Below, piece after piece: positions 1 through 64,000 of a stretch of DNA of 64,000 nt (positions are counted from its first letter, which is position 1; the number at the start of each line of letters is the position of its first letter). The translations under genes were made by a program, and so were the position numbers. This DNA comes from Sedimentimonas flavescens (lineage in GTDB: Bacteria > Pseudomonadota > Alphaproteobacteria > Rhodobacterales > Rhodobacteraceae), in NCBI RefSeq assembly GCF_019264375.1, contig NZ_JAHVAI010000008.1:95181-159180 (forward strand). Direction: 5' to 3'. The notes below the pieces were generated by a model that had not been told where the DNA came from, made no database searches, and saw only the letters and a list, made by a program, of their open reading frames with translations.

Positions 1-1730
1 TGGGCGCCCGCTTCCAGTTGATGAAGGAAGACGAGTGGGATCGCCTGCTCAACAAGGGCGGTCGTCTGGGTGAGTTGGCGCAGCGCGCCGATGCCGAGGG
101 CGAACTGGCAAAGATCCGCGAACAGATCGAGGCGCTGCGCGAGAAATCCCGCCGCCGCCTGGGCAAGAAGTTCGAGCTGCTGCTGGGGCAGGAGCACGAA
201 TACGGCTATTTCGACAAGAACCTGCTGGAACGCTACATCTGCCTTGGCGACGACTTTCTGGATGAAGACGCGCCCGAGGAAGAAGAGCATCAGGGCCGCT
301 TCGCCGATATCACCCGCGCGGCGGACCTCTACCTGCATTGCCAGACCATGCCGATGCAGATGTGCCTGCGCGACACGCCCGGCGTGAACGACACCTTCCT
401 GATGCGCGAGCAGGTCACCATCAATGCCGTGCGCGAAAGCCGGATCTGCGTCGTGGTGCTCTCGGCCCATCAGGCGCTGACTTCCGTCGATATGGGTCTG
501 ATCCGCCTGATCTCGAACCTGCATTCGCGCGACGTGGTGATCTTCGTCAACCGCATCGACGAGCTGCGCGACCCCGCCCGGCAAGTGCCCGAGATCGAGC
601 AAAGCATCCGCGACACGCTGGCCAAGCACAATGGCCCGCAGGACGCCGAGATCATCTTTGGCAGCGGCTACTGGGCCAACAAGGTGCTGTCCGAAAGCCT
701 CGACGAGATGTCGAAGGCCAGTTCGGACGCGCTGGTGAACTGGGCACAGCGCGAGCTGGTGGATTCCAAGCTGGACCTGACGCCTGCCGAAATGGTCTGG
801 CACCTGTCGGGCCTGCCCAAGCTTAACCGCACGATTGCCGATCAGATCGTCACGACCCTCGGCAATCCCAAGTTGCGCAAGATCGCCAGCGCCGCCGTAA
901 CCATCGCCAGCGGCCTGCAAGCGGCGAATATCGTGCGTATCGAGGGCGAGAGCGCCGATACTTCGGTCAGCTTCAACCAGGTGGCCGGCGAGTTCGACGA
1001 ACTGGCGGCCCGGCACATCAAAGCCCTGCAAGATCAGTTGACGACGGTGACCGGCGCCTATCACGACCGCGCCGACCGGGCGCACGCGAATTTCGTCGAG
1101 CGCGCGACCCATTCGCTGATCGAGCATCTGGAGCGCAACGGCGATCACGAGGTCTGGGAATACGATCCGACCGGGCTTCGCGTGCTGCTGAAATCGGCCT
1201 ATTCGGTCTATAGCTCTCGCGCGCAAACCGCCGCGAACACCTGCTACAAGGCGGCGGTGATCGACATTGCGGAACTGCTCTACAAGTCCTTCGGCAATGC
1301 GATCGAGGGCATTCAGCTTTCGATCCCCGAAGCGCCCGATCCGCCCGCGCCGGTGATGCTTGCCCAGACCATCGTGCTCGATTTCAATGACGGCTGGTGG
1401 GTCTCGTGGTGGCGCCGGACGCGCGGCTATAAGGCTTTTGCCCAGCGTTTCTACGGGATGATCTCTGCCGAGACCGCGGATTTCATGGCTCAGTTCAAGA
1501 CCATCCCGCCACAGGATTTCAACGCCCAGATGGAGGCGGTGCTGAAGGGGCTGCTCGATCAATGCCATGACCTGCTGTTCGAGATCGGCAGCAGTCGCGG
1601 CAACAAGGAGCATCTGCAAAGCCTGCTGCTGAACGGCGAAGAGCGCGACCGCCGCGAAGTGATCGACAGCCTGCTCGAAACGCTTCAGGTCCATGTGGCG
1701 CGCAGCAACGAAGAGGCGCTAGCGATATGA
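1..1730 (+). CDS. Dynamin-like GTPase, 5'-truncated by window edge
   Basis: The frame is open from base 3, so the gene starts outside the window and its P-loop (G1) is missing. The visible part keeps the G3 motif DTPGVND and a G4-like NRID, followed by a long helical region with an acidic stretch and a Trp-rich patch (DGWWVSWWRR) that could touch membrane. This pattern fits the bacterial dynamin family, large GTPases that remodel or tether membranes. The stop overlaps the next gene, which encodes a second GTPase with an intact P-loop, in an ATGA junction, so the two are translationally coupled. Paired dynamin-like proteins often act as heteromers; that role here is inferred. Substrate and location are unknown. 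Confidence 0.8.
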   Translation, partial: GARFQLMKEDEWDRLLNKGGRLGELAQRADAEGELAKIREQIEALREKSRRRLGKKFELLLGQEHEYGYFDKNLLERYICLGDDFLDEDAPEEEEHQGRFADITRAADLYLHCQTMPMQMCLRDTPGVNDTFLMREQVTINAVRESRICVVVLSAHQALTSVDMGLIRLISNLHSRDVVIFVNRIDELRDPARQVPEIEQSIRDTLAKHNGPQDAEIIFGSGYWANKVLSESLDEMSKASSDALVNWAQRELVDSKLDLTPAEMVWHLSGLPKLNRTIADQIVTTLGNPKLRKIASAAVTIASGLQAANIVRIEGESADTSVSFNQVAGEFDELAARHIKALQDQLTTVTGAYHDRADRAHANFVERATHSLIEHLERNGDHEVWEYDPTGLRVLLKSAYSVYSSRAQTAANTCYKAAVIDIAELLYKSFGNAIEGIQLSIPEAPDPPAPVMLAQTIVLDFNDGWWVSWWRRTRGYKAFAQRFYGMISAETADFMAQFKTIPPQDFNAQMEAVLKGLLDQCHDLLFEIGSSRGNKEHLQSLLLNGEERDRREVIDSLLETLQVHVARSNEEALAI

Positions 1731-2605
1731 CCGACACGAGCCAGACCGGCGCACGCCGCAAACCGCGCCTTGTGCTGATGGGCGAATTCAGCGCGGGCAA
1801 GAGCACCCTGTCGAACATTTTGCTGGAGGGCGAGGCCCTGCCCATGCGCGTGACCGCAACGCGCCTGCCCCCGGTACATATCACCTACGGCGCACCCTCG
1901 GCCTTTGCCGAGCATCGCGACGGCACCCGGACCGAGATCAACCCCGCCGAACTGGGCGCGGTCAACCTCGATGAGACGCGCTGGATCCACCTGACAATGG
2001 AGGCCGACACGCTCGAGCTGTGCGACCTGATTGACATGCCCGGCATCTCGGACCCGAACATGCCTTCCGATATCTGGGACGCGGTGATGGAAAAGGCCGA
2101 CCACGTCGTCTGGTGCACCCATGCGACCCAGGCCTGGCGGCAATCCGAAGCGGCGACCTGGGGCCGGATGCTGCCCTATACGCGCGGCAAGAACCTGCTA
2201 CTGATCACCCAGTTCGACAAGCTGCGCAACCCGCGCGACAAGAGCCGAGTGCTGAACCGCGTGCGCAACGAGGTCGATGGGCTGTTCACCCAGATCTACC
2301 CGGTCTCACTGCTTGAGGCGCTTGAGGCGGGCGACGATTATGATGCCTGGCAAGCGAGCGGCGCGGCCGAGTTCCTTGAACACCTCGTCGAGATCCTGAT
2401 GGAGACGGGCAGCGCGTTGCAGCAGCCTGTCGGCGCCAAGCCGGCGACCGAACGCCCCACCCTGCCGCCGGCGATGGAGGCGGCACCGCCTTGCGCCGAA
2501 GCTCCGACTGCCGCGCCAATCGTGCCCCGCCGCGTTCACGTCAAGACGACCACAACCGCCCGCCCTCGACCTGATGACGTGGCTGATCTAAAGCTAGAGA
2601 CATAA
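1727..2605 (+). CDS. Dynamin-family small GTPase
   Basis: This 292-residue protein has a clear GTPase core: P-loop GEFSAGKST near residues 19-27, switch-II DMPGISD near 104-110, and TQFDKLRNP in the position of the base-specifying G4 motif. The GEFSAGKS form is typical of dynamin-like and 50S-GTPase-like proteins. The C-terminal 70 residues are Pro/Ala-rich and probably disordered. It is the second gene of a four-gene operon, overlapping the larger upstream GTPase by 4 bp, which suggests that the two products work together. It is much shorter than full dynamins and lacks an obvious helical stalk, so it may be a regulatory partner and not the membrane-remodelling subunit. Confidence 0.8.
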   Translation: MTDTSQTGARRKPRLVLMGEFSAGKSTLSNILLEGEALPMRVTATRLPPVHITYGAPSAFAEHRDGTRTEINPAELGAVNLDETRWIHLTMEADTLELCDLIDMPGISDPNMPSDIWDAVMEKADHVVWCTHATQAWRQSEAATWGRMLPYTRGKNLLLITQFDKLRNPRDKSRVLNRVRNEVDGLFTQIYPVSLLEALEAGDDYDAWQASGAAEFLEHLVEILMETGSALQQPVGAKPATERPTLPPAMEAAPPCAEAPTAAPIVPRRVHVKTTTTARPRPDDVADLKLET

Positions 2606-2630
2606 GGACCCCGCCCAAGGAAAGACGGAG

Positions 2631-3011
2631 ATGCAGATCCAGGACCATCTCGACCAGTTGCTCAACGACGCGCCCGGCTGCCGCCTCGCGACGTTCGGTG
2701 ACTTGTCGTCTGGTCTGATCCTGAAATGGAGCGCGCCGTCGCCCTGCCCGCGCGAAGTTCTCGACCAACTCTCCGAACAATCGGCAGGCTGTTTTGCGCT
2801 GCTCGACCCGGCGCTGCTGCCCGAAGGTATCCCGGCGCCGGAGTACGGGCAGGCCGTGATGGCCTTCACCGATCGCGCGACCCGCGTTTTCGCGCGCAGC
2901 GCAGACGCGCCTGACGACATTGTCGGCGCTGTATTCGCGCCGCAGACCGATGCGCATACCGCGCTGAGCCTGACCAGGGAGGCGGCTGAAAAGCTCGCAG
3001 ACCCGCAATGA
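2631..3011 (+). CDS. Small roadblock-like protein of the GTPase operon
   Basis: This 126-residue soluble protein has no signal peptide or membrane segment. Its pattern (short N-terminal helix, PGC, a beta-hairpin around FGDLSSGLILKW, helix with CF) recalls roadblock/LC7 proteins, which often accompany bacterial small GTPases as regulators, but this is only an impression from the sequence. It starts 25 bp after the GTPase gene and its stop overlaps the next start (ATGA), so it belongs to the operon. A role as regulator of the two dynamin-like GTPases is inferred from position. Confidence 0.65.
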   Translation: MQIQDHLDQLLNDAPGCRLATFGDLSSGLILKWSAPSPCPREVLDQLSEQSAGCFALLDPALLPEGIPAPEYGQAVMAFTDRATRVFARSADAPDDIVGAVFAPQTDAHTALSLTREAAEKLADPQ

Positions 3012-3781
3012 GCGCCTCGAAACGCAAGACACAGGGCAAAACCGTGGCGACCGAGGATCAGCTGAGCCGCCTGCTCGACCGCTTGTCGAGCGCCCCCGAG
3101 TCGCTCGCCGCAGAACGTCAGTCGCTGCCGCAATCCGCCGATTCGCGTCTGCAATTCCTGCTGCGCGAGATCGACGAGACCGTCCTGCCGCGCCACCTCG
3201 ACCTGCTTGCGAGCGGGCACCGAGTTGCGCGGCTGACCGTCTCGAACCGGCGCCTGATCGATATCGACACGCCTGGCCGCGCTGCGCCCCCCGAAGACCC
3301 GCAGGCGATGGTCGAACTTTTCGCCGAAAGCCTGACCAAGCTTGCGCGCATGGCCGGGGATATGGCGTTGCAGGTGACGCGCCGCACCGCCCTGCCCTCT
3401 CACCCCGAGGCGGCCTGTTCGGTCCATACGCTCGAACAACTGCTCGGGATCGAGCCGAGCCATATTCCCTTCGAGCGACTCTGCCGCCAGATCGAGGCCA
3501 AAGCCCTTTCGCAACTGGCGTGGACTAACGGCTCGGAAGCGGCGACGGGCGCGCCGGAATGGGCACCCGCACTGCGTGACATCGCCGCGCGCTACCGCGC
3601 GATGCACTCCAAACCGCGCAAGGCCCCCCGCATCCGCCCGATGCGCACCGAGGGCATCGTCCTCCCCCTCTCCGACGATCTGATCGTCACGATCATCTCG
3701 CTTGCCGAGAACGGCCTTGCTGCCGTCTTGCCGCGCGCCGAAGGGCTTGCCCTGATCGCGGCCTGGCAACACCCCGCCTAG
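3008..3781 (+). CDS. Hypothetical protein, last gene of GTPase operon
   Basis: This is a 257-residue basic, soluble protein that I do not recognise. It begins with a Lys-rich N-terminus followed by amphipathic helices, and has no signal peptide, transmembrane segment or metal-binding motif. It overlaps the upstream roadblock-like gene by 4 bp, so it is probably made in fixed ratio with it. Nothing enzymatic can be claimed; an adaptor role in the GTPase complex is the simplest inference. A 6-bp hairpin (3794-3811) lies after the stop but has no T-run, so termination there is unclear. Confidence 0.6.
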   Translation: MSASKRKTQGKTVATEDQLSRLLDRLSSAPESLAAERQSLPQSADSRLQFLLREIDETVLPRHLDLLASGHRVARLTVSNRRLIDIDTPGRAAPPEDPQAMVELFAESLTKLARMAGDMALQVTRRTALPSHPEAACSVHTLEQLLGIEPSHIPFERLCRQIEAKALSQLAWTNGSEAATGAPEWAPALRDIAARYRAMHSKPRKAPRIRPMRTEGIVLPLSDDLIVTIISLAENGLAAVLPRAEGLALIAAWQHPA

Positions 3782-3830
3782 CTTCCCTGACACGCGGCAG
3801 ATCAGTGCCGCAAAATAAGCGTTGCTATTT

Positions 3831-3850
3831 TTTAGACGATCGGTCTATAA
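3831..3850. promoter_or_regulatory. Candidate AcuR operator (palindrome)
   Basis: A perfect 5-bp inverted repeat TAGAC-GATCG-GTCTA (3833-3847) ends 9 bp before the acuR start codon. TetR-family regulators bind such palindromes and usually repress their own operon. The position overlaps where the promoter must lie, so autorepression relieved by acryloyl-CoA or acrylate is the natural inference. No good Shine-Dalgarno precedes acuR, which may have a very short leader. Confidence 0.6.
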
Positions 3851-3856
3851 ATAGAA

Positions 3857-4489
3857 ATGAGCAACTCATCCCCCCTTTCCCGCAATCGCGGTCGGCCCCG
3901 GAAGTCACCCGAGGAAATGGCGCATCTGCACAATGCGCTGATCCGTGCGGGGCTTGTCGTGCTGACCGAGAAAGGTTTTTCTGCCGTCGGAATCGATGAG
4001 ATCCTGCGCCTTGCTGGCGTGCCCAAGGGATCGTTCTACGCCTATTACGACAGCAAGGAGGCTTTCGGCCGTGCGCTGATCGACGCCTATGCCGGGTATT
4101 TCGCGGCCAAGCTCGACCGCTGGTTTCTGGACGACGCATTGACGCCGCTCGCACGGCTGCACGCCTTCGTCGAGGATGCGAAAGCGGGCATGGCGCGGCA
4201 CGGCTTCACGCGCGGCTGCCTTGTGGGAAACCTCGGACAAGAGATGGGCACCCTGCCCCCGTCGTTCCGCAGACAACTGACAGATGTCTTGCTCGACTGG
4301 CAGGCCCGCACCGCCTCCTGTCTGCACGCGGCGCAGGCCGCGGGCGAGATCGGCCCCGAGGCCGATTGCGACCAGTTAGCAGAGATTTTCTGGATCGGAT
4401 GGGAGGGCGCGGTTCTGCGCGCCAAGCTCGAACTCTCGCCCGCACCGCTTGACACCTTCGCGGCAGGCTTTCTGGCCATGTTGCGCTGA
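3857..4489 (+). CDS. acuR: TetR-family regulator AcuR
   Basis: This 210-residue protein has an N-terminal TetR helix-turn-helix at about residues 20-65 ([20 protein letters not shown]) and a helical ligand-binding domain with the [12 protein letters not shown] segment typical of the AcuR/YxaF-like group. AcuR is known in Rhodobacter to repress acuRAI and to respond to acrylate-derived inducers. Identity is supported by the downstream acuI gene, 25 bp after its stop. The acuA/dddL lyase gene found in some relatives is absent between them, so the locus probably serves acryloyl-CoA detoxification and not DMSP cleavage. The palindrome just upstream is the probable operator. Confidence 0.85.
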
Positions 4490-4514
4490 CCCGATCACCC
4501 AAAGGAGGACGACC

Positions 4515-5507
4515 ATGTTTCGCGCAATCCTGCTCGAGAAGAATGAGAACGGCACCCAGGCCCGCATGGCCGAAGTTGACGAAAGCCAGCTTCCCGAGGG
4601 GGATGTGACCGTTCGCGTCGCCTATTCGACGCTGAACTACAAGGACGCGCTGGCCATCACCGGTAAGGGGCCCGTGGTGCGCAGCTGGCCGATGGTTCCG
4701 GGGATCGACTTTTCGGGCGTGGTCGAGGCTTCGGCCCATCCCGATTACAAGCCGGGCGACCGGGTGGTTCTGAACGGCAGGGGCGTGGGCGAAGGCCACT
4801 GGGGCGGTCTGGCCGAGAAAGCCCGCGTGAAGGGCGATTGGCTGGTGCCGCTACAGGCGCCTTTCACCGCACGCGACGCGATGGCGATCGGCACGGCGGG
4901 CTATACGGCCATGCTCTGCGTCATGGCGCTTGAGCGTTACGGCATCACCCCCGATCAGGGCGACATTCTTGTTACCGGCGCCGCGGGCGGCGTGGGCAGC
5001 GTGGCAGTCGCGCTACTGGCCAAGCTTGGCTATCGCGTCGTGGCAATGACGGGCCGCCCGGAAGAGGCCAGCTACCTGCAAGATCTGGGCGCGGCCGAGG
5101 TTATTCCGCGCGGTGACTACTCGGAACCCGGTCGTCCGCTGGCGAAAGAGCGTTGGGCTGGCGCGGTGGATGTCGCGGGCGGTCAGGTTCTGGCCAATGT
5201 CTGCGCATCGCTGAAATATCGCGGCGCCGTCGCGGCCTGCGGCCTGGCGGGCGGCATGTCTCTGCCCGCGACCGTCGCGCCCTTCATCTTGCGCGGCGTG
5301 GCGCTTTTGGGCGTGGACAGCGTGATGTGCCCGCGCGCCGAACGGCTTGAGGCATGGCGCCGCCTCGCACAAGACCTCGACCCCGGCAAACTCGCCGGCC
5401 TGACCGAGGAGATCGCCTTTGGCGATGTCATCGATACCGCCGGAAAGCTGATTGCTGGCAGCCAGCGCGGGCGCGTCGTCGTACCGATCGCCCCCAAGCT
5501 TGCCTAA
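4515..5507 (+). CDS. acuI: Acryloyl-CoA reductase AcuI (MDR family)
   Basis: This 330-residue zinc-independent medium-chain dehydrogenase/reductase of the YhdH/AcuI type reduces toxic acryloyl-CoA to propionyl-CoA with NADPH. The N-terminal catalytic fold contains [17 protein letters not shown] and PGIDFSGVV. The Rossmann fold has the NADPH-binding [16 protein letters not shown] at about residues 154-169, and VDVAGG lies further on. The ATG at 4515 is chosen over an upstream in-frame codon because a strong Shine-Dalgarno (AAAGGAGG, 4501-4508) sits in front of it and it lies after the acuR stop. It forms an operon with acuR and probably with the following AhpD-like gene. Confidence 0.92.
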
Positions 5508-5537
5508 CCAACCGCATTACCCAGACAGGAGTTCTTC

Positions 5538-6113
5538 ATGACCGCAACACATATCAGCCGCTTCGCCGTTCCCGAACTTGATGCAATGCCCGAAGATCTG
5601 CGCGAGCGCATTCTTGGCGTGCAGGAGAAGTCCGGCTTCATCCCCAATATCTTCCTTGCCCTTGCGCACCGGCCCGACGAGTTCCGTGCCTTCTTCGCGT
5701 ATCACGACGCGCTGATGGAAAAGCCGGGCAACCTGAGCAAAGCTGAGCGCGAGATGATCGTCGTGGCGACATCGAATATCAACCAGTGCCAATATTGCGT
5801 CGTGGCGCACGGGGCGATCTTGCGCATTCGCGCGAAGAACCCGCTGATCGCCGATCAGGTAGCGATCAACTACCGCAAGGCCGACCTGACGCCGCGCCAG
5901 AAAGAGATGCTCGACTTCGCGATGAAGGTTTCGGGCCCCGCCTATGAGGTCGGCGAGGCCGACTTCGAGACGCTCGCCGAGCACGGCTTCGACAAGGAAG
6001 ACATCTGGGACATCGCCGGCATCGCCGCTTTCTTCGGCCTGTCGAACCGGATGGCAAATGTCAGCAACCTTCGCCCCAATGACGAGTTCTTCGCGATGGG
6101 CCGCAATATCTGA
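5538..6113 (+). CDS. AhpD-like (carboxymuconolactone decarboxylase family) peroxidase-related enzyme
   Basis: This 191-residue protein carries the AhpD/CMD signature with a CxxC-like pair in NQCQYCVVAHG at about residues 86-96, the redox centre of the alkylhydroperoxidase D family. It belongs to the 'uncharacterised peroxidase-related enzyme' branch, which has an extra N-terminal segment. A good Shine-Dalgarno (CAGGAG, 5525-5530) precedes the ATG. It follows acuI by 30 bp and is followed by a strong terminator, so it is likely the last gene of the acu operon. A role in handling reactive by-products is inferred; the substrate is unknown. Confidence 0.85.
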   Translation: MTATHISRFAVPELDAMPEDLRERILGVQEKSGFIPNIFLALAHRPDEFRAFFAYHDALMEKPGNLSKAEREMIVVATSNINQCQYCVVAHGAILRIRAKNPLIADQVAINYRKADLTPRQKEMLDFAMKVSGPAYEVGEADFETLAEHGFDKEDIWDIAGIAAFFGLSNRMANVSNLRPNDEFFAMGRNI

Positions 6114-6120
6114 AAAAACT

Positions 6121-6147
6121 GCGGGGCGACGGTATGCGTCGCCCCGC
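6121..6147. terminator. Bidirectional intrinsic terminator
   Basis: A perfect 10-bp GC-rich stem (GCGGGGCGAC / GTCGCCCCGC, 7-nt loop) lies between convergent genes. The plus strand continues into TCATTATTG and the minus strand into AGTTTTTTC, so it can end both the acu operon and the leftward ABC operon. Confidence 0.85.
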
Positions 6148-6171
6148 TCATTATTGTTTGCCTGCCGTCTG

Positions 6172-7167
6172 TCAGGCCGCGGGCAGGCCATCGGCGTCGA
6201 AGTGGAAGGTTTTCTGCGCACTGAACCCGAGGCGCAGCGATTGCCCCGCTTCGATCGAATGCTGCCCGAAGAGGCGCGCGGTGACCTGATGGCTCTGCAC
6301 ATTCGCAATCACGTTGGTGTCGCCCCCCAGATGCTCGACATGGATGACCTGAGCCAGCAGAGGCCCGTCATCCGAGAGGAACAGGTCCTCGGGACGCACG
6401 CCCATGGTGCGATCATCGCCCTCATTCACCAGCCCGGCCGGGAAGAAGTTCATCGAGGGTGATCCCAGGAACCCCGCGACGAACTGGTTGGCAGGGTTGT
6501 TGTACAGCTCCATCGGGCTGCCGATCTGTTCGACGCGACCGTCGCGCAGCACAACGATCTTGTCGGCAAGCGTCATCGCCTCGGTCTGGTCGTGGGTGAC
6601 ATAGATCATCGAGGCCGACAACTGCCGGTGCAGATTGGCGATCTCGATCCGGGTGTTCATCCGCAGCGCCGCATCGAGGTTCGAGAGCGGCTCGTCGAAC
6701 AGGAAGATCTTGGGTTCACGCACGATAGCCCGCCCGATTGCCACACGCTGACGCTGGCCGCCGGAAAGCTCGGACGGGTATCTGTCCAGATAGGGATCGA
6801 GATTGAGCATGCGCGCCGCATTGGCCACGCGCTGTTCGATCACATCCTTGGGCTGCCCCTCCTGACGCAGCGCCAGCGACATGTTCTTGCGCACGCTCAG
6901 ATGCGGGTAAAGTGCATAGGACTGGAACACCATCGCGATGCCGCGCTTTGACGGAGGCGTCAGGTTGACCTGCTCGCCGGCGATGCGGATTTCTCCCGAA
7001 GTGGCGTCTTCCAGTCCCGCGATCACGCGCAGCAGCGTGGACTTGCCGCAGCCCGAGGGTCCGACGAACACCACGAATTCACCATCCTCGACGGTCAGGC
7101 TGATGTCCTTCAGGACATGCACGGCCCCGAAAGACTTGTTCACATTGGTCAGCGTCAGTGCAGTCAT
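6172..7167 (-). CDS. Carbohydrate ABC transporter ATPase (MalK/UgpC type)
   Basis: This 331-residue ATP-binding subunit has Walker A GPSGCGKST (about 38-46), signature LSGGQRQRVAIGRA, Walker B IFLFDEPLSNLD, and H-loop THDQTEAM. A C-terminal OB/TOBE region follows, as in the MalK/UgpC/MsmK group, though it is slightly short (331 against about 360). It is the last gene of the leftward amino-sugar import operon (murQ, binding protein, two permeases, ATPase). It would power uptake through the two adjacent permeases. The substrate, probably an amino sugar or muropeptide sugar, is inferred from the operon. Confidence 0.92.
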   Translation of the reverse strand: MTALTLTNVNKSFGAVHVLKDISLTVEDGEFVVFVGPSGCGKSTLLRVIAGLEDATSGEIRIAGEQVNLTPPSKRGIAMVFQSYALYPHLSVRKNMSLALRQEGQPKDVIEQRVANAARMLNLDPYLDRYPSELSGGQRQRVAIGRAIVREPKIFLFDEPLSNLDAALRMNTRIEIANLHRQLSASMIYVTHDQTEAMTLADKIVVLRDGRVEQIGSPMELYNNPANQFVAGFLGSPSMNFFPAGLVNEGDDRTMGVRPEDLFLSDDGPLLAQVIHVEHLGGDTNVIANVQSHQVTARLFGQHSIEAGQSLRLGFSAQKTFHFDADGLPAA

Positions 7168-7270
7168 GGCGTGGGCTCCTCAAGCGAAACGGGGTGGCCG
7201 ATACGGATGGGCCAGACAATCCGGGCGCGGCGGGATGGGGCCGCGCGACGTGCATTCAGGGCGAGGGCAA

Positions 7271-8110
7271 TCATTTCACTGCCCCCGAGGTGATCCCGCG
7301 GATCAGTTGGCGCGAGAAGATGACATAGAGAGCCAGCACCGGCAGGATCGCGAAACTCAGCGCCGAGAGAACAGCGTTCCAGTCGGTCACGAACTGGCCG
7401 ATGAAGACCTGCGAGCCAAGCGTGAGCGTCTTGGTGGCCTCGGTCGGCGCCAGGATCAGCGGGAACCAAAGGTCGTTCCAGATCGGGATCATGTTGAACA
7501 CGGCCACGGTCGCCATCGCCGGACGCACAAGCGGCAGCACAAGCCGGAAGAAGATCGTGTATTCCGACAGCCCGTCGATACGCCCGGCGTTCTTGAGGTC
7601 ATCCGACACCTGGCGCATGAACTCTGACAGGATGAAGACGGCCAGTGGAAGGCCCTGCGCGGTATAGACCAGGATCAGCGCCCAGAGGGTATTCACAAGG
7701 CCCGTACTGACCATAAGATCCAGGATTGCCACGGTACCGATGCGGATCGGGATCATTATGCCAAGCGCAAGGTAAAGCCCCAGCAGCTTGCTGCCACGGA
7801 AGCGGTACTCCGACAGCGCATAGGCCGCCATCGCGCCAAACAGCAGGATCAGGAACAGCGACGCCACGGTGACGATCATCGAGTTCTGGAAGTAGAGGAA
7901 GAAATCCCCCTGCTTGAGCACCGTCTGATAGCCGATCAACGAGAAGCTCTCGGTGTCAGGCAGCGCCAGCGGCTCCTTGAAGATCGCTTTGCGGGTCTTG
8001 AAGCTGTTGATCAGGATCACGAAGACCGGGAACAGCGCGATCAGGGTGTAGAAGATCAGCGCGCCATGCATCGCGAAGGTATTCAGCGGGTTCGTGCGGG
8101 CCTTGTTCAT
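7271..8110 (-). CDS. Carbohydrate ABC permease (MalG type)
   Basis: This inner-membrane permease of about 279 residues has six predicted membrane segments. The EAA loop is near residue 180 (NAGRIDGLSEYTIFFRLVLP), which docks on the ATPase. The start at 8110 (MNKART) is preferred over a longer in-frame start because GTGAGGAGC precedes it and the longer form would overlap the upstream permease. It pairs with the 8122-9036 permease. The 100-bp spacer to the ATPase gene contains no other gene. Confidence 0.9.
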   Translation of the reverse strand: MNKARTNPLNTFAMHGALIFYTLIALFPVFVILINSFKTRKAIFKEPLALPDTESFSLIGYQTVLKQGDFFLYFQNSMIVTVASLFLILLFGAMAAYALSEYRFRGSKLLGLYLALGIMIPIRIGTVAILDLMVSTGLVNTLWALILVYTAQGLPLAVFILSEFMRQVSDDLKNAGRIDGLSEYTIFFRLVLPLVRPAMATVAVFNMIPIWNDLWFPLILAPTEATKTLTLGSQVFIGQFVTDWNAVLSALSFAILPVLALYVIFSRQLIRGITSGAVK

Positions 8111-8121
8111 TGGCTTGCTCC

Positions 8122-9036
8122 TCACAGCTGGTAGCGACGCATCCGGGACTGGACGCCGTAGAGATAGAGACACACACCAACCAGGATGATCGCGAACATG
8201 GCGCTGGCGATGGCCGAACCCATGTGGGGGTCGCCGAGTTGCAGCTGGAAACCGAAGAAGGTGCGATACATGAAGGTGCCGAGAATATCGGTCGAGTAAT
8301 CCGGCCCTGCGAGCGCACCCTGAGAGGCGTAGATCAGGTCGAAAGCGTTGAAATTGCCCACGAAGGTCAGGATCGAGATGATGCCGATCGATGGCAGGAT
8401 CAGCGGCAGCTTGATCTTCCAGAAGGCCGCCATTCCGGTGATGCCGTCCACCTCGCCCGCCTCGATCACTTCGTCGGGGATGGACAGAAGCGCCGCGTAG
8501 ATCAGCATCATCGGGATGCCGACGAACTGCCAGACCGAGATCAGCGCCAGTGTGGTCAGCGCATATTCCTCTTTGCCCAGCCAGGGCGCGAACAGCGATT
8601 TCAGCCCGACCGCATCAAGCATCGAGGGCGCGATACCCCAGATCGGCGACAGGATCAGCTTCCACGCGAAGCCCACGATGACGAAGGACAGGATCGTGGG
8701 CACGAAGATAGCCGAGCGGTAAAGCGCACTGAAGCGCAGGCGCGGATGGCTCAGGATCGCTGCCAGCACGATGCCGATGGGGTTTTGCACCAGCATGTGG
8801 ATCAGGAAGAACCAGAAGTTGTTGCCGAGCGCGTTCCAGAACTGCTCGGACCAGATCGGGTCGAAAAACAGGGTGCGGAAGTTGTCCAGCCCGACGAAAA
8901 CGCGCTCTTGATCGATCTTGCTGAACAGCGCCAGACGTAGCGTGTTGACCAGCGGAAAGATCATGACGGCGGTGTAGATGACGACGGCGGGCGCCAGGAA
9001 CACTGGGATGTGCCAGCGGATACGTGGGCGGGTCAT
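8122..9036 (-). CDS. Carbohydrate ABC permease (MalF type)
   Basis: This 304-residue permease has six hydrophobic segments and the EAA motif EAGEVDGITGMAAFWKIKLP near residue 190. It is the first permease after the binding-protein gene and forms the heterodimeric membrane channel with the MalG-type partner, whose start lies 11 bp downstream. The start context GGAGGCACAC-ATG gives a good ribosome site. Transport of an amino sugar across the inner membrane is inferred from murQ and nagA in the locus. Confidence 0.9.
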   Translation of the reverse strand: MTRPRIRWHIPVFLAPAVVIYTAVMIFPLVNTLRLALFSKIDQERVFVGLDNFRTLFFDPIWSEQFWNALGNNFWFFLIHMLVQNPIGIVLAAILSHPRLRFSALYRSAIFVPTILSFVIVGFAWKLILSPIWGIAPSMLDAVGLKSLFAPWLGKEEYALTTLALISVWQFVGIPMMLIYAALLSIPDEVIEAGEVDGITGMAAFWKIKLPLILPSIGIISILTFVGNFNAFDLIYASQGALAGPDYSTDILGTFMYRTFFGFQLQLGDPHMGSAIASAMFAIILVGVCLYLYGVQSRMRRYQL

Positions 9037-9057
9037 GTGTGCCTCCGGTTCTTGGTT

Positions 9058-9081
9058 CCCGAGCGGATGGCTCCGCTCGGG
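9058..9081 (-). terminator. Intra-operon hairpin after binding-protein gene
   Basis: A 9-bp perfect stem (CCCGAGCGG / CCGCTCGGG, 6-nt loop) lies between the binding-protein stop and the first permease start, without a T-run. Such hairpins typically protect the upstream message or partly block transcription, so that the binding protein is made in excess over the permeases. Confidence 0.6.
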
Positions 9082-9101
9082 TAGATCATCTGACGGGAGG
9101 G

Positions 9102-10355
9102 TCAGTTCTGCGGCTTATACCAGCTGTCGAGGCCAGCCTGCAGTTTCACGCCCAGCTCCTCGGGCGTCGAGGTGCCCTTGATCGCCGCCACCGAAGCGCC
9201 CCAGGTATCGTTCTCGAGGTTCGGGGTGCCGCGCGACAGGATCTGATAGGTCGAGCGGATGCTGCGTTCGCAGTCGTTGCGCCAGCCGACGAATTCCTTC
9301 GCAAGCGGATCGGACAGTTCGACCGGCGTATCCGACAGCGGGAAGAAGCCCGGCAGCGCGTTGCCGAAGATCTCGGCGAACTCGGGGCTGGCGACCCACG
9401 ACAGGAAGGCGCGTGCCGCCTCGGGGTTGGCGCTGGCGGCGTTCATGCCGATGCCGACGTCAGTGTGGTCCGAGATGTAGCAGGTATCGCCCGCAGCTTT
9501 CACCGGCGGCTTGAAGGCGCCCATCTCGAACTCGGCCTGGGCGTTGAAGCCCGAAATCTCCCACGAGCCCGCCGGATAGATCGCCGCGCGGCCAAGCGTG
9601 AACAGGTTCTGGCTGTCGGGATAGGTCTGCGCCTCGTAGCCGTCGCCGAGGTAGGGCGCCCATTTGGCCAGCGTCGCGTAGGGCTCGACCCACTGCGGAT
9701 CGGTCAGCTTCTGCTCGCCGCGGATCAGCGCCAGACGGCCCTCTTCACCCTTCCAGTAGTTCGGGCCGATGTTGTTATAGCCCATGGTCGCGGCTTCCCA
9801 CTGGTCGTTGGTGCCCATCGCCATCGGGATATAGCTGCCGTCTTCCTTGATCTTCTCGAGCGCCGCGAAGAACTCCTCTTCGGTCACGGGCACTTCGATG
9901 CCCAGTTCGGCGAAGGCGTCCTTGTTGTAGATGAATCCGTGGATGACCGAGGCCATCGGCACGCAGAAGGTGGCCGCGCCGTCATCGGTCTGCCAGGCGG
10001 CTTTCGCCACGTCAGAGAAGTTCGACATCGCGTCAAGATCGCTCAGGTCGGTCAGGTGCCCGGCCTGATAGAGCGCCAGCGACGCGTCGAACGGGCGGCA
10101 GGTGATCAGATCGCCAGCCGAACCCGCATCGAGCTTGGAGTTCAGAACCGCATTGTAATCCGCGGGGGCGGTCGGCGTGAACTGGACCTTGATGCCGGGA
10201 TGCTTGGCCTCGAAGGCGGGGATGATCTTGTCCTGCCACAGCGCGAGGTCATCGTTGCGCCAGCTCTCGATGGTCAGAGCGGCATCCTGTGCCTGCGCGC
10301 CGGTCGCAACCAGAGCGGTGCTGAGCAGCGCCATCTTGAGATAGGTATGTTTCAT
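9102..10355 (-). CDS. ABC extracellular sugar-binding protein
   Basis: This 417-residue periplasmic solute-binding protein of the MalE/UgpB-like family 1 has a Sec signal peptide at residues 1-22 (hydrophobic ALLSTALVATGAQA, cleavage after AQA). The mature part shows family features such as WRNDDLALWQDKIIPAFEAKHPGI, EELF-type helix and SHTDVGIGMN. It captures the substrate and hands it to the permeases. An AGGAGAA ribosome site precedes the ATG, 30 bp after murQ. Substrate prediction (GlcNAc, MurNAc or chito-oligomers) comes from the catabolic neighbours, not from binding residues. Confidence 0.92.
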   Translation of the reverse strand: MKHTYLKMALLSTALVATGAQAQDAALTIESWRNDDLALWQDKIIPAFEAKHPGIKVQFTPTAPADYNAVLNSKLDAGSAGDLITCRPFDASLALYQAGHLTDLSDLDAMSNFSDVAKAAWQTDDGAATFCVPMASVIHGFIYNKDAFAELGIEVPVTEEEFFAALEKIKEDGSYIPMAMGTNDQWEAATMGYNNIGPNYWKGEEGRLALIRGEQKLTDPQWVEPYATLAKWAPYLGDGYEAQTYPDSQNLFTLGRAAIYPAGSWEISGFNAQAEFEMGAFKPPVKAAGDTCYISDHTDVGIGMNAASANPEAARAFLSWVASPEFAEIFGNALPGFFPLSDTPVELSDPLAKEFVGWRNDCERSIRSTYQILSRGTPNLENDTWGASVAAIKGTSTPEELGVKLQAGLDSWYKPQN

Positions 10356-10385
10356 ATCGTTATTCTCCTGTTTGGACGAGTTTGT

Positions 10386-11273
10386 TCAGCGAAGCCGCGC
10401 CAGCGCGACCCGCAGATTTCCGTTGGTCTGTTCGAGAAGGTCTTGCGCCTCGGCGGGCGAAATGCCCCCCGCGGCAATCAGTGTTGCGGGCTTGACCGCG
10501 CCCTGTGCGGCATCAAGCGCCGCCTCGGCCACCTGCGGATCGACATGCGCCGCCTGCGCGACGATACCGGCCGCACGCGCCCGAAGCTTGATGTTATCGG
10601 CGCGCAGATTGACCATCATCCCGTCGTAGACATGGCCGAGTTCGAGCGCCATCAGCGTCGAAAGCATGTTGAGCGCGATCTTCTGCGCGGTCCCCGCCCC
10701 CATCCGGGTCGAGCCCGAAAGCACCTCCGGCGGCGTGGGTAGCAAGATCGCGTGATGCGCCAGATTCAAGAGCGGCGTATCGCCGTTATTCGCGATCCCG
10801 ACCACCGCTGCACCCCGCGCCCGGGCGATCTCAGCCGCCGCAACCGTGTAGGGGGTCGTACCGCTGGCAGAGACAGCGATCACCGTGTCGCACGGCCCCA
10901 GATCCGCCAGCGCGAGGGCCAGCCCCTCGGTGTCATCCTCGGTGCCGCCGGGCATCTCAACCCCGGTCGGCAAACCACCCGCCATATGAATGCGCAGCTG
11001 TTCGGAGGGGATCGAAAAGGTTCCACCAAGCTCCTGCGCATCTGCGGCAGCCATAAGCCCCGAGGAGCCGGCCGCGATATAATGCAGCCGCGCACCAGCC
11101 CCGATCGAAGCAGCCATCGCGGTAGCGCCCGACACGATCTGCGGCAGCGCCGCGCGAACCGCTACAGCGGCCGCGATCTGACCTTCGACCAGAAGCGCCG
11201 CAACTTCGGCAGGCAGCTTCTGATCCAACCCAACCGCATCGCGGTGCAAGCCCTCTGTCACGTGTCTTTTCAC
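10386..11273 (-). CDS. murQ: N-acetylmuramic acid 6-phosphate etherase MurQ
   Basis: This 295-residue SIS-fold enzyme cleaves the lactyl ether of MurNAc-6-phosphate to GlcNAc-6-phosphate and D-lactate. Evidence is the family signature GSTRMGAGTAQKIALNMLST (about residues 187-206), the sugar-phosphate loop AAGSSGLMAAADAQELGGT, and GGTEDDTEGLALA, where the catalytic Glu is expected. The GTG start is preceded by a G-rich Shine-Dalgarno (GAGGGGGG). It is the first gene of the leftward operon. It feeds the deacetylase and deaminase encoded divergently, linking the locus to peptidoglycan sugar use. Confidence 0.92.
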   Translation of the reverse strand: MKRHVTEGLHRDAVGLDQKLPAEVAALLVEGQIAAAVAVRAALPQIVSGATAMAASIGAGARLHYIAAGSSGLMAAADAQELGGTFSIPSEQLRIHMAGGLPTGVEMPGGTEDDTEGLALALADLGPCDTVIAVSASGTTPYTVAAAEIARARGAAVVGIANNGDTPLLNLAHHAILLPTPPEVLSGSTRMGAGTAQKIALNMLSTLMALELGHVYDGMMVNLRADNIKLRARAAGIVAQAAHVDPQVAEAALDAAQGAVKPATLIAAGGISPAEAQDLLEQTNGNLRVALARLR

Positions 11274-11300
11274 CTGATTCCCCCCTCAAGCTCCAACAAG

Positions 11301-11423
11301 AATACCTATATAATACCTTTTGTCCAGCATTTCGTTAGCGGTTCTGGATAGGTTTGTTTTATCGCAAAGATTCCACGTCATTGGTTCTCTTTTTTCTTCC
11401 ATTATCTCGTAAGGTATTATAAT
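11301..11423. promoter_or_regulatory. Divergent murQ/kinase promoters with matching operators
   Basis: An 11-bp sequence AAGGTATTATA occurs in inverted orientation at both ends of the intergenic region (minus strand 11310-11320; plus strand 11411-11421). Each copy is followed by a second GGT two to three bases on. The right copy contains a perfect -10 hexamer TATAAT (11418-11423) just 9 bp before the kinase ATG, implying a nearly leaderless transcript. The sites overlap both promoters and are the best candidates for binding by the GntR regulator encoded at 12307. Confidence 0.6.
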
Positions 11424-11432
11424 GGTCTTCTC

Positions 11433-12320
11433 ATGAGCGATTCATTGAACAATGCGATCATCGCCATTGATGGCGGAGGAACCCGGTGCCGGGTGGCACT
11501 GGACGATGGCCGCCTGACGCGCGCGATCGAAACTGGTTCGGCCAATGTCTCGACCGATTTCGATGGTGCGGTTGCGCAGATGATCGAGGGCATGAACCTC
11601 CTGGCGCGCAAGGTCGACCTTCCGGTACAGGCACTTTGGAGCCTTCCGGCATTTGTCGGCCTCGCGGGGGTTACCGGGGCGGAGATGCGCGCACGGCTAT
11701 GCGCAGCGCTGCCCTTTACCGCCGTGCGCGTCGAAGATGACCGCCCCGCCGCACTGCGCGGTGCGCTCGGAGATCGCGATGGCGTGGTCGCACATTGCGG
11801 AACAGGTTCGTTTTTCGCCGCGCAGATCCGGGGCGTGATGCGCCTTGCCGGTGGCTGGGGGCCAGTGCTCGGGGATCGTGCCTCGGCGCAGTGGGTCGGG
11901 CGCGAAGCCCTGCGCGCGACCCTTGATTGCGTCGATGATCTGCAGGAATGTACGCCGCTCGCAAACCGTCTGCTGTCCGAGATGGGCGGCAGCCCCGGAA
12001 TTGTGCGGTTTGCCAGCCGCGCGCGCCCCGTGGACTTCGGCGCGCTGGCGCCTTTGGTTACCGATTACGCCGGAAAAGGCGATGCACTTGCGCTTGGGGT
12101 CATGGCAACGGGCGCATCCGAGATTGCAGCACTTATTCCGCAAATGGGTTGGGTTCCGGGTCAGGCGATCTGCCTGACCGGCGGCATCGGCCCCCACTTC
12201 ATGCAATTCCTGCCCGCTGCCATGCTGGCCGATGTGGCAGCCCCGCAAGGCTCCCCGCTTGATGGCGCCCTGACGTTGGCGCGCGAATTTGCCAAGGAGA
12301 TCGCCCATGAACGCAGCTGA
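11433..12320 (+). CDS. BadF/BadG-type N-acetylglucosamine kinase
   Basis: This 295-residue ASKHA-fold kinase has phosphate-1 motif AIDGGGTRCRVAL (residues 9-21), phosphate-2 HCGTGSFFA (about 113-121), GGWGPVLGDRASAQWVGREA, and adenosine motif CLTGGIGPHF. The BadF/BcrA family includes eukaryotic-type GlcNAc kinases. It would phosphorylate the imported sugar to GlcNAc-6-P or MurNAc-6-P, substrates of MurQ and NagA. It heads the rightward operon and overlaps the GntR gene by 14 bp. Which amino sugar it prefers cannot be read from the sequence. Confidence 0.85.
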   Translation: MSDSLNNAIIAIDGGGTRCRVALDDGRLTRAIETGSANVSTDFDGAVAQMIEGMNLLARKVDLPVQALWSLPAFVGLAGVTGAEMRARLCAALPFTAVRVEDDRPAALRGALGDRDGVVAHCGTGSFFAAQIRGVMRLAGGWGPVLGDRASAQWVGREALRATLDCVDDLQECTPLANRLLSEMGGSPGIVRFASRARPVDFGALAPLVTDYAGKGDALALGVMATGASEIAALIPQMGWVPGQAICLTGGIGPHFMQFLPAAMLADVAAPQGSPLDGALTLAREFAKEIAHERS

Positions 12321-13056
12321 GTTTCTACGCCCGGAAAACTGGCTCGGCTCTAGCGAGGGTCCGCGCTATGTGCAGCTACGCCGCAGGCTAATCGAGGGTA
12401 TCGAGACCGGCGCGCTGCCGCCCAACTCATCGTTGCCGCCCGAGCGCGAAATCGCAGAACTGACCGAGCTTTCGCGCGTAACCGTCCGCAAGGCTATTCA
12501 GGGGTTGGTGCGAGAAGGCCTTATCGAACAAAGGCAAGGCTCGGGTTCCTTCGTGCGCGAACCGGTCACCAGGCTGGAACAGTCGCTCTCGCATCTGACC
12601 TCGTTCACCGAGGACATGGCGCAGCGCGGGATGCAGACCACTTCGACCTGGCTTGAACGCGGCGTCTTCATGGCCTCGCCCGAAGAAATCGCGGCCTTCG
12701 GTCTGAATGCAGGCGAGAATGTCGCGCGCATCTACCGGCTACGCGAGGCGGGTGGGCGCCCGATGGCGCTGGAGCGTGCGGCGCTGCCGCTCGACATCCT
12801 GCCCAACCCGATCGAGGTGACGACGTCGCTATACGAAGTGCTCGAACGGAAGGGCAACCGTCCCGTTCGGGCGGTGCAGAAGATCTCGGCCATCAACCTC
12901 GAGGCGCGCGAGGCCGCCTTGCTGGGGGTCGCCGAGGGGGCTGCGGGCCTCAGCATCGCCCGCACATCCTACCTTGCGACCGGTCGGGTCGCGGAACTGA
13001 CCCATTCGCTATATCGCGGTGACGCTTACGACTTCGTGGCCGAACTGCGCCTTTGA
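12307..13056 (+). CDS. GntR-family (HutC/NagR type) regulator
   Basis: This 249-residue regulator has an N-terminal winged helix at about residues 20-85 (LPPEREIAELTELSRVTVRK, QGSGSFV) and a C-terminal UTRA ligand domain. The architecture is that of NagR/YvoA and FrlR, which sense amino-sugar phosphates such as GlcN-6-P. The ATG at 12307 is chosen because CCAAGGAGA lies just upstream; a longer frame exists but lacks such a site. Its position inside the catabolic operon and the twin operators at 11310 and 11411 suggest local repression relieved by a pathway intermediate. Confidence 0.88.
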   Translation: MNAAEFLRPENWLGSSEGPRYVQLRRRLIEGIETGALPPNSSLPPEREIAELTELSRVTVRKAIQGLVREGLIEQRQGSGSFVREPVTRLEQSLSHLTSFTEDMAQRGMQTTSTWLERGVFMASPEEIAAFGLNAGENVARIYRLREAGGRPMALERAALPLDILPNPIEVTTSLYEVLERKGNRPVRAVQKISAINLEAREAALLGVAEGAAGLSIARTSYLATGRVAELTHSLYRGDAYDFVAELRL

Positions 13057-13076
13057 CAAGGAAAGGCTGCCAGACC

Positions 13077-14105
13077 ATGTCCATTACCAACACCCTGATG
13101 CGTCAGGAGATCCTCGAGATCCCTGCCGCAGTCGACCGGCTTTTGACCAACGGCGCGCAAGAGATCGCCGCGACCGCCGCCAAGGCGCGCGAACTCGATC
13201 CGCGGTTTCTTGTGTCGGTGGCGCGCGGATCGTCCGACCACGCATGCTCTTACCTGAAATACGCAAGCGAGCTGCTGCTGCGGCGGCCGATGGCCTCGGT
13301 CGGGCCGTCGGTGACCTCGATCTACGGAGCCGATCTGGAGGCCGCCAGGGCGTTGTGCATCTCGATCTCGCAATCTGGCCAAAGCCCCGACATCGTGCGT
13401 ATGACCGAGTCGTTGCGTCGCTCGGGCGCACTGACGGTTGCGATCACCAATAACCCGGCCTCGCGTCTGGCAGAGGCCGCCGAGGCCACGCTGCCAATTC
13501 ATGCGGGCCCCGAAATCAGCGTAGCCGCCACCAAGACCTTCGTGACCTCTGTCGTGGCGGGCCTGTGGCTGCTGGCCGCAATCAAGGACGACCGTGAACT
13601 GCTTGCCGCAATTCACGCCCTGCCCCGCCATCTTGAGGCGGCGACCGGCTGCGACTGGTCAGCCGCAGCGGACGCAATCGACGGGCGGTCGTTGTTCACC
13701 CTTGGTCGCGGGCCGTCGCTGGCGATCTCGAACGAGGCGGCGCTGAAATTCAAGGAAACCTGCCTGATCCACGCCGAAAGCTATTCCTCGGCAGAGGTGC
13801 TGCACGGCCCGGTTTCCATCGTCGAGCAGGGTTTCCCCGTGATCGCCTTCGCGGCACGCGATGCGGCCGAGGAAACACTGGCTGCAACCGCGGATGAAAT
13901 GGCTGCGAAAGGGGCAAAGGTATTTGCCACCACCGACCGTGTAGAGCGCGCCACGCGCCTGCCGCATGTGCGTACCGAACACTGGATGACCGATCCGGTG
14001 GCTGCGATCGTTTCCTTCTACGGCATGGTTGAGGCTGTCGCGGTGCGCCGTGGTATCGACCCTGACAAACCGCGCCATCTGAACAAGGTGACGGAGACGG
14101 TATGA
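13077..14105 (+). CDS. SIS-domain glucosamine-6-phosphate deaminase (NagB-II type)
   Basis: This 342-residue protein has two SIS domains as in the isomerase half of GlmS but no glutaminase domain. First-domain motifs are SVARGSSDHA and SISQSGQSPDIV. Second-domain motifs are TLGRGPSLAISNEAALKFKE and AEVLHGPVSIV. Such stand-alone proteins act as NagB-II deaminases, converting GlcN-6-P to fructose-6-P and ammonia. The ATG at 13077 follows AAGGAAAGG and lies 20 bp after the GntR stop. It overlaps nagA by 4 bp, consistent with consecutive steps. An AgaS-type ketose isomerase is the alternative. Confidence 0.88.
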   Translation: MSITNTLMRQEILEIPAAVDRLLTNGAQEIAATAAKARELDPRFLVSVARGSSDHACSYLKYASELLLRRPMASVGPSVTSIYGADLEAARALCISISQSGQSPDIVRMTESLRRSGALTVAITNNPASRLAEAAEATLPIHAGPEISVAATKTFVTSVVAGLWLLAAIKDDRELLAAIHALPRHLEAATGCDWSAAADAIDGRSLFTLGRGPSLAISNEAALKFKETCLIHAESYSSAEVLHGPVSIVEQGFPVIAFAARDAAEETLAATADEMAAKGAKVFATTDRVERATRLPHVRTEHWMTDPVAAIVSFYGMVEAVAVRRGIDPDKPRHLNKVTETV

Positions 14106-15241
14106 CCCAGCAAACCCTGACGTTCCTGAACGGACCGATCTTCGATGGCCTACAGTTGCGCGCGGGCCTTGCCGCGCGTTTCGAGGGTGGCAAACTCGCC
14201 GCTCTGGGCCCGGAGAATGTGATCGGACGCGCCGGCAAGATCGTGGATCTCGCGGGCGACATTCTCGGCCCTGGCTACGTTGATTTGCAGGTGAATGGCG
14301 GCGACGGGGTGATGTTCAACGACGATCCCTCGGTCTCCACACTGCGCCGGATCGCGGGCGCTCACCACCGCCTCGGGGTCGCAGCCCTGCTGCCCACGCT
14401 GATCACCGACACGCGCGAAAAGACGCAAGCGGCCATCGCAGCGGCAATAGAGGCCGTGCGCGAAGCCGTTCCGGGCATTGCCGGGCTGCACCTTGAAGGT
14501 CCGCATCTGTCGCTGGCGCGTAAAGGCGCGCATGACCCGGCCCTTATCCGCCCGATGGACGATGAGGATCTGGCGATGCTGCTTGCCGCGGCGGCGGAGC
14601 TCCCGGTGCTCAAGATCACGATTGCGCCCGAGAACGTGACGCTTGAGCAGGTTCAAACCCTCGCCCGCGCAGGTGTGCTTGTTTCCCTCGGCCATAGCGA
14701 CGCGAATTTTGACACCTGCCAAGCTTATTTCGCGGCCGGGGCGCGATGTGTCACGCATCTTTTCAACGCCATGAGCCAACTGGGCAATCGCAACCCGGGA
14801 TTGGTCGGCGCGACGCTGGCCAATGGCGCGGTCTCTGCCGGGTTGATTGCCGATGGCATTCATGTGCACCCGCAATCGCTCCGCGCCGCCTGGGCCGCGA
14901 AAACCGGGCCGGGACGGCTGTTCCTTGTCAGCGACGCCATGGCCGTGGCGGGTAGCGATGCAACCCAGTTCACGCTGGAAGGCCGATTGATCCGACGCGA
15001 GGGCGGCCGCCTGACGCTTGAAGACGGCACACTGGCCGGAGCCGATCTCGACCTGACAACCGCGATCCGCGTGCTGGTCAACGACGTCGGCGTAGGCCTG
15101 CCAGAAGCCCTGCGCGCGGCCACCTCGGCACCTGCCGCAATCATTGGCCAAACGAACCGGGGGCAATTGGCGATCGGGTGCAAGCTGGATAGCGTAATCC
15201 GGATCGATGCGCTGCTCGGCACGGTCGCCCAGGCCGGGTGA
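14102..15241 (+). CDS. nagA: N-acetylglucosamine-6-phosphate deacetylase NagA
   Basis: This 379-residue amidohydrolase removes acetate from GlcNAc-6-P. Family landmarks include the metal site HLEGPH (about residues 129-134), GHSDAN (197-202), THLFNAM (219-225), substrate segment LIADGIHVHP and catalytic Asp in LVSDAMAVAG. It overlaps the deaminase gene (ATGA) and is the last gene of the rightward operon. With the importer, kinase, MurQ and deaminase it completes a pathway from GlcNAc or MurNAc to fructose-6-phosphate. Confidence 0.93.
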   Translation: MTQQTLTFLNGPIFDGLQLRAGLAARFEGGKLAALGPENVIGRAGKIVDLAGDILGPGYVDLQVNGGDGVMFNDDPSVSTLRRIAGAHHRLGVAALLPTLITDTREKTQAAIAAAIEAVREAVPGIAGLHLEGPHLSLARKGAHDPALIRPMDDEDLAMLLAAAAELPVLKITIAPENVTLEQVQTLARAGVLVSLGHSDANFDTCQAYFAAGARCVTHLFNAMSQLGNRNPGLVGATLANGAVSAGLIADGIHVHPQSLRAAWAAKTGPGRLFLVSDAMAVAGSDATQFTLEGRLIRREGGRLTLEDGTLAGADLDLTTAIRVLVNDVGVGLPEALRAATSAPAAIIGQTNRGQLAIGCKLDSVIRIDALLGTVAQAG

Positions 15242-15334
15242 GCACCAACTGCCGCAGTAACAATGCCGGTCTGGCACACGAAACAGCGCGCTTGAGCTTA
15301 CCAACGCCCCGCATAGCGCCCGCCCGGCACCAGA

Positions 15335-15484
15335 TCACCGGGCGGCGAGCAATCCTTGCATGTCGATCTCGGGCAGATCCTCGACACTCCGAAGCAGCAG
15401 CGAAAACCGGATATACAGCATCACCACCAAACGGATGATCTCAGGGCCAATTTTGAACCATTTGAAAGGACTGGGTTTAGTCAC
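15335..15484 (-). pseudogene. IS6/IS240-family transposase, 5' remnant
   Basis: Read from 15484 leftward, a GTG-started frame encodes TKPSPFKWFKIGPEIIRLVV and then a further run through SVEDL, close to the conserved N-terminus of IS6-family transposases. The frame then leaves the family and stops at 15335, so only about 45 residues survive. A 7-bp stem (15321-15344) straddles the broken end. The fragment fills part of the 350-bp gap after nagA and marks the start of the mobile-DNA zone. Confidence 0.7.
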
Positions 15485-15598
15485 GAGGAAACGCTAGCCG
15501 GCGCCCTGCCCGCCGCTCAAGCCAGCTTTGTCTGACAAGACGTTCCCAAGAACTCGGGGGCTTGTTTCGGCACGGACCACTGCGAAGGTTCTTGTCGG

Positions 15599-16425
15599 TC
15601 AGCCGTTGCTTTGTGGCGAGTGTTGGTCTCGAACCTCCGTGGGTGTCTTCCCAGTCCATCTCTTGAACGCCCTGTCGAAGGTAGTCACATCGGAAAATCC
15701 GACCTCACAGGCGATCTCGGCGTGCTCGTGTATGACAGAAGATCAAGGGCGACTGCCCGCCGCACATCTTCTTTCAGCTCTGGGAAGGATGTTCGATTTG
15801 CCGGGGGAATGCGCTGCACACGACGTGGATGCAGGCCGACGAGGTCGGCGAAACGCGGCAGGGAGAACTCGACATGATCGATATTGTTCTCAAGCATAGA
15901 CCGAAAATGCACAAGCATCGCATCGCCTTCTTCATCGCCGGTTTCTGCTCGTTGCTCGTCGCTATCCCGCCAGCCCAGTGAGAACGGAGCCCACAGCCAA
16001 TCCGGAGGATAGCTAATCCTCAGTCCGTTGATGGGGGACTTCAGCAGGCTTCGTTTCGGAAGGAAATCCTTGCCCCCCCCGTCGATGACCGGCGCGATCA
16101 CGACAATACGCGTGGGATCGAAAACGTCCTTTAGGCCGCGTTTGAACAGCGTCACATAGAAGGCGACACCCACCGTATCCACCTTGGTCGTGGCCCCGCG
16201 CAGATTCATTGTGCGCCGAACCTCGAAGCTGACCGCACTGGACGATACATCCAACCGGTAGCGCACACTGTCCATCTGCCTCGCGATTTCCACCACCAGC
16301 CTAGACAGGAAACCTCCGAAGGTCGCGGCGTTGATGGCAGCATCCCGAATCTTCGGAGTTCCCGGATTGGCGACCTTGATGGCGAGCTTGGCCCCGAAAT
16401 AGGGATCGCCCACCTCGTTCGCCAT
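15599..16425 (-). pseudogene. AraC-family regulator, frameshifted and cut off by an IS
   Basis: The main frame starting near 16425 (MANEVGDPYF) encodes an AraC-binding-like middle domain and the first half of a C-terminal AraC helix-turn-helix (LHPRRVQRI). It then leaves frame near 15700. A different frame continues with CEVGFSDVTTFDRAFKRWTG and stops at 15599, so one base has been lost or gained. The end of an IS5-family element lies 14 bp upstream of the ATG, removing the promoter and perhaps more N-terminus. A paralogue at 18094-18885 is about half identical by eye. Probably inactive. Confidence 0.75.
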
Positions 16426-16438
16426 TTCAGACCCGCCC

Positions 16439-17487
16439 GGCGGTGTTGCACAAATTGGGAGAGGATTCATCTCGTGAATCCAACGTGGTAGCTGGGCGGC
16501 ATGAGCAGACCGACACCCGCGATCTACAAAACCACGAACTGGCCAGCGTACAATGAAGCGCTCAAGCGCCGAGGCTCGCTGACGATCTGGTTCGACCCCG
16601 AGATAAACTGGGATGCAGTGCCGAACGGCAAGCGCGGCCGACAGCAGACCTACAGCGACGCAGCCATCCAAACCTGCCTATCGATGAAGGTGCTGTTCGG
16701 CATGGCGCTCCGCCAGACGACCGGCTTCGTCGAGAGCCTACTGCGCCTGGTCGGCCTGGACTGGGCTGTGCCCGACTTCAGCACGCTATCCCGCAGGCAG
16801 AAGACCTTGGCGGTGAACATCCCCTACCGGGGCTCCAAGGGGCCGCTGCACCTGCTGATCGACAGCACGGGTATCAAGGTGGAGGGCGAAGGCGAGTGGC
16901 ACGCCCGCAAACATGGCGGTCCAAAACGGCGGGTCTGGCGTAAGATCCACCTCGGGATCGACGAACAAACGTTGGAAGTTCGGGCCGTCGAGATCACCGG
17001 AAGCCACATCGGTGATGCGCCGGTGCTGCCAGATCTGCTCGACCAGATCCCGGCGGACCAGAAGATCGGCAGCGTCACCGCCGACGGTGCCTACGACACC
17101 CGAAAATGCCATGATGCAATCGCCGATCGCGGCGCCCATGCCGTCATCCCGCCCCGCAAGAACGCGAAGCCATGGAAGGCGATCACTGCCGGCGCCGTGG
17201 TGCGCAACGAAGCGCTGCGGGCTTGCAAATACCTCGGCCGCGCTTTGTGGCGACGATGGAGTGGCTATCACCGTCGAAGCCGCGTCGAAACCAAGATGCA
17301 TTGCCTGAAGCTACTGGGACAGCGGTTGATGGCGCGGGACTTCGACCGCCAGGTCGCCGAACTCCAGGTCCGCATCGCTGTCCTGAACTGCTACACCGCC
17401 CTCGGAATACCCGTCACAAAGGTCGTAGGATAAGTCTGTCCGGGGAAAGGGGAAACTCGACCGTCAGCTGATTTGTGCAACACAGCC
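16439..17487 (+). mobile_element. IS5-family insertion sequence, intact
   Basis: About 1049 bp bounded by 17-bp terminal inverted repeats with one mismatch (GGCGGTGTTGCACAAAT at 16439-16455; the complement of GGCTGTGTTGCACAAAT at 17471-17487). It holds one full transposase gene. I see no clear target-site duplication. It inserted directly upstream of the AraC-type pseudogene and just left of the first tRNA-derived repeat. Confidence 0.9.
16501..17433 (+). CDS. IS5-family DDE transposase
   Basis: This 310-residue transposase shows the N-terminal RRGSLTIWFDPEINWDA segment of IS5-group proteins. The catalytic triad is visible: first Asp in LLIDSTGIKVEG, second in VTADGAYDTRK, and Glu in RRSRVETKMHCLKLLG. 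The terminal motif LQVRIAVLNCY is also typical. The gene fills the IS and is uninterrupted, so the element is potentially active. It catalyses cut-and-paste movement of the surrounding IS between its 17-bp inverted repeats. Confidence 0.93.
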   Translation: MSRPTPAIYKTTNWPAYNEALKRRGSLTIWFDPEINWDAVPNGKRGRQQTYSDAAIQTCLSMKVLFGMALRQTTGFVESLLRLVGLDWAVPDFSTLSRRQKTLAVNIPYRGSKGPLHLLIDSTGIKVEGEGEWHARKHGGPKRRVWRKIHLGIDEQTLEVRAVEITGSHIGDAPVLPDLLDQIPADQKIGSVTADGAYDTRKCHDAIADRGAHAVIPPRKNAKPWKAITAGAVVRNEALRACKYLGRALWRRWSGYHRRSRVETKMHCLKLLGQRLMARDFDRQVAELQVRIAVLNCYTALGIPVTKVVG

Positions 17488-17634
17488 CATGCTGACCGCC
17501 GCGAACGACCACTCCCCGGCCACAGCGCAGTTTTACCGATGCACGCGGCTTGGCGCTGGACGGCTTTCATTGCGATGTTCTTTACTCTGCACCGTAGCAC
17601 TTCCGTAGCACCGCCCTGCCAGGCAGAAACGGCG

Positions 17635-17654
17635 AAAGCCTCCCGGAGAAGGCT
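17635..17654 (-). terminator. Hairpin downstream of the first tRNA-derived repeat
   Basis: On the minus strand AGCCT pairs with AGGCT across an 8-nt loop and is followed by TTT. It sits about 20 bp beyond the tRNA 3'-end copy at 17674, where a tRNA gene would be expected to terminate. Weak alone, but the two other copies of the repeat show the same arrangement. Confidence 0.5.
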
Positions 17655-17673
17655 AAGCGCATGCAATCTATGT

Positions 17674-17694
17674 AAGATTTTGGTTGCGGGGGCT
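17674..17694 (-). repeat. att-like direct repeat copy 1 (tRNA-fMet 3' end)
   Basis: A 21-bp sequence identical to 20827-20847. Its core TGGTTGCGGGGG (17681-17692) equals the last 12 bp, including CCA, of the tRNA-fMet gene at 63924. It is followed by an inverted partial copy (CGCAACCA, 17695-17702, then AGAATCTT), making an imperfect palindrome of about 40 bp. Best read as a left attachment site of an integrated element. Confidence 0.7.
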
Positions 17695-17782
17695 CGCAAC
17701 CACAGAATCTTACCCAGACCACATTGCCAGCTATAATCATGTAGCCAGAAATCTCTAAACCACATCAGGCAAAATCAGCACC

Positions 17783-18093
17783 AGCCTGATAGGGGTTATA
17801 CAGATCTTTCTGCCCTTATCAGGCTCTGCGCGATCCCTTCCTTGCGGCATAACTCGGCGATGCTGTCGTCACCGCGAAGGCCTTCCAGCACGATGCGGAT
17901 CTTGTCCTCGGCCGAGAAATGGCGACGCGTATGCCGACGGATGTCTTTCACAACCCGCTCCGCAGGGGGCTTCACTGGCGATTTTGAATGGGAGGATTTG
18001 GGTTTCATCTTCGTTCCTTCGTCACTACGACGAAGCCCAAATCCTCCTTAAATCACAACCTCAAATCTGTGCCATAGGCGCTGACGGGGGACA
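17783..18093 (-). mobile_element. IS3-family remnant with truncated OrfA
   Basis: An orfA-like frame from 18008 to 17796 encodes the IS3-type N-terminal helix-turn-helix (HFSAEDKIRIVLEGLRGDDS, then IAELCRKEGIAQSL) and breaks off before the usual YYxW segment. Upstream, a TGTCCCCCGTCAGCGCC end lies at 18077-18093, the expected left inverted repeat. The broken side ends in a 13-bp inverted repeat with one mismatch (17783-17795 / 17813-17825). orfB is missing. The insertion removed the natural C-terminal end of the AraC-like gene beside it. Confidence 0.75.
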
Positions 18094-18885
18094 CCCTACA
18101 TCACCGTGAGGGCTTTCGCGCGGGGCGAGTTGTCCCTGTTTCGGCTTCGATTCTTCCCTGAATTGTGTCGGCGTCCTACCGGCCCATCGCCTGAATGCAC
18201 GGTCAAGGGCCGCTGGGCCGGAGAGACCTACCCGAAGGGCAATTTGCGCAACGGGTAGGTTCGTGTTCGACAAAAGGTCTTCGGTGACGCTCTGGCGCAC
18301 GTCGTCCTTCATCTGACTGTAGGAGGTGCCCTGTGCCCACAGGATTCGCTGGATGCGGCGTGGATGCACGCGGCAGATCAAGGCAAAGTCGTTCAATGTC
18401 AGATCCTGATAAGCTATGTTGTCCCTCAGAATGCCGCGAAGATAGGAAAGGGTCGCTTCGCTGGCGCCATCTGCGGCAAACTCCCCTCGTGACACCTTCA
18501 CTAAGTCCCAGTCCAGCGAGAATGGTGCCCAAAGCCAGTGCGTCGGAAATGAAATCCGCATTCCGTCGATCTGGGATGTGACGAGCGCCTGTTTCGGAAG
18601 AAGACCCGGCAGAAGCCCCTGGGTGGTCGGTACAGTGATCAGGATGTCTTTTGGGTTGAAGGTTTCTCCGAGCCCTTTCTTTATCAAAGTCACATAAAGT
18701 GCGACACCGACTGCATCCAACTGTGTCGACGGCGTAGTAACCTTGACGGTGCGGTGAATGTCGAAGTTTACAATGCCGGGTGTGATGAAAACGGAGTACC
18801 GCACGTTATCAACCTGCTTTGAGACTTCCACCACCAGCCGGGAAAGAAAATCTCCCAAGGTGAGAGTGACAGCAACCGCGCTCGC
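18094..18885 (-). pseudogene. AraC-family regulator remnant, truncated at both ends
   Basis: The frame encodes the middle domain (GDFLSRLVVEVSKQVDNVRY) and a complete C-terminal AraC DNA-binding domain (LICRVHPRRIQRILW, QIALRVGLSGPAALDRAFRR). Its C-terminus runs into the IS3 remnant at 18093. On the other side homology to the paralogue at 15599 stops near 18885, where an unrelated gene remnant on the plus strand begins. It may make a stable fragment, but regulation is doubtful. Confidence 0.65.
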
Positions 18886-18891
18886 TGGCCC

Positions 18892-19188
18892 GTGCATGAG
18901 CTGTGGCGGCTCTTCGAAGATACCATCGGCAATGACCTCAGCGTCTATTGCTCCAACATCCAGCCCTCGGACGTGATCTTTGCCAACCGCACCGCGAAGA
19001 TGCGGGAGCTGGATCGGCAGCTTCTGAGCCTCTTCGTCACCCGTGCGGCGATTTCCGATATACAGCCGGGCGAGTTCTATGCCTTCATGGACCAGCACAC
19101 CGACGCCCTGCGCCGGTATAGCGAAGAGCACCCGAAGACGCTGGAAGAGCGTTTGCAGAAGGCGGGCGGGAAGTATCGGTGGACTTAG
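18892..19188 (+). pseudogene. 3' remnant of an unrecognised gene
   Basis: An open frame of 98 residues (VHELWRLFEDTIGNDLSVYC near its start, ending KAGGKYRWT) has the composition of a real alphaproteobacterial protein and no Shine-Dalgarno. It begins where the AraC-like homology on the opposite strand ends, so it looks like the C-terminal piece of a larger gene joined at a recombination point. I do not recognise the family. Confidence 0.4.
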
Positions 19189-19239
19189 TGTATTGAGCAG
19201 GAAATGTCGGATGTCTGGTTCTCCCGTTCAGCCTGAACC

Positions 19240-20472
19240 CTAGAGATCAATGATTTCTGATTTCCGATTAATCCAATCACGCACCAACCATATCAACAGA
19301 AAGACAGCCGGAAGAAAAAACAACAAAGGCTTAGCCATATAGTCGGTGACAAACTTTGTTGGAAACCAAGTCGCACAAACGACTATGGTGATAGCAAGCC
19401 AGCCCCTATCCGGCAGCCTCCTCAGAATAGCAAGAGCAGCGTCAAACTTTAGAACCTTATTTTTCACCAAAGACAAAAGTGAAAAGGCAAGTAATGTCAC
19501 GTGAATCGCGAGAAAGCGCCCCCAATCGAACGCGACGAGCATCATTGCCGCGGTCATTGCCACACTGGCTCCAAAGCAAGCAAAAACAAATACTAACCGC
19601 CTAGTTGGCAAGTATCGCCATGGAGAAGTCGCAAGTAAGAAAATTGCGATAGGAAGAAAATACGCGATGCTTCCGAGAAGAATCTTTGTGCCGCCAGACC
19701 CAATCTCAAAAATGATCAGCTTCATGTTTTTGCGTGCGCTTCCAGAAAGAGCATCTATTGCACCGCAATCGCTTGCTGAATTCGAAAACAAGTAGAACGC
19801 TTTCTTGTACACCTCACAGGCGGCTAAAGCGTGCTCCTCTGAACCACGATATGTCAGAGCAAATGTCAGCGCCAAAGCCATGGCCACCAAAGCGGGTAGA
19901 AGCAGCAGAACCCGAGTTCGGCTGATTGATACACTCACGAGCGTAGCAAAAAAATATGGCGTCCATGCAACTAACCCTTCATGGACCAATATGATCACAG
20001 GAAGAAAATAAAGACCGATCACAATCGCTTTAAACCTTCTCGCATCATCACCATCAAGCTTGAAGATAACAAATGCATACAGCGCAAAAATTAGAATCTC
20101 CTTATGCCCTGCAAAATCTGACACCGCATAAGGCAACATGAACGCTGGCGAAAATATCAGGGGCCAAACCCACGGATTTCGTGACGTGGAAAGCGAAAAA
20201 ATGAAATAGCTGCGCCACCATATAAAAATCAAAGGTAGAAGAAATACAAAGGCCAATACGTTTATCGGCACACGTAAATGTTCTGCCAGAAAAATTAAAA
20301 TATCGCCACTTATACCCCTTCGGACAAACCCTCCGGATGAATTGATACCCCATTCGCTAAGTTGGTAACTATCTGGATCCAGAAGATGGATCGCAAAATT
20401 CATCACGAGCAAGACACCAACAATTTGAAGATAATACTTCAGGTAGGCTTCTTTGAAAAAACTACTTTCCAT
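19240..20472 (-). CDS. Polytopic membrane protein, low GC
   Basis: This 410-residue protein has about ten hydrophobic segments, short charged loops and no signal peptide. Its base composition is visibly more A/T-rich than its neighbours. The pattern (GGFVRRGISGD after the first membrane span, an HKE-containing loop, HEGL in the fourth loop) resembles EpsG/Wzy-like surface-polysaccharide membrane proteins, but no catalytic residue can be named. It lies alone between the two tRNA-derived repeats, so it is probably imported cargo of the older element. A role in glycan export or polymerisation is a guess. Confidence 0.6.
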   Translation of the reverse strand: MESSFFKEAYLKYYLQIVGVLLVMNFAIHLLDPDSYQLSEWGINSSGGFVRRGISGDILIFLAEHLRVPINVLAFVFLLPLIFIWWRSYFIFSLSTSRNPWVWPLIFSPAFMLPYAVSDFAGHKEILIFALYAFVIFKLDGDDARRFKAIVIGLYFLPVIILVHEGLVAWTPYFFATLVSVSISRTRVLLLLPALVAMALALTFALTYRGSEEHALAACEVYKKAFYLFSNSASDCGAIDALSGSARKNMKLIIFEIGSGGTKILLGSIAYFLPIAIFLLATSPWRYLPTRRLVFVFACFGASVAMTAAMMLVAFDWGRFLAIHVTLLAFSLLSLVKNKVLKFDAALAILRRLPDRGWLAITIVVCATWFPTKFVTDYMAKPLLFFLPAVFLLIWLVRDWINRKSEIIDL

Positions 20473-20782
20473 TACTCTCTAGCCCAAACAAACTTCGCCG
20501 CGCACCTGCGATCATCTAATTAGCCCAAATTATCAATAGGCACCTAAATCGCACAGCCAATCTACTCCTGCGAAATGAGCCCTCTAGAACACACCGCAGA
20601 AATGATTTTCTCCACACGGGTACTATACTGTTATTTCAACACCCAAACATAGAGACGGCGTCTCGATTGGTCCTTTCCGGACCAGTGAGCCTCACCTCCA
20701 CTCCGAATAGTTGCTTCTCCGCCACACCTCTTTTCCCGCCCCACTTGCTTCCAGAGTGCTTCCACGGGCTTAGGCATAACGC

Positions 20783-20802
20783 AAAACACCGCCCTTAGGC
20801 GG
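20783..20802 (-). terminator. Intrinsic terminator beyond second tRNA-derived repeat
   Basis: On the minus strand CCGCC-TAAG-GGCGG is followed by TGTTTTGC. It lies about 30 bp beyond the tRNA 3'-end copy at 20827, as expected for the original downstream flank of tRNA-fMet or that of the first element. Confidence 0.65.
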
Positions 20803-20826
20803 CGCGTAACGTGTTGCTCTCATTAC

Positions 20827-20847
20827 AAGATTTTGGTTGCGGGGGCT
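20827..20847 (-). repeat. att-like direct repeat copy 2 (tRNA-fMet 3' end)
   Basis: Identical over 21 bp to 17674-17694, with the 12-bp tRNA-fMet 3' end at 20834-20845. It separates the older 3.1-kb segment from the large island whose recombinases lie at 59.5-64 kb, and is the probable left attachment site of that island. After the repeat the sequence changes (TAGATACACTC) and does not follow a tRNA. Confidence 0.7.
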
Positions 20848-20884
20848 AGATACACTCAAGCACCTACAATTGTGCATGCCGTCT

Positions 20885-21140
20885 GATCGAGATCGATGAG
20901 AGTCCCTAGACCCAGCCGATCCGGCAGGTCAGGGCCGACAGACGCAAGGTCTATGGGGATCGCAAGCTGGCGGGCGATTTGCGCGATCAGGGCGAGCGTG
21001 TCTCAGAGAACCGTGTTGCACGGCTGGCGCCGCTGGCCAGGATAGCTGCGTACATCGGCTATAGGCGCCATCCCGGCCGATATTGCGGCAAGTCCGCCGT
21101 GGTGTCCGAGAACAGGCTGAAGCAGGATAAGGCCGATCTG
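20885..21140 (+). pseudogene. IS3-family OrfB fragment
   Basis: The plus strand encodes IRQVRADRRKVYGDRKLAGD and the following RDQGERVSENRVARLA-type helices of IS3 orfB. There is an in-frame stop near 20908 and the frame is lost after about 21140. No catalytic DDE core remains. It lies just inside the left end of the island. Confidence 0.7.
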
Positions 21141-21288
21141 GTTTCCGTTCGTGCTCTAATATTTAACGCGTTTGAGGCGCATCTTGCGGCACTTCGCTAG
21201 AATGAACCATTCGTGATCACGCGGCACAAACCGAGACATGCCCAGAACTCGATCCGCCAGTTCTGCTATAAGGATAAGTAAAGAGACG

Positions 21289-22251
21289 ATGCACGACATC
21301 ATTCCCGACATTCACGGCCAAGCGGACAAGTTGCGCCAACGCCTCAGCGCCCTCGGGTACCAGGAAAGGTCCCGTGTATGGAGACATCCCGACCCGGACC
21401 GGATCTGCGTTTTTCTCGGCGACTTTATAGATCGCGGCCCCAAGAATGGCGAAGTCATCGACATCGTACGCAGGATGCTGGACGCGGGAACGGCGCGGGC
21501 CATCATGGGCAATCACGAACTGAACGCCATCCACTATCATACGACCGATCCACGTACGGGCGACGGCGTCCGGCCACGCTCGACGAAGAACTCCCACCAG
21601 CACCAAAGCTTCCTGAACGAATTCCCCCTCGGCGGCGCAGGGACCCGAGACCTGATTGCTTGGATGAAATCGCTTCCGCTGTTCTTGGAGTTCGACACCT
21701 TTCGCGTGGTCCACGCCTGTTGGGACGAGGCACGGATCTCCGAACTCAGAGCGCACACCCCGAACGGCATCCTGAACGACGATCAGTTTATCGCCGCAGC
21801 AGACCCGACGACCCAGCTATTCGACCTCGTGGAAACGGCCACGAAGGGTCCCGAATATCCTCTCCCGGGGGGCTGGGGGTTTCATGACAAGGATGGGACC
21901 TGGCGAGACCAGGTCCGCATACGCTGGTGGGCCCAGAACGCAACGAGTTGGGCCGAGATCGCCGCCTCGGTACCCGACCTGTCTGACCTTCCCACAGCCC
22001 CTCCACCTAAGGACATTCTGGAACGGAGCTACCCGCAGGGCGCGAAGCCCGTATTCTTCGGGCACTACTGGTTGACCGGAGACCCCGAACTTCAGGCACC
22101 CAACGCGCTTTGCCTCGATTATTCGGCCGGGAAGACCGGGCCACTGGTGTCGTACCAAATGGATCCCGCTCAGGAGACCCTCTCGCTGCAGCACTTGAGC
22201 GGACACGAGAACGCGCAACCTCCTAAACAGGATCAAAAGGAGCGTCAGTAA
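21289..22251 (+). CDS. Calcineurin-like metallophosphoesterase
   Basis: This 320-residue phosphoesterase has the metal motifs in order: DIHG (residues 5-8), GDFIDRGP (about 44-51), GNHE (about 80-83) and a distal FFGHYW. It resembles the PrpE/ApaH-like branch that acts on phosphoproteins or dinucleotide polyphosphates. The ATG at 21289 is preferred because the first metal motif lies at the very N-terminus of this family; longer frames add unrelated residues. Its stop overlaps the next gene start (TAATG), so the two are coupled. It is the first intact cargo gene from the left end of the island; its substrate is unknown. Confidence 0.85.
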   Translation: MHDIIPDIHGQADKLRQRLSALGYQERSRVWRHPDPDRICVFLGDFIDRGPKNGEVIDIVRRMLDAGTARAIMGNHELNAIHYHTTDPRTGDGVRPRSTKNSHQHQSFLNEFPLGGAGTRDLIAWMKSLPLFLEFDTFRVVHACWDEARISELRAHTPNGILNDDQFIAAADPTTQLFDLVETATKGPEYPLPGGWGFHDKDGTWRDQVRIRWWAQNATSWAEIAASVPDLSDLPTAPPPKDILERSYPQGAKPVFFGHYWLTGDPELQAPNALCLDYSAGKTGPLVSYQMDPAQETLSLQHLSGHENAQPPKQDQKERQ

Positions 22252-22523
22252 TGTGCACTGAAGAGAAGAAAGCCCTGTCTCCCCACGTGGACCACATTCT
22301 GCTCTGGGATCGAGATCCGGTCGTCAGAACCAGCGACGATCGATGGTTCATCGAGGGCACCCACGGTTGGTTCCAAACGAAGATCACGCAGATCACATCA
22401 AGCATGAACCCTGGGTGGTTCTATAACGCGGACGACCCGGATGGCTGGAAGAAATTCTTGCCTTCCGAGGACGATGTCGCTGAAGTGGAGAGGCTAGTCT
22501 CGAGTGGCGGATCCGCCGCCTAG
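22251..22523 (+). CDS. Small hypothetical protein coupled to phosphoesterase
   Basis: This 90-residue acidic, aromatic-rich soluble protein (HILLWDRDPV, GTHGWFQ) has no recognised domain. Its ATG overlaps the phosphoesterase stop. It could be an inhibitor, partner or immunity factor of the phosphoesterase, judged only from coupling. Confidence 0.5.
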   Translation: MCTEEKKALSPHVDHILLWDRDPVVRTSDDRWFIEGTHGWFQTKITQITSSMNPGWFYNADDPDGWKKFLPSEDDVAEVERLVSSGGSAA

Positions 22524-22571
22524 CTGTTGATCTTGCGCCGCGAACCTTTTCCATTTCTTCCTTCGGTACCA

Positions 22572-23006
22572 ATGTTTCGATTTGTACACACGGCTGACCT
22601 GCACCTTGATGCCCCACTGAAAAGCCTTGCGCTGAAAGACGAAAACCTCTCGGACCTTGTCGGCAACGCGACCCGCCGAGCGCTCGAGCGTATCGTCGAT
22701 CTATGCCTTAAAGAGCAGGTCGACGCTCTGCTGATCGCGGGCGATCTCTATGACGGCGACATGCGCAGCATGAAAACTGCCGCCTTCCTCGTTAGCGAAA
22801 TGGAACGACTGAACGAGGCCGGCATCCGTGTGTTTATGATCCGCGGAAATCACGACGCCGAAAGTGTATTAACGCGCGAACTGGAACTCCCCCCGAACGT
22901 GCATGTCTTCACGGGCCACGGCGGAAGTGTCGAGATCTCCGAAAAGGCTGTCACAATCCATGGTGTGAGCTTCGCGAAACCCCATCCTAATAAACTTTGG
23001 ACCTAA
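22572..23006 (+). pseudogene. SbcD/Mre11-like exonuclease, C-terminally truncated
   Basis: The ATG at 22572 starts a clear DNA-repair exonuclease (YhaO/SbcD-like) N-terminus with metal motifs HTADLHLD (about residues 6-13), GDLYDG (about 57-62) and RGNHD (about 93-97). The protein stops after about 145 residues at SFAKPHPNKLWT, before the remaining histidine motifs and the capping domain; family members are about 400 residues. No SbcC-like partner follows. The break coincides with a change to A/T-rich sequence, so a deletion or insertion joined unrelated DNA. Confidence 0.75.
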
Positions 23007-23470
23007 ATCACTAGTGGTGACCTGCATTAATGACAGGAGCCACCACGCATATGATAAACTTATCGAAAATGTGCGCTCCTTTAACTTGTCGAAGCTTTGG
23101 GTGGCAAAGGAGTTCCTCGAGGACAACTGGCTTCTCGTCTTTAACGTTAGTGGATGGCGCCCGGACTTGATCCAAAAGAATAACCAGAAATACACCGCAA
23201 GTCCTAAGGGAACTGGACAACTATTATCGTGGAAACCTAGAGATCCAACCACTGAGCCTTCATGCTTCAATCATTTTATATCTTGCTTTGAGACCCGAAT
23301 GCTTTCCTTAAGATAGCATAAAAAATTCACAAGTTAGCCATCCAAATAGATCATTTGAGAAGTATAAAATGTGGAATCTCCCGTTAGGATCGGCACCAGG
23401 ATCTAGCTTCTGCGCTCAATACTGCGTTTCCGCGCAAATATACACCAGAAAACGTCGCCGCTAATCCACA
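23007..23470. other. A/T-rich intergenic stretch, no convincing gene
   Basis: It contains a 100-residue open frame (23014-23316) without ribosome site or recognisable motif, and an imperfect inverted repeat around GTGGT...ACCAC at 23013-23045 next to the broken SbcD-like gene. Composition is unlike the flanks. It may be debris from the event that truncated the exonuclease. Confidence 0.4.
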
Positions 23471-24964
23471 TTACCATTTTCTGGGCGACCCCACGCTTGC
23501 CCCATTCACCGACAGATCGCCATCTTCGGACAACTTTAGGTTCCACACTAGACCGCCATCCGCTTCCCATTTCGAGAAACCTCGCGCCATCATTAAAGCC
23601 ATCAGCAAATCGCTCATTTCCGGCGGCGCAGACCGTAAGGCATTCAGAACGTTATCAAGCCCCGTCATCCGAGCAGTTGCCTGCCCTTCGGCAGGCTCGC
23701 CAGTCTTAGCATCAACATATATATCGCCATCCAGCATTAAGTCGTATCCTTCGCCAGATATCCACGCCGGATGCACGCTCAACTTAAACGCTCCTTTCGG
23801 AAACGACGCTTCCATCCAGGTTTGGCGCGCCTGTCGCATCGTCCAACTGTCCAGAGCATAGAGAAGCCACATATTTGCGAACTTATCTGCATTAAAATCC
23901 GAGAAGGAGAACGTCACCTTTCCTGATCTTGGAGCAATGGCGGCCTGCCAATCTGCCAATATTTTTTTGGGCAACGACAGCCCTGCAACGCCTAAAGATG
24001 CGACTACCATTCCATCTGCAGTGGCCCCCCGGGAGTCGACCGATAGCTCCAGCCCATCCACATGATATTCTCCGACTTGTGCCACTGAAATCTTTGCGTT
24101 TTCCAATTCAGCACGAACTGAAATCTGGTCAAAAAACGGGATCGCCCTTTGAGCATTTTGAATAAACTTCGCACCGTCAGCCCCCTCCAATCCAGGGTAA
24201 ATTGCAAGACCCGCAGCGTCATTCATGAGCTCCCGGATCGCATCCCAGACTACCCCGGCCAGCGAAAAATCGATCTTCAGTGCTTCCACCCCCAAAGAAG
24301 ACTCTGTCGTTCGAGTGAGTGACGTAATCTCTAGGTTTATCGGCCTCTCTTCGGAAATGCTCTTATGGACTTGACCGAATTTTGCTTGACCAATCAGATC
24401 CAACGCATTTCCATTGAGTTCAGTATCTATCCAACCATCAAAACCCATGGTGCTTTCCGAGATAACGACCTTGACCCCAGGATCATTAGCAGAGTTTAAA
24501 CCTTGATCATATCTGATGACTGTCTTCCTCGTCATCGACGAAAACTCTAGGCGCACATCAGAGAAAAGCATCGTCGCTTCATCAAAATTTCCACTAAATT
24601 TTAAATCATAAATACTGAAACGGAACTCCATATTTCCGTATTGACTCGCGCTTGTCATTCTAAATTCTTGCGGTTCACCTTCGAAGCTCCACCGCCCCGT
24701 ACTCACCTCCTCGAGCTTGATATTGTAGGGTGTAATCGCAAGTGTGTGACCCAAAGTGTCGATCCAGGAACCGAGCGGCAGCTCCGCATCGATGGTAACC
24801 AAGTATTCCTTACCTGCCCCTGTGACGTCGATCGCAGAACCCACTGGACCTAATAATGTCCGCAAATGCGACTGGATCTGCGACGCATCTGCTGACGCGC
24901 CGCTGGGCAACATCAGCGCTAGCGCCAGTGTAACCGCTACACATGCGGATCCTTTGATTTCCAT
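23471..24964 (-). CDS. Secreted DUF2125-like protein
   Basis: This 497-residue protein starts at the ATG at 24964, which gives a clean Sec signal peptide (residues 1-25, VAVTLALALMLPSGASADA). The remainder is a repetitive beta-rich protein with long amphipathic strands, matching my memory of DUF2125 proteins common in Rhodobacterales (about 500 residues, periplasmic). A longer start would place charged residues before the signal and is rejected. Function is unknown; beta-rich envelope proteins of this kind may act in lipid or envelope traffic. It stands alone, and its A/T content is higher than most of the window. Confidence 0.65.
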   Translation of the reverse strand: MEIKGSACVAVTLALALMLPSGASADASQIQSHLRTLLGPVGSAIDVTGAGKEYLVTIDAELPLGSWIDTLGHTLAITPYNIKLEEVSTGRWSFEGEPQEFRMTSASQYGNMEFRFSIYDLKFSGNFDEATMLFSDVRLEFSSMTRKTVIRYDQGLNSANDPGVKVVISESTMGFDGWIDTELNGNALDLIGQAKFGQVHKSISEERPINLEITSLTRTTESSLGVEALKIDFSLAGVVWDAIRELMNDAAGLAIYPGLEGADGAKFIQNAQRAIPFFDQISVRAELENAKISVAQVGEYHVDGLELSVDSRGATADGMVVASLGVAGLSLPKKILADWQAAIAPRSGKVTFSFSDFNADKFANMWLLYALDSWTMRQARQTWMEASFPKGAFKLSVHPAWISGEGYDLMLDGDIYVDAKTGEPAEGQATARMTGLDNVLNALRSAPPEMSDLLMALMMARGFSKWEADGGLVWNLKLSEDGDLSVNGASVGSPRKW

Positions 24965-25148
24965 CGTATGCTCCACCACTAACACTGACTTCAAAGTTGC
25001 GTAGTGCAACCAGCAATCATCCCCCCATTCGATACTGAAAATTTTGCCTCAGTTAATGGCGAGCTGGATCGACGATGAATTCGTTCGGCCATGATGTCCA
25101 TACCTTGCAGATGGACGCAGATTACACGACCGCGGTTCTCCTAAGGGC

Positions 25149-25835
25149 TCAACACTCCATCTCCTCAAAGATGAAGGGAAGATCCCGCTCACGCACGATA
25201 CGCTGAGCATCTTCGACGGAGCCATTCATCTGAGCCCCTCGATAGTTGCTCCCAGGCTGATCGCCTTCGATGAGGTCTATATCGAGTTCGTCGAGAAGCT
25301 CCCCATCGACATCAAATGCGAAGAACTGGAAGGCGAAGCCCCGACCATCAATTGGACGCACGATGTCGTTGCCGTCTTCCTCCTCATAGCTGACCTCGTG
25401 CGTAAACCACTCGCGCAGTTCTTGGCGGAGTTTCGCGTCTTCCTCAGGGCTCAACGTCGACAGGAACTCGTAGACCTCATCAGTGTCGCAATCCTCGAGC
25501 CAGCGACTTTCATCGTCAAACTCCTGCGAGAACCCACAAATCCACTCTCGCAAAGCCTGGATGCGGTCGAGCAGATCCCAGTGCAGGTCCCCTTCGGCGA
25601 TTTCCTCGGGCTTCACGTCGTAGGCCGTGTAGCGATCCCCGGAGGGCTCGTAGTTCAGGAGCCAGAGCTCACCATCTGCCTTGACACCGAACCGGAGCGG
25701 CTCCCGCCGCAGAAGTTCAGACGCGGTCTCGAGGATCTCTGGCGCGGCTTCCGCAACCGATGGAACGAAAGCTAAGGGCAGAAGACCCGACGCGAGGATG
25801 GTTTTCACGAAGTCACGACGGCTGAAGCAGGTCAT
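25149..25835 (-). CDS. Tat-exported hypothetical protein
   Basis: The 228-residue protein begins with a twin-arginine signal (SRRDFVKTILASGLLPLAFV), implying folded export. The mature part is very acidic with several DE-rich segments (EEDGNDIVRPIDG, FAFDVDGELLDELDIDLIEGD) that could bind calcium, though no EF-hand is exact. It is downstream of the metK-linked 256-residue gene with a 40-bp gap and could be the last gene of that operon. I do not recognise the family. Confidence 0.6.
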   Translation of the reverse strand: MTCFSRRDFVKTILASGLLPLAFVPSVAEAAPEILETASELLRREPLRFGVKADGELWLLNYEPSGDRYTAYDVKPEEIAEGDLHWDLLDRIQALREWICGFSQEFDDESRWLEDCDTDEVYEFLSTLSPEEDAKLRQELREWFTHEVSYEEEDGNDIVRPIDGRGFAFQFFAFDVDGELLDELDIDLIEGDQPGSNYRGAQMNGSVEDAQRIVRERDLPFIFEEMEC

Positions 25836-25875
25836 GGGAATGATCCTTGTGATCTAAATGGATGGAAGCTGCAGA

Positions 25876-26646
25876 TCACTGCAGATGTGCTGGCTGAAGG
25901 CCGGTCCAGGCCACGTGGAGCGCATGCCCGCGCCAGAGCGGCCGTGCATCACCCGACGCCTGCTCAGACGCTCCCGGCTCGGCAGAAGACAGCCGCACTC
26001 CCACGAAATACCCTTGAGCGCCTTTCATGGCCGGGCTCTGAGCCATCTGCGCCAACACGGGCGGTCGGGCCGGAAACGGCTCCTGGTCCCGGCTCGCGCG
26101 CAGCACGATCCAGGAAGGGCCTGTGGGGCCTTCGAACCAGATCGCCGGCTCGATGTCCGGATCGACCTGGGCCGTTAACTTGGTCACACCATGCTCTGCG
26201 GCGAGTTGCATCTGCACGACCTGGCTCGCCATGCTGTGCAGTTCCCAATCTGTCATCTCTATCAGCGCATCGCTGACGAGTGCCGGCGGATCGACCGGCA
26301 GACCCGTATAGGCATCGACGAGCCCCCATCCCGGCAGGTCGGGGCGCCAGCCGTTGGCTCCGCGACGCATCGGCATCAGGCAGGCATGGCCCTGAGACCC
26401 CGTGGCGATGCGGTCGAGCAGCGAGCGATCCCCCGGCATGGTGAGCCGTCTGTCGACATCCTCGAGGCGGATGAAGAAGAGCTGGTTGCCGAGCCGGAAC
26501 GACAGATGTTCCAGGAAGGGCGGCGTCACCGTCCGCTTGAGCCAATAGGGGAACCCGGGCGGCAGGCGTGATGCGAGATGTTCGCCTGCGGCGGTGAAGC
26601 AGGCCACGAAGTCATCGCTCGGTTCATCAGGTCGAAAGGTAAACAT
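25876..26646 (-). CDS. Hypothetical protein co-transcribed with metK
   Basis: This 256-residue soluble protein starts 3 bp after the metK stop, so it is surely in the same operon. Conserved-looking blocks include ACLMPM, WRPDLPGWGLVDAYTG, ALIEMTDWELHSMA and AIWFEGPTGPSWIVLR. I cannot assign a fold or enzyme. The tight linkage with S-adenosylmethionine synthetase suggests a role using or sensing that cofactor, but this is inference only. Confidence 0.6.
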   Translation of the reverse strand: MFTFRPDEPSDDFVACFTAAGEHLASRLPPGFPYWLKRTVTPPFLEHLSFRLGNQLFFIRLEDVDRRLTMPGDRSLLDRIATGSQGHACLMPMRRGANGWRPDLPGWGLVDAYTGLPVDPPALVSDALIEMTDWELHSMASQVVQMQLAAEHGVTKLTAQVDPDIEPAIWFEGPTGPSWIVLRASRDQEPFPARPPVLAQMAQSPAMKGAQGYFVGVRLSSAEPGASEQASGDARPLWRGHALHVAWTGLQPAHLQ

Positions 26647-26649
26647 CGC

Positions 26650-27846
26650 TCACACCTCCATGCTGACGGACGATTGCCCGTGAGGCGCGGACGCCCCTTC
26701 AAGCGGCTCGGCAAGGCTCTCCCCCGCGCGGAGCGGCGCCTCCCAGGGCAGATCATCCCGCCCGAAATGTCCGAAGACGGCCGTGGGCGCGAAGATCGGT
26801 CGCCGCAGGTCGAGCCGATGAATGATCGCCTGTGGCGTGAAGGCCGCCTCGAGATCAATGCCCTCCTCGGCGTAGCGCCCGAAGATCTCGCGCGCCGAGA
26901 CCGCGCCCTCCGCATCGATGGCGAGGCTCACCGGAGCGGCCCGGCCGATCGCATAGGCGATCTGCACCTCGCAGTTGCGCGCCCATCCCCGCGCTACGAC
27001 ATCGCGCGCGAGCTGGCGCGCGGCATAGGCCGCCGAGCGATCGACCTTGGTGGCGTCCTTGCCCGAGAAGGCCCCGCCGCCATGCCGTGCAGCCCCACCG
27101 TAGGTATCGACGATGATCTTGCGCCCCGTGAGCCCGGCATCCGCCGCGGGCCCGCCTTGGACGAAGCTGCCCGCCGGATTGAGGTGCAGGCGGATCCGAT
27201 CGCTCCAGAGATCGCCCAGCGTCGGTCGGATTACCTCTTCGCGCAGGAGCTCCCGCAAGTCCTCGAGCCGCAGGTCCGGTGCATGCTGGCTCGACAGCAC
27301 GACGTCGGTGATGCCCAGGACGCGCCCCTTGTCGCGCGCGACGGTAACCTGGGCTTTCGCATCGGGGCCTAGGACATGACCGAGCGATCCGCGACGGAGG
27401 ACATCATGGCGGCGCATCAACGCATGGGCGAGCGCGATTGGCAGCGGCATGGCGTTCGGGGTTTCCGCGGTGGCGTAGCCGAACATCAGGCCCTGGTCCC
27501 CCGCCCCACTGTCATCCCGCCCGACGCCCGCCGCGATTTCTGGAGACTGCACGGAGAGCTCGGACAGGATCTCGAGCCGATCGAGCTCGAGCCCCCAAGT
27601 CGGGTCGTCGTAGCCGATCTGCGCGAGGACGCCCCGGGCGATTGCCTCGGCGTCGATCCGAGCCTCGGTCGAGAGTTCCCCGAGCAGAAAGAGCCGGTGC
27701 CCCTTGATCGCCGCCTCGACGGCGACACGGGATCCGGGATCCTGGGCGAGGCAGGCATCCAGGATCGCATCGGAAATCTGGTCACAGATCTTGTCCGGAT
27801 GGCCGGCCGAAACGCTCTCGGAGGTGAATAGCGAAGTCTCGAACAT
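26650..27846 (-). CDS. metK: S-adenosylmethionine synthetase
   Basis: This 398-residue enzyme makes S-adenosylmethionine from methionine and ATP. Family marks are SAGHPDKICDQISDAILDA (about residues 13-31), DQGLMFGYAT (about 117-126), and GGGAFSGKDATKVDRSAAYA (about 245-264). GAGGACC precedes the ATG. It lies inside the island, so it is probably a second, mobile copy beside a chromosomal metK; the divergence of the N-terminal half from standard forms fits that. The upstream DUF3293-like gene and candidate structured RNA suggest regulation by the cofactor. The island also encodes a cytosine methyltransferase, a consumer of the product. Confidence 0.9.
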   Translation of the reverse strand: MFETSLFTSESVSAGHPDKICDQISDAILDACLAQDPGSRVAVEAAIKGHRLFLLGELSTEARIDAEAIARGVLAQIGYDDPTWGLELDRLEILSELSVQSPEIAAGVGRDDSGAGDQGLMFGYATAETPNAMPLPIALAHALMRRHDVLRRGSLGHVLGPDAKAQVTVARDKGRVLGITDVVLSSQHAPDLRLEDLRELLREEVIRPTLGDLWSDRIRLHLNPAGSFVQGGPAADAGLTGRKIIVDTYGGAARHGGGAFSGKDATKVDRSAAYAARQLARDVVARGWARNCEVQIAYAIGRAAPVSLAIDAEGAVSAREIFGRYAEEGIDLEAAFTPQAIIHRLDLRRPIFAPTAVFGHFGRDDLPWEAPLRAGESLAEPLEGASAPHGQSSVSMEV

Positions 27847-27922
27847 GTCTTGGTCCTCTCTTTAGTGCTTTTGCCAGGATGGCCGGGCGCACAATCTGAA
27901 GTTCAAATGCCCGTGGTTGAGG

Positions 27923-28345
27923 TTAGGCGATCAACGCGTCAGCGCGATGAATGGGGGCATGCCGATCTCGAGCCAGAGAAAGCCGTTCTGGCCTAGCGCG
28001 CGCGAGTTCGAACGCAGTGTCGAGGTGAAGGTCGAGGCAGCACAGGCCTCGCTCGGTTGGCCATGCGCCATCCTGGCCCCGCCCTTCGGCTTCGAGATGC
28101 CGGATCCCGAGCGCCTGAAGCCGTGCCTCGAGGCAGCTCTGAGCCGCTTCGTTTTTGGCGGGCATGCTTGGCTGGCTGCGGGAGTTCAAGGCCGTCAGGA
28201 CCGCCGCGGTGGTCGCCCCGTGGCCGCGCAGAAGTTGGTCGATCCGATCATCGCTTAGGCCAACCCGCGCAACGCAGAGCGGCTCGCTCATGATCACGTA
28301 GTCGGTCGCCTCGTAAGCCGCAAAAAGCTCTGCCGCGCTACCCAA
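27923..28345 (-). CDS. DUF3293-like protein upstream of metK
   Basis: This 140-residue protein has the arrangement of DUF3293 (TDYVI, ALNSRSQPSMPAKNEAAQ, then RGQDGAWPTERGLCCL and a final A..LARARPERLSLA segment). The first usable start is TTG at 28345, only 3 bp after a terminator T-run and without a Shine-Dalgarno, so an internal start is possible. It precedes metK by 76 bp and is probably co-transcribed. DUF3293 has no known function; its coupling to S-adenosylmethionine synthesis here is notable. Confidence 0.6.
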   Translation of the reverse strand: MGSAAELFAAYEATDYVIMSEPLCVARVGLSDDRIDQLLRGHGATTAAVLTALNSRSQPSMPAKNEAAQSCLEARLQALGIRHLEAEGRGQDGAWPTERGLCCLDLHLDTAFELARARPERLSLARDRHAPIHRADALIA

Positions 28346-28347
28346 TG

Positions 28348-28476
28348 AAAAACCCTCCGTCGCTGTGGCGAGGAGGGCTGACGACGTAACCTACGACCCC
28401 TTGGTTGCCCATCGGCCGCATCCCCTTTCGGGAACCACCTTGCCGGGTCTCGGCAGGTTGGCGTGGACGTCAGCCC
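28348..28476 (-). promoter_or_regulatory. Candidate structured leader RNA with intrinsic terminator
   Basis: On the minus strand a perfect 9-bp closing stem (GGGCTGACG at 28476-28468 with CGTCAGCCC at 28383-28375) encloses 84 nt. Inside are a long hairpin (TGCCG/CGGCA, extended by CC/GG and CCA/TGG) and a stem GGTT/AACC holding two small hairpins, CCC-GAAA-GGG and GCC-GATG-GGC. The 3' strand of the closing stem overlaps by 3 nt an intrinsic terminator (CCCTCC/GGAGGG at 28377-28353, then TTTTT). The two structures compete, as in riboswitches. The DUF3293-metK genes follow directly. I cannot match it to a known riboswitch class. It also lies just after the stop of the 2,492-residue helicase gene and may simply end that transcript. 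Confidence 0.5.
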
Positions 28477-28570
28477 AACTCTTGATGCTGATCCTTGGGT
28501 ACTCCAACCGCCAAACGCAGTCAAGCGCTGCTAAGTCGCGTCGATCATCAACGTCTTCGGAACTGAACAC

Positions 28571-31500
28571 CTAGCGCAGCACCCCTTCAACTAGGACGAC
28601 ATAGCCCCAGCCCTGCGTCGCGACCCTGGGACAGGGCTGAGCTCGGTCGTCGGGCTTTGGCTCGTAGCGGATCACTGCACTGACTTTCAGATCAGTGACG
28701 GCGCCTCCCTGCCCGACTGCCTTGGACAGCACCCCGATCTGGCGACGGCCCTCCGTTTCCGACTGGTGCATCAGCGCCTTCCCGGCCCATCGGTCCGGCG
28801 CCTCAATCAGGATCGGATCACCGACCGCCACGAATGTCTCGATATAGGTCTGGATGCGCCCGGGATCCGCATTGGAGTGTGACCGGTTCATCGACCAGCT
28901 GATGAAAACCTCCTTCGGTGTTCCGGTCAGTATGCGGCCACCGTCCTGCGCGCCCGTAAACTTCTTGATCGTCTTTCCCGCCCAAGAATACTCGCGATCT
29001 CCCAGATGGAACACCAGCCGGGACTTCGCGCGGGTCAGCGCCACGTAGAGCAGCCGCGCTTCTTCCGCCGCATCCGCCTCGATCTCTGCGCTCCTGTCGC
29101 CGAAGGACATGCGGGACGGCAGCACCACGACGTTGTCGTATTCCAGTCCCTTTACCTTGTGGATCGTGGAGACGAGGATCTCGCCCTCGGGGCGCGTGGC
29201 ACCGAGGAGGCGCTGCAGCTCGTCGCTGCGCAGATCCTTCAGGAATTCGACCAGCGTCGAGAGATAGGGAAAGACGGTCTCCTGTGCGCAGAGGTCCCAC
29301 AGTACGGAGAGATCCGGGGCCATCCGGCCTCCGGCACGGGTTTCGGGAATGTCCGTCTCCGCGTGGAAGGCCTCCAGCAGGCGCGCCCGCAGCGGATCGG
29401 TTAGGGCCTGGTCCTGTTGTGCGATCTCGCGTTCGAGCAGATCCAGCCAGAGGGCCACATGGCGGAGCGAGCGGATCGCGATGTTGTCGCTGCTCTGCAC
29501 AGTGACGACGGGGAAAACGCCGGAGAGGGCCCGGTGGACACTGGCCACCTCGTCGTTGGAACGGCACAGGACCGCGAGGGATCCCGGGTTCTCCGACAGG
29601 AGCCGCCGGCTGGCGGCGCGGACCTCTTCCAGCGTCCGCTCCCAGCTCCAACCCCGCGCATCGATACGCTCCACCGTCCCCAATGGCGCCCCGTCTACGG
29701 CGCGCAGCCGGTCGGTCTTGAGCCGCCGCGAAAGGGTCCGACGGCCGAAGAAGCCGTTGATCATCTCCTGGCTCTTCTCAACGATCTCCGGGCTGGAGCG
29801 GAAGTTGACGCCCAGTGTCAGCTCGGACAGGTCCGCGCCGCCGAAATCCGCCCGGAAGCGACCGAAGTAATGATCGGCGAACACGCCTCCGGCTTCCACC
29901 GCCGGGCGCCCCCAACCCACACGGACCGGCTTGCGGTTCCAGCGCAGGATGTCCTGATCGTCATCCCCGATCGCCATGACCCCGGCCCGGTCCCCACTCC
30001 CCGCATGCAGTGCATGGATGATCTCGTAGACCTCCTCGTTGACGTCCTGGAACTCGTCAACCAGAAGCGCCCGGCACTCGCCGGCCACGCTGGCCCTGAA
30101 GGCCGCATCCCGTGTCATCCTTCGGGCGAAGGTCGGCAGGAGCTCTTCGGGCTCGGACGGGGCCGTGTCCCCCAGATGGCGCATCGCGAGACCGTGGAAG
30201 GTATGAACCCGGACGCGGGACGCATAGGCCGCGTAGCCGAGCGAACGGAACAGGTCCCGAACCCGCTTGCGGATCTCGAAGACCACGGCACGGTTGAAGG
30301 CTAGCACCATGATCTCGGACGGTTTGACATGCTGCTCGCGGATAAGATGGACGATCCGGCCCACGAGAACCGAGGTCTTGCCCGCGCCCGGTCCCGCATT
30401 CACCAGCAGGTGGCGGTCAAAAGGGTGCTGCATCGCCGCCCATTGCGCCGGTTCCGGTGAGGTCCGGTAGAAATCGAAGAACTCCGACGCACGGGTCGCC
30501 CGGAGCTGGTCGCGCTTCTCGGCGAAGATCCCGGTCTCGTCCTCGATCTCGCCCAGTTGCTCGTCGACGAAGCCCTTGAGCGCATCCACGTCGGTGCAGG
30601 CAAAGTAGCCCGGCACGAACCGGTCCCGCGCGTCTTCGGGTAGGTTGGCATGGACCTCCATGCCGAAGATCCGCGTCTCGGCGAAGCGGTTGACGCTGTC
30701 GAGCTCCTCGACCAGATCGGGGTATTGCCCCAACCCCGGCACGCGCCCTTGCGGCTGCAGCACGTAGGACGGCGGCAACAGGTCGGGCGAGGTGCTCACG
30801 AGCCCGAGCGAGGACAGCAGGCGGATCAGGCTGGAGAGATCCGAAGCGTGGAAGGTCCCGGCGGGATGCGCCTCTTGCATCCGGGTGATGAGATCCGCGA
30901 CCTCGAGGCTCCCGTCCTTCGGGCTCGGGGGGAACAGGCGCGACAGGGCTGCGGCCTGCGGCAAGAGGTGATCGAGACGCTGCGCCGCGATCCGGCCTTC
31001 GGCATCCGGGCAGCGGGCCTGCCAGTAGAGGCAATCGCTCTCCGGGTCGAGACCCTGCTTGAGGCGGATCCCGACAACCCGGGCCAAGGTGCGGAAGCCG
31101 TTGATGTAGCTGCGCCGGAACCGGTCTTCCCGCAGGATGAGTTCGACCTGTTCGCGGGACTGCTTCGGAAGTCTCCGAACCTCGGGATCGACCAGCCGGA
31201 ACGGCGCCGGATCGTACCAGTCGTGCGGGTCGAAGCGGAACCTGCCCGTGCCGCGGAGCTCTGCGAGCAACCGGCGCACCGCCTCCGTCACCCGCTCCAT
31301 CAGGGTCCGGATATGCGACTCGCTCTCGGACAGCACGGGCCGCGTCGTGTAATCGATCAACCAGACGGGCGTCAGTGCCTCGCGGCGTGCGAGGTCCGCG
31401 ATCACGGACATGGCCACGTCGAGGCTCTCCATCCGGCAGTGGCGCCGGATCCGGGAGAGATTGATGACGGCCTTGCGTTCCCCGGAGTGCTCGTCGTCGT

Positions 31501-34500
31501 CACCGGTCCGCAGACCAACGCTGCGCAAGATCCTCTGCATCAGCTCCGGAAGTGCCAGCTCCCTCTCGCTCAGCACATTGGACGTCGCCTCCAAGATGGC
31601 CGCTGCGACCTTCCCCGCCAGGCTGTCCTCCTCGGACACTCGTTTCAGGCGAACTGGCGAGAAGCGGATCTTGAGCAGGTCCGGCACCGTGCCCGCCTGC
31701 AGGACATGCCCTGCCTCCTCCAACCAGTGGAGCGCCAAGCGCAGGCGCGTGGCATCGCCCCGGCGTTTCGCTGGTGTTCGGTACTTTTCGACGGAGAAGC
31801 CGTCCTGTGGAACAAAGGCTATGGGGCTGTCTCCAACCGTCTCGACCGCCTTCAGGATGTCCCTCTCGATCTCGTCGATCTGCGGCACCCGCAGTTCGTT
31901 CTCGGCCCGCATGCTCCGGATCGCCTCGAAATCCTGCCCCGAGTAAAGCAGCAGCGCGTCGAGACGGTCGAGCCCCGCCTTCTCGCGCTCCCTGACACCG
32001 CGCCCGATCCGGCCCACCTCCTGCAGGTAGTCCTCAAGGTATCCGGGAGAAGCCAGATGCACGACCCAGTGGATGTCGGGGATGTCCATCCCCATCCCGA
32101 AGGCCTTGGTCGCCACCAACACATCGAACCCGCCACTTCGGAAGCGGTCGTAGATGTCCTCGCGCGTGGCGCCATCGAGACCGGCGTGGAAGCTCTCGAC
32201 CTCCTGGCCCGTCTCGCGCGTCAGCTGATCCGCTAGCGTGTCGGCATGAGAGCGGGAGAGGACGAATACCAGCACCGCGCTGCGCTGCCCGGTCTCCTCG
32301 ACGTTCCTGCGAGCCGTACGTATGACCTTCACGACTTCCGGGATCCGCTCCTGCAGCGCCTTGCCGTCCGTCTCGAAGATGTTCCCCTGCAACTGACGCG
32401 TGCGAACACGGATATGAGCGCGCAGCGGGCTGACCTGCGTCGTAGGATCGGGACAGATCGCGAGCGGCAGCCGGTCCGGATCTTGCGACAGTTTCTCCAG
32501 CAGACCGCGCATCCGCCGACGGTCCGAGGCCGTGAGGGTCGCCGAGAGCAGCAGGACCGGCGTCGGTTCCGGTAGGCGGCCGGTCCGCAGCCGCGACATC
32601 AGGAAGCTGAAGGCGAAGAAGTAGTCGGGGCGGAACTCGTAGCCCCACTGGTTGATGCAATGCGCCTCATCGAAGACGATGTATTCCAGCCCGTCGTCCG
32701 CCTTGATCCGGCGCAGTAGCACATCGACGAAACTGGCCACGCGCAGCCGTTCGGGTGCCACGTAGAGCATCACGATCCGTTGGTCGAGAACGCCTTGCAG
32801 GACCTCGCGCTGTTCCTCGCGGGACTGGTCTCCGCTGAGGAAGTCCACGGATTCCTCGAACCCCTGTTCATGCAGGCGCAGGACCTGGTCCCGCATCAGC
32901 GCCCGCAGCGGCGAGATCACAAGAGTGAGCCGGCGGTTGCGCAGGCCCCGGGCCAGGGCCGGCACCTGGAAGAGCACCGATTTGCCCTCTCCCGTCGGCA
33001 GGGTGACGATCACGTCGGCCCGGCAGTCACGGATATGCTCCATGGCTTGGAGCTGTGTCGGCTTGAACCCGGTCACGGGGTTGGTGCCCGCCGCTCCAGA
33101 GGGCTGCCAGTGCGTCACCAGGAAGTGCTCCATCGCGGCCATCCCGGAGGGGGCCTCTTCCCGTTCGATCTGCAGCGGGGCGAAGACGGTCTCCAGTCGC
33201 CGGCTTTCCTCGCTGGTCCAGGGCGTGAGCTCGACCGCCAGCCGCTTGAAGGCACCTCCCGTCAGGTGCCGCGTGTCCTCCAGCCGGGGGTCGAGCAGGA
33301 CGGGGACCCGGGCGCTCTCCTCCAGGCCGGTCTCGCGCAGCCATGGCCGCAGCCACTTGTCCACCCGCTTGTCGATCCCGTCGAGTACCATGGACGTGGA
33401 GATCTCACGCGGCCCGTCCTCCTGCCCCTCTTCCTGCGCAGCCCAGGCGGGGGCTTCCAGCGCGTACCACTCCTCCAGCGGGGCCGCATCGACGACCGGC
33501 TGGAGGGTGATCCCGGTATCCTTCGCCAGCGCGGCCCAGTCGCGCCACGTATCGAGACCGGCGACAAGGCAGTGCCCGTTGGCCGCTGCCCGTTTCAGGT
33601 GTTCTCGCCGGCTGCGATGCTGGGGCTGTTTCTCTCCCACGCCCAGCTCGGCCAGCGCCGTTTCCAGCAGGCCCAGCATCGTGCGGCTGCGGGTGCTGCC
33701 CACCAGCAGGATCGGCACCGTATCGCTCTCCGCGGGCAGGCTGCGCAGCGTCGCCAGCTGTTCCGACCAGTAGCCGGCCTGCGTCCGGGAGCCGGGATCG
33801 CGCACGGTGGTCTGGCGAGAAACCAGCAGCGGACTGCTCGTCCGCGGGCTGCCCGGTCCCCTTACCGGCGTTACCGTCTTCGGCACGGTGATCATGTGGA
33901 AGCTCCGCCAGCCTCCGCCCGTCTCCAGCTGGTCCGCTGCCGGATCCCGCACAGCCCAGTCAGTCCCGGCGGCGAGGTCCAGAAGGAGGGTGCTTTCGCG
34001 GATCGGGGTCGTCGTCAGAACCCCGGCGGGGGCCTGCGCGCGCGCGACGATCATCCGGGGCCCGTCGGGCAGCATAGCCTGCCCGGACCACGTCTCCGCC
34101 TGCGCCCACCAGTGCAGCGAAGCGGGGAGCGGAGAAGCCCGGCAGCCGGACTCCATGTCGGGCAGCGCCGTGGACCCATCGAGCGCGGCCTCCAGCCAGG
34201 GCAGCCGCTCCGTCAGCCAGCTCGGCACCATGTTGCGCCGCACGGAGATCCTCTGTGCCTGTGCCCGTTGTAGCACCGCCATCAACACCTTGACCACGGG
34301 CGTCCGCCGTTGCACCGCCGTCAGGTCGCCGAACAAGCGCATCGCCCGGATCTCGAGGAAGCCCGGATCGAGCGGGGTCTCCGGGTCGACGGGCGCGATC
34401 ACGTATCCCGGTACCCAGTCCAGCAACCGCAGGAGCCGATCCGGCAGAAGCAGGGGCTGCTCACGATCGACCGCCTCGAGGACTGCGGGCGTGGCTCGGG

Positions 34501-36049
34501 CAACGGAGAGGTCGTCAGGCCCCGCATCCACGATCCGCGTGAAGAGCTCTTCCGTGGAGTTGCAGCGTCCAGTTAGGATCGCCTCAAACACGGAGGTATC
34601 GAAGCGCACGGCCTGTTGACGGAAGAGATCAAGAGCCGCGCGGGCATCGGCATCGGCAGTGTGATCCCCGCCAAGCGCATGAGACAGGGCTTGGGGCTCG
34701 AGCAGGAAGGCGACAAGGAGCGTGTCCCAAACGGGCGTTCCGGGCAGTGAAGGCACGGCCCGCAACAGGATGGGCCAGTCCCAACCTATCGCGTTGTGCC
34801 CCACCGCCAGCCGGGTCCGCGTCAAGGCGCTTACCAAGTCAGGCAGACCCTGTTGCAGGCTCCCGGCCAGGCTGCTGCCCTCGAGGCGCGTACTGCCGCG
34901 GTGATCGGCCTGTCCGAGCTGATGGATCCGCGCCCCGTCCGTCTCGAGATCGACCGCAAGCACGGTGGTCTCCAGCAACCGTCCCGCCAGCGCGGGCTCG
35001 TCTTCCAACGCAATCTCGATCGCCGAGGGATCGCGTGCCCAGCTCTCTTGAAGGCGTGCCTGATCCTCGTCGGAGAGCGCGTGATACAGGACGACGCCCG
35101 CATGCGCATCCCGGAACGCGAGGTCGCGCAGGTCACCGACCTGCAGCAGATCCTTTTCGAGTAGGGTCATCAGCCAGGACAGCAGTGGCCGGGGCACCGG
35201 CTTTCCCGAGGCCAGCCATTGCCGCGCGAAGGCCGCCTCATGCGCCCCGTCGCCCTTCAGCCATGTGGCCCGGAATCTCTCGGGGTCACCGGCGCTGCTC
35301 AGCACGGCCCAATCGAGCAGGGCAACCTTGTGATCCTCGGACAAGCGCCTAGCCTTGCCCCGAGGTCCCGAGACCTGTGCCCACTCTGCCCGGGGCGCGC
35401 AAATCGCCGCGAGCTGACTTGGCACGAATGTCGCCAGCAGAGCGGAGAGGTCGGCGACATCCGACATCGGATTGAGGGCCCCCACGAAGGCAAAAGGGCT
35501 GCCTTGCGCAGCATGGAGGCGGCTGGTGAGCTCCTCGGAGCTCAGCGCGGCAAGCGCTGTGGCGTAAACCTGCTGCAGGACCGCATCCTCCAGATCGGTG
35601 GGTGGGCCCTCCTTCCATTTGCGGCGATACCAGCCTGCCGCAACGATACGTCCGATCTCCTCCGTGCTGGCCTTCCCGAAGAGAGAGCGCCGGATCCGGT
35701 CCAGCTCCGTCTGACTGTCCGGTGTGCCCATGCTCGTCCAGTCCCGCCCGGCGACCGGGGTCCAGAGCACGGCAGCGGGCTTGGACGGTTCCCGCGGTGT
35801 ACTGCCGACCTGGCACAGCAGCCTGTCTCCTTCCTTCAGCGTCAGGAACACTTCTTGATCGTTCGACAAGGCGGCCTTGGCGTGAAAGAAGATCTCGTCC
35901 TTTCGGCCCTCGACCTTCAGGAACCCGAAACCCCTCGTCCAAACGATCGTTTCGACCGTAGCAAGGAAGGGCATCTTCAAAAGCGCCTTCTCGGAAATGG
36001 AGGGCAGAAGCGGTTGCTCGGTCTGAGCGGCAAGTTCGGAGAGTGGCAA
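28571..36049 (-). CDS. Giant CSD-DEDD exonuclease-RecQ-UvrD helicase fusion
   Basis: This 2,492-residue protein contains several DNA-processing modules. A cold-shock-like OB domain is at about residues 28-75 (ATVETIVWTRGFGFLKVEG). A DEDD 3'-5' exonuclease is at about 363-475 (AVDLETDG, VGHNAIGWDWPIL, HTADADARAALDLF). A RecQ-type SF2 helicase is at about 1000-1370 (LPTGEGKS, FDEAHCINQWG, LLSATLT, QEVGRIGRG). A UvrD-type SF1 helicase is at about 1880-2350 (NAGPGAGKTS, LLVDEFQDVNEE, STIHKVKGLEYDNVVVLP, LYVALTRAKSRLVF). The annotated start is TTG; an ATG at 35974 gives a protein beginning just before the cold-shock domain and may be real. It is monocistronic, with IS remnants upstream. A role in processing invading or recombining DNA is inferred. 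Confidence 0.9.
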   Translation of the reverse strand: MPLSELAAQTEQPLLPSISEKALLKMPFLATVETIVWTRGFGFLKVEGRKDEIFFHAKAALSNDQEVFLTLKEGDRLLCQVGSTPREPSKPAAVLWTPVAGRDWTSMGTPDSQTELDRIRRSLFGKASTEEIGRIVAAGWYRRKWKEGPPTDLEDAVLQQVYATALAALSSEELTSRLHAAQGSPFAFVGALNPMSDVADLSALLATFVPSQLAAICAPRAEWAQVSGPRGKARRLSEDHKVALLDWAVLSSAGDPERFRATWLKGDGAHEAAFARQWLASGKPVPRPLLSWLMTLLEKDLLQVGDLRDLAFRDAHAGVVLYHALSDEDQARLQESWARDPSAIEIALEDEPALAGRLLETTVLAVDLETDGARIHQLGQADHRGSTRLEGSSLAGSLQQGLPDLVSALTRTRLAVGHNAIGWDWPILLRAVPSLPGTPVWDTLLVAFLLEPQALSHALGGDHTADADARAALDLFRQQAVRFDTSVFEAILTGRCNSTEELFTRIVDAGPDDLSVARATPAVLEAVDREQPLLLPDRLLRLLDWVPGYVIAPVDPETPLDPGFLEIRAMRLFGDLTAVQRRTPVVKVLMAVLQRAQAQRISVRRNMVPSWLTERLPWLEAALDGSTALPDMESGCRASPLPASLHWWAQAETWSGQAMLPDGPRMIVARAQAPAGVLTTTPIRESTLLLDLAAGTDWAVRDPAADQLETGGGWRSFHMITVPKTVTPVRGPGSPRTSSPLLVSRQTTVRDPGSRTQAGYWSEQLATLRSLPAESDTVPILLVGSTRSRTMLGLLETALAELGVGEKQPQHRSRREHLKRAAANGHCLVAGLDTWRDWAALAKDTGITLQPVVDAAPLEEWYALEAPAWAAQEEGQEDGPREISTSMVLDGIDKRVDKWLRPWLRETGLEESARVPVLLDPRLEDTRHLTGGAFKRLAVELTPWTSEESRRLETVFAPLQIEREEAPSGMAAMEHFLVTHWQPSGAAGTNPVTGFKPTQLQAMEHIRDCRADVIVTLPTGEGKSVLFQVPALARGLRNRRLTLVISPLRALMRDQVLRLHEQGFEESVDFLSGDQSREEQREVLQGVLDQRIVMLYVAPERLRVASFVDVLLRRIKADDGLEYIVFDEAHCINQWGYEFRPDYFFAFSFLMSRLRTGRLPEPTPVLLLSATLTASDRRRMRGLLEKLSQDPDRLPLAICPDPTTQVSPLRAHIRVRTRQLQGNIFETDGKALQERIPEVVKVIRTARRNVEETGQRSAVLVFVLSRSHADTLADQLTRETGQEVESFHAGLDGATREDIYDRFRSGGFDVLVATKAFGMGMDIPDIHWVVHLASPGYLEDYLQEVGRIGRGVREREKAGLDRLDALLLYSGQDFEAIRSMRAENELRVPQIDEIERDILKAVETVGDSPIAFVPQDGFSVEKYRTPAKRRGDATRLRLALHWLEEAGHVLQAGTVPDLLKIRFSPVRLKRVSEEDSLAGKVAAAILEATSNVLSERELALPELMQRILRSVGLRTGDDDEHSGERKAVINLSRIRRHCRMESLDVAMSVIADLARREALTPVWLIDYTTRPVLSESESHIRTLMERVTEAVRRLLAELRGTGRFRFDPHDWYDPAPFRLVDPEVRRLPKQSREQVELILREDRFRRSYINGFRTLARVVGIRLKQGLDPESDCLYWQARCPDAEGRIAAQRLDHLLPQAAALSRLFPPSPKDGSLEVADLITRMQEAHPAGTFHASDLSSLIRLLSSLGLVSTSPDLLPPSYVLQPQGRVPGLGQYPDLVEELDSVNRFAETRIFGMEVHANLPEDARDRFVPGYFACTDVDALKGFVDEQLGEIEDETGIFAEKRDQLRATRASEFFDFYRTSPEPAQWAAMQHPFDRHLLVNAGPGAGKTSVLVGRIVHLIREQHVKPSEIMVLAFNRAVVFEIRKRVRDLFRSLGYAAYASRVRVHTFHGLAMRHLGDTAPSEPEELLPTFARRMTRDAAFRASVAGECRALLVDEFQDVNEEVYEIIHALHAGSGDRAGVMAIGDDDQDILRWNRKPVRVGWGRPAVEAGGVFADHYFGRFRADFGGADLSELTLGVNFRSSPEIVEKSQEMINGFFGRRTLSRRLKTDRLRAVDGAPLGTVERIDARGWSWERTLEEVRAASRRLLSENPGSLAVLCRSNDEVASVHRALSGVFPVVTVQSSDNIAIRSLRHVALWLDLLEREIAQQDQALTDPLRARLLEAFHAETDIPETRAGGRMAPDLSVLWDLCAQETVFPYLSTLVEFLKDLRSDELQRLLGATRPEGEILVSTIHKVKGLEYDNVVVLPSRMSFGDRSAEIEADAAEEARLLYVALTRAKSRLVFHLGDREYSWAGKTIKKFTGAQDGGRILTGTPKEVFISWSMNRSHSNADPGRIQTYIETFVAVGDPILIEAPDRWAGKALMHQSETEGRRQIGVLSKAVGQGGAVTDLKVSAVIRYEPKPDDRAQPCPRVATQGWGYVVLVEGVLR

Positions 36050-36123
36050 TGCAGAATACTTTTTGGAAAATTACCAGTACCGAAGAGTTGCAGCTAAAAT
36101 ACAGCACCACAACAATAAAACGC

Positions 36124-36361
36124 TGAGTTACCCCCTGAAATTCGAAACTGATATAAGCTGGGCTTTGAAGTCTTCTGATCTTCGACGAGAAGGAGATCAG
36201 AGATGTCGAAACGGAAGCGGCACGCGCCCGAGTTCAAGTCAAGAGTCGCGCTGGAAGCGCTGAAAGACGTAGAAAAGTGGACTGTGCTGGCGAGCCGGAT
36301 TGGCGTGCATTCCACTAGGATCCATCAAAGTCAGCTCAAACTGGAAAAGGCAGTTGTCTAG
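36124..36361 (+). mobile_element. IS3-family left end with truncated OrfA
   Basis: A TGAGTTACCCCCTGAAATTCG-like end near 36124 is followed by an AGAAGGAGA ribosome site and, from 36203, an orfA-like frame (MSKRKRHAPEFKSRVALEAL) that ends prematurely at 36361. orfB is absent. The insertion borders the 5' end of the giant helicase gene, so it may have removed its original promoter or an upstream partner gene. Confidence 0.75.
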
Positions 36362-36399
36362 GAAAAAAGGGGCTATTCAGTCCATGCTTCCTGAGCGTG

Positions 36400-37029
36400 T
36401 TAGCGGTCTTCAACATTCACAGACATCTTGATCTTCACGATCTTGCCAACCCTGGCACAAATGAAGTCAACGTGCAGTCCTGCACTTGAGCTCTTGTCGA
36501 GATCGACGACAAAAGACGGCGCATCGAAAAAGTCTTCAAGCCTCAGCCGACCTTTCTTCAGTGTCGATTTCTTCAGAAACCCGGTCCGACGCCTGTTCGT
36601 GTCCTGCCGGCGAAAAATGAACTTGTAGTGGCCCTCCAGATCCTCGAAGTCATCCAAATCGTAGAGCGCAAGCTGCGCCCCGTCCCGCGCGCGAAATGCC
36701 AAGATGTTGCCAGTGCGCTTTGGATGCGCCGGCTTTCCCACCGGACGTTGATTGTCCGTGCACGGGTGTTTCGGCCAAGGCCAGCCAAGGTCATCAAAGA
36801 AGACGCGCCCGCCGTTGGGAGATTGATAGAAGAAAACGGTCTCACCGCAGACCGGGCAAGTTGCGTTTGGAACGATGTAGGACCGAACGGACCGAAACGG
36901 CGAGCTTTCTGAAGCCCGACCCTTTTCCTGATAGCCTCGACACCAGCCGCCATGGACATGGATGGGCGTCGGGCGCCCATCCATGTACCTGAATACAATC
37001 GGTTCTCCACACGTGTCGCATGTTGCCAT
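36400..37029 (-). CDS. Zinc-ribbon hypothetical protein
   Basis: This 209-residue protein has two N-terminal Cys pairs: ATCDTCGEPI (residues 2-11) and ATCPVCGETVFFYQ (about 56-69), with further Cys/His (WPWPKHPC) that probably complete zinc ribbons. The C-terminal half is basic and beta-rich and may bind nucleic acid. No enzyme motif is seen. It stands alone between an IS remnant and the VWA gene. Proteins of this type are scattered in islands; function unknown. Confidence 0.6.
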   Translation of the reverse strand: MATCDTCGEPIVFRYMDGRPTPIHVHGGWCRGYQEKGRASESSPFRSVRSYIVPNATCPVCGETVFFYQSPNGGRVFFDDLGWPWPKHPCTDNQRPVGKPAHPKRTGNILAFRARDGAQLALYDLDDFEDLEGHYKFIFRRQDTNRRRTGFLKKSTLKKGRLRLEDFFDAPSFVVDLDKSSSAGLHVDFICARVGKIVKIKMSVNVEDR

Positions 37030-37064
37030 CTCCAGAAGCCTATCCTGCCCTCACATGATGGTCA

Positions 37065-38387
37065 TCAATCGCCGCGCTCCATGCGCGCACTCCAAGCTGC
37101 CTTGCCCATGCCCCTGCGATCGACCCGGCTCTCCATCGCCAGTGACGCTTGGACCACCATTTCCTTGCGCATCCGGGACGAGAACTGTCGTCCAACGCGT
37201 CCCGCCAGCAGCTCGAGTTCCCGGATCATTTCGGGCCCTTGATCCAGGCTCTCGACGTAGCGGCGGAAGTGCCGCAGTTCGCGTTCGATATATCTTTCGG
37301 CCTCCTCATAGGCCCCGTCCCGGTTCATGCGTGCCGCAGTGGTCACGACATGAGCGCTCCACGTCCGAGCAACGATCGCCGCGATCTCGATGTCGCGGGA
37401 CTGGGCCTTGTTGGTATCCCCACCCACGGCAGCGAGTCTGACCCGCACGGTGTCCGCTTCGAGCCTGGCGCGATCGTCAACAGCGCGTCCACTGGCGGTC
37501 AGCTCGAATGCAAGCTCGTCATTCTGCCGCGCCTTGGGACAGGTGATCTTGAAAACGGCAACCCGCTCGATGTCGTCTTGAACCGGCCCGAGAGGAACGA
37601 GCAAGCGACCGTCGCGGCTCTCGGATCCTGTTCTTCCCAGCACCTCGACCCGCACGCTCGCCGGTACAGTGAGTGCGATCTGTGCATCATCCACGACAGT
37701 CCCGAAGATGTCGTCCAGTTCGCCCAGAAGCACAGAGGAGATCTCGCTCGTCAGTTCCGCATCGTGGAGGCGTCCGCCACCGCTCTCGGCAATGCCCCTC
37801 AGCAGCTGCTCGTCGTAACCGTCGCCGATGCCAAGGCATGAGGTCAGGACGCCGCGCATCCGGAGCTCGCCTGCGTGCTCGCGAAGCTCTTCAGGGTCGA
37901 CGATGCCTTCGTTGGCATGACCGTCACTCAGGATGATGACACGTGGAGTCATCCGCGGGTCTTCTTCGGCGATCCTAGCGGCGCACTCGACACCGGCGAA
38001 CCATCCCCCCGACAGGAGCGTCATGCCCCGCGTCTGAAGACGCGAAATCTCCGACCGAATGCGGGCCGCGTTGTCGGTCGTCACCGCCACGCCATCGAGA
38101 TGAACGAGGACATCTGACGCAAAGGACACCACAGTAAGCCGATCCCGCTCCGTGAGGCGTTCTGCAAGGCCGAGGGCCGCTTCCTTGGCCGCCTCGAGCT
38201 TTCCGCCCCCCATCGAACCGCTGGCATCAATCACGAGGGCAATGTTGAGGGGTGCGCGTTCTGCCGGGCGACGGTCATCTTTTCGGTGAGCCTTCAGACG
38301 GGCGACGAGGTAGCGCACAGAGTCGCCGCCCTCCCAGAAGAGTTTGCGGTCAAAAACGGCGGCGGCGGTGAAATTCAAATCAGTCAT
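37065..38387 (-). CDS. VWA-domain protein
   Basis: This 440-residue protein has a von Willebrand A domain with an intact metal-ion-dependent adhesion motif (VIDASGSMGGGKL at about residues 53-65; TLLSGGW; ILSDGHANEG). There is no signal peptide or membrane anchor, so it is cytoplasmic. The start at 38387 is preferred (GGGAGAGCAAG precedes it) over an upstream in-frame codon. It overlaps the MerR-like gene by 8 bp, forming a two-gene unit. VWA proteins usually act with AAA ATPases or as scaffolds, but no such ATPase is next to it. The C-terminus (ESRVDRRGMGKAAWSARM) is basic. Confidence 0.8.
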   Translation of the reverse strand: MTDLNFTAAAVFDRKLFWEGGDSVRYLVARLKAHRKDDRRPAERAPLNIALVIDASGSMGGGKLEAAKEAALGLAERLTERDRLTVVSFASDVLVHLDGVAVTTDNAARIRSEISRLQTRGMTLLSGGWFAGVECAARIAEEDPRMTPRVIILSDGHANEGIVDPEELREHAGELRMRGVLTSCLGIGDGYDEQLLRGIAESGGGRLHDAELTSEISSVLLGELDDIFGTVVDDAQIALTVPASVRVEVLGRTGSESRDGRLLVPLGPVQDDIERVAVFKITCPKARQNDELAFELTASGRAVDDRARLEADTVRVRLAAVGGDTNKAQSRDIEIAAIVARTWSAHVVTTAARMNRDGAYEEAERYIERELRHFRRYVESLDQGPEMIRELELLAGRVGRQFSSRMRKEMVVQASLAMESRVDRRGMGKAAWSARMERGD

Positions 38388-39069
38388 TTCTTGCTCTCCC
38401 GGTAAGAATGGCGCGGAACTGGTCCGCGAGCTGTTCAAAAAGGACCCGCTCGCGAGCCTCGAGATTGCCGCGCACGGAAAGTTCGAGATCCGGCGTGACC
38501 GAGATCCGCGTCCAGACCGCCCCTCGCGAGCGCCTCGGCGCCGGCGCTTCGAGCACCTTCTCCAACTGCAAGATCAGCCGCTCGATGCTCGCCAGTTCCG
38601 CCTGGCGTTCGTCGGAGCGAGTTCCTCGATAGGACTCCGTCGACGGCTTGCTGAAGCGAGGTTCGAAAGACGGCCGCTCTGACGCGCTCGAAAGGGTCTT
38701 CTTCGCGAAAAAGTCCATCGATCGCTGTGGCTGTTCCTCGGTGGCGCTTCGTGTCTGGATCCGCCTGAGGTAATCGCGCGCCGACCCAGTGGAAGCCGTT
38801 GTAGGGCCTGCCTCGAGGGCCCACTCTCGGATTTGATCTTCCGCCGCCATCATGAAGCGACGCCCGATCTCAGAGAGCGATAGCCCGTGCAGATCTTTGA
38901 GCGCCCGAACGGCAAGCGCACGATATGCATTGCTGGCGGGGTATCGAGCGCCTCGCCCAGGCTTGAAGGGTGGAGCCAGAAGTCCTTCGCTGACCCAGGA
39001 CCTCAAGGTACGTGCCTCGACCCCGGTACGCTCGCTCAGTTCTTCGAGTGTGAGTTCATTATCAGACAT
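38380..39069 (-). CDS. MerR-like regulator paired with VWA protein
   Basis: This 229-residue protein has an N-terminal MerR-type winged helix (LTLEELSERTGVEARTLRSW at residues 6-25; GARYPASNAYRALAVRAL) and a long helical C-terminal half without Cys-rich metal sites. The helical part includes a coiled-coil-like stretch (ASIERLILQLEKVLEAP) ending in an extended segment. It overlaps the VWA start, so both are made from one message. It probably controls its own operon; the signal is unknown. Confidence 0.75.
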   Translation of the reverse strand: MSDNELTLEELSERTGVEARTLRSWVSEGLLAPPFKPGRGARYPASNAYRALAVRALKDLHGLSLSEIGRRFMMAAEDQIREWALEAGPTTASTGSARDYLRRIQTRSATEEQPQRSMDFFAKKTLSSASERPSFEPRFSKPSTESYRGTRSDERQAELASIERLILQLEKVLEAPAPRRSRGAVWTRISVTPDLELSVRGNLEARERVLFEQLADQFRAILTGRARND

Positions 39070-39201
39070 AGCGACGATGTAGGCCGATTAATGCGACATG
39101 TCAATATGTCATATTTTTGAGTTTCGATCTCGATCAGGCTGCTACGCATTCTAAGCATCCGACAACGGCTCGGGGCGACGGAAATCTTGCGAGAGCCAGG
39201 A

Positions 39202-40121
39202 TCATTCCGTGATCTCTGTCGCGAGCTTGGTCTCCAGGAGCTGCTCCTCAACGAGGACGTAAATGTCATCCGGCGGTGTATTCAGAGAATGGATCATCAG
39301 TCCCGGATCAACTCCCATCTCGATGAGATACCGCATCGTCTCCCCTGACTGTGCTGGATACCCTCGACTGCCAGAAAGACGGGCATATACCCCGGCGTGT
39401 CATAGTAATGCTGGCGAAGACCAACAGCGCTCTCATTCTGCCCAGGATTGCATTGCCGTCGTCGAAGGCCTGCTCGATGAGAGGCTGCTGCTTAGCGATC
39501 TGTTCCTCGAGGTTGCGCAACTCCTCAGTCTTCTGCGTGAGAACGCGAAAGACGGCACCTTCCCCCGCGGTTCCCGAGAGCTGTCCCGTCTTCTCCTGAT
39601 TGGCTAGCGCTTCGAAGGCCTCGCGCGCGCTGCACTTCACGTCCAAGCGCCTAACCCGAAAGCGCGATGTCGTGTGCCTGTTCCAAGGCCGTCTGGTAGT
39701 CTTGAACGGTTCTCGCCAGATGCTGCTCGACGGCAGCGGATCCTGCGAGCGCGGCCGCGTTCAGCCAGCTCGACATCGCGATGATGGCGAGGGACCCGAC
39801 AATCGTCGAAATCGTCAGCCCGATGAACCCTCCCGCACTTCGCATCGACGGGAGGAGCCGAAGCATGTAGCTCCAGAAGACAAAGATCCCGACGGACACG
39901 GCCACCGAATAGGCAACGGCGGCAAAGAAACTCATCGCCCCAATATCCTCCAAGAGCGATGTGACCCCCAGATAGGTATAAATGCCCGATGCGATGGCGA
40001 GCACACCAAGAGCGGCGGGTGTGAACGTGTCGAGCCAGACTAGGTGCCCCTCCAGCTCCTTGGCTGTCCGAAGGCCCTTTGCTTCAGCGGCAGTCATCTT
40101 ATCTTGACGTTCAGACATCAC
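39202..40121 (-). pseudogene. Membrane protein gene with at least two frameshifts
   Basis: The N-terminal frame (40121-39651) has three or four membrane spans (PAALGVLAIASGIYTYLGV, FFAAVAYSVAVSVGIFVFWS, IGLTISTIVGSLAIIAMSSW) and stops after DIALSG. A frame shifted by one base resumes at once (DVKCSAREAFEALANQEKTG) and runs through a coiled-coil-like segment to RMRALLV. A third frame continues as GLRQHYYDTPGYMPVFLAVE. A further shift gives ETMRYLIEMGVDPGLMIHSL and ends ATEITE at 39202. Together they read as one membrane protein of about 310 residues. Decay or sequencing error; the first is likelier given nearby debris. Confidence 0.6.
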
Positions 40122-40307
40122 CTGGCCATTTCAAAATCATTAGCCCCAACAGAAGTAACCGCTTTCCGAAGAACGGCGTGCTGGTCCGACCGACGACAGC
40201 AATTGTCTCTTTCTATTCCCAGGAGCCCCGCACCCATCGATTGTCGTGCTATCTTCTTTCCGGTCTGCCGTTCGCTTGGCGGCATGCACTCACCCCAACC
40301 CTACGAA

Positions 40308-40808
40308 CTAGCAGCAACTGGCCTGCCCGAGTCTCTGGCGGGCACCTGCCGGCTCGAGACTACGATACCTTCCGCCGGAATAGCGCGCGCAATCAAGCGC
40401 ATATCCATTGGCGACAAGCGCTGCGCCAAGATCGATGTACTCTCTGTCGACTTTGACGAAGCAGACGCCGACCCACCGGTCATAAGTGCGATCGCCATTC
40501 AGATCGCAGGTAATTTCTCGACCGCGAATTGCGCGTTGCATGAAGGCCTTCGATTCGCGGCCGTACCGGGCTGACAGCTCTGGCGCATCAACTCCATTCA
40601 ACCTTATCGGAACTCCGGCGACGACGATCGTGTCGCCGTCACGGACGTAACCAGTTCCAGTCACCCGATCGCGTGCCAGTACGGGATGTATGGCAATCAG
40701 CAATGCGATGAACGCGATCGAAACGTGGAAGGATGCCGGAAGGATTCCGCGCAGGAGTGCCTTGAATGTCCTTGTGTCGTGATACTGCACGGATCTGCCC
40801 TCGCTCAC
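40308..40808 (-). CDS. Secreted staphylococcal-nuclease-like protein
   Basis: This 166-residue SNase/TNase-fold nuclease has VRDGDTIVVAGVPIRLNGVD followed by APE (about residues 54-76), which carries the Asp, Arg and Glu active-site pattern, and a second conserved block GDRTYDRWVGVCFV (about 104-117). An uncleaved-looking hydrophobic N-terminus (HVSIAFIALLIAIHPVLA) acts as signal peptide or anchor, so it works outside the cytoplasm. The GTG start overlaps the upstream gene. It could degrade foreign DNA at the envelope or serve in nutrient scavenging. Confidence 0.8.
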   Translation of the reverse strand: MSEGRSVQYHDTRTFKALLRGILPASFHVSIAFIALLIAIHPVLARDRVTGTGYVRDGDTIVVAGVPIRLNGVDAPELSARYGRESKAFMQRAIRGREITCDLNGDRTYDRWVGVCFVKVDREYIDLGAALVANGYALDCARYSGGRYRSLEPAGARQRLGQASCC

Positions 40809-41521
40809 GCACTCATCGCCTTAGTCTTCCTGCTTTCCTGCCACAGAAGCCAGACCAGGGGCTTCATCTGGGCTTCGCCGAGATATGTCCGAATAGAGAA
40901 GATCGGCATGCGTCGCGCCTCGGGGTCCACTCTGAGGAACCAGCCAGGTTCTGGTTCTGCCTCGTCAAGGCTCCCAGCCCAGACACCATGTTCACACCCG
41001 AGATAGCAATCTCCACTCTCATGCAGAACACGGTCGCTGGCGATCCAGCGCAGCAACCGCGACGCTTCCTGGTCGACAACGTCCAGAAAGAACGACAGTC
41101 CACAACTGGATCGCTCGACCAAACGTTCAAGCGCGTGTGCGCAGAATGAAATCCGATCGATCGCGAACCGGATCAAGGTTCTGCCACTGGTCACGACGAG
41201 ACGCGTGTAGACGAGCTGAGGCTCGCTGAATAGATCGACGCCATCCGAACGCGTCAGTACGTTCCGCACGTTCCTCAGAACGAGAATGATGCTCTTGAGG
41301 TCCGGCGTCATTGCAGCGCGCACCACGCCCGCACGGTTGCGAAGACGTCTTGCAAGCCGAGTCCTTGCCTTCTCCCCTAGGGGGCGGCCCCTAAGCTCGG
41401 AGATGATTTCGGAGATTTCGGCCTGTTCCCGTTCCGCGCACTGCATTGCCTGCCGCGCGAGGCCGCGTTTCAGGGCTTTTCGGAGTGATGCACTGACGGC
41501 CGTGTCCTTGTGGCTGTTCAT
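40805..41521 (-). CDS. Hypothetical protein upstream of nuclease
   Basis: This 238-residue basic protein starts at the ATG at 41521, preceded by GAGGGACTCGAG; a GTG seven codons earlier is less likely. It is Arg/Leu-rich with a helical N-terminal half and an AHALERLVERS segment I associate with a family of uncharacterised island proteins. It overlaps the nuclease gene by 4 bp and is divergent from the WYL regulator. No function can be assigned. Confidence 0.6.
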   Translation of the reverse strand: MNSHKDTAVSASLRKALKRGLARQAMQCAEREQAEISEIISELRGRPLGEKARTRLARRLRNRAGVVRAAMTPDLKSIILVLRNVRNVLTRSDGVDLFSEPQLVYTRLVVTSGRTLIRFAIDRISFCAHALERLVERSSCGLSFFLDVVDQEASRLLRWIASDRVLHESGDCYLGCEHGVWAGSLDEAEPEPGWFLRVDPEARRMPIFSIRTYLGEAQMKPLVWLLWQESRKTKAMSA

Positions 41522-41574
41522 CTCGAGTCCCTCAGATTGCACTTGGTCGATAACTTCAATCTATGCGACCTAGA

Positions 41575-41589
41575 TGTCAGAAACTGTCA
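41575..41589. promoter_or_regulatory. Candidate WYL-regulator operator
   Basis: Two TGTCA direct repeats exactly 10 bp apart (41575-41579 and 41585-41589) lie 11 bp before the WYL start and 54 bp from the divergent gene. One-turn spacing on the same DNA face is typical of operators. WYL regulators such as BrxR commonly repress their own promoter. Confidence 0.4.
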
Positions 41590-41599
41590 TGGGGGCAGA

Positions 41600-42598
41600 A
41601 TGTCTTTCCAGAAAGCGTCCGACCTGCTTCGCCTTGCAGAACTTGCAGCGTCACGATTCCTCGGCGTCGGGCTCACCGACATCGAACAGATCTTCGAGGT
41701 GGATCGGCGCACGGCGCAACGCATGACGAAGGCACTCGAAGACATATTTCCCCATTGTGAGACCCGAACCGACGAGGAAAGGCGCAAGTATTGGAAAATC
41801 CCTGCCGCGGATCTGAAGCTCGTCGTCTCGCAGGGCATCCGGGACTCCGAGCTCGCGGCCATCGACATGTCAATCCGACGAGCGGAACGGGATGGCGCGG
41901 CTGACGAGGTTCGAAGCCTGCGAAGCCTGCGTGACCGTCTCCTTGCAGCAATGCCTGGACCTCACGCCAGACGCGCCGAGGCCGACGCGGAAGCCATGCT
42001 CGAGGCCCAGGGCTTTGCCTCGCGCCCGGGGCCAACGGTGCGATCGGATCTTACTTTGCTCCAGACCATCTCGGCAGCACTCAAGGGGCCATTTCAGCTC
42101 TCGATCCGCTACAAGGGTGCCAACGACATCGAGGGCAAGGAGCGATTGATCGAGCCACACGGCCTCCTCCTCGGAACGCGTCGCTACTTAGTCGCCCGGC
42201 CGGCGGGTGGCGACGGCAGTATGCGCCAGTTCAGACTTGACCGAATTTCGGAAGCAAGACTGCAGCAGAACTCCTTCGCACGAGATTCCGACTTCGACAT
42301 TGCAACACATGCGAGTCGGGCGTTTGGCTCCTATCACGCCGAGATCGAGTACGGAGAAGTCGTCTGGCGTTTTCGACCGGCGGCCGCAGCCGTCGCTCGG
42401 GAGTTTGTCTTCCATCCACTGCAGGAACTGACGGAAGACGAAGACGGTGCGCTGATCGTCCGTTTTTCCGCTTCCGGCCATCTGGAAATGGCCTGGCACC
42501 TTTATCAGTGGGGCGACAGCGTCGAGGTGCTGAAGCCGGACACGCTCCGGGAGATGGTGCAGCACCACCGCCGCGGCGATTTCCCATCATTCCCATGA
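41600..42598 (+). CDS. WYL-domain transcriptional regulator
   Basis: The 332-residue protein has an N-terminal helix-turn-helix (residues 1-70; LTDIEQIFEVDRRTAQRMTK), a helical linker, and a WYL-type ligand domain (SIRYKGANDIEGKERLIEPH; GLLLGTRRYLVARPAG) with a C-terminal extension. The ATG at 41600 is chosen because it begins the conserved domain; the longer frame reads through the divergent promoter. WYL proteins BrxR and CapW are known to control phage-defence operons through nucleotide-like ligands. It is 0.8 kb upstream of the Mza-like operon in the same direction, so control of that operon is plausible but unproven. Confidence 0.85.
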   Translation: MSFQKASDLLRLAELAASRFLGVGLTDIEQIFEVDRRTAQRMTKALEDIFPHCETRTDEERRKYWKIPAADLKLVVSQGIRDSELAAIDMSIRRAERDGAADEVRSLRSLRDRLLAAMPGPHARRAEADAEAMLEAQGFASRPGPTVRSDLTLLQTISAALKGPFQLSIRYKGANDIEGKERLIEPHGLLLGTRRYLVARPAGGDGSMRQFRLDRISEARLQQNSFARDSDFDIATHASRAFGSYHAEIEYGEVVWRFRPAAAAVAREFVFHPLQELTEDEDGALIVRFSASGHLEMAWHLYQWGDSVEVLKPDTLREMVQHHRRGDFPSFP

Positions 42599-43404
42599 TT
42601 GAGGATGCCGTCACTGCCTGGATGAGGCATCACGTGCCCACGGATCGGTGCAAAAGCTGAAGTGGACTGCTTAGTGAAGAGGCTTTTCGGTCGGGTGCAG
42701 CACAAGGCCCTTCTGGCTGCCGCCGAAGCTGTTCAACCAGGGACAGTCACAGACATTGGTGCGGTAGCTCTCGCTACAACCGCCATGTTCTGGCTATGAC
42801 CCCAGAACGATTCTTGACCCAAAGCCTCCCTTGCTCTTGGTTCAAACGACGAGGTTCATGGGCTTGCTACAGAGCATGTAGATGAAGACCAGCTTGGCAC
42901 GAGACCTGATGTCGCCTCCAGACCGCCCAGTGGGGCGGTTAGGATGCCTCCGGCATCATGTCTGATTTTGTCACCCAGCAATGCAAAGGTTCGAATCGCT
43001 GGCCACTGCTCCTAACGGAATGGGGAAACAGGAAGAGTCCGAATTGATATTGATCCAAGCCTCGGCTCGACTCACCGAGCCTTGTCGGAGGCAGTGTCTT
43101 CGAAATGACGATCGTGAGCCTTCACACTCCAGAAGGCCTAAATGGGAGCGGTTGACATTACGCGCCGAAGGTTCTTGGCAGTTTGGCCCAAATGGACAGA
43201 AGAAGAAAGAAATCATTACGGCAGGCGGAACAAGCAGACGAAAAATGAATAATTTTCACCTACTTGGTTGAAGTCTTCAGTGGAAGATGGAATCGATAAC
43301 CAAACAGACTCTTGGGAGCATTACTCGAAGTAGATGGTTACGTTTCGGCAGAGTTCCGCTCCGCGACCAATTCCACCAATCTCGATTGAATCTAGCTGCA
43401 GCCC
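42599..43404. other. Non-coding stretch before the sigma/Mza operon
   Basis: No gene can be supported. A GC-rich hairpin (ACCGCCC-AGT-GGGGCGGT type, about 42926-42943) lies inside it, and the composition turns A/T-rich from about 43150, consistent with the promoter region of the operon starting at 43405. No IS end or repeat is evident. Confidence 0.5.
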
Positions 43405-43830
43405 ATGTCCCTAATACTGACGACGATCTCTGCTTTTCCGCGCGGCAAGACCATAGGGGAACTCATGGTTCTCGTGGGCGCCGGATTCGCGCATGACAAG
43501 CGGGGCGCCGCTCTCGCCGAACTCGAAGAGCTGTCGCGCAGCGGCGCAATCGAGCGAGGCAGAGAAGCGTCTGGCGACGACGACCGCGACTGGCACTCGG
43601 AAGTTACACTGGAAGTGGGACCCCAACCCGAGATCTCTGAGACGCAGGCGAACGTCATCACACTCGACTATGGAATGCGTTGCGGCAAGGCCAAGATCAA
43701 GGTCCGGCGCGCGCTTCTCTACTACGCGCTGAGACGGCTCGGGCTCGATACCGACCCGTCTGCCAGAAGACCGCAGGATCAACAGATCGTGCTTCTCAAC
43801 AGCGAGGTCTTCCATGAAGTTCATGGATAG
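43405..43830 (+). CDS. Small winged-helix-like protein heading the operon
   Basis: This 141-residue protein has an N-terminal part (GKTIGELMVLVGAGFAHDKR, then AALAELEELSRSGAIERG) that looks like a winged helix, followed by an acidic linker and a basic C-terminal helix (KAKIKVRRALLYYALRRLGL). No enzyme motif is present. Its stop overlaps the start of the 1071-residue sigma fusion by 17 bp, so the two are translationally coupled. A role as DNA-binding partner or anti-sigma-like factor is an inference from position. Confidence 0.6.
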   Translation: MSLILTTISAFPRGKTIGELMVLVGAGFAHDKRGAALAELEELSRSGAIERGREASGDDDRDWHSEVTLEVGPQPEISETQANVITLDYGMRCGKAKIKVRRALLYYALRRLGLDTDPSARRPQDQQIVLLNSEVFHEVHG

Positions 43831-46800
43831 AATCTCCCGTCTTCTGGGGCGTGGCATTCAATTGGCGCCTGAACCGGAACGTCATTCTGCCGACTCCGCC
43901 CAGATCCCACCGATCCCGGATCGACGTTCGGAGAAACCCGCCGAACCACCCGGTTCCGCTCGCATTGTAGCTGTAGCGCAGAACGGTGCGGCTCCTCGTG
44001 AAGGAGGACCCGTCGAGCCAAATAGTCGGGAAACTCAGACTGATGCGCTTGAAGTTCGAGGACCGTTGACACCGTCTGAAGTGCGCATGATCCTAGCGGG
44101 AGCGATGGACAGCCTCGCGCAATTCGCTGCATCTCCTCGTCTTCATGCCACGGACGCAAAGGGGGACACACCGCTCCACATCGCAGCACGCCTTGGAAAT
44201 CTTGCGCTTTGTGATTTGTTCGTTGGTTCGGGTTCCGATCCCCGCGCCCTGAATAACGAACGGCAAACACCCGCCGACATCGCTCTCGAAGAGGGACACA
44301 GTCTCGCCGCGCAACTTCTGTACTCGCTTGTTGGCGAACCGCTACAGCCGGAACAGCTTCAAGGGGTTCGAGGGATTCCGAATGCCGGTATGACCGCAGC
44401 TACGCTCGAAGGCGCTTCCAGGGCGATATCTCCGACTGCAGGCGGATCGCCGCGAGATGATGCAGTTCTGAGGGCACGCGACGGGAGCTCGAACTCATCC
44501 TGGTCGGACGAGCGGGTCCAGCGTCTCAAGACACTCTGGGCCGAAGGCCAGAGCGCAAGTCAAATCGCGCGAGAGCTGGGTGGCGCAAGTCGCAATGCCG
44601 TCCTCAGCAAACTGTTTCGTCTCGGAATGCTGAACAAACCGCGCCCCGGCGTGGATTCACCAGAAGATCAACAGATACTCGTCGAATCCGACGACCTTTC
44701 GAACCCACCGGAAAAACCTGACGAATCCGCACCCCAGCCTTTCACTCATGCCGATGAACAGCTGTCGCAGAACATTCACGCCAAAACGCTGTGTCAATGG
44801 CACGCCGGTACGTTCTGGACTGGCGAGAGAATCGAGATTCTCAGACGGATGTGGTCGGACGGTCGAAGTGCCAGCGAGATCGCAAAGGCATTTGGAGGAG
44901 TTCTGACACCCGGTGCAGTGCTGTTTGAACTCCACAGACTTGGCATACATGAGCGCCCCAGAGGACAAACTGAACCGCTCGAGAATGCCCTCCCGGATTC
45001 CTTGCCAAAAGCAGAGTCGTCGCCCCCTGTCGAGCTTGCAAGAGATAGCGCGACATCAGGCAATCCGGTGCAGATGGCAGAACTCGAGGATCAATTGAGT
45101 TTCGAAGCCGAAGAAGAACCGGAAGTATTCTTCGACAAGACTGCAAACCAGACGGCCTCAGGAACATTCCTCGCGGTCCTTAACTCATCGCCGGCAGTCT
45201 TGGATAATGAGGACGCTGATTGGGAACTTGATCTTTCACCCGCACCGATCGCCGGAGAGGGCATCGGCTCCGGCGCTGCGGTGCCGACCGATCACGGTGG
45301 AGAAAGTGACTTCCTGCAGGTCCGGAACCGCGGCCGACAATCGTTCAAACGAGCAGTCGTCCAGACCAGCACACGGATGTCGATCGACCCGGACCTCTGC
45401 TTCAACTGGGCGGAAGAAATTCTGGCAAAGGGGCACTGCTCCCTCGACGATATCGACCGCCTCGTCGCCAGTTGCGAAGGGAATGGTGATCTCGAGGAAC
45501 TGAAAACCAACCTCCAGCGCAATCTTGAAGCAGCTGAATTCAACTTCAATCAGGTTCCGGGGCACGATGCCGTTCTCTGGGACTCTGCCTCGGACACTTC
45601 GTCCGACGACCTTGCTGACGCGATCGAGGCAGCACTTTCACGTCAGACGCGGCTGCCTGGCACACAGCGTTTCGTCATGGAGAAATCAGAAGAGCTGCAA
45701 CTGCTTGAGCCAATGATGCGGGCCAAGCAGGAACTCCAGCTGGGCATCCTTGCCTCCAAGACCGCTGTCGAAACGATCCTCGAAGTCATGGACAGAGTCC
45801 GCGACGGTTCGCGAGACCCCGGCTCGGTCTCCCTGAGAACCATAATTCTCTCGCGCCCGGGCCATGCAGAGACGTCCGAAGTATTGGCCGCCGCGGACGC
45901 CCTGAGGTCCTGGCACACTACCGGCCGGGTGATGGACGGCAAACGACGAAGAGAGGCACTTGCTGCGCTCGAGGCATTGGATCTCTCTCGGGCATTCCAA
46001 AAGGAGTTGGTCCGCAGACTGCAACAGTCCCCAGCGTGCCAAGCCGAGGCCAGTCAGCTGGAAGCCGAAATACTGATCTCCGAAGCTGCTACCGAGCACC
46101 TAATCCGCGAGCATCTGCCTTACGTCCGGCGGTTTGCCTCGCGGAACGTGGAGGAAGGCGAGGATCCAGAAGACGTGTTCCAGGTCGCGTTTATGGGTCT
46201 GCAGCGTTCCACAAGGCGATTTGATCCCGAGCGTGGCTATCGCTTCCTCATCTACGCCACTTACTGGATGCGACAGGCCATCACGCGATGGCGCGCTGAT
46301 GAAGGCGCGGCGATCCGCATCCCCGTGCATCGGAACGAGAAGATCACCAAGCTCGATCGCGCCCTCGAGAGGCTGGACGTTCGGGTCGGCGGTGCCGTCT
46401 CCGACCTCGAACTCGCCGAAGAGCTCGAATGGACAATCGACGAGGTCAGACAGTTCCGCAGCATCCCGCGTGAAGCCGAGTATCCCGAAAGCCTTGACGA
46501 CTGGGACGACCTGCTACCCGAGCCTGCGGGAGTGGATGTCTTCGACGAGGCAGAAACCGAAAGGATCGTGACAGACGCACTAGCTGAGCTGCCGGAACGT
46601 CAGGCTGATGTGATCCGGATGCGCTTTGGTATCGGGCGCGATTCTGACATGACCCTTGAGGAAATCGGTCAGATCTACGGCGTGACGCGCGAGCGCATTC
46701 GTCAGATCGAAGCGAAGGGCCTTGATCGCCTTTCCCACCCGGGCCGCAAGCGCCGGCTCCAGGAGTTGCTGGGCTACGACAGCAGCCGCGGTTCAAAGGG

Positions 46801-47029
46801 TTCATCTTCGACCGAGCGAGAGCAGCATAGCCCAGCGGAACCAGTAGAAAAGAGTCAAGTACTTACAACTTGGTCCGAGAGTCGAGTTGATCGCCTCAGA
46901 GAACTCTGGGCAGCCGGTATGAGCGCAAGTGAAATTGCGCAGGAACTGGGGGAAACCAGCCGGAATGCCGTAATTGGAAAGCTGAGCCGCCTCGGTCTGG
47001 CAGACTCTGACAGGGGGCAATGCCAATGA
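43814..47029 (+). CDS. Ankyrin-GcrA-like-sigma-70 fusion protein
   Basis: The 1071-residue protein has an unusual order of parts. Ankyrin repeats are at about 85-180 (KGDTPLHIAARLGNLALCDL). A GcrA-like helix-turn-helix is at 229-272 (SWSDERVQRLKTLWAEGQSA), with a second at 334-378 (FWTGERIEILRRMWSDGRSA). A sigma-70 core spans about 525-990, with region 2 near 765-832 (DPERGYRFLIYATYWMRQAI), region 3, and region 4 at 915-985 (MTLEEIGQIYGVTRERIRQI). A third GcrA-like domain lies at 1019-1064 (TTWSESRVDRLRELWAAGMS). GcrA normally binds methylated promoter DNA and sigma-70 region 2; here both are one chain. The gene overlaps its neighbours on both sides, so it is part of the Mza-like operon. Probable role: operon-specific sigma factor. 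Confidence 0.9.
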   Translation: MKFMDRISRLLGRGIQLAPEPERHSADSAQIPPIPDRRSEKPAEPPGSARIVAVAQNGAAPREGGPVEPNSRETQTDALEVRGPLTPSEVRMILAGAMDSLAQFAASPRLHATDAKGDTPLHIAARLGNLALCDLFVGSGSDPRALNNERQTPADIALEEGHSLAAQLLYSLVGEPLQPEQLQGVRGIPNAGMTAATLEGASRAISPTAGGSPRDDAVLRARDGSSNSSWSDERVQRLKTLWAEGQSASQIARELGGASRNAVLSKLFRLGMLNKPRPGVDSPEDQQILVESDDLSNPPEKPDESAPQPFTHADEQLSQNIHAKTLCQWHAGTFWTGERIEILRRMWSDGRSASEIAKAFGGVLTPGAVLFELHRLGIHERPRGQTEPLENALPDSLPKAESSPPVELARDSATSGNPVQMAELEDQLSFEAEEEPEVFFDKTANQTASGTFLAVLNSSPAVLDNEDADWELDLSPAPIAGEGIGSGAAVPTDHGGESDFLQVRNRGRQSFKRAVVQTSTRMSIDPDLCFNWAEEILAKGHCSLDDIDRLVASCEGNGDLEELKTNLQRNLEAAEFNFNQVPGHDAVLWDSASDTSSDDLADAIEAALSRQTRLPGTQRFVMEKSEELQLLEPMMRAKQELQLGILASKTAVETILEVMDRVRDGSRDPGSVSLRTIILSRPGHAETSEVLAAADALRSWHTTGRVMDGKRRREALAALEALDLSRAFQKELVRRLQQSPACQAEASQLEAEILISEAATEHLIREHLPYVRRFASRNVEEGEDPEDVFQVAFMGLQRSTRRFDPERGYRFLIYATYWMRQAITRWRADEGAAIRIPVHRNEKITKLDRALERLDVRVGGAVSDLELAEELEWTIDEVRQFRSIPREAEYPESLDDWDDLLPEPAGVDVFDEAETERIVTDALAELPERQADVIRMRFGIGRDSDMTLEEIGQIYGVTRERIRQIEAKGLDRLSHPGRKRRLQELLGYDSSRGSKGSSSTEREQHSPAEPVEKSQVLTTWSESRVDRLRELWAAGMSASEIAQELGETSRNAVIGKLSRLGLADSDRGQCQ

Positions 47030-48528
47030 CCGTGAGAAATGCTCCCCCGCATGCCGGTTCGATGCTCGAATCTTTGCGTGGGCTCGGCTACGCGGCTCCC
47101 ACCGCACTTGCCGATCTGGTTGACAATTCCATCGCTGCAAATGCACGCGACGTCGCCGTTCATCTTGAGTGGGCCGGTACAGAGAGCTGGGTAAGAATCG
47201 TCGATGATGGCGACGGCATGGACGACGCGGCTCTGGAGGCCGGCATGCGCCTTGGCGCTCGCGATCCGAGGGCTGAACGCGCCGCCACCGACCTCGGGCG
47301 CTTCGGGCTGGGCCTAAAGACGGCCAGCTTCTCTCAGGCTCGTCGCCTCACCGTCGCCAGTCGGAAGGAAGGTGGACCGGTCGTCTGCCTGCGCTGGGAC
47401 CTCGATCTCATCGGTCAGGAACCCGGGGCCGATTGGCCGCTCTTCGAGGGACCGTCGCCGGGATCAGAGCATTTGCTTGCGCCGTTGGACCAGATGGCCC
47501 ACGGCACCGTCGTACTCTGGGAGAAACTGGACCGTATCGTGACGGATGGCTTCGCGCCCACCGACATGATCGAGCTCGCGGATCGCGTGGAGGCGCATCT
47601 TGCGATGACCTTCCATCGCCTCATCGATGGCCAACTGCCCATGCTGCGCCTCTCGCTCAATGGCCGAGGATTGAAGCCTTGGGATCCGTACCTCCTCGGT
47701 CATCCCGGCAAGGCGCTCGAAAGCCCCGAGTATCGGATCCTCCACACCACCGGTGTGACCGTGCAATGCCATGTCCTTCCGCATCGCGACATGCTCAAGC
47801 CTGCCGAGCAGGAAGCGGCGGCGGGGCCCGGAGGATGGACGCAGCAGGAGGGCTTCTACGTCTACCGCAACAAGCGTCTCCTTCTCGCTGGGGGTTGGCT
47901 TGGCCTCGGCGATGGCGGCAAGCCATGGCCGCGCGATGAAGCTCACAGGCTCGCTCGTATCCGGCTCGACATACCGAACAGCGCGGATGCCGATTGGAAG
48001 ATCAATGTCCTGAAATCGACGGCCAGCCCCCCGGTGCGCTTGCGATCCCAGCTTCATCGTCTCGCAACAGAAACACGCGACACGGCGCGGCGGGTCTTCG
48101 CCCACCGAGGACACGTGACCCCGGCCTCAGGCACGCGCCCGAACGCAGTCGCCGAAGCCTGGCAAGTGCGGCGTTCGGCACAAGGAACGTCTTACCGGAT
48201 CGCTCGTGACCATGATCTTCTCGCCTCGATCCTCGATCGCGCCGGCCCACTCAAGCCCGACATCCTCGCTCTTCTGAGGCTGATCGAAGAGACGGTGCCC
48301 GTGCAGCGTATCTGGCTGGATACGGCGGAAGACAAGGAGACGCCGAGAACTGGTTTCACCGGAGCGGCCGAGAACGAGGTGATGGAGACCCTGTCCTCGA
48401 TGTTTGAAGCACTAGTGAAGTTCCGCGGGCTCAGCCCGACCGAGGCGCGCGAGCGGCTCGGTCGCACGCCCCCATTCGACCGGCACCTCGACCTGGTTGC
48501 AGCCCTTGAAGCGAAAGACACGCAATGA
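47020..48528 (+). CDS. MORC/MutL-type GHKL ATPase (Mza-like)
   Basis: This 502-residue ATPase has the GHKL nucleotide site: N-box DLVDNSIAANA (about residues 31-41), G1 IVDDGDGMDD (about 61-70), and G2 lid GRFGLGLKTASFS (about 91-103). Lacking the MutL endonuclease part, it matches the MORC-like ATPases described in restriction-type operons together with Z1, DUF4420 and AIPR. ATP-driven dimer closing on DNA is the expected action. Starts at 47020 or 47026 are both possible after AGGGGGC. It overlaps the sigma fusion by 10 bp and the Z1 gene by 4 bp. Confidence 0.88.
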   Translation: MPMTVRNAPPHAGSMLESLRGLGYAAPTALADLVDNSIAANARDVAVHLEWAGTESWVRIVDDGDGMDDAALEAGMRLGARDPRAERAATDLGRFGLGLKTASFSQARRLTVASRKEGGPVVCLRWDLDLIGQEPGADWPLFEGPSPGSEHLLAPLDQMAHGTVVLWEKLDRIVTDGFAPTDMIELADRVEAHLAMTFHRLIDGQLPMLRLSLNGRGLKPWDPYLLGHPGKALESPEYRILHTTGVTVQCHVLPHRDMLKPAEQEAAAGPGGWTQQEGFYVYRNKRLLLAGGWLGLGDGGKPWPRDEAHRLARIRLDIPNSADADWKINVLKSTASPPVRLRSQLHRLATETRDTARRVFAHRGHVTPASGTRPNAVAEAWQVRRSAQGTSYRIARDHDLLASILDRAGPLKPDILALLRLIEETVPVQRIWLDTAEDKETPRTGFTGAAENEVMETLSSMFEALVKFRGLSPTEARERLGRTPPFDRHLDLVAALEAKDTQ

Positions 48529-51392
48529 CGATTTCAAACCAGAAGGCCTTCGATTCAATTCTTTCCATGGCCCAGAACATGCTCCGCCTTGCTGCGGAAC
48601 GCGCTCAGAGCCCTGTCACACCGGAAATGATCGAGAAGGAGCTGACCAAGCTGTCGATCATGATGGAGGATGATTTCGCCCTTGTTGATCGGGACGCGCT
48701 GGTTGACGAACTGATCCGCCGTTCAAGCCGCACGGTGGGCGAGAACGCCACCCTGTCGAGCGGTGAGGACCATGTCGCCTGGCTTGATGCAGAAAGGAAG
48801 AAGGGCTGGACCTATTGGCAGCGTTACTCGGAGTACATGGAAGCGCGCATCCCCTGGACGGCCCTCGATGCTCTCGACGTCGCCACTGACGAAGTCCTTT
48901 CGCAGCTCGAGGACCCGACCCGGGAAGGTGCATGGGATCGTCGCGGCCTGGTCGTGGGCCACGTCCAGTCGGGGAAGACAGGCAACTATACCGGACTGAT
49001 CTGCAAGGCTGCCGACGCCGGTTACAAGATCATCATCGTGCTTGCCGGCCTGCACAACAACCTGAGAGCACAGACCCAGATCCGCCTTGACGAGGGGTTT
49101 CTCGGTTTTGCCACCATCGCGGATGCTGACGAGCTCCCAACAGTGGGGGTCGGACTGATCGACAAGGACATGTCGGTCCGTCCCAATGCTGCAACGAATC
49201 GGAGCGACAAGGGCGACTTCAACACGGCCGTTGCCGCGAAGATGAACGTCAGCCCGGAACAACGACCGTGGTTGTTCGTCGTCAAGAAGAACAAGACGGT
49301 GCTGGAGCGCCTGCTGCACTGGATCCGCAACCGTGTGGCCAATCACGTCGACCCCGTAACAGGTCGCAAACTCGTCACCAACCTGCCTCTCCTAGTGATC
49401 GACGACGAGTCCGATCACGGATCTGTCGACACCGGTGAAGATGTCGTGGACGAGTTCGGCAACCCGGATCTCGAGCACGAGCCCAAGACGATCAACAGGT
49501 TGATCCGGTCGATCCTCCACCATTTCTCGCGGAAGGCCTATGTCGGTTACACGGCGACACCCTTTGCGAACATCTTCATTCATGACCGCGGGGAGACTCA
49601 GGAGCACGGACCGGACCTCTTCCCCGCAGCCTTCATCACCAGCCTTGCGGCACCATCGAATTATGTCGGACCGGGCCGTGTCTTCGGATCAGCTTCCAGC
49701 ACGCCGGAAGACCTGCCTCTGGTGCGCCGGCTTTCGGACGATGAGTTCCAGCCGTGGATGCCGCCAAGACACAAGAACGGCTACCGGCCACGATGGCAGG
49801 GGGAGGACCGTGTGCCGAACTCGCTCGCAGAAGCGATCCGCTCCTTCGTCTATGCCTGTGCCGTGAGGAAGCTGCGCGGACAGGGCAGCAAACACTCCTC
49901 GATGCTCATCCACGTTACCCGCTTCACCTCGGTACAGAACGCTGTGGTCAACCAGGTCGCAGAGTACGTGCGGGATCTGAAGGGCCGCTACACTCGCGGC
50001 ATCGAGCTTGCGGCCCTCGAGGCGTCCATGCGCAAGGAATATGAAAATACCTTCCGACCAGGCATGAAGGGAATCCGCTCTGCACTCGTTGAAGGTGAAA
50101 CGTTGGAGGATTTCTCTTGGGAGGACATTCGTACCGTCCTCCCCGACATCCTTTCCGACATTCGCGTGCGCGAGATCAACGGCACGGCCAAGGATGCACT
50201 CGACTATGCCGAGAACGATGGCACCGGCCTCAAGGTGATTGCCATCGGCGGCGACAAGTTGGCGCGTGGTCTGACGCTCGAAGGTCTCTGTACGAGCTAC
50301 TTCCTTCGGACCGCGCGCATGTACGACACGCTCATGCAAATGGGGCGCTGGTTCGGCTACCGCGACGGCTACCTCGATGTCTGCCGCCTCTACACATCAC
50401 AGGAAATGGTGGAGTGGTTCGGCCATATAGCCGACGCCGCCGAAGAGTTGCGCCAGGAGTTCGACAACATGGTCGCGGCCGGCGCCACGCCAAAACAGTT
50501 CGGTCTGCGGGTGAAATCGCATTCGGTGCTGACGGTCACCTCTCGGGCCAAGATGCGAAACGCTCGCGCAATGAAGCTGACCTATTCGGGCGACCTTCTG
50601 CAGACGATCGTGTTTCCCAACCGCAAGGACGACATCACGGCGAACTTCAATGCTACAGATCGGTTCATCAACGCACTCGGTCCATCGACGGATCTGAACG
50701 ATCAGCATTTCGTTCCACAAGGTCAGAAGTGGAACGGTCACCTCTGGCGAGACGTACCGGCTCTGAGCGTCATCTCGTTCCTTCGGGATTACAGGACCCA
50801 CCCCGCCAGCTTCCGGATCATGAGTCCGCTGATCGCGGACTTCATCGAGGAGATGAACAAGGATCTTGAGTTGACGAACTGGACGATCGCACTGATCGGC
50901 AAGGACAGCGGCCCGGATGACAAGCACCGCTCAGCAGGTGGTTGTTCGGTCAACATGCTCCAGCGCAAGCGCACGACTGAACATGCGGATCGATACTCGA
51001 TCAAGACCCTGATCTCGCCTCGCGATCAGGCCATCGATCTGACCGAGGCGGAATGGAAGGCAGCGCTCGATCTCAGCCAGAAGACCTGGCGCAACGACAC
51101 GGATCGAAACGAAGGCAAGGAGCCGCCCTCCGAACCGAGAGGCCCACAGATCCGTCACGTACTCGGGGAAGGCATCGCCGAAGCGGGCATTCCGGCTCGC
51201 CGGGAACGCGGCCTGCTCATGCTCTATCTGCTCGATCCCGAGGGTGCGGGTGTCGATGAACTGAGGAGTGCCGATCCCGTCGTCGCCTGGGCCATCAGTT
51301 TTCCGTCAAGCACTTCCGAGAGAAGGGTCTCCAACTCGAGGTACATCGCCAACAGCGTTCTATGGGGAGGCCTCAATGACTGGGTGGACTGA
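48525..51392 (+). CDS. Z1-domain superfamily II helicase/ATPase
   Basis: This 955-residue protein has Walker A GHVQSGKTGNYTGLI (about residues 145-159), Walker B-like LLVIDDESDHGSVD (about 290-303), YVGYTATPFANI (about 338-349), and distal motifs GGDKLARGLTLEGL and MQMGRWFGYRDGYLDVCRLY (about 604-623). These define the Z1 domain (PF10593), an SF2-type ATPase found with MORC, DUF4420 and AIPR proteins in predicted restriction systems. It is expected to translocate on or remodel DNA. It overlaps both neighbours, by 4 bp and 17 bp. Confidence 0.9.
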   Translation: MTISNQKAFDSILSMAQNMLRLAAERAQSPVTPEMIEKELTKLSIMMEDDFALVDRDALVDELIRRSSRTVGENATLSSGEDHVAWLDAERKKGWTYWQRYSEYMEARIPWTALDALDVATDEVLSQLEDPTREGAWDRRGLVVGHVQSGKTGNYTGLICKAADAGYKIIIVLAGLHNNLRAQTQIRLDEGFLGFATIADADELPTVGVGLIDKDMSVRPNAATNRSDKGDFNTAVAAKMNVSPEQRPWLFVVKKNKTVLERLLHWIRNRVANHVDPVTGRKLVTNLPLLVIDDESDHGSVDTGEDVVDEFGNPDLEHEPKTINRLIRSILHHFSRKAYVGYTATPFANIFIHDRGETQEHGPDLFPAAFITSLAAPSNYVGPGRVFGSASSTPEDLPLVRRLSDDEFQPWMPPRHKNGYRPRWQGEDRVPNSLAEAIRSFVYACAVRKLRGQGSKHSSMLIHVTRFTSVQNAVVNQVAEYVRDLKGRYTRGIELAALEASMRKEYENTFRPGMKGIRSALVEGETLEDFSWEDIRTVLPDILSDIRVREINGTAKDALDYAENDGTGLKVIAIGGDKLARGLTLEGLCTSYFLRTARMYDTLMQMGRWFGYRDGYLDVCRLYTSQEMVEWFGHIADAAEELRQEFDNMVAAGATPKQFGLRVKSHSVLTVTSRAKMRNARAMKLTYSGDLLQTIVFPNRKDDITANFNATDRFINALGPSTDLNDQHFVPQGQKWNGHLWRDVPALSVISFLRDYRTHPASFRIMSPLIADFIEEMNKDLELTNWTIALIGKDSGPDDKHRSAGGCSVNMLQRKRTTEHADRYSIKTLISPRDQAIDLTEAEWKAALDLSQKTWRNDTDRNEGKEPPSEPRGPQIRHVLGEGIAEAGIPARRERGLLMLYLLDPEGAGVDELRSADPVVAWAISFPSSTSERRVSNSRYIANSVLWGGLNDWVD

Positions 51393-52380
51393 AGATGGGA
51401 TTGCGCGCGCCTGGCGAGCGCTCGCACGGCAGGAAGCGGCGGAAGACTGGCGATTTGTGCATCTCACTGACGTGGGCGCCGTCTCGGTTGAGGCGGGGTG
51501 TCACTTCCCTCTCGGACGGGAGGCGTTGATCGTCTCCTTTCCGGGATCGTGGCCGGTGAACCCGGCAAAGCTTCCTGAAGGCAAGGGCTTCGACGTATCC
51601 TGCATCGAGGGTCAGTCCGCATTCGCAGGCAAGACGGCGATTGCTCTCGTCAGACGGCCGGAGGGCTCCCCCGACATCTTCGCCATCATGGTCGTTGATG
51701 TCTTGAGAACTCTGGAGGCAGCAGCCAACAGCGCGGGCCGCGATGTCATGGAGACCTTCCTCGAACGGGTAAGGGAGTGGCAGGCGTTCATGGCTCGAAC
51801 CCACCGCCCTCTTTCGTCCGATGCACAGATCGGCCTGCTCGGCGAACTCTGGATGCTCAGGCTGCTCACGGACACCTCCCTCGGAGCCGGTGCTCTCGAC
51901 TGCTGGCAGGGACCGTTGCGGGCTGCACAGGATTTCCACGTTCGGGGTGGCGCGATAGAGGTGAAGAGCACGGTCCGGACCGGGAGCTTCCTTGCGCGGA
52001 TCAACAGCATCGAGCAGCTGGATGGCGACAGAGCTCCCATCTTCCTTTGCGCCTTCCGCTTCGAGGAAAATACGGACGGGTTCTCGCTTGTCGACCTCGT
52101 GTCTGAACTCCGCGAGAGGTTTGGACTGGCCGGAGTTCAGCGCGGCTTCGAGGCATTGCTCATGGTGATGGGATACCTCGAAGAGCATGCACTGCTCTAC
52201 GGCCGAACGCTGGCATTGAAGGATGCAAGGACATTCCGTTCGGAAGGTGACATGCCGCGCCTCATGCGTGCCTCCTTGCCAGCCGCCATCCGTTCAGCCG
52301 CCTATGTACTCGACCTCGATGCCTTGGAAGTCCCTTCAATTGGGATTCCGGAGCTGATCAACGAATTTGGACTGGAATGA
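51376..52380 (+). CDS. DUF4420 PD-(D/E)XK nuclease (Mza-like)
   Basis: This 334-residue protein has the family core: LLGELWMLRLL (about 156-166), AQDFHVRGGAIEVKSTVRTG (about 184-203) with the Asp and E-x-K of the PD-(D/E)XK fold, then a beta-rich C-terminal region. The ATG at 51376 follows TGGGGAGG and overlaps the Z1 stop by 17 bp; a longer frame is rejected because it lies inside Z1. It is the likely DNA-cutting subunit of the operon. The metal site is intact by eye. Confidence 0.87.
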   Translation: MTGWTEDGIARAWRALARQEAAEDWRFVHLTDVGAVSVEAGCHFPLGREALIVSFPGSWPVNPAKLPEGKGFDVSCIEGQSAFAGKTAIALVRRPEGSPDIFAIMVVDVLRTLEAAANSAGRDVMETFLERVREWQAFMARTHRPLSSDAQIGLLGELWMLRLLTDTSLGAGALDCWQGPLRAAQDFHVRGGAIEVKSTVRTGSFLARINSIEQLDGDRAPIFLCAFRFEENTDGFSLVDLVSELRERFGLAGVQRGFEALLMVMGYLEEHALLYGRTLALKDARTFRSEGDMPRLMRASLPAAIRSAAYVLDLDALEVPSIGIPELINEFGLE

Positions 52381-52381
52381 C

Positions 52382-54190
52382 ATGAGCCTCGAAGAGTTTC
52401 ACCGCAACTTTCGATCCGACCTGCAGACCATCATCGCCGAGCGTGTGGAGGCCGGCGAAGGCCCATTTCCTTCGGATGAGCTCGTCTTTGCGGAAATGGT
52501 CATGGAGCATGTCGCAGAAACAGGGATTTGCGAGGCACCAACCGTTTGCCACTGGAGCGGCAAGGTCGGAAACGCCAAACTCCGCATTACGGGCTATGCG
52601 CTCAGTTCTGATGAAACGTCTCTCGACCTCTTCGTGACCCACTATTTCGGGACTGACGAGCTGAACGATCTCAAGGACTCGGATGCGACAGCAACCGCAA
52701 GCGAGGGCGTTCGCTTTCTCTTTCGTGCGGCCAGCGGCAACCTCGACGCAAGAATTGATCCGACCCATCCGGTCAGGGACCTTGTGGCAACCATTCGCTC
52801 TCGCTGGGGAGAAATCGACCGACTTCGTGTTTTCGTAATTACGGACGGCAAAACAAAGACCAAACGGTTCTCGAACAAGGAGGTTCACCAGAAGATGGTA
52901 GCTGTCGAGGCCATGGATATGGAGAGGCTGTTCCGCCACACCGAGGGCAAGCCTCGCGACGAACTCTCCGTCAGTCTTGTTCAGTCGATCGGTCGCCCGC
53001 TGCCTTGTGTCCATGTCCCCGATCCCGATGCCGACTATGAGTACGCGCTGACGGCAATTCCGGGACAGCTCATTCGCGACCTGTACCTGCGTTTCGGGAC
53101 GCGATTGCTGGAAGCAAATGTTCGCACTTTCTTGGGGGCCAGCCGAAAGAAATCCGTGAACAACGGCATCGTCGAGACGCTCCGAAAGGAGCCGGAGCAC
53201 TTCCTCGCCTTCAACAATGGCCTCGTACTTGTCTGCGACGAAGCGGCCTTCGAGCGGACTGAGGACGGGGACCTAGGCCTGTCTTTCCTGAAGGGGCTGC
53301 AGATTGTGAATGGCGGCCAGACGACCTCGACCATCTACTTCTCATCCCGCGACGATCGCACCATCGATCTCAGCCATGTAATGGTCCCTGCGAAGATCAT
53401 CATCCTCAAGGGGTCGCAGGACGAAGCGCGCGAGAGACTTATCAGCAACGTTTCCCGCTATGCGAACAGTCAGAACGCGGTGAAAATGTCCGACCTGTCG
53501 GCGAACCGCCCGTTCCATCGAGAGCTTGAGAAACTCGCGAACGAAACGTGGTGCCCCGACGGTGCAACGCGATGGTTCTACGAGCGCGCAGCCGGCGCCT
53601 ATAACGTCATGCTGCTCAGAGAAGGCACCACACCAGCAAAAAGGCGAAATCTGAAGGAGATGATCCCGCCGAAGCGCAAGCTGACAAAGAACGACATCGC
53701 CAAGTATCATGAAGCGTGGCGCTGCAAGCCGAACCAGGTCGCAATGGCTGGTGAAAAGAACTTCGCGGCCTTCATGGCTGCTCTCGATGACGATCCGAAC
53801 ATTGTGCCCAACCCACTCGATGCCCGCTGGTATCGAGCGATGATCGCCAAGGTTGTTCTTTTCAAGGCAATCGAGAGCATGATCAAGACCAAGGAAGCAA
53901 AGGAGGTGTTTCGCCAAGGATGGGTCAACATCGCAACCTACGTCGTTTCAGTGGTCGCTGACAGACTTGGCGACAGGCTCGACCTCGAACAGATCTGGAT
54001 GCGGCAAGGGATTTCAGGTGGTCTGCGCGACCTGCTCTGGGATTGGGCCGTTGTCGTAAATTCAGAGTTCAATAGGATCGCTCCGGGTCAACAGTTCTCT
54101 GAGGTAGCAAAACGAGCGGATACGTGGGCAAAGGTGAAGAATGCTGATCTTAAATTGGATCGCAGCGGCATCCCGGAGCTTGGGCGATGA
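52382..54190 (+). CDS. AIPR protein (abortive-infection phage-resistance family)
   Basis: This 602-residue protein carries the AIPR landmarks: RTFLGASRKKSVNNGIVETL (about residues 247-266), FLAFNNGLVLVCDEA, and LQIVNGGQTTSTIYFS (about 306-321). AIPR (PF10592) is named for proteins linked to abortive infection and is a standard partner of Z1 and DUF4420. The ATG 1 bp after the DUF4420 stop is chosen; an in-frame TTG at 52367 is the alternative. It ends the operon. Its biochemical action is unknown, perhaps recognition or nucleic-acid binding. Confidence 0.87.
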   Translation: MSLEEFHRNFRSDLQTIIAERVEAGEGPFPSDELVFAEMVMEHVAETGICEAPTVCHWSGKVGNAKLRITGYALSSDETSLDLFVTHYFGTDELNDLKDSDATATASEGVRFLFRAASGNLDARIDPTHPVRDLVATIRSRWGEIDRLRVFVITDGKTKTKRFSNKEVHQKMVAVEAMDMERLFRHTEGKPRDELSVSLVQSIGRPLPCVHVPDPDADYEYALTAIPGQLIRDLYLRFGTRLLEANVRTFLGASRKKSVNNGIVETLRKEPEHFLAFNNGLVLVCDEAAFERTEDGDLGLSFLKGLQIVNGGQTTSTIYFSSRDDRTIDLSHVMVPAKIIILKGSQDEARERLISNVSRYANSQNAVKMSDLSANRPFHRELEKLANETWCPDGATRWFYERAAGAYNVMLLREGTTPAKRRNLKEMIPPKRKLTKNDIAKYHEAWRCKPNQVAMAGEKNFAAFMAALDDDPNIVPNPLDARWYRAMIAKVVLFKAIESMIKTKEAKEVFRQGWVNIATYVVSVVADRLGDRLDLEQIWMRQGISGGLRDLLWDWAVVVNSEFNRIAPGQQFSEVAKRADTWAKVKNADLKLDRSGIPELGR

Positions 54191-54227
54191 CTCCTCTTGA
54201 AGCCACATAGGGAACGGAAGACGAAGA

Positions 54228-54299
54228 ATGAGCGACGAAACAAAGGGAGCGTTTAGTCCGATTCATAGAACATTGCCTGATCCGAATGAACCGGATTAG
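54228..54299 (+). CDS. Tiny ORF after the AIPR gene
   Basis: An ATG with a GGAAGACGAAG context encodes 23 residues ending at TAG (54297). If the amber codon is ignored the frame continues TPPEDIPSEE to a TAA at 54332, giving a proline- and acid-rich 33-residue peptide. The continuation looks so natural that a recent nonsense mutation or read-through is possible. It sits in a 357-bp gap that otherwise shows no feature. Confidence 0.3.
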   Translation: MSDETKGAFSPIHRTLPDPNEPD

Positions 54300-54547
54300 A
54301 CGCCGCCGGAAGACATTCCATCAGAAGAATAAATCAAAAAAGACAATTGTGAATAGACCGCGCGTGGTCACCTCCCAAGGTTGGGTCTCGCTTCAATTCA
54401 ACCGCCGACTCTGGTCTCAGCTGGATGAGCATCGGGGGGCACAGCAAGGAGCATTGAGGAATTGATAGGCATAAGTCTTAACATCTCGATAGAGTAACAC
54501 GTCGTCGGCAAGTCTTCACGTTTGATCGCTTGGGTGGCGGAAAGGCC

Positions 54548-56089
54548 TCAAGCAGTAAAACCCAATGCCGAAGCTAGTAGGGACGCCAGCTTTTTCGCGA
54601 GGAACGGCGGCACGGCGTTCCCAACCTGAACGTACTGCTGGGTCCGATTGCCCATGAACAGGTAGTCGTCAGGGAATGTCTGCAGGCGTGCAGCTTCACG
54701 CACCGTCAAGCTGCGGCACTGCGCGGGATCGGGATGGATGAAGTAATGACCATCCTTCGAGATGTGGCTCGTGACCGTGGTCGATGCCTCGTCCGCCAGC
54801 TGAACCCGGAAACGGTCATTGAAGACACCGCTGTGCCAGTTGCGGTGATCGGGGCTGAGCACCAGAGGAAAATCGGCGGCCTTCGGGCTGTAGCCACGGA
54901 CAGTCCCGAACACGGCAGCAAACAGGTAGCGGCCCAGATCCGACGCCATGTGCCCGCGCGTCTCGTGCTGGGCGATCGCGCGGAGTTCTGCTCGCTCGAT
55001 CCACTGGAGCAACTCATCGTTCGAACTGCCATAGCCATCCGGCAAACGTGTCGCCGCGCGAATGGTATGCGTATTGTCCTTTACTCGCTTGGAAACGGAC
55101 AGGAACGCTTCGCGAAGTGCACGGTTCTCCTGGCCCTTGGAGATCCCGGCCAGCAGCTTCGCGGCGTCGAGGACTTCTGCTCGCCAGGCAGCCGCGTCGT
55201 CAAGCCCGCGGCTGATGCCGCTTCGCAAGGCGGGCATAGTTTCGATGACATCGCGGACGGTCCGCTCAATCCCGGATACAGCGATCTCTCCATCGGCAGC
55301 GCGACCTGCGAGATCCGAACGGATGCCGACGATGATCACCCTGTGGCGACGCTGCGGGACTCCAAACTCCTCGGCGCGCACGATGAAATCCGCGGGATGT
55401 GACGCCTCCTGCAGGCTGGCCTTGCCATCCTCGACCCGGACGGCACGAAGTTCGTAGTGATGGGCGTGACCTGTGCCGAGAGAGGACAGGTCCTCCATCA
55501 GCATCTCGAAGACAAGTCGGCTCTCGACTGTGGACGAAAGCATGCCCTTGACGTTTTCCATAACGAATGCGGCCGGGCGAAGCTTGTCGAGAACCCGGAT
55601 GTATTCGCGAAAGAGATAGTGCCGCGCATCCTCTTCCGGGACATAGCCGACCTTGCCCTTCGACCGCGCCCGACCCACGAGGGAGTAGGCCTGACACGGC
55701 GGGCCGCCGATCAGGATCGTGTCGTCGCACCCCGACTTCAGTTTCTCGATGGCGGCATCGATCGCTGTTGCTGCGGCCTCGGTTCCGAGCTCTAGGCCGC
55801 GGGCTTCCTCGACGGCCAACTGCCAAGCAGACGCATCGACTTCCGACCAGTCCGGTTCAGAAGTTTCCCCCGCATGGAAATCGATGAACTGTTTCGGCAA
55901 GCTGCCATGACGCGACCGGCACGCGCGCAGAAACGCGCGCAGTGTCAGCGTCCGGTGCGCCGATGCCTCCTTCTCGACTGAGATGCCGATCCGGAACGGC
56001 GCGTGGCCATCCTCTACAAGGGATGCAAACCCCTCACCGAGTCCGCCGGGGCCGGCGAACAAATCAACGATGCCGAAAGTCGAAGGCAA
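54548..56089 (-). CDS. dcm: C5-cytosine DNA methyltransferase (Dcm-like)
   Basis: The 513-residue methyltransferase has all main motifs: I DLFAGPGGLGEGF (about residues 9-21), IV GGPPCQAYSL (about 127-136) with the catalytic Cys, VI FVMENVKGM, VIII PQRRHRVIIVG, and X VQVGNAVPPFLAKKL near the end. It transfers a methyl group from S-adenosylmethionine to C5 of cytosine at an unknown target. It is divergent from vsr with only 67 bp between, and convergent with the Mza-like operon. It may mark host DNA so that the operon spares it. Confidence 0.93.
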   Translation of the reverse strand: MPSTFGIVDLFAGPGGLGEGFASLVEDGHAPFRIGISVEKEASAHRTLTLRAFLRACRSRHGSLPKQFIDFHAGETSEPDWSEVDASAWQLAVEEARGLELGTEAAATAIDAAIEKLKSGCDDTILIGGPPCQAYSLVGRARSKGKVGYVPEEDARHYLFREYIRVLDKLRPAAFVMENVKGMLSSTVESRLVFEMLMEDLSSLGTGHAHHYELRAVRVEDGKASLQEASHPADFIVRAEEFGVPQRRHRVIIVGIRSDLAGRAADGEIAVSGIERTVRDVIETMPALRSGISRGLDDAAAWRAEVLDAAKLLAGISKGQENRALREAFLSVSKRVKDNTHTIRAATRLPDGYGSSNDELLQWIERAELRAIAQHETRGHMASDLGRYLFAAVFGTVRGYSPKAADFPLVLSPDHRNWHSGVFNDRFRVQLADEASTTVTSHISKDGHYFIHPDPAQCRSLTVREAARLQTFPDDYLFMGNRTQQYVQVGNAVPPFLAKKLASLLASALGFTA

Positions 56090-56156
56090 ATCAGACTCCT
56101 GACGAACTTCATTCAGCCGGTGTATACCAGGTTCAGGGACGAAAACCAGGACGCAT

Positions 56157-56654
56157 GTGACAGATATCGTCGATCAGCAGACCCGGTCCCGAATGATGGC
56201 AGGGATCAGGGGAAAGGACACGAAGCCCGAGCTAGCGCTGAGACGGGCGTTGCACGCGCGCGGTTTCCGATTCCGGCTCCATTCTAGGGCGGTCCACGGT
56301 CGACCGGACCTCGTTCTGCCGAAGTATCGTGCCATCGTCTTCGTGCATGGCTGTTTCTGGCATCGCCACGAGAGTTGCCGTTACGCTACCACGCCATCGA
56401 CACGCCAGGAGTTCTGGCAGGCCAAGTTCACTGCGAATGTCGCTCGGGACGAAGCAGTTCATGCAAAACTTCTGGAAGACGAGTGGCGCGTCGCAACTGT
56501 TTGGGAGTGCGCTCTTCGGAGGCTGGATCAGGTGAACGCCACCGCCGACCTTCTGTCAGCGTGGCTGCGGTCGAATGAGCGTCAGCTCCAGATCGGCGAC
56601 GAGGAGTTATCTTCTGTCATTCGAGCGGATGTAATTTCAGTTCCTGACACCTAG
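56157..56654 (+). CDS. vsr: Very-short-patch repair endonuclease Vsr
   Basis: This 165-residue endonuclease nicks T:G mismatches that arise from deamination of 5-methylcytosine. Catalytic and wedge residues fall at the same numbers as in E. coli Vsr: D51 in GRPDLVLP, F62, H64, W68 and H69 in VFVHGCFWH, plus Cys-zinc residues. The GTG start gives the standard N-terminus (MTDIVDQQTRSRMMAGIRGK). Its presence confirms that the divergent methyltransferase makes 5-methylcytosine in vivo. Confidence 0.94.
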   Translation: MTDIVDQQTRSRMMAGIRGKDTKPELALRRALHARGFRFRLHSRAVHGRPDLVLPKYRAIVFVHGCFWHRHESCRYATTPSTRQEFWQAKFTANVARDEAVHAKLLEDEWRVATVWECALRRLDQVNATADLLSAWLRSNERQLQIGDEELSSVIRADVISVPDT

Positions 56655-56694
56655 CCATGCCAGAGTCCCCTGAACACCTTGGCGCCCGGCCCGT

Positions 56695-57648
56695 TTGGCG
56701 TATCAATGGCTTGAGCGGTTATGGAGTGAAAATGTGCTGAACCCGAGGGACGATACGGGCCGGGAGCTCGATGCGAAATTTACGCTCGAGAAGCTGCCGG
56801 ATGGATTTGCCCTCACAGTGGAGTCTCGGGGCGGGTCAGACCATGGCCCGAACCCCAGCCGGAACAAGAATTACATCGATGGAATGCTTCTGCACCTGAA
56901 GCGCATGGCCGAGCATGACATGCGCCTCGACGAGATCCAGGTGGCTAGCGCGAAGGCGCTAGGGCTGCCTGAATCTGAACGCGTTGTCTGGCCTGAGGGC
57001 TACCCACGGCCACTTAGAATGGCTGCAGTGAGCGACTTCAATGAACTGCGCCTCGCAATCGGCCGCCAATCCGCCGCGTTTCAGAACACGTCGAACTCCA
57101 CCGGCAATAACAGCAAGAGAATGAAGCTCATTGTGCGCTCGCAAGAAGCGGCCGCCATGCCAATGGATCAGCTCGAGGGTATCTTCACGGGACGCAACGG
57201 TGGGTCGGTTTGGACGGAAGCCCCAACGTCGGATGAGGAAGAGCTCCACAAGCGTGTGGCCAACGCGCGCCGCAAGGCAAGACGTTCGTCCGCGCAGGGC
57301 AAGACACCTCCTGAAGGACAGAATGACGTCAAGCGGGCGAGTGGTTCATCGGAACGCTTTCTCCGGGATCCGAACGTAATCGCGTGGGTGCTTGAACAGG
57401 CCGCCGGGTCCTGTGAGGCCTGCGGTGACAAAGCCCCGTTCCAGCGCGACGACGGCGAACCGTATTTGGAGGTACACCATGTGCGCCCGCTGGCAGAGGG
57501 CGGGCCAGACACCGTCGACAATGCGGTTGGCTGCTGCCCGAACTGCCATCGCCATCTGCATCACGGCTCAGGACGGGGCAATCTCAGGCAATCCCTGCTC
57601 GAGCGCCTCGGCCGTCTGAAGGACTGGCCGCAGAAGCCCATCGCCTGA
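56695..57648 (+). CDS. HNH endonuclease, possibly frameshifted at 5' end
   Basis: The 317-residue frame has a C-terminal HNH nuclease (CEACGDKAPF, LEVHHVRPLAEGGPDTVDNA, CCPNCHRHLHH) with two zinc Cys pairs, and an N-terminal PUA/EVE-like region (SRGGSDHGPNPSRNKNYIDG). The only start in frame is TTG at 56695 without a ribosome site. An ATG at 56657, 2 bp after vsr, opens a different frame (PESPEHLGARPVWRINGLSG) that ends at 56738 and reads like the true N-terminus, implying a one-base indel near 56730. HNH nucleases beside Dcm/Vsr often recognise modified or unmodified sites. Confidence 0.75.
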   Translation: MAYQWLERLWSENVLNPRDDTGRELDAKFTLEKLPDGFALTVESRGGSDHGPNPSRNKNYIDGMLLHLKRMAEHDMRLDEIQVASAKALGLPESERVVWPEGYPRPLRMAAVSDFNELRLAIGRQSAAFQNTSNSTGNNSKRMKLIVRSQEAAAMPMDQLEGIFTGRNGGSVWTEAPTSDEEELHKRVANARRKARRSSAQGKTPPEGQNDVKRASGSSERFLRDPNVIAWVLEQAAGSCEACGDKAPFQRDDGEPYLEVHHVRPLAEGGPDTVDNAVGCCPNCHRHLHHGSGRGNLRQSLLERLGRLKDWPQKPIA

Positions 57649-58338
57649 CCACGGTCGTTCCGTTCGGCACAAACCGCCTGCTCATGCAGGCCGCTGTGCT
57701 GGCGTTGACGTTGTCCGTAGGCGTCGAGCCGAAGAGGTGGGTGCCATCCACGGGCACGACGAAGCGGTATTTGGCGGCGTCTAACGCGCCTTGGTCGTTG
57801 CAGTCCGCCTCGTTGAGGCCGATCTACACACCCGCCCTGCTCATGCATCACTGCGTAGTCGGTCAACATCTCCACGACCGCCGCCTCCGGCAAAAGGGCC
57901 ATTTCCTCGGCCGACTGCGCCTGAAACTCTCGGCTGCACTCAACGACCGGCGGACACGCACCGAGGCCAGCGAAGTCAGAAGCGCCCGTCGCGCAACATT
58001 AAGGTCCTGTCGGCTCACCTTGCGTTATCAGACAGGGATCGTGACATCCGGGGACGAGGTGACCTTCCCGAAGCTGTTCGTGAGCGACGCAAGCGGAAAG
58101 ATCGGGCTCGTCGGCTACCCAGAACGCGCGCACCCTCCGACGACGCGGGCAAGCTATCGCTCCCGTGCCTTTGCCCTCACGAAGGCGATCGTCCACTTCC
58201 TCGTCGATCTTGGACCCACCTGGAAGCCTCGCGAAGCGTCTTTTGTGCGGGCACGGAATTAATTGTGTGACATCCGATCGGCGCATAGGCTTCGTTTGCA
58301 CATTGATGCGTTTGGCGATGAGCTGACGACAGGAGCAT
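57649..58338. other. Degraded region with a gene remnant
   Basis: On the minus strand, frames between about 57902 and 57640 read EEMALLPEAAVVEMLTDYAV, then after a shift NEADCNDQGALDAAKYRFVV and DGTHLFGSTPTDN. They resemble one protein fragment with a frameshift that I cannot name. The two long plus-strand frames have no ribosome site or motif. The rest shows nothing recognisable. Confidence 0.35.
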
Positions 58339-58914
58339 ATGTCGACGATCGAGCAGGAATACTGGACCCTGGTTGAGGCGGCGGCCTGGGTCGTCTTTCG
58401 GGACATGTCGCTTGTGGCGCAGTTCGCGCCGCCGAACGAGGAAGACTGGAAGGCCTTCATGTTCTACCCGTCGATGCGTGGAGAGTATCCCGAGCGCGGC
58501 AGCGTCGGCGATCTCTTCAATGCTCTGCAAAGTGGTCACCTGGTTGCGTTCGGGCGTCGCTCGACACCCGATGCCGCCTTCGAGGAGATCCCTCGCATCG
58601 AGTGGAGCGATCTGATCCACGATGTCGAGGGACCGTATCGTCGACTCGCGAGCGGTCAGAAGGTGGTACCCTGGCTCGGCATTCGGGTCCTGCGGGCCGA
58701 TACGGAACGTCTCTGGCGTCGCCCCAGCGAGGTGCAGGGTCGATCCCGGTTCGACAAGGCGTGGTTTCAGCGAACCTACGCAGAACTCCGAACAAAACAG
58801 CCGGGTCTTTCGCAGAACGAACTGATCTTGGAACTCCAAGGGGCATTCCAAGACGAGACTGGCCGGGAGCCCCCCTCCCGGACAAGCATCCAGCGCTACA
58901 TCAAAGATCTCTAA
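58339..58914 (+). CDS. Hypothetical island protein near excisionase
   Basis: This 191-residue soluble protein is preceded by GACAGGAG. It has the segment VEAAAWVVFRDMSLVAQFAP and a C-terminal helix-turn-helix-like end (GLSQNELILELQGAFQDETG, then PSRTSIQRYIKDL). The ending resembles proteins found next to integrases in alphaproteobacterial islands. A DNA-binding role in island maintenance is possible; no family is named. Confidence 0.65.
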   Translation: MSTIEQEYWTLVEAAAWVVFRDMSLVAQFAPPNEEDWKAFMFYPSMRGEYPERGSVGDLFNALQSGHLVAFGRRSTPDAAFEEIPRIEWSDLIHDVEGPYRRLASGQKVVPWLGIRVLRADTERLWRRPSEVQGRSRFDKAWFQRTYAELRTKQPGLSQNELILELQGAFQDETGREPPSRTSIQRYIKDL

Positions 58915-59018
58915 GGCGTTAGCTCGGCAGCAGCCCAGGTCCAGGTGGGCCGATCGCGGGCTGACGGGCCAGGTCCTGGTCACCGATATCCTCTGCTGTA
59001 CCGCAAGAGGATGCTTCG

Positions 59019-59195
59019 ATGGGCGAGCCCCGCCACAGCCAGCACGACGATGACACAAGCGCCACGCAGGATCCCCTGCGCGCGCTGGTGCGTCTGTTGG
59101 CGCGGCGGACCGCCGAAGAGTTCGTTGCCTCCGCGCGGCCAGACCTGACCGAGGAAAACCCCAGCGATGCGTTCCCGCCCCGCAACCACCCCTGA
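59019..59195 (+). CDS. Small protein overlapping the excisionase-like gene
   Basis: A 58-residue acidic protein with AAGAGG 8 bp before its ATG. It contains an amphipathic helix (PLRALVRLLARRTAEEFVAS). It overlaps the next start by 29 bp in another frame, the compact layout typical of integration modules. Function unknown; a helper of the recombinases is possible. Confidence 0.5.
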   Translation: MGEPRHSQHDDDTSATQDPLRALVRLLARRTAEEFVASARPDLTEENPSDAFPPRNHP

Positions 59196-59361
59196 ACAAC
59201 TGCTCACCATACCCGAAGCCGCCGAGCTTCTGCGGGTTTCGATCAAGTCAATCCGCCGCTGGATCGAGAGTGGAGAACTGTCCGCCGCAAAGCTCGGCAA
59301 CCAGTGGCGCATCCGCCCCCAGGACCTCGATCGCTTCGTTCGCGACCGGTTGGAGCGTTGA
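59167..59361 (+). CDS. Excisionase-family (HTH_17) DNA-binding protein
   Basis: This 64-residue protein consists of a MerR/excisionase-type helix-turn-helix (LLTIPEAAELLRVSIKSIRR, then WIESGELSAAKLGNQWRIRP). Such small factors direct recombination toward excision or switch integration modules. It precedes the three recombinase genes by 167 bp, with a small gap containing no other supported gene. Confidence 0.8.
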   Translation: MRSRPATTPEQLLTIPEAAELLRVSIKSIRRWIESGELSAAKLGNQWRIRPQDLDRFVRDRLER

Positions 59362-59527
59362 CCATGGAAGGCCAAGAATGTCCATCCACGACAATGCCTT
59401 ATCGGAACGTCGGGACAACGGACCCGAGCAATCGGAGCCGGATTGTTGTGCTACGTTGTCCCGAAGAAGACGCCCTGACCACCCGAGTTTGCCCGTGTCC
59501 ATCGTTGACCAATGTGGAGCCTGCCCG

Positions 59528-61237
59528 ATGACCTGCCAACCCAGTGAGAACCCGTTTGTCAGCCCCGAGAGCCTGATGATGAGCCAGGTCCTGACCAAGC
59601 TCGATGAGCTCCAGATCCCGGCCATGCGGTGTCGCGATCTCAAATCCGCGGTGCGCAGCGTCTGCCGCCTGATCGATCGCGCGCCCGAGGAGGTCCCGGC
59701 CAATATCAACTGGGTGCAGATCCGCCTGCGCCGTATCCATCCCGTGCAGGCTGGCATCTCCGAGAAGCGCCTGAAGAACATTCGCTCGGACGTGCTGAAG
59801 GCGCTCGAACTCTGCGGCGCATCGCGCGCCCGGGCAGACTGGTTGCGCGAGCCGTCGACCGAATGGGCACATCTGCTCGAGAGCGTGCCCACCAAACCTG
59901 ACGCCTGGAAGCTCACACAACTCGCCCAATTCTGTACGGCACTCGGTGTTCAACCTGATGCCGTCGAGGACGCGCATATCGCCGGCTTGCTAGCGGCCCT
60001 GACACGCGAGACTTTCACGGACAAGCCGGAGGCCAAGGTGGGCGCCATCGTCTCGGTCTGGAACCGTCTGCACAAGACACTGCCGGACTGGCCCTCGCCG
60101 CCCCTCACCTATCCGCGCCAGAGAGAGCCCTGGACCTTTCCGCTGGAGCGCTTTCCAGAAAGCTTCCAGACAGATGTCGAGCGTTGGATCGACCGCCTCG
60201 CCAATCCCGATCCGTTGTCCGGCGATGGCCCGGCAAGGCCACTCCGACCGGCGAGCATCGAGCGGTGGCGCTTCATGATCCGGGAGATGGCCTCCGCAAT
60301 CGTGCGCGGCGCCTCCATTTCCATGGAAGAGATGCACGATCTCGGCTGCCTGGTCGATCTTGATCGGATCAAAGCGGGCCTGCGCTTCCTGCTGGACCGT
60401 TTCGGCGGCAAGCCGACAGAAGCGATCCACGGCCTCGCAATCGGGATGAAGTCCCTCGCCAAGTATCACGTCAAGGTCGACACCGAGCACCTCGAAGCGC
60501 TTGCAGGCCTCTGCAAACGCCTGAACCTGGACGTCGACGGTCTGCGGGCCAAGAACCAGGCGCGGCTCGAACAGCTCGAAGATGAGGAGAACCTCGCACT
60601 CCTGCTGGATCTTCCACGCCAGCTGCGTAAACGCGTCGAAGGCCGCGATCTGCGCGAGCATCGACACGCCCTCATGATCCAGGCCGCGCTCTGCATCGAG
60701 ATCCTGCTGCACGCACCCATGCGGATGGGTAATCTGAGCCGCCTCAGCCTCGAGCGACACATTCGCCGCGCTCGGGTCAAGGGTGAGGCCTGCCTCCTGA
60801 TCACGATCCCGGGCGCGGAGGTGAAGAACAATCGCGACCTGTCCTTCGAACTGACGGGCGACGCGCTCGAACTGTTCGACCTCTACATGAGCCAGCACCG
60901 CCCCGTTCTGTTGCAGGAGCCCTCCGAGTTCCTCTTCCCGGCACGGGACGGCAGCCCCAAACGCGTGCATGCCCTGTCGGCACTGATCAAGAAGACGATC
61001 CATGAGCAGACCGGCCTCGACATTCACCCCCATCTGTTTCGGAGCATCGCCGGAAAGATCCACTGCATGATCCACCCCGGCGATTTCGCGACGCTTGGAC
61101 ACGCCATTGGCGACACTCTGCAAACCGCCATGAAGGCCTATGCGCAGTTCGAGCAGAAGAATGCCGTCAAGCACTACCAGGCCTCAGTGACTGCAGCGCG
61201 CCAGCAGTTGACCAAGAAGAGGATCGCACGTGGCTGA
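59528..61237 (+). CDS. Tyrosine recombinase A
   Basis: This 569-residue protein has a C-terminal tyrosine-recombinase domain: first Arg in APMRMGNLSRLSL, HxxR in IHPHLFRSIAGKIH, His in TLGHAIGDTLQTAMKAYAQF with the nucleophilic Tyr as the probable last motif. The N-terminal 350 residues form an extended DNA-binding part, longer than in XerC-like proteins. The ATG at 59528 is chosen (GGAG 8 bp upstream); the longer frame starts inside the excisionase gene and reads as low-complexity shadow. It overlaps recombinase B by 8 bp. Confidence 0.88.
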   Translation: MTCQPSENPFVSPESLMMSQVLTKLDELQIPAMRCRDLKSAVRSVCRLIDRAPEEVPANINWVQIRLRRIHPVQAGISEKRLKNIRSDVLKALELCGASRARADWLREPSTEWAHLLESVPTKPDAWKLTQLAQFCTALGVQPDAVEDAHIAGLLAALTRETFTDKPEAKVGAIVSVWNRLHKTLPDWPSPPLTYPRQREPWTFPLERFPESFQTDVERWIDRLANPDPLSGDGPARPLRPASIERWRFMIREMASAIVRGASISMEEMHDLGCLVDLDRIKAGLRFLLDRFGGKPTEAIHGLAIGMKSLAKYHVKVDTEHLEALAGLCKRLNLDVDGLRAKNQARLEQLEDEENLALLLDLPRQLRKRVEGRDLREHRHALMIQAALCIEILLHAPMRMGNLSRLSLERHIRRARVKGEACLLITIPGAEVKNNRDLSFELTGDALELFDLYMSQHRPVLLQEPSEFLFPARDGSPKRVHALSALIKKTIHEQTGLDIHPHLFRSIAGKIHCMIHPGDFATLGHAIGDTLQTAMKAYAQFEQKNAVKHYQASVTAARQQLTKKRIARG

Positions 61238-62320
61238 TCATCTCCAACCCTTCGAAGACCCTGCACGCCGCTGCCTGCAGCTCCAGTTCTGGCCCGAGGC
61301 CGATCGTCGTGCCTGGGATGCCGCCTTGGCTGCCGGCGATCTGCTCGAAGGCACCGTTGGCCCCGGCCATCACTGGCGAGAAGAGACCCGAGAGAAGTAT
61401 CGCAAGGGCTATGGCCGCTGGCTCACCTACCTGATCCGGGCGGGACTGATGTCAAATGGGCAACGTCCCGCCGAGCGCGTGACAGCAGAGCATGTGCGCG
61501 GCTACATCACGGAACTCCATGCACAAGAACTCGCCAGTTGGACGATCTGGGGGCGTCTGGCAGAACTCCTTGCCGCCATACAGGCCATGGCGCCCGAAGA
61601 GGATTTCCGGTGGCTGCGCAAGGTTGCTCGGTTCCATGAGCAAGGCACCGTAGATCGTCGCAACAAGCTGCAGCGGCTTCAGCCGGCGCACGAGATCCTC
61701 GACTGGGCCCTTGGACGCATGGACGAGGTGACACGCAATCCCCCAATGCGCGATGCCGCCGGGGCCTATCGGGACGCGCTGATGGTCGCCCTGCTCAGCA
61801 TTTGTCCCGTCAGGCTTGGGAACTTCAGCGCGATCGAGATCGATCGCCACCTGCAGCGCGACGCATCGGGGTACCGTCTGCGTTTCGCCGGGCCCGAGAC
61901 GAAGACCGGCCATCCGTTTTCTGCACCAATCGCTGATACCCTTACCGAGCAGATCGATCACTATCTCACTGTCGTGCGGCCGATCCTGCTCGAGGGAAGG
62001 GAGAACCCACGGCTTTGGATCACACGTTACGGAGCCCCGATGAAGCCCAAATCCATTCACGCCGCGATCACCCGAACGACCGAGCGTGCCTTCGGACGAT
62101 CGATCAATCCGCACCTGTTTCGCGACTGCGCCGCCACCTTTGTTGCTCTCGAAGATCCGAAGCATGTCGGGATCGCCTCCCCGCTCTTGGGGCACATTGA
62201 CCCAAGAGCCGCGGAATCGCACTACATTCAGGCCAACCAGATCGTCGCCGGTCGCCGCATTAGGAACTCGGTGGCGAAGCTGCGCAAACGCTTGGCCCAG
62301 ACGAAGAAGAGGAACGCATC

Positions 62321-62324
<4 letters not shown>
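61230..62324 (+). CDS. Tyrosine recombinase B
   Basis: The 364-residue recombinase has the full set: Arg in ICPVRLGNFSAIEI, Lys in GPETKTGHPFSAP, HxxR in INPHLFRDCAAT, and His/Tyr in LLGHIDPRAAESHYIQANQ. It is more standard in size than recombinase A. It overlaps A by 8 bp and the serine recombinase by 4 bp, so all three are expressed from one message. Paired tyrosine recombinases may act as a heteromer. Confidence 0.9.

Positions 62325-64000
<1,676 letters not shown>

Follow-up and report, generated by a model that had tools for sequence, protein, structure and literature searches.

A predicted MzaA sigma factor with three GcrA-type DNA-binding domains in an mza operon of Sedimentimonas flavescens

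The mza operon and the layout of mzaA

The window analysed here is a 64,000-nucleotide stretch of the Sedimentimonas flavescens genome (contig NZ_JAHVAI010000008.1, positions 95,181 to 159,180), and all coordinates below are those of the window. As a sequence-only reading had claimed, positions 43814 to 47029 hold one frame of 1071 residues, which opens with ATG and is uninterrupted throughout. Its features and those of its neighbours are as follows.

43405..43830, + strand: frame whose last part is a capW stub; 43555-43827 corresponds only to residues 226-316 of the CapW read from a relative
43814..47029, + strand: mzaA, 1071 aa, ATG start; ankyrin-GcrA-GcrA-sigma70-GcrA protein
44135..44323, + strand: ankyrin repeats, residues 108-170 (Pfam Ank_2, 29.6 bits, cut-off 27.3)
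44495..44632, + strand: GcrA DNA-binding domain 1, residues 228-273, recognition segment SRNAVLSK
44813..44947, + strand: GcrA-type domain 2, residues 334-378, recognition segment altered to TPGAVLFE
45080..45670, + strand: MzaA-specific region, residues 423-619
45674..46084, + strand: helical region, residues 621-757, matching sigma-70 region 1.2 and the non-conserved region
46100..46303, + strand: sigma-70 region 2, residues 763-830 (Pfam PF04542, 57.6 bits, above cut-off)
46337..46474, + strand: weak sigma-70 region 3, residues 842-887 (PF04539, 20.5 bits, below the cut-off of 25.3)
46577..46735, + strand: sigma-70 region 4, residues 922-974 (Pfam PF04545, 74.2 bits, above cut-off)
46865..47002, + strand: GcrA DNA-binding domain 3, residues 1018-1063, recognition segment SRNAVIGK
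47020..48528, + strand: mzaB, GHKL (MORC-like) ATPase (PADLOC MzaB 1.4e-171; NCBIfam MzaB 653.8 bits)
51268..52380, + strand: mzaD, PD-(D/E)XK protein (DUF4420), the provisional frame start being a GTG inside mzaC
52367..54190, + strand: mzaE, AIPR protein (PADLOC, NCBIfam, Pfam)
54548..56089, - strand: C5-cytosine DNA methyltransferase, convergent

Downstream of mzaA, the best PADLOC and NCBIfam matches at 47020-54190 are MzaB, MzaC, MzaD and MzaE, encoded by overlapping genes, and the mzaA stop (47029) in turn overlaps the start of mzaB at 47020. All four proteins fall under the NCBIfam equivalog cut-offs. Sequence comparison identifies the product of 43814-47029 as MzaA, the sigma factor encoded by an MZA (mzaABCDE) operon, a predicted anti-phage system. 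This system was reportedly first described by Gao et al. in 2020. In PMC9523054, mzaABCDE is treated as a validated system in which mzaA stands for a sigma factor. The protein resembles the MzaA family (NF041931; PADLOC MzaA), its best NCBIfam match, in being a sigma-70 factor at the head of an mzaA-E operon and in its N-terminal ankyrin, but differs from it in having three GcrA DNA-binding domains, in length (1071 residues against 726 model positions) and in score (243.2 bits against an equivalog cut-off of 800). An MzaA from another class (L104) reaches 473 bits, also below 800, though its alignment covers almost the whole length of the model. The L104 protein has ankyrin repeats and sigma regions 2, 3 and 4, with region 1.2 and the non-essential region matching just or well below cut-off, and no GcrA match is listed for it. 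The combination of ankyrin and sigma therefore looks ordinary for MzaA, and the GcrA domains look like an addition.

The ankyrin repeats of the earlier reading were recovered by Pfam above threshold, and in the AlphaFold model the same area consists of helices at residues 87-183 (block pLDDT 62-89). Overall confidence in the structure models of MzaA is low (pTM 0.40 and 0.30), and they served for local domains only. The MzaA-specific region at 423-619, whose first part is modelled with low confidence, is kept in MzaA proteins with or without GcrA domains. The sigma-70 assignment, which had extended from region 2 to region 4, stands for regions 2 and 4, both of which pass their cut-offs; region 3 falls short of its own.

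GcrA-type domains and their constraint

GcrA is a well-studied cell-cycle regulator that reads DNA methylation and works via sigma-70. The Pfam GcrA profile scores 156 bits in total on MzaA against a cut-off of 26.9, in three stretches, so that the three proposed GcrA sites were recovered. The best stretch spans profile positions 2-49 of 155, and in a whole-genome search the three cover profile positions 2-62, 2-51 and 3-78. With a profile for which 30 true GcrA proteins, all encoded in related genomes, were the only input, sites 1, 2 and 3 score 72.9, 53.1 and 61.3 bits, and the best of 500 shuffled MzaA sequences scores 5.4 bits. Of all solved structures, domain 1 strongly matches the entries of Caulobacter GcrA alone (5yiu, 5yiv, 5yiw, 5z7i, 7ye1 and 7ye2). 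The host genome keeps a complete GcrA of its own, and domain 1 is identical to the corresponding domain of that protein at 30 of 44 positions.

A review (PMC7403470) divides GcrA into a DNA-binding domain (1-45), reported to read promoter DNA that is methylated, then a linker, and lastly the sigma-interacting domain (108-173). In MzaA the matches end by profile position 78 of 155, and neither Pfam nor the whole-genome search found the sigma-interacting domain. MzaA thus appears to have borrowed just the N-terminal DNA-binding domain of GcrA (PF07750), without the sigma-binding domain. The two proteins have the helix-turn-helix in common, but in MzaA it is fused to a sigma factor, where GcrA docks on one, and relatives have up to four copies of the domain per protein. 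The claim that GcrA-type domains and sigma-70 are joined in cis beside Mza genes is accordingly upheld by Pfam, PADLOC and NCBIfam together. We found no description of a GcrA-sigma fusion among the open-access papers searched, which leave out most subscription papers. In a class-wide GcrA search of 241 genomes, the matches listed include three full GcrA domains in open frames of 626-653 aa in other genomes; other GcrA fusions may therefore exist.

Most true GcrA rows have TRNAVIGK as their recognition segment, and the signature is variably retained in MzaA. Among the near homologues (120 proteins with the query, the best listed out of 406 hits), it is intact in 27 of the 43 GcrA domains on the N-terminal side and in 35 of the 49 on the C-terminal side; a TPGAVL-type segment, as in domain 2 of the window protein, occurs in 15 of the 43 N-terminal domains, and the signature is missing from 14 of the 49 C-terminal copies. 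Constraint on the separate parts was estimated from one pair of loci, MzaA of the window and that of L019 (Pararhodobacter sp.). In this pair dN/dS is 0.13 for domain 1, 0.14 for domain 3, 0.14 for the two together (bootstrap 0.06-0.27) and 0.19 for the sigma part, as against 0.70 (0.45-1.08) for the linkers, from which domains 1 and 3 differ at p = 2e-4. Domain 2, at 0.75 (0.25-2.75), is not distinguishable from the linkers. For domain 3 alone, comparisons with L006, L032 and L025 give 0.12-0.17. In the one pair compared, these values suggest that purifying selection acts on domains 1 and 3 as strongly as on the sigma part; domain 2 has lost its recognition-helix signature and shows no measurable constraint.

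An exchangeable cassette

The distribution of GcrA domains was surveyed in a set of 120 proteins, the query and its nearest homologues from 406 hits, which is biased towards the query and includes fragments. At least one GcrA domain is present in 57 of the 120 and none in 63, a count in which GcrA domains may be too few because some listed homologues are fragments. The window's own protein with a later start (P0003) was dropped from the homologue counts, and P0005 is without the region-4 motif, so that its C-terminal GcrA state cannot be scored. Within this set, proteins have zero to four GcrA domains before the sigma part and zero or one after it, and the same two insertion zones recur across many homologues. 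On a quick tree of core and sigma sequences, the minimum number of changes is 21 for the C-terminal domain and 6 for the N-terminal ones; 43 of the 116 inner branches of this tree are unresolved, and recombination would give the same picture.

The operons of Paracoccus sanguinis (L031, the same locus as L006 and counted once) and Rhodobacter calidifons (L035) are 97.8% and 96.7% identical over blocks of 3346 and 1598 bp. What sets the first apart from the second is a net 241-bp insert where mzaA ends, and this insert carries a GcrA domain. In Pseudotabrizicola sediminis (L024, protein P0021), three tandem GcrA domains are identical as protein, and at the DNA level copy 2 equals copy 1 at 210 of 210 bases and copy 3 at 186 of 210.

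Of the 23 named loci in which the sigma frame is complete, 5 have GcrA domains (L019, L024, L025, L031 and L032, all with MzaB-E) and 18 have none; this count leaves out L033, whose frame stops inside the core, and L034 and L036, in which the gene runs off the contig. L034 has a C-terminal extension where the gene leaves the contig. The coupling to Mza partners holds throughout: MzaB adjoins mzaA in 22 of the 22 named loci (of 26) that have DNA beyond mzaA. Nineteen further stretches around mzaB-like genes, several of which coincide with named loci, include 11 with a sigma match upstream and 8 without; 2 of the 11 have GcrA domains, and both were already among the named loci. A homologue of the C5 methyltransferase is present in 15 of the 26 named loci. 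As to carriage, no PLSDB plasmid match was obtained at E 1e-80, and phage carriage was set aside, the 20 phage records listed out of 25 matching the sigma part alone. One IMG/VR contig holds a relative.

The GcrA domains form an exchangeable accessory cassette in an otherwise conserved MzaA. Their absence from 63 of 120 proteins and 18 of 23 named loci means that basic MZA function does not depend on them. In part, then, homologues do lack the domains, which the earlier reading had put forward as a finding that would speak against it; the association with Mza partners is unaffected. Such patchiness, together with the identical tandem copies of L024, the unconstrained domain 2 and the 14 of 49 C-terminal copies without the signature, is also what would be expected if the domains were passengers that do nothing at present and had spread through recombination or tandem duplication. 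The purifying selection on domains 1 and 3, the two insertion zones common to many homologues and the retention of the recognition segment in most copies make this quite improbable.

Promoters, methylation and a proposed role for MzaA

In the segments that read promoters, MzaA stays close to the host RpoD, with 18 of 26 positions the same in regions 2.3-2.4 and 23 of 32 in region 4.2, and in the alignment its region 4 has the VTRERIRQIEAK segment of RpoD. From this identity MzaA would be expected to read a promoter of the TTG-N3 type found in its relatives. The sigma 2.2 segment differs, QEGNIGLM in RpoD being QVAFMGLQ in MzaA, and binding to core RNA polymerase is therefore not assured. It is conceivable that MzaA is mainly a putative targeting subunit of an MzaBCDE ATPase-helicase-nuclease complex and not a transcription factor: the sigma regions would locate promoters, the exchangeable GcrA domains would add specificity for sites or modifications, and the MzaB-E machinery would be brought to active invader promoters, with domains swapped like the specificity cassettes of restriction enzymes. 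We give such sigma-guided restriction a small chance of being right, the near-RpoD character of segments 2.3-2.4 and 4.2 weighing against it.

Upstream of mzaA, a near-complete CapW-type gene is present in 19 of the 26 related named mza loci, and the best solved match of this regulator is CapW (E 1.2e-61). Alignment of these 19 distinct loci, which leaves out the 7 of 26 without a near-complete CapW gene, reveals a common block of TTG-N3, a 17-bp spacer and TA-N3-T, in which some bases vary, followed just past the -10 and ahead of the regulator start by two inverted repeats. The published sites of CapW are palindromes that span the -10 (PMC9122588), and those of BrxR are placed downstream of the -10, ahead of the gene (PMC9122601); since these positions are comparable, the inverted repeats in the relatives are likely operators of the CapW-type regulator. 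The window locus resembles those of the CapW/BrxR WYL repressors less than its relatives do. It keeps the C-terminal part of capW alone, a stub 85% identical to residues 226-316 of a relative's CapW, with DNA likeness starting at about 43549 and an end that overlaps the mzaA start (43814) by 17 bp, an overlap that has been kept. One weak match of 40 bp, further upstream, has no significance (E 0.76). A search of the window recovered neither the promoter of the relatives nor their first inverted repeat, and no consensus sigma-70 promoter was found in 42500-43850. In L040 and L043 the end of capW alone likewise matches, and in L027 the contig end is near. With capW reduced to a stub and both promoter and first repeat not found, the window operon is likely under control different from that of its relatives.

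The sequence-only reading had proposed that methylation gates the switching of the adjacent Mza genes. In such a scheme the GcrA domains would read CcrM-methylated GANTC at the mza promoter, and the methylation state would switch the operon. CcrM has a RAMA domain, and the host genome encodes a RAMA-domain protein beside its full GcrA. The reported recognition of methylated promoter DNA by the GcrA domain points the same way, as does CGATTCT at the -10 of L024, which fits the published motif YGAKTCK (PMC7987155). The distribution of sites does not follow the cassette, however. GANTC occurs within 331 bp of the promoter in 2 of 5 GcrA-bearing loci, against 6 of the 12 loci known to be GcrA-less. 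If L033 and L034 are added, in which the end of the gene is broken or lies beyond the contig, the latter figure becomes 8 of 14. The conserved promoter footprint has a GANTC in 1 of 20 rows. The promoters of L031, with the cassette, and L035, without it, are identical at 325 of 331 bp. In the window, 42600-43830 upstream of mzaA has 8 sites against a local shuffle mean of 7.5; 42600-43404 has 7 against 4.3 expected (reached by 35 of 300 shuffles) and 43000-43404 has 5 against 2.7 (29 of 300). Over the window as a whole the count is 92, compared with about 371 in shuffles. Given these counts, the near-identical promoter pair and the many homologues without the cassette, the evidence does not favour a methylation switch for the neighbouring Mza genes, which is thus unsupported and which we hold to be unlikely; the comparison covers the mza operon's own promoter only, and methylation may still play a part at other promoters.

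We favour instead, at a probability of roughly 60%, a model in which MzaA with its three fused GcrA DNA-binding domains is a sigma factor predicted to carry its own DNA anchors. MzaA would join host core RNA polymerase, and the resulting holoenzyme would read -35/-10 elements of the TTG-N3-N17-TA type. Domains 1 and 3 would hold it at nearby sites recognised by GcrA-type helices, the covalent linkage replacing the docking of GcrA on sigma-70. In the relatives, a CapW-type repressor likely holds the mza operon off until infection, after which MzaA would step up transcription, both of the operon and from other promoters picked by the GcrA domains. As capW is broken in the window, another control must act there, or the operon would be deregulated.

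In the predicted architecture, a defence sigma factor bears the GcrA reader, minus its sigma-docking part, at two positions, and the number of fused copies varies. Near-identical operons with and without the cassette would make it possible to test directly what a sigma factor gains from a DNA-binding domain, and the same pairs may also bear on why an anti-phage system has a sigma factor.

GANTC sites

The CcrM-type site GANTC is strongly avoided across the whole window, with 92 occurrences observed against approximately 371 expected from dinucleotide shuffles. Among the 20 aligned footprints of the conserved mza promoter, GANTC is found at the -10 position in only one (L024:1838-1875, from the Pseudotabrizicola sediminis mza locus), where its form, CGATTCT, matches the published GcrA motif YGAKTCK (PMC7987155). 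The same locus carries three identical GcrA repeats.

Regulators upstream of mza

41510-42598 (+), a second WYL-WCX regulator, distinct from the first, that lies upstream of mza
43405-43830 (+), a frame in which capW is cut down to its 3′ end

Only the 3′ end of capW, the CapW-type WYL repressor gene, is present in the window and in two related mza loci, L040 and L043, and perhaps in a third, L027. In the window this remnant overlaps the start of mzaA by 17 bp, and the mzaA ribosome-binding site may lie within the 3′ end of capW, which may be why the remnant has survived.

Neighboring genes and the probable island edge

28571-36049 (-), a 2492-residue protein with DEAD-box and UvrD helicases
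37065-38438 (-), a von Willebrand A protein
54548-56089 (-), a C5 methyltransferase convergent with mza
56695-57648 (+), an HNH protein similar to methyl-directed type IV nucleases
59270-64000, at the end of the window, a tyrosine integrase, a serine recombinase and a tRNA-Met

A cold-shock domain in the large helicase protein scored below the cut-off. A von Willebrand A protein is encoded nearby, and the two proteins possibly constitute another defence module. The region at 59270-64000 is likely to be the edge of a mobile defence island.
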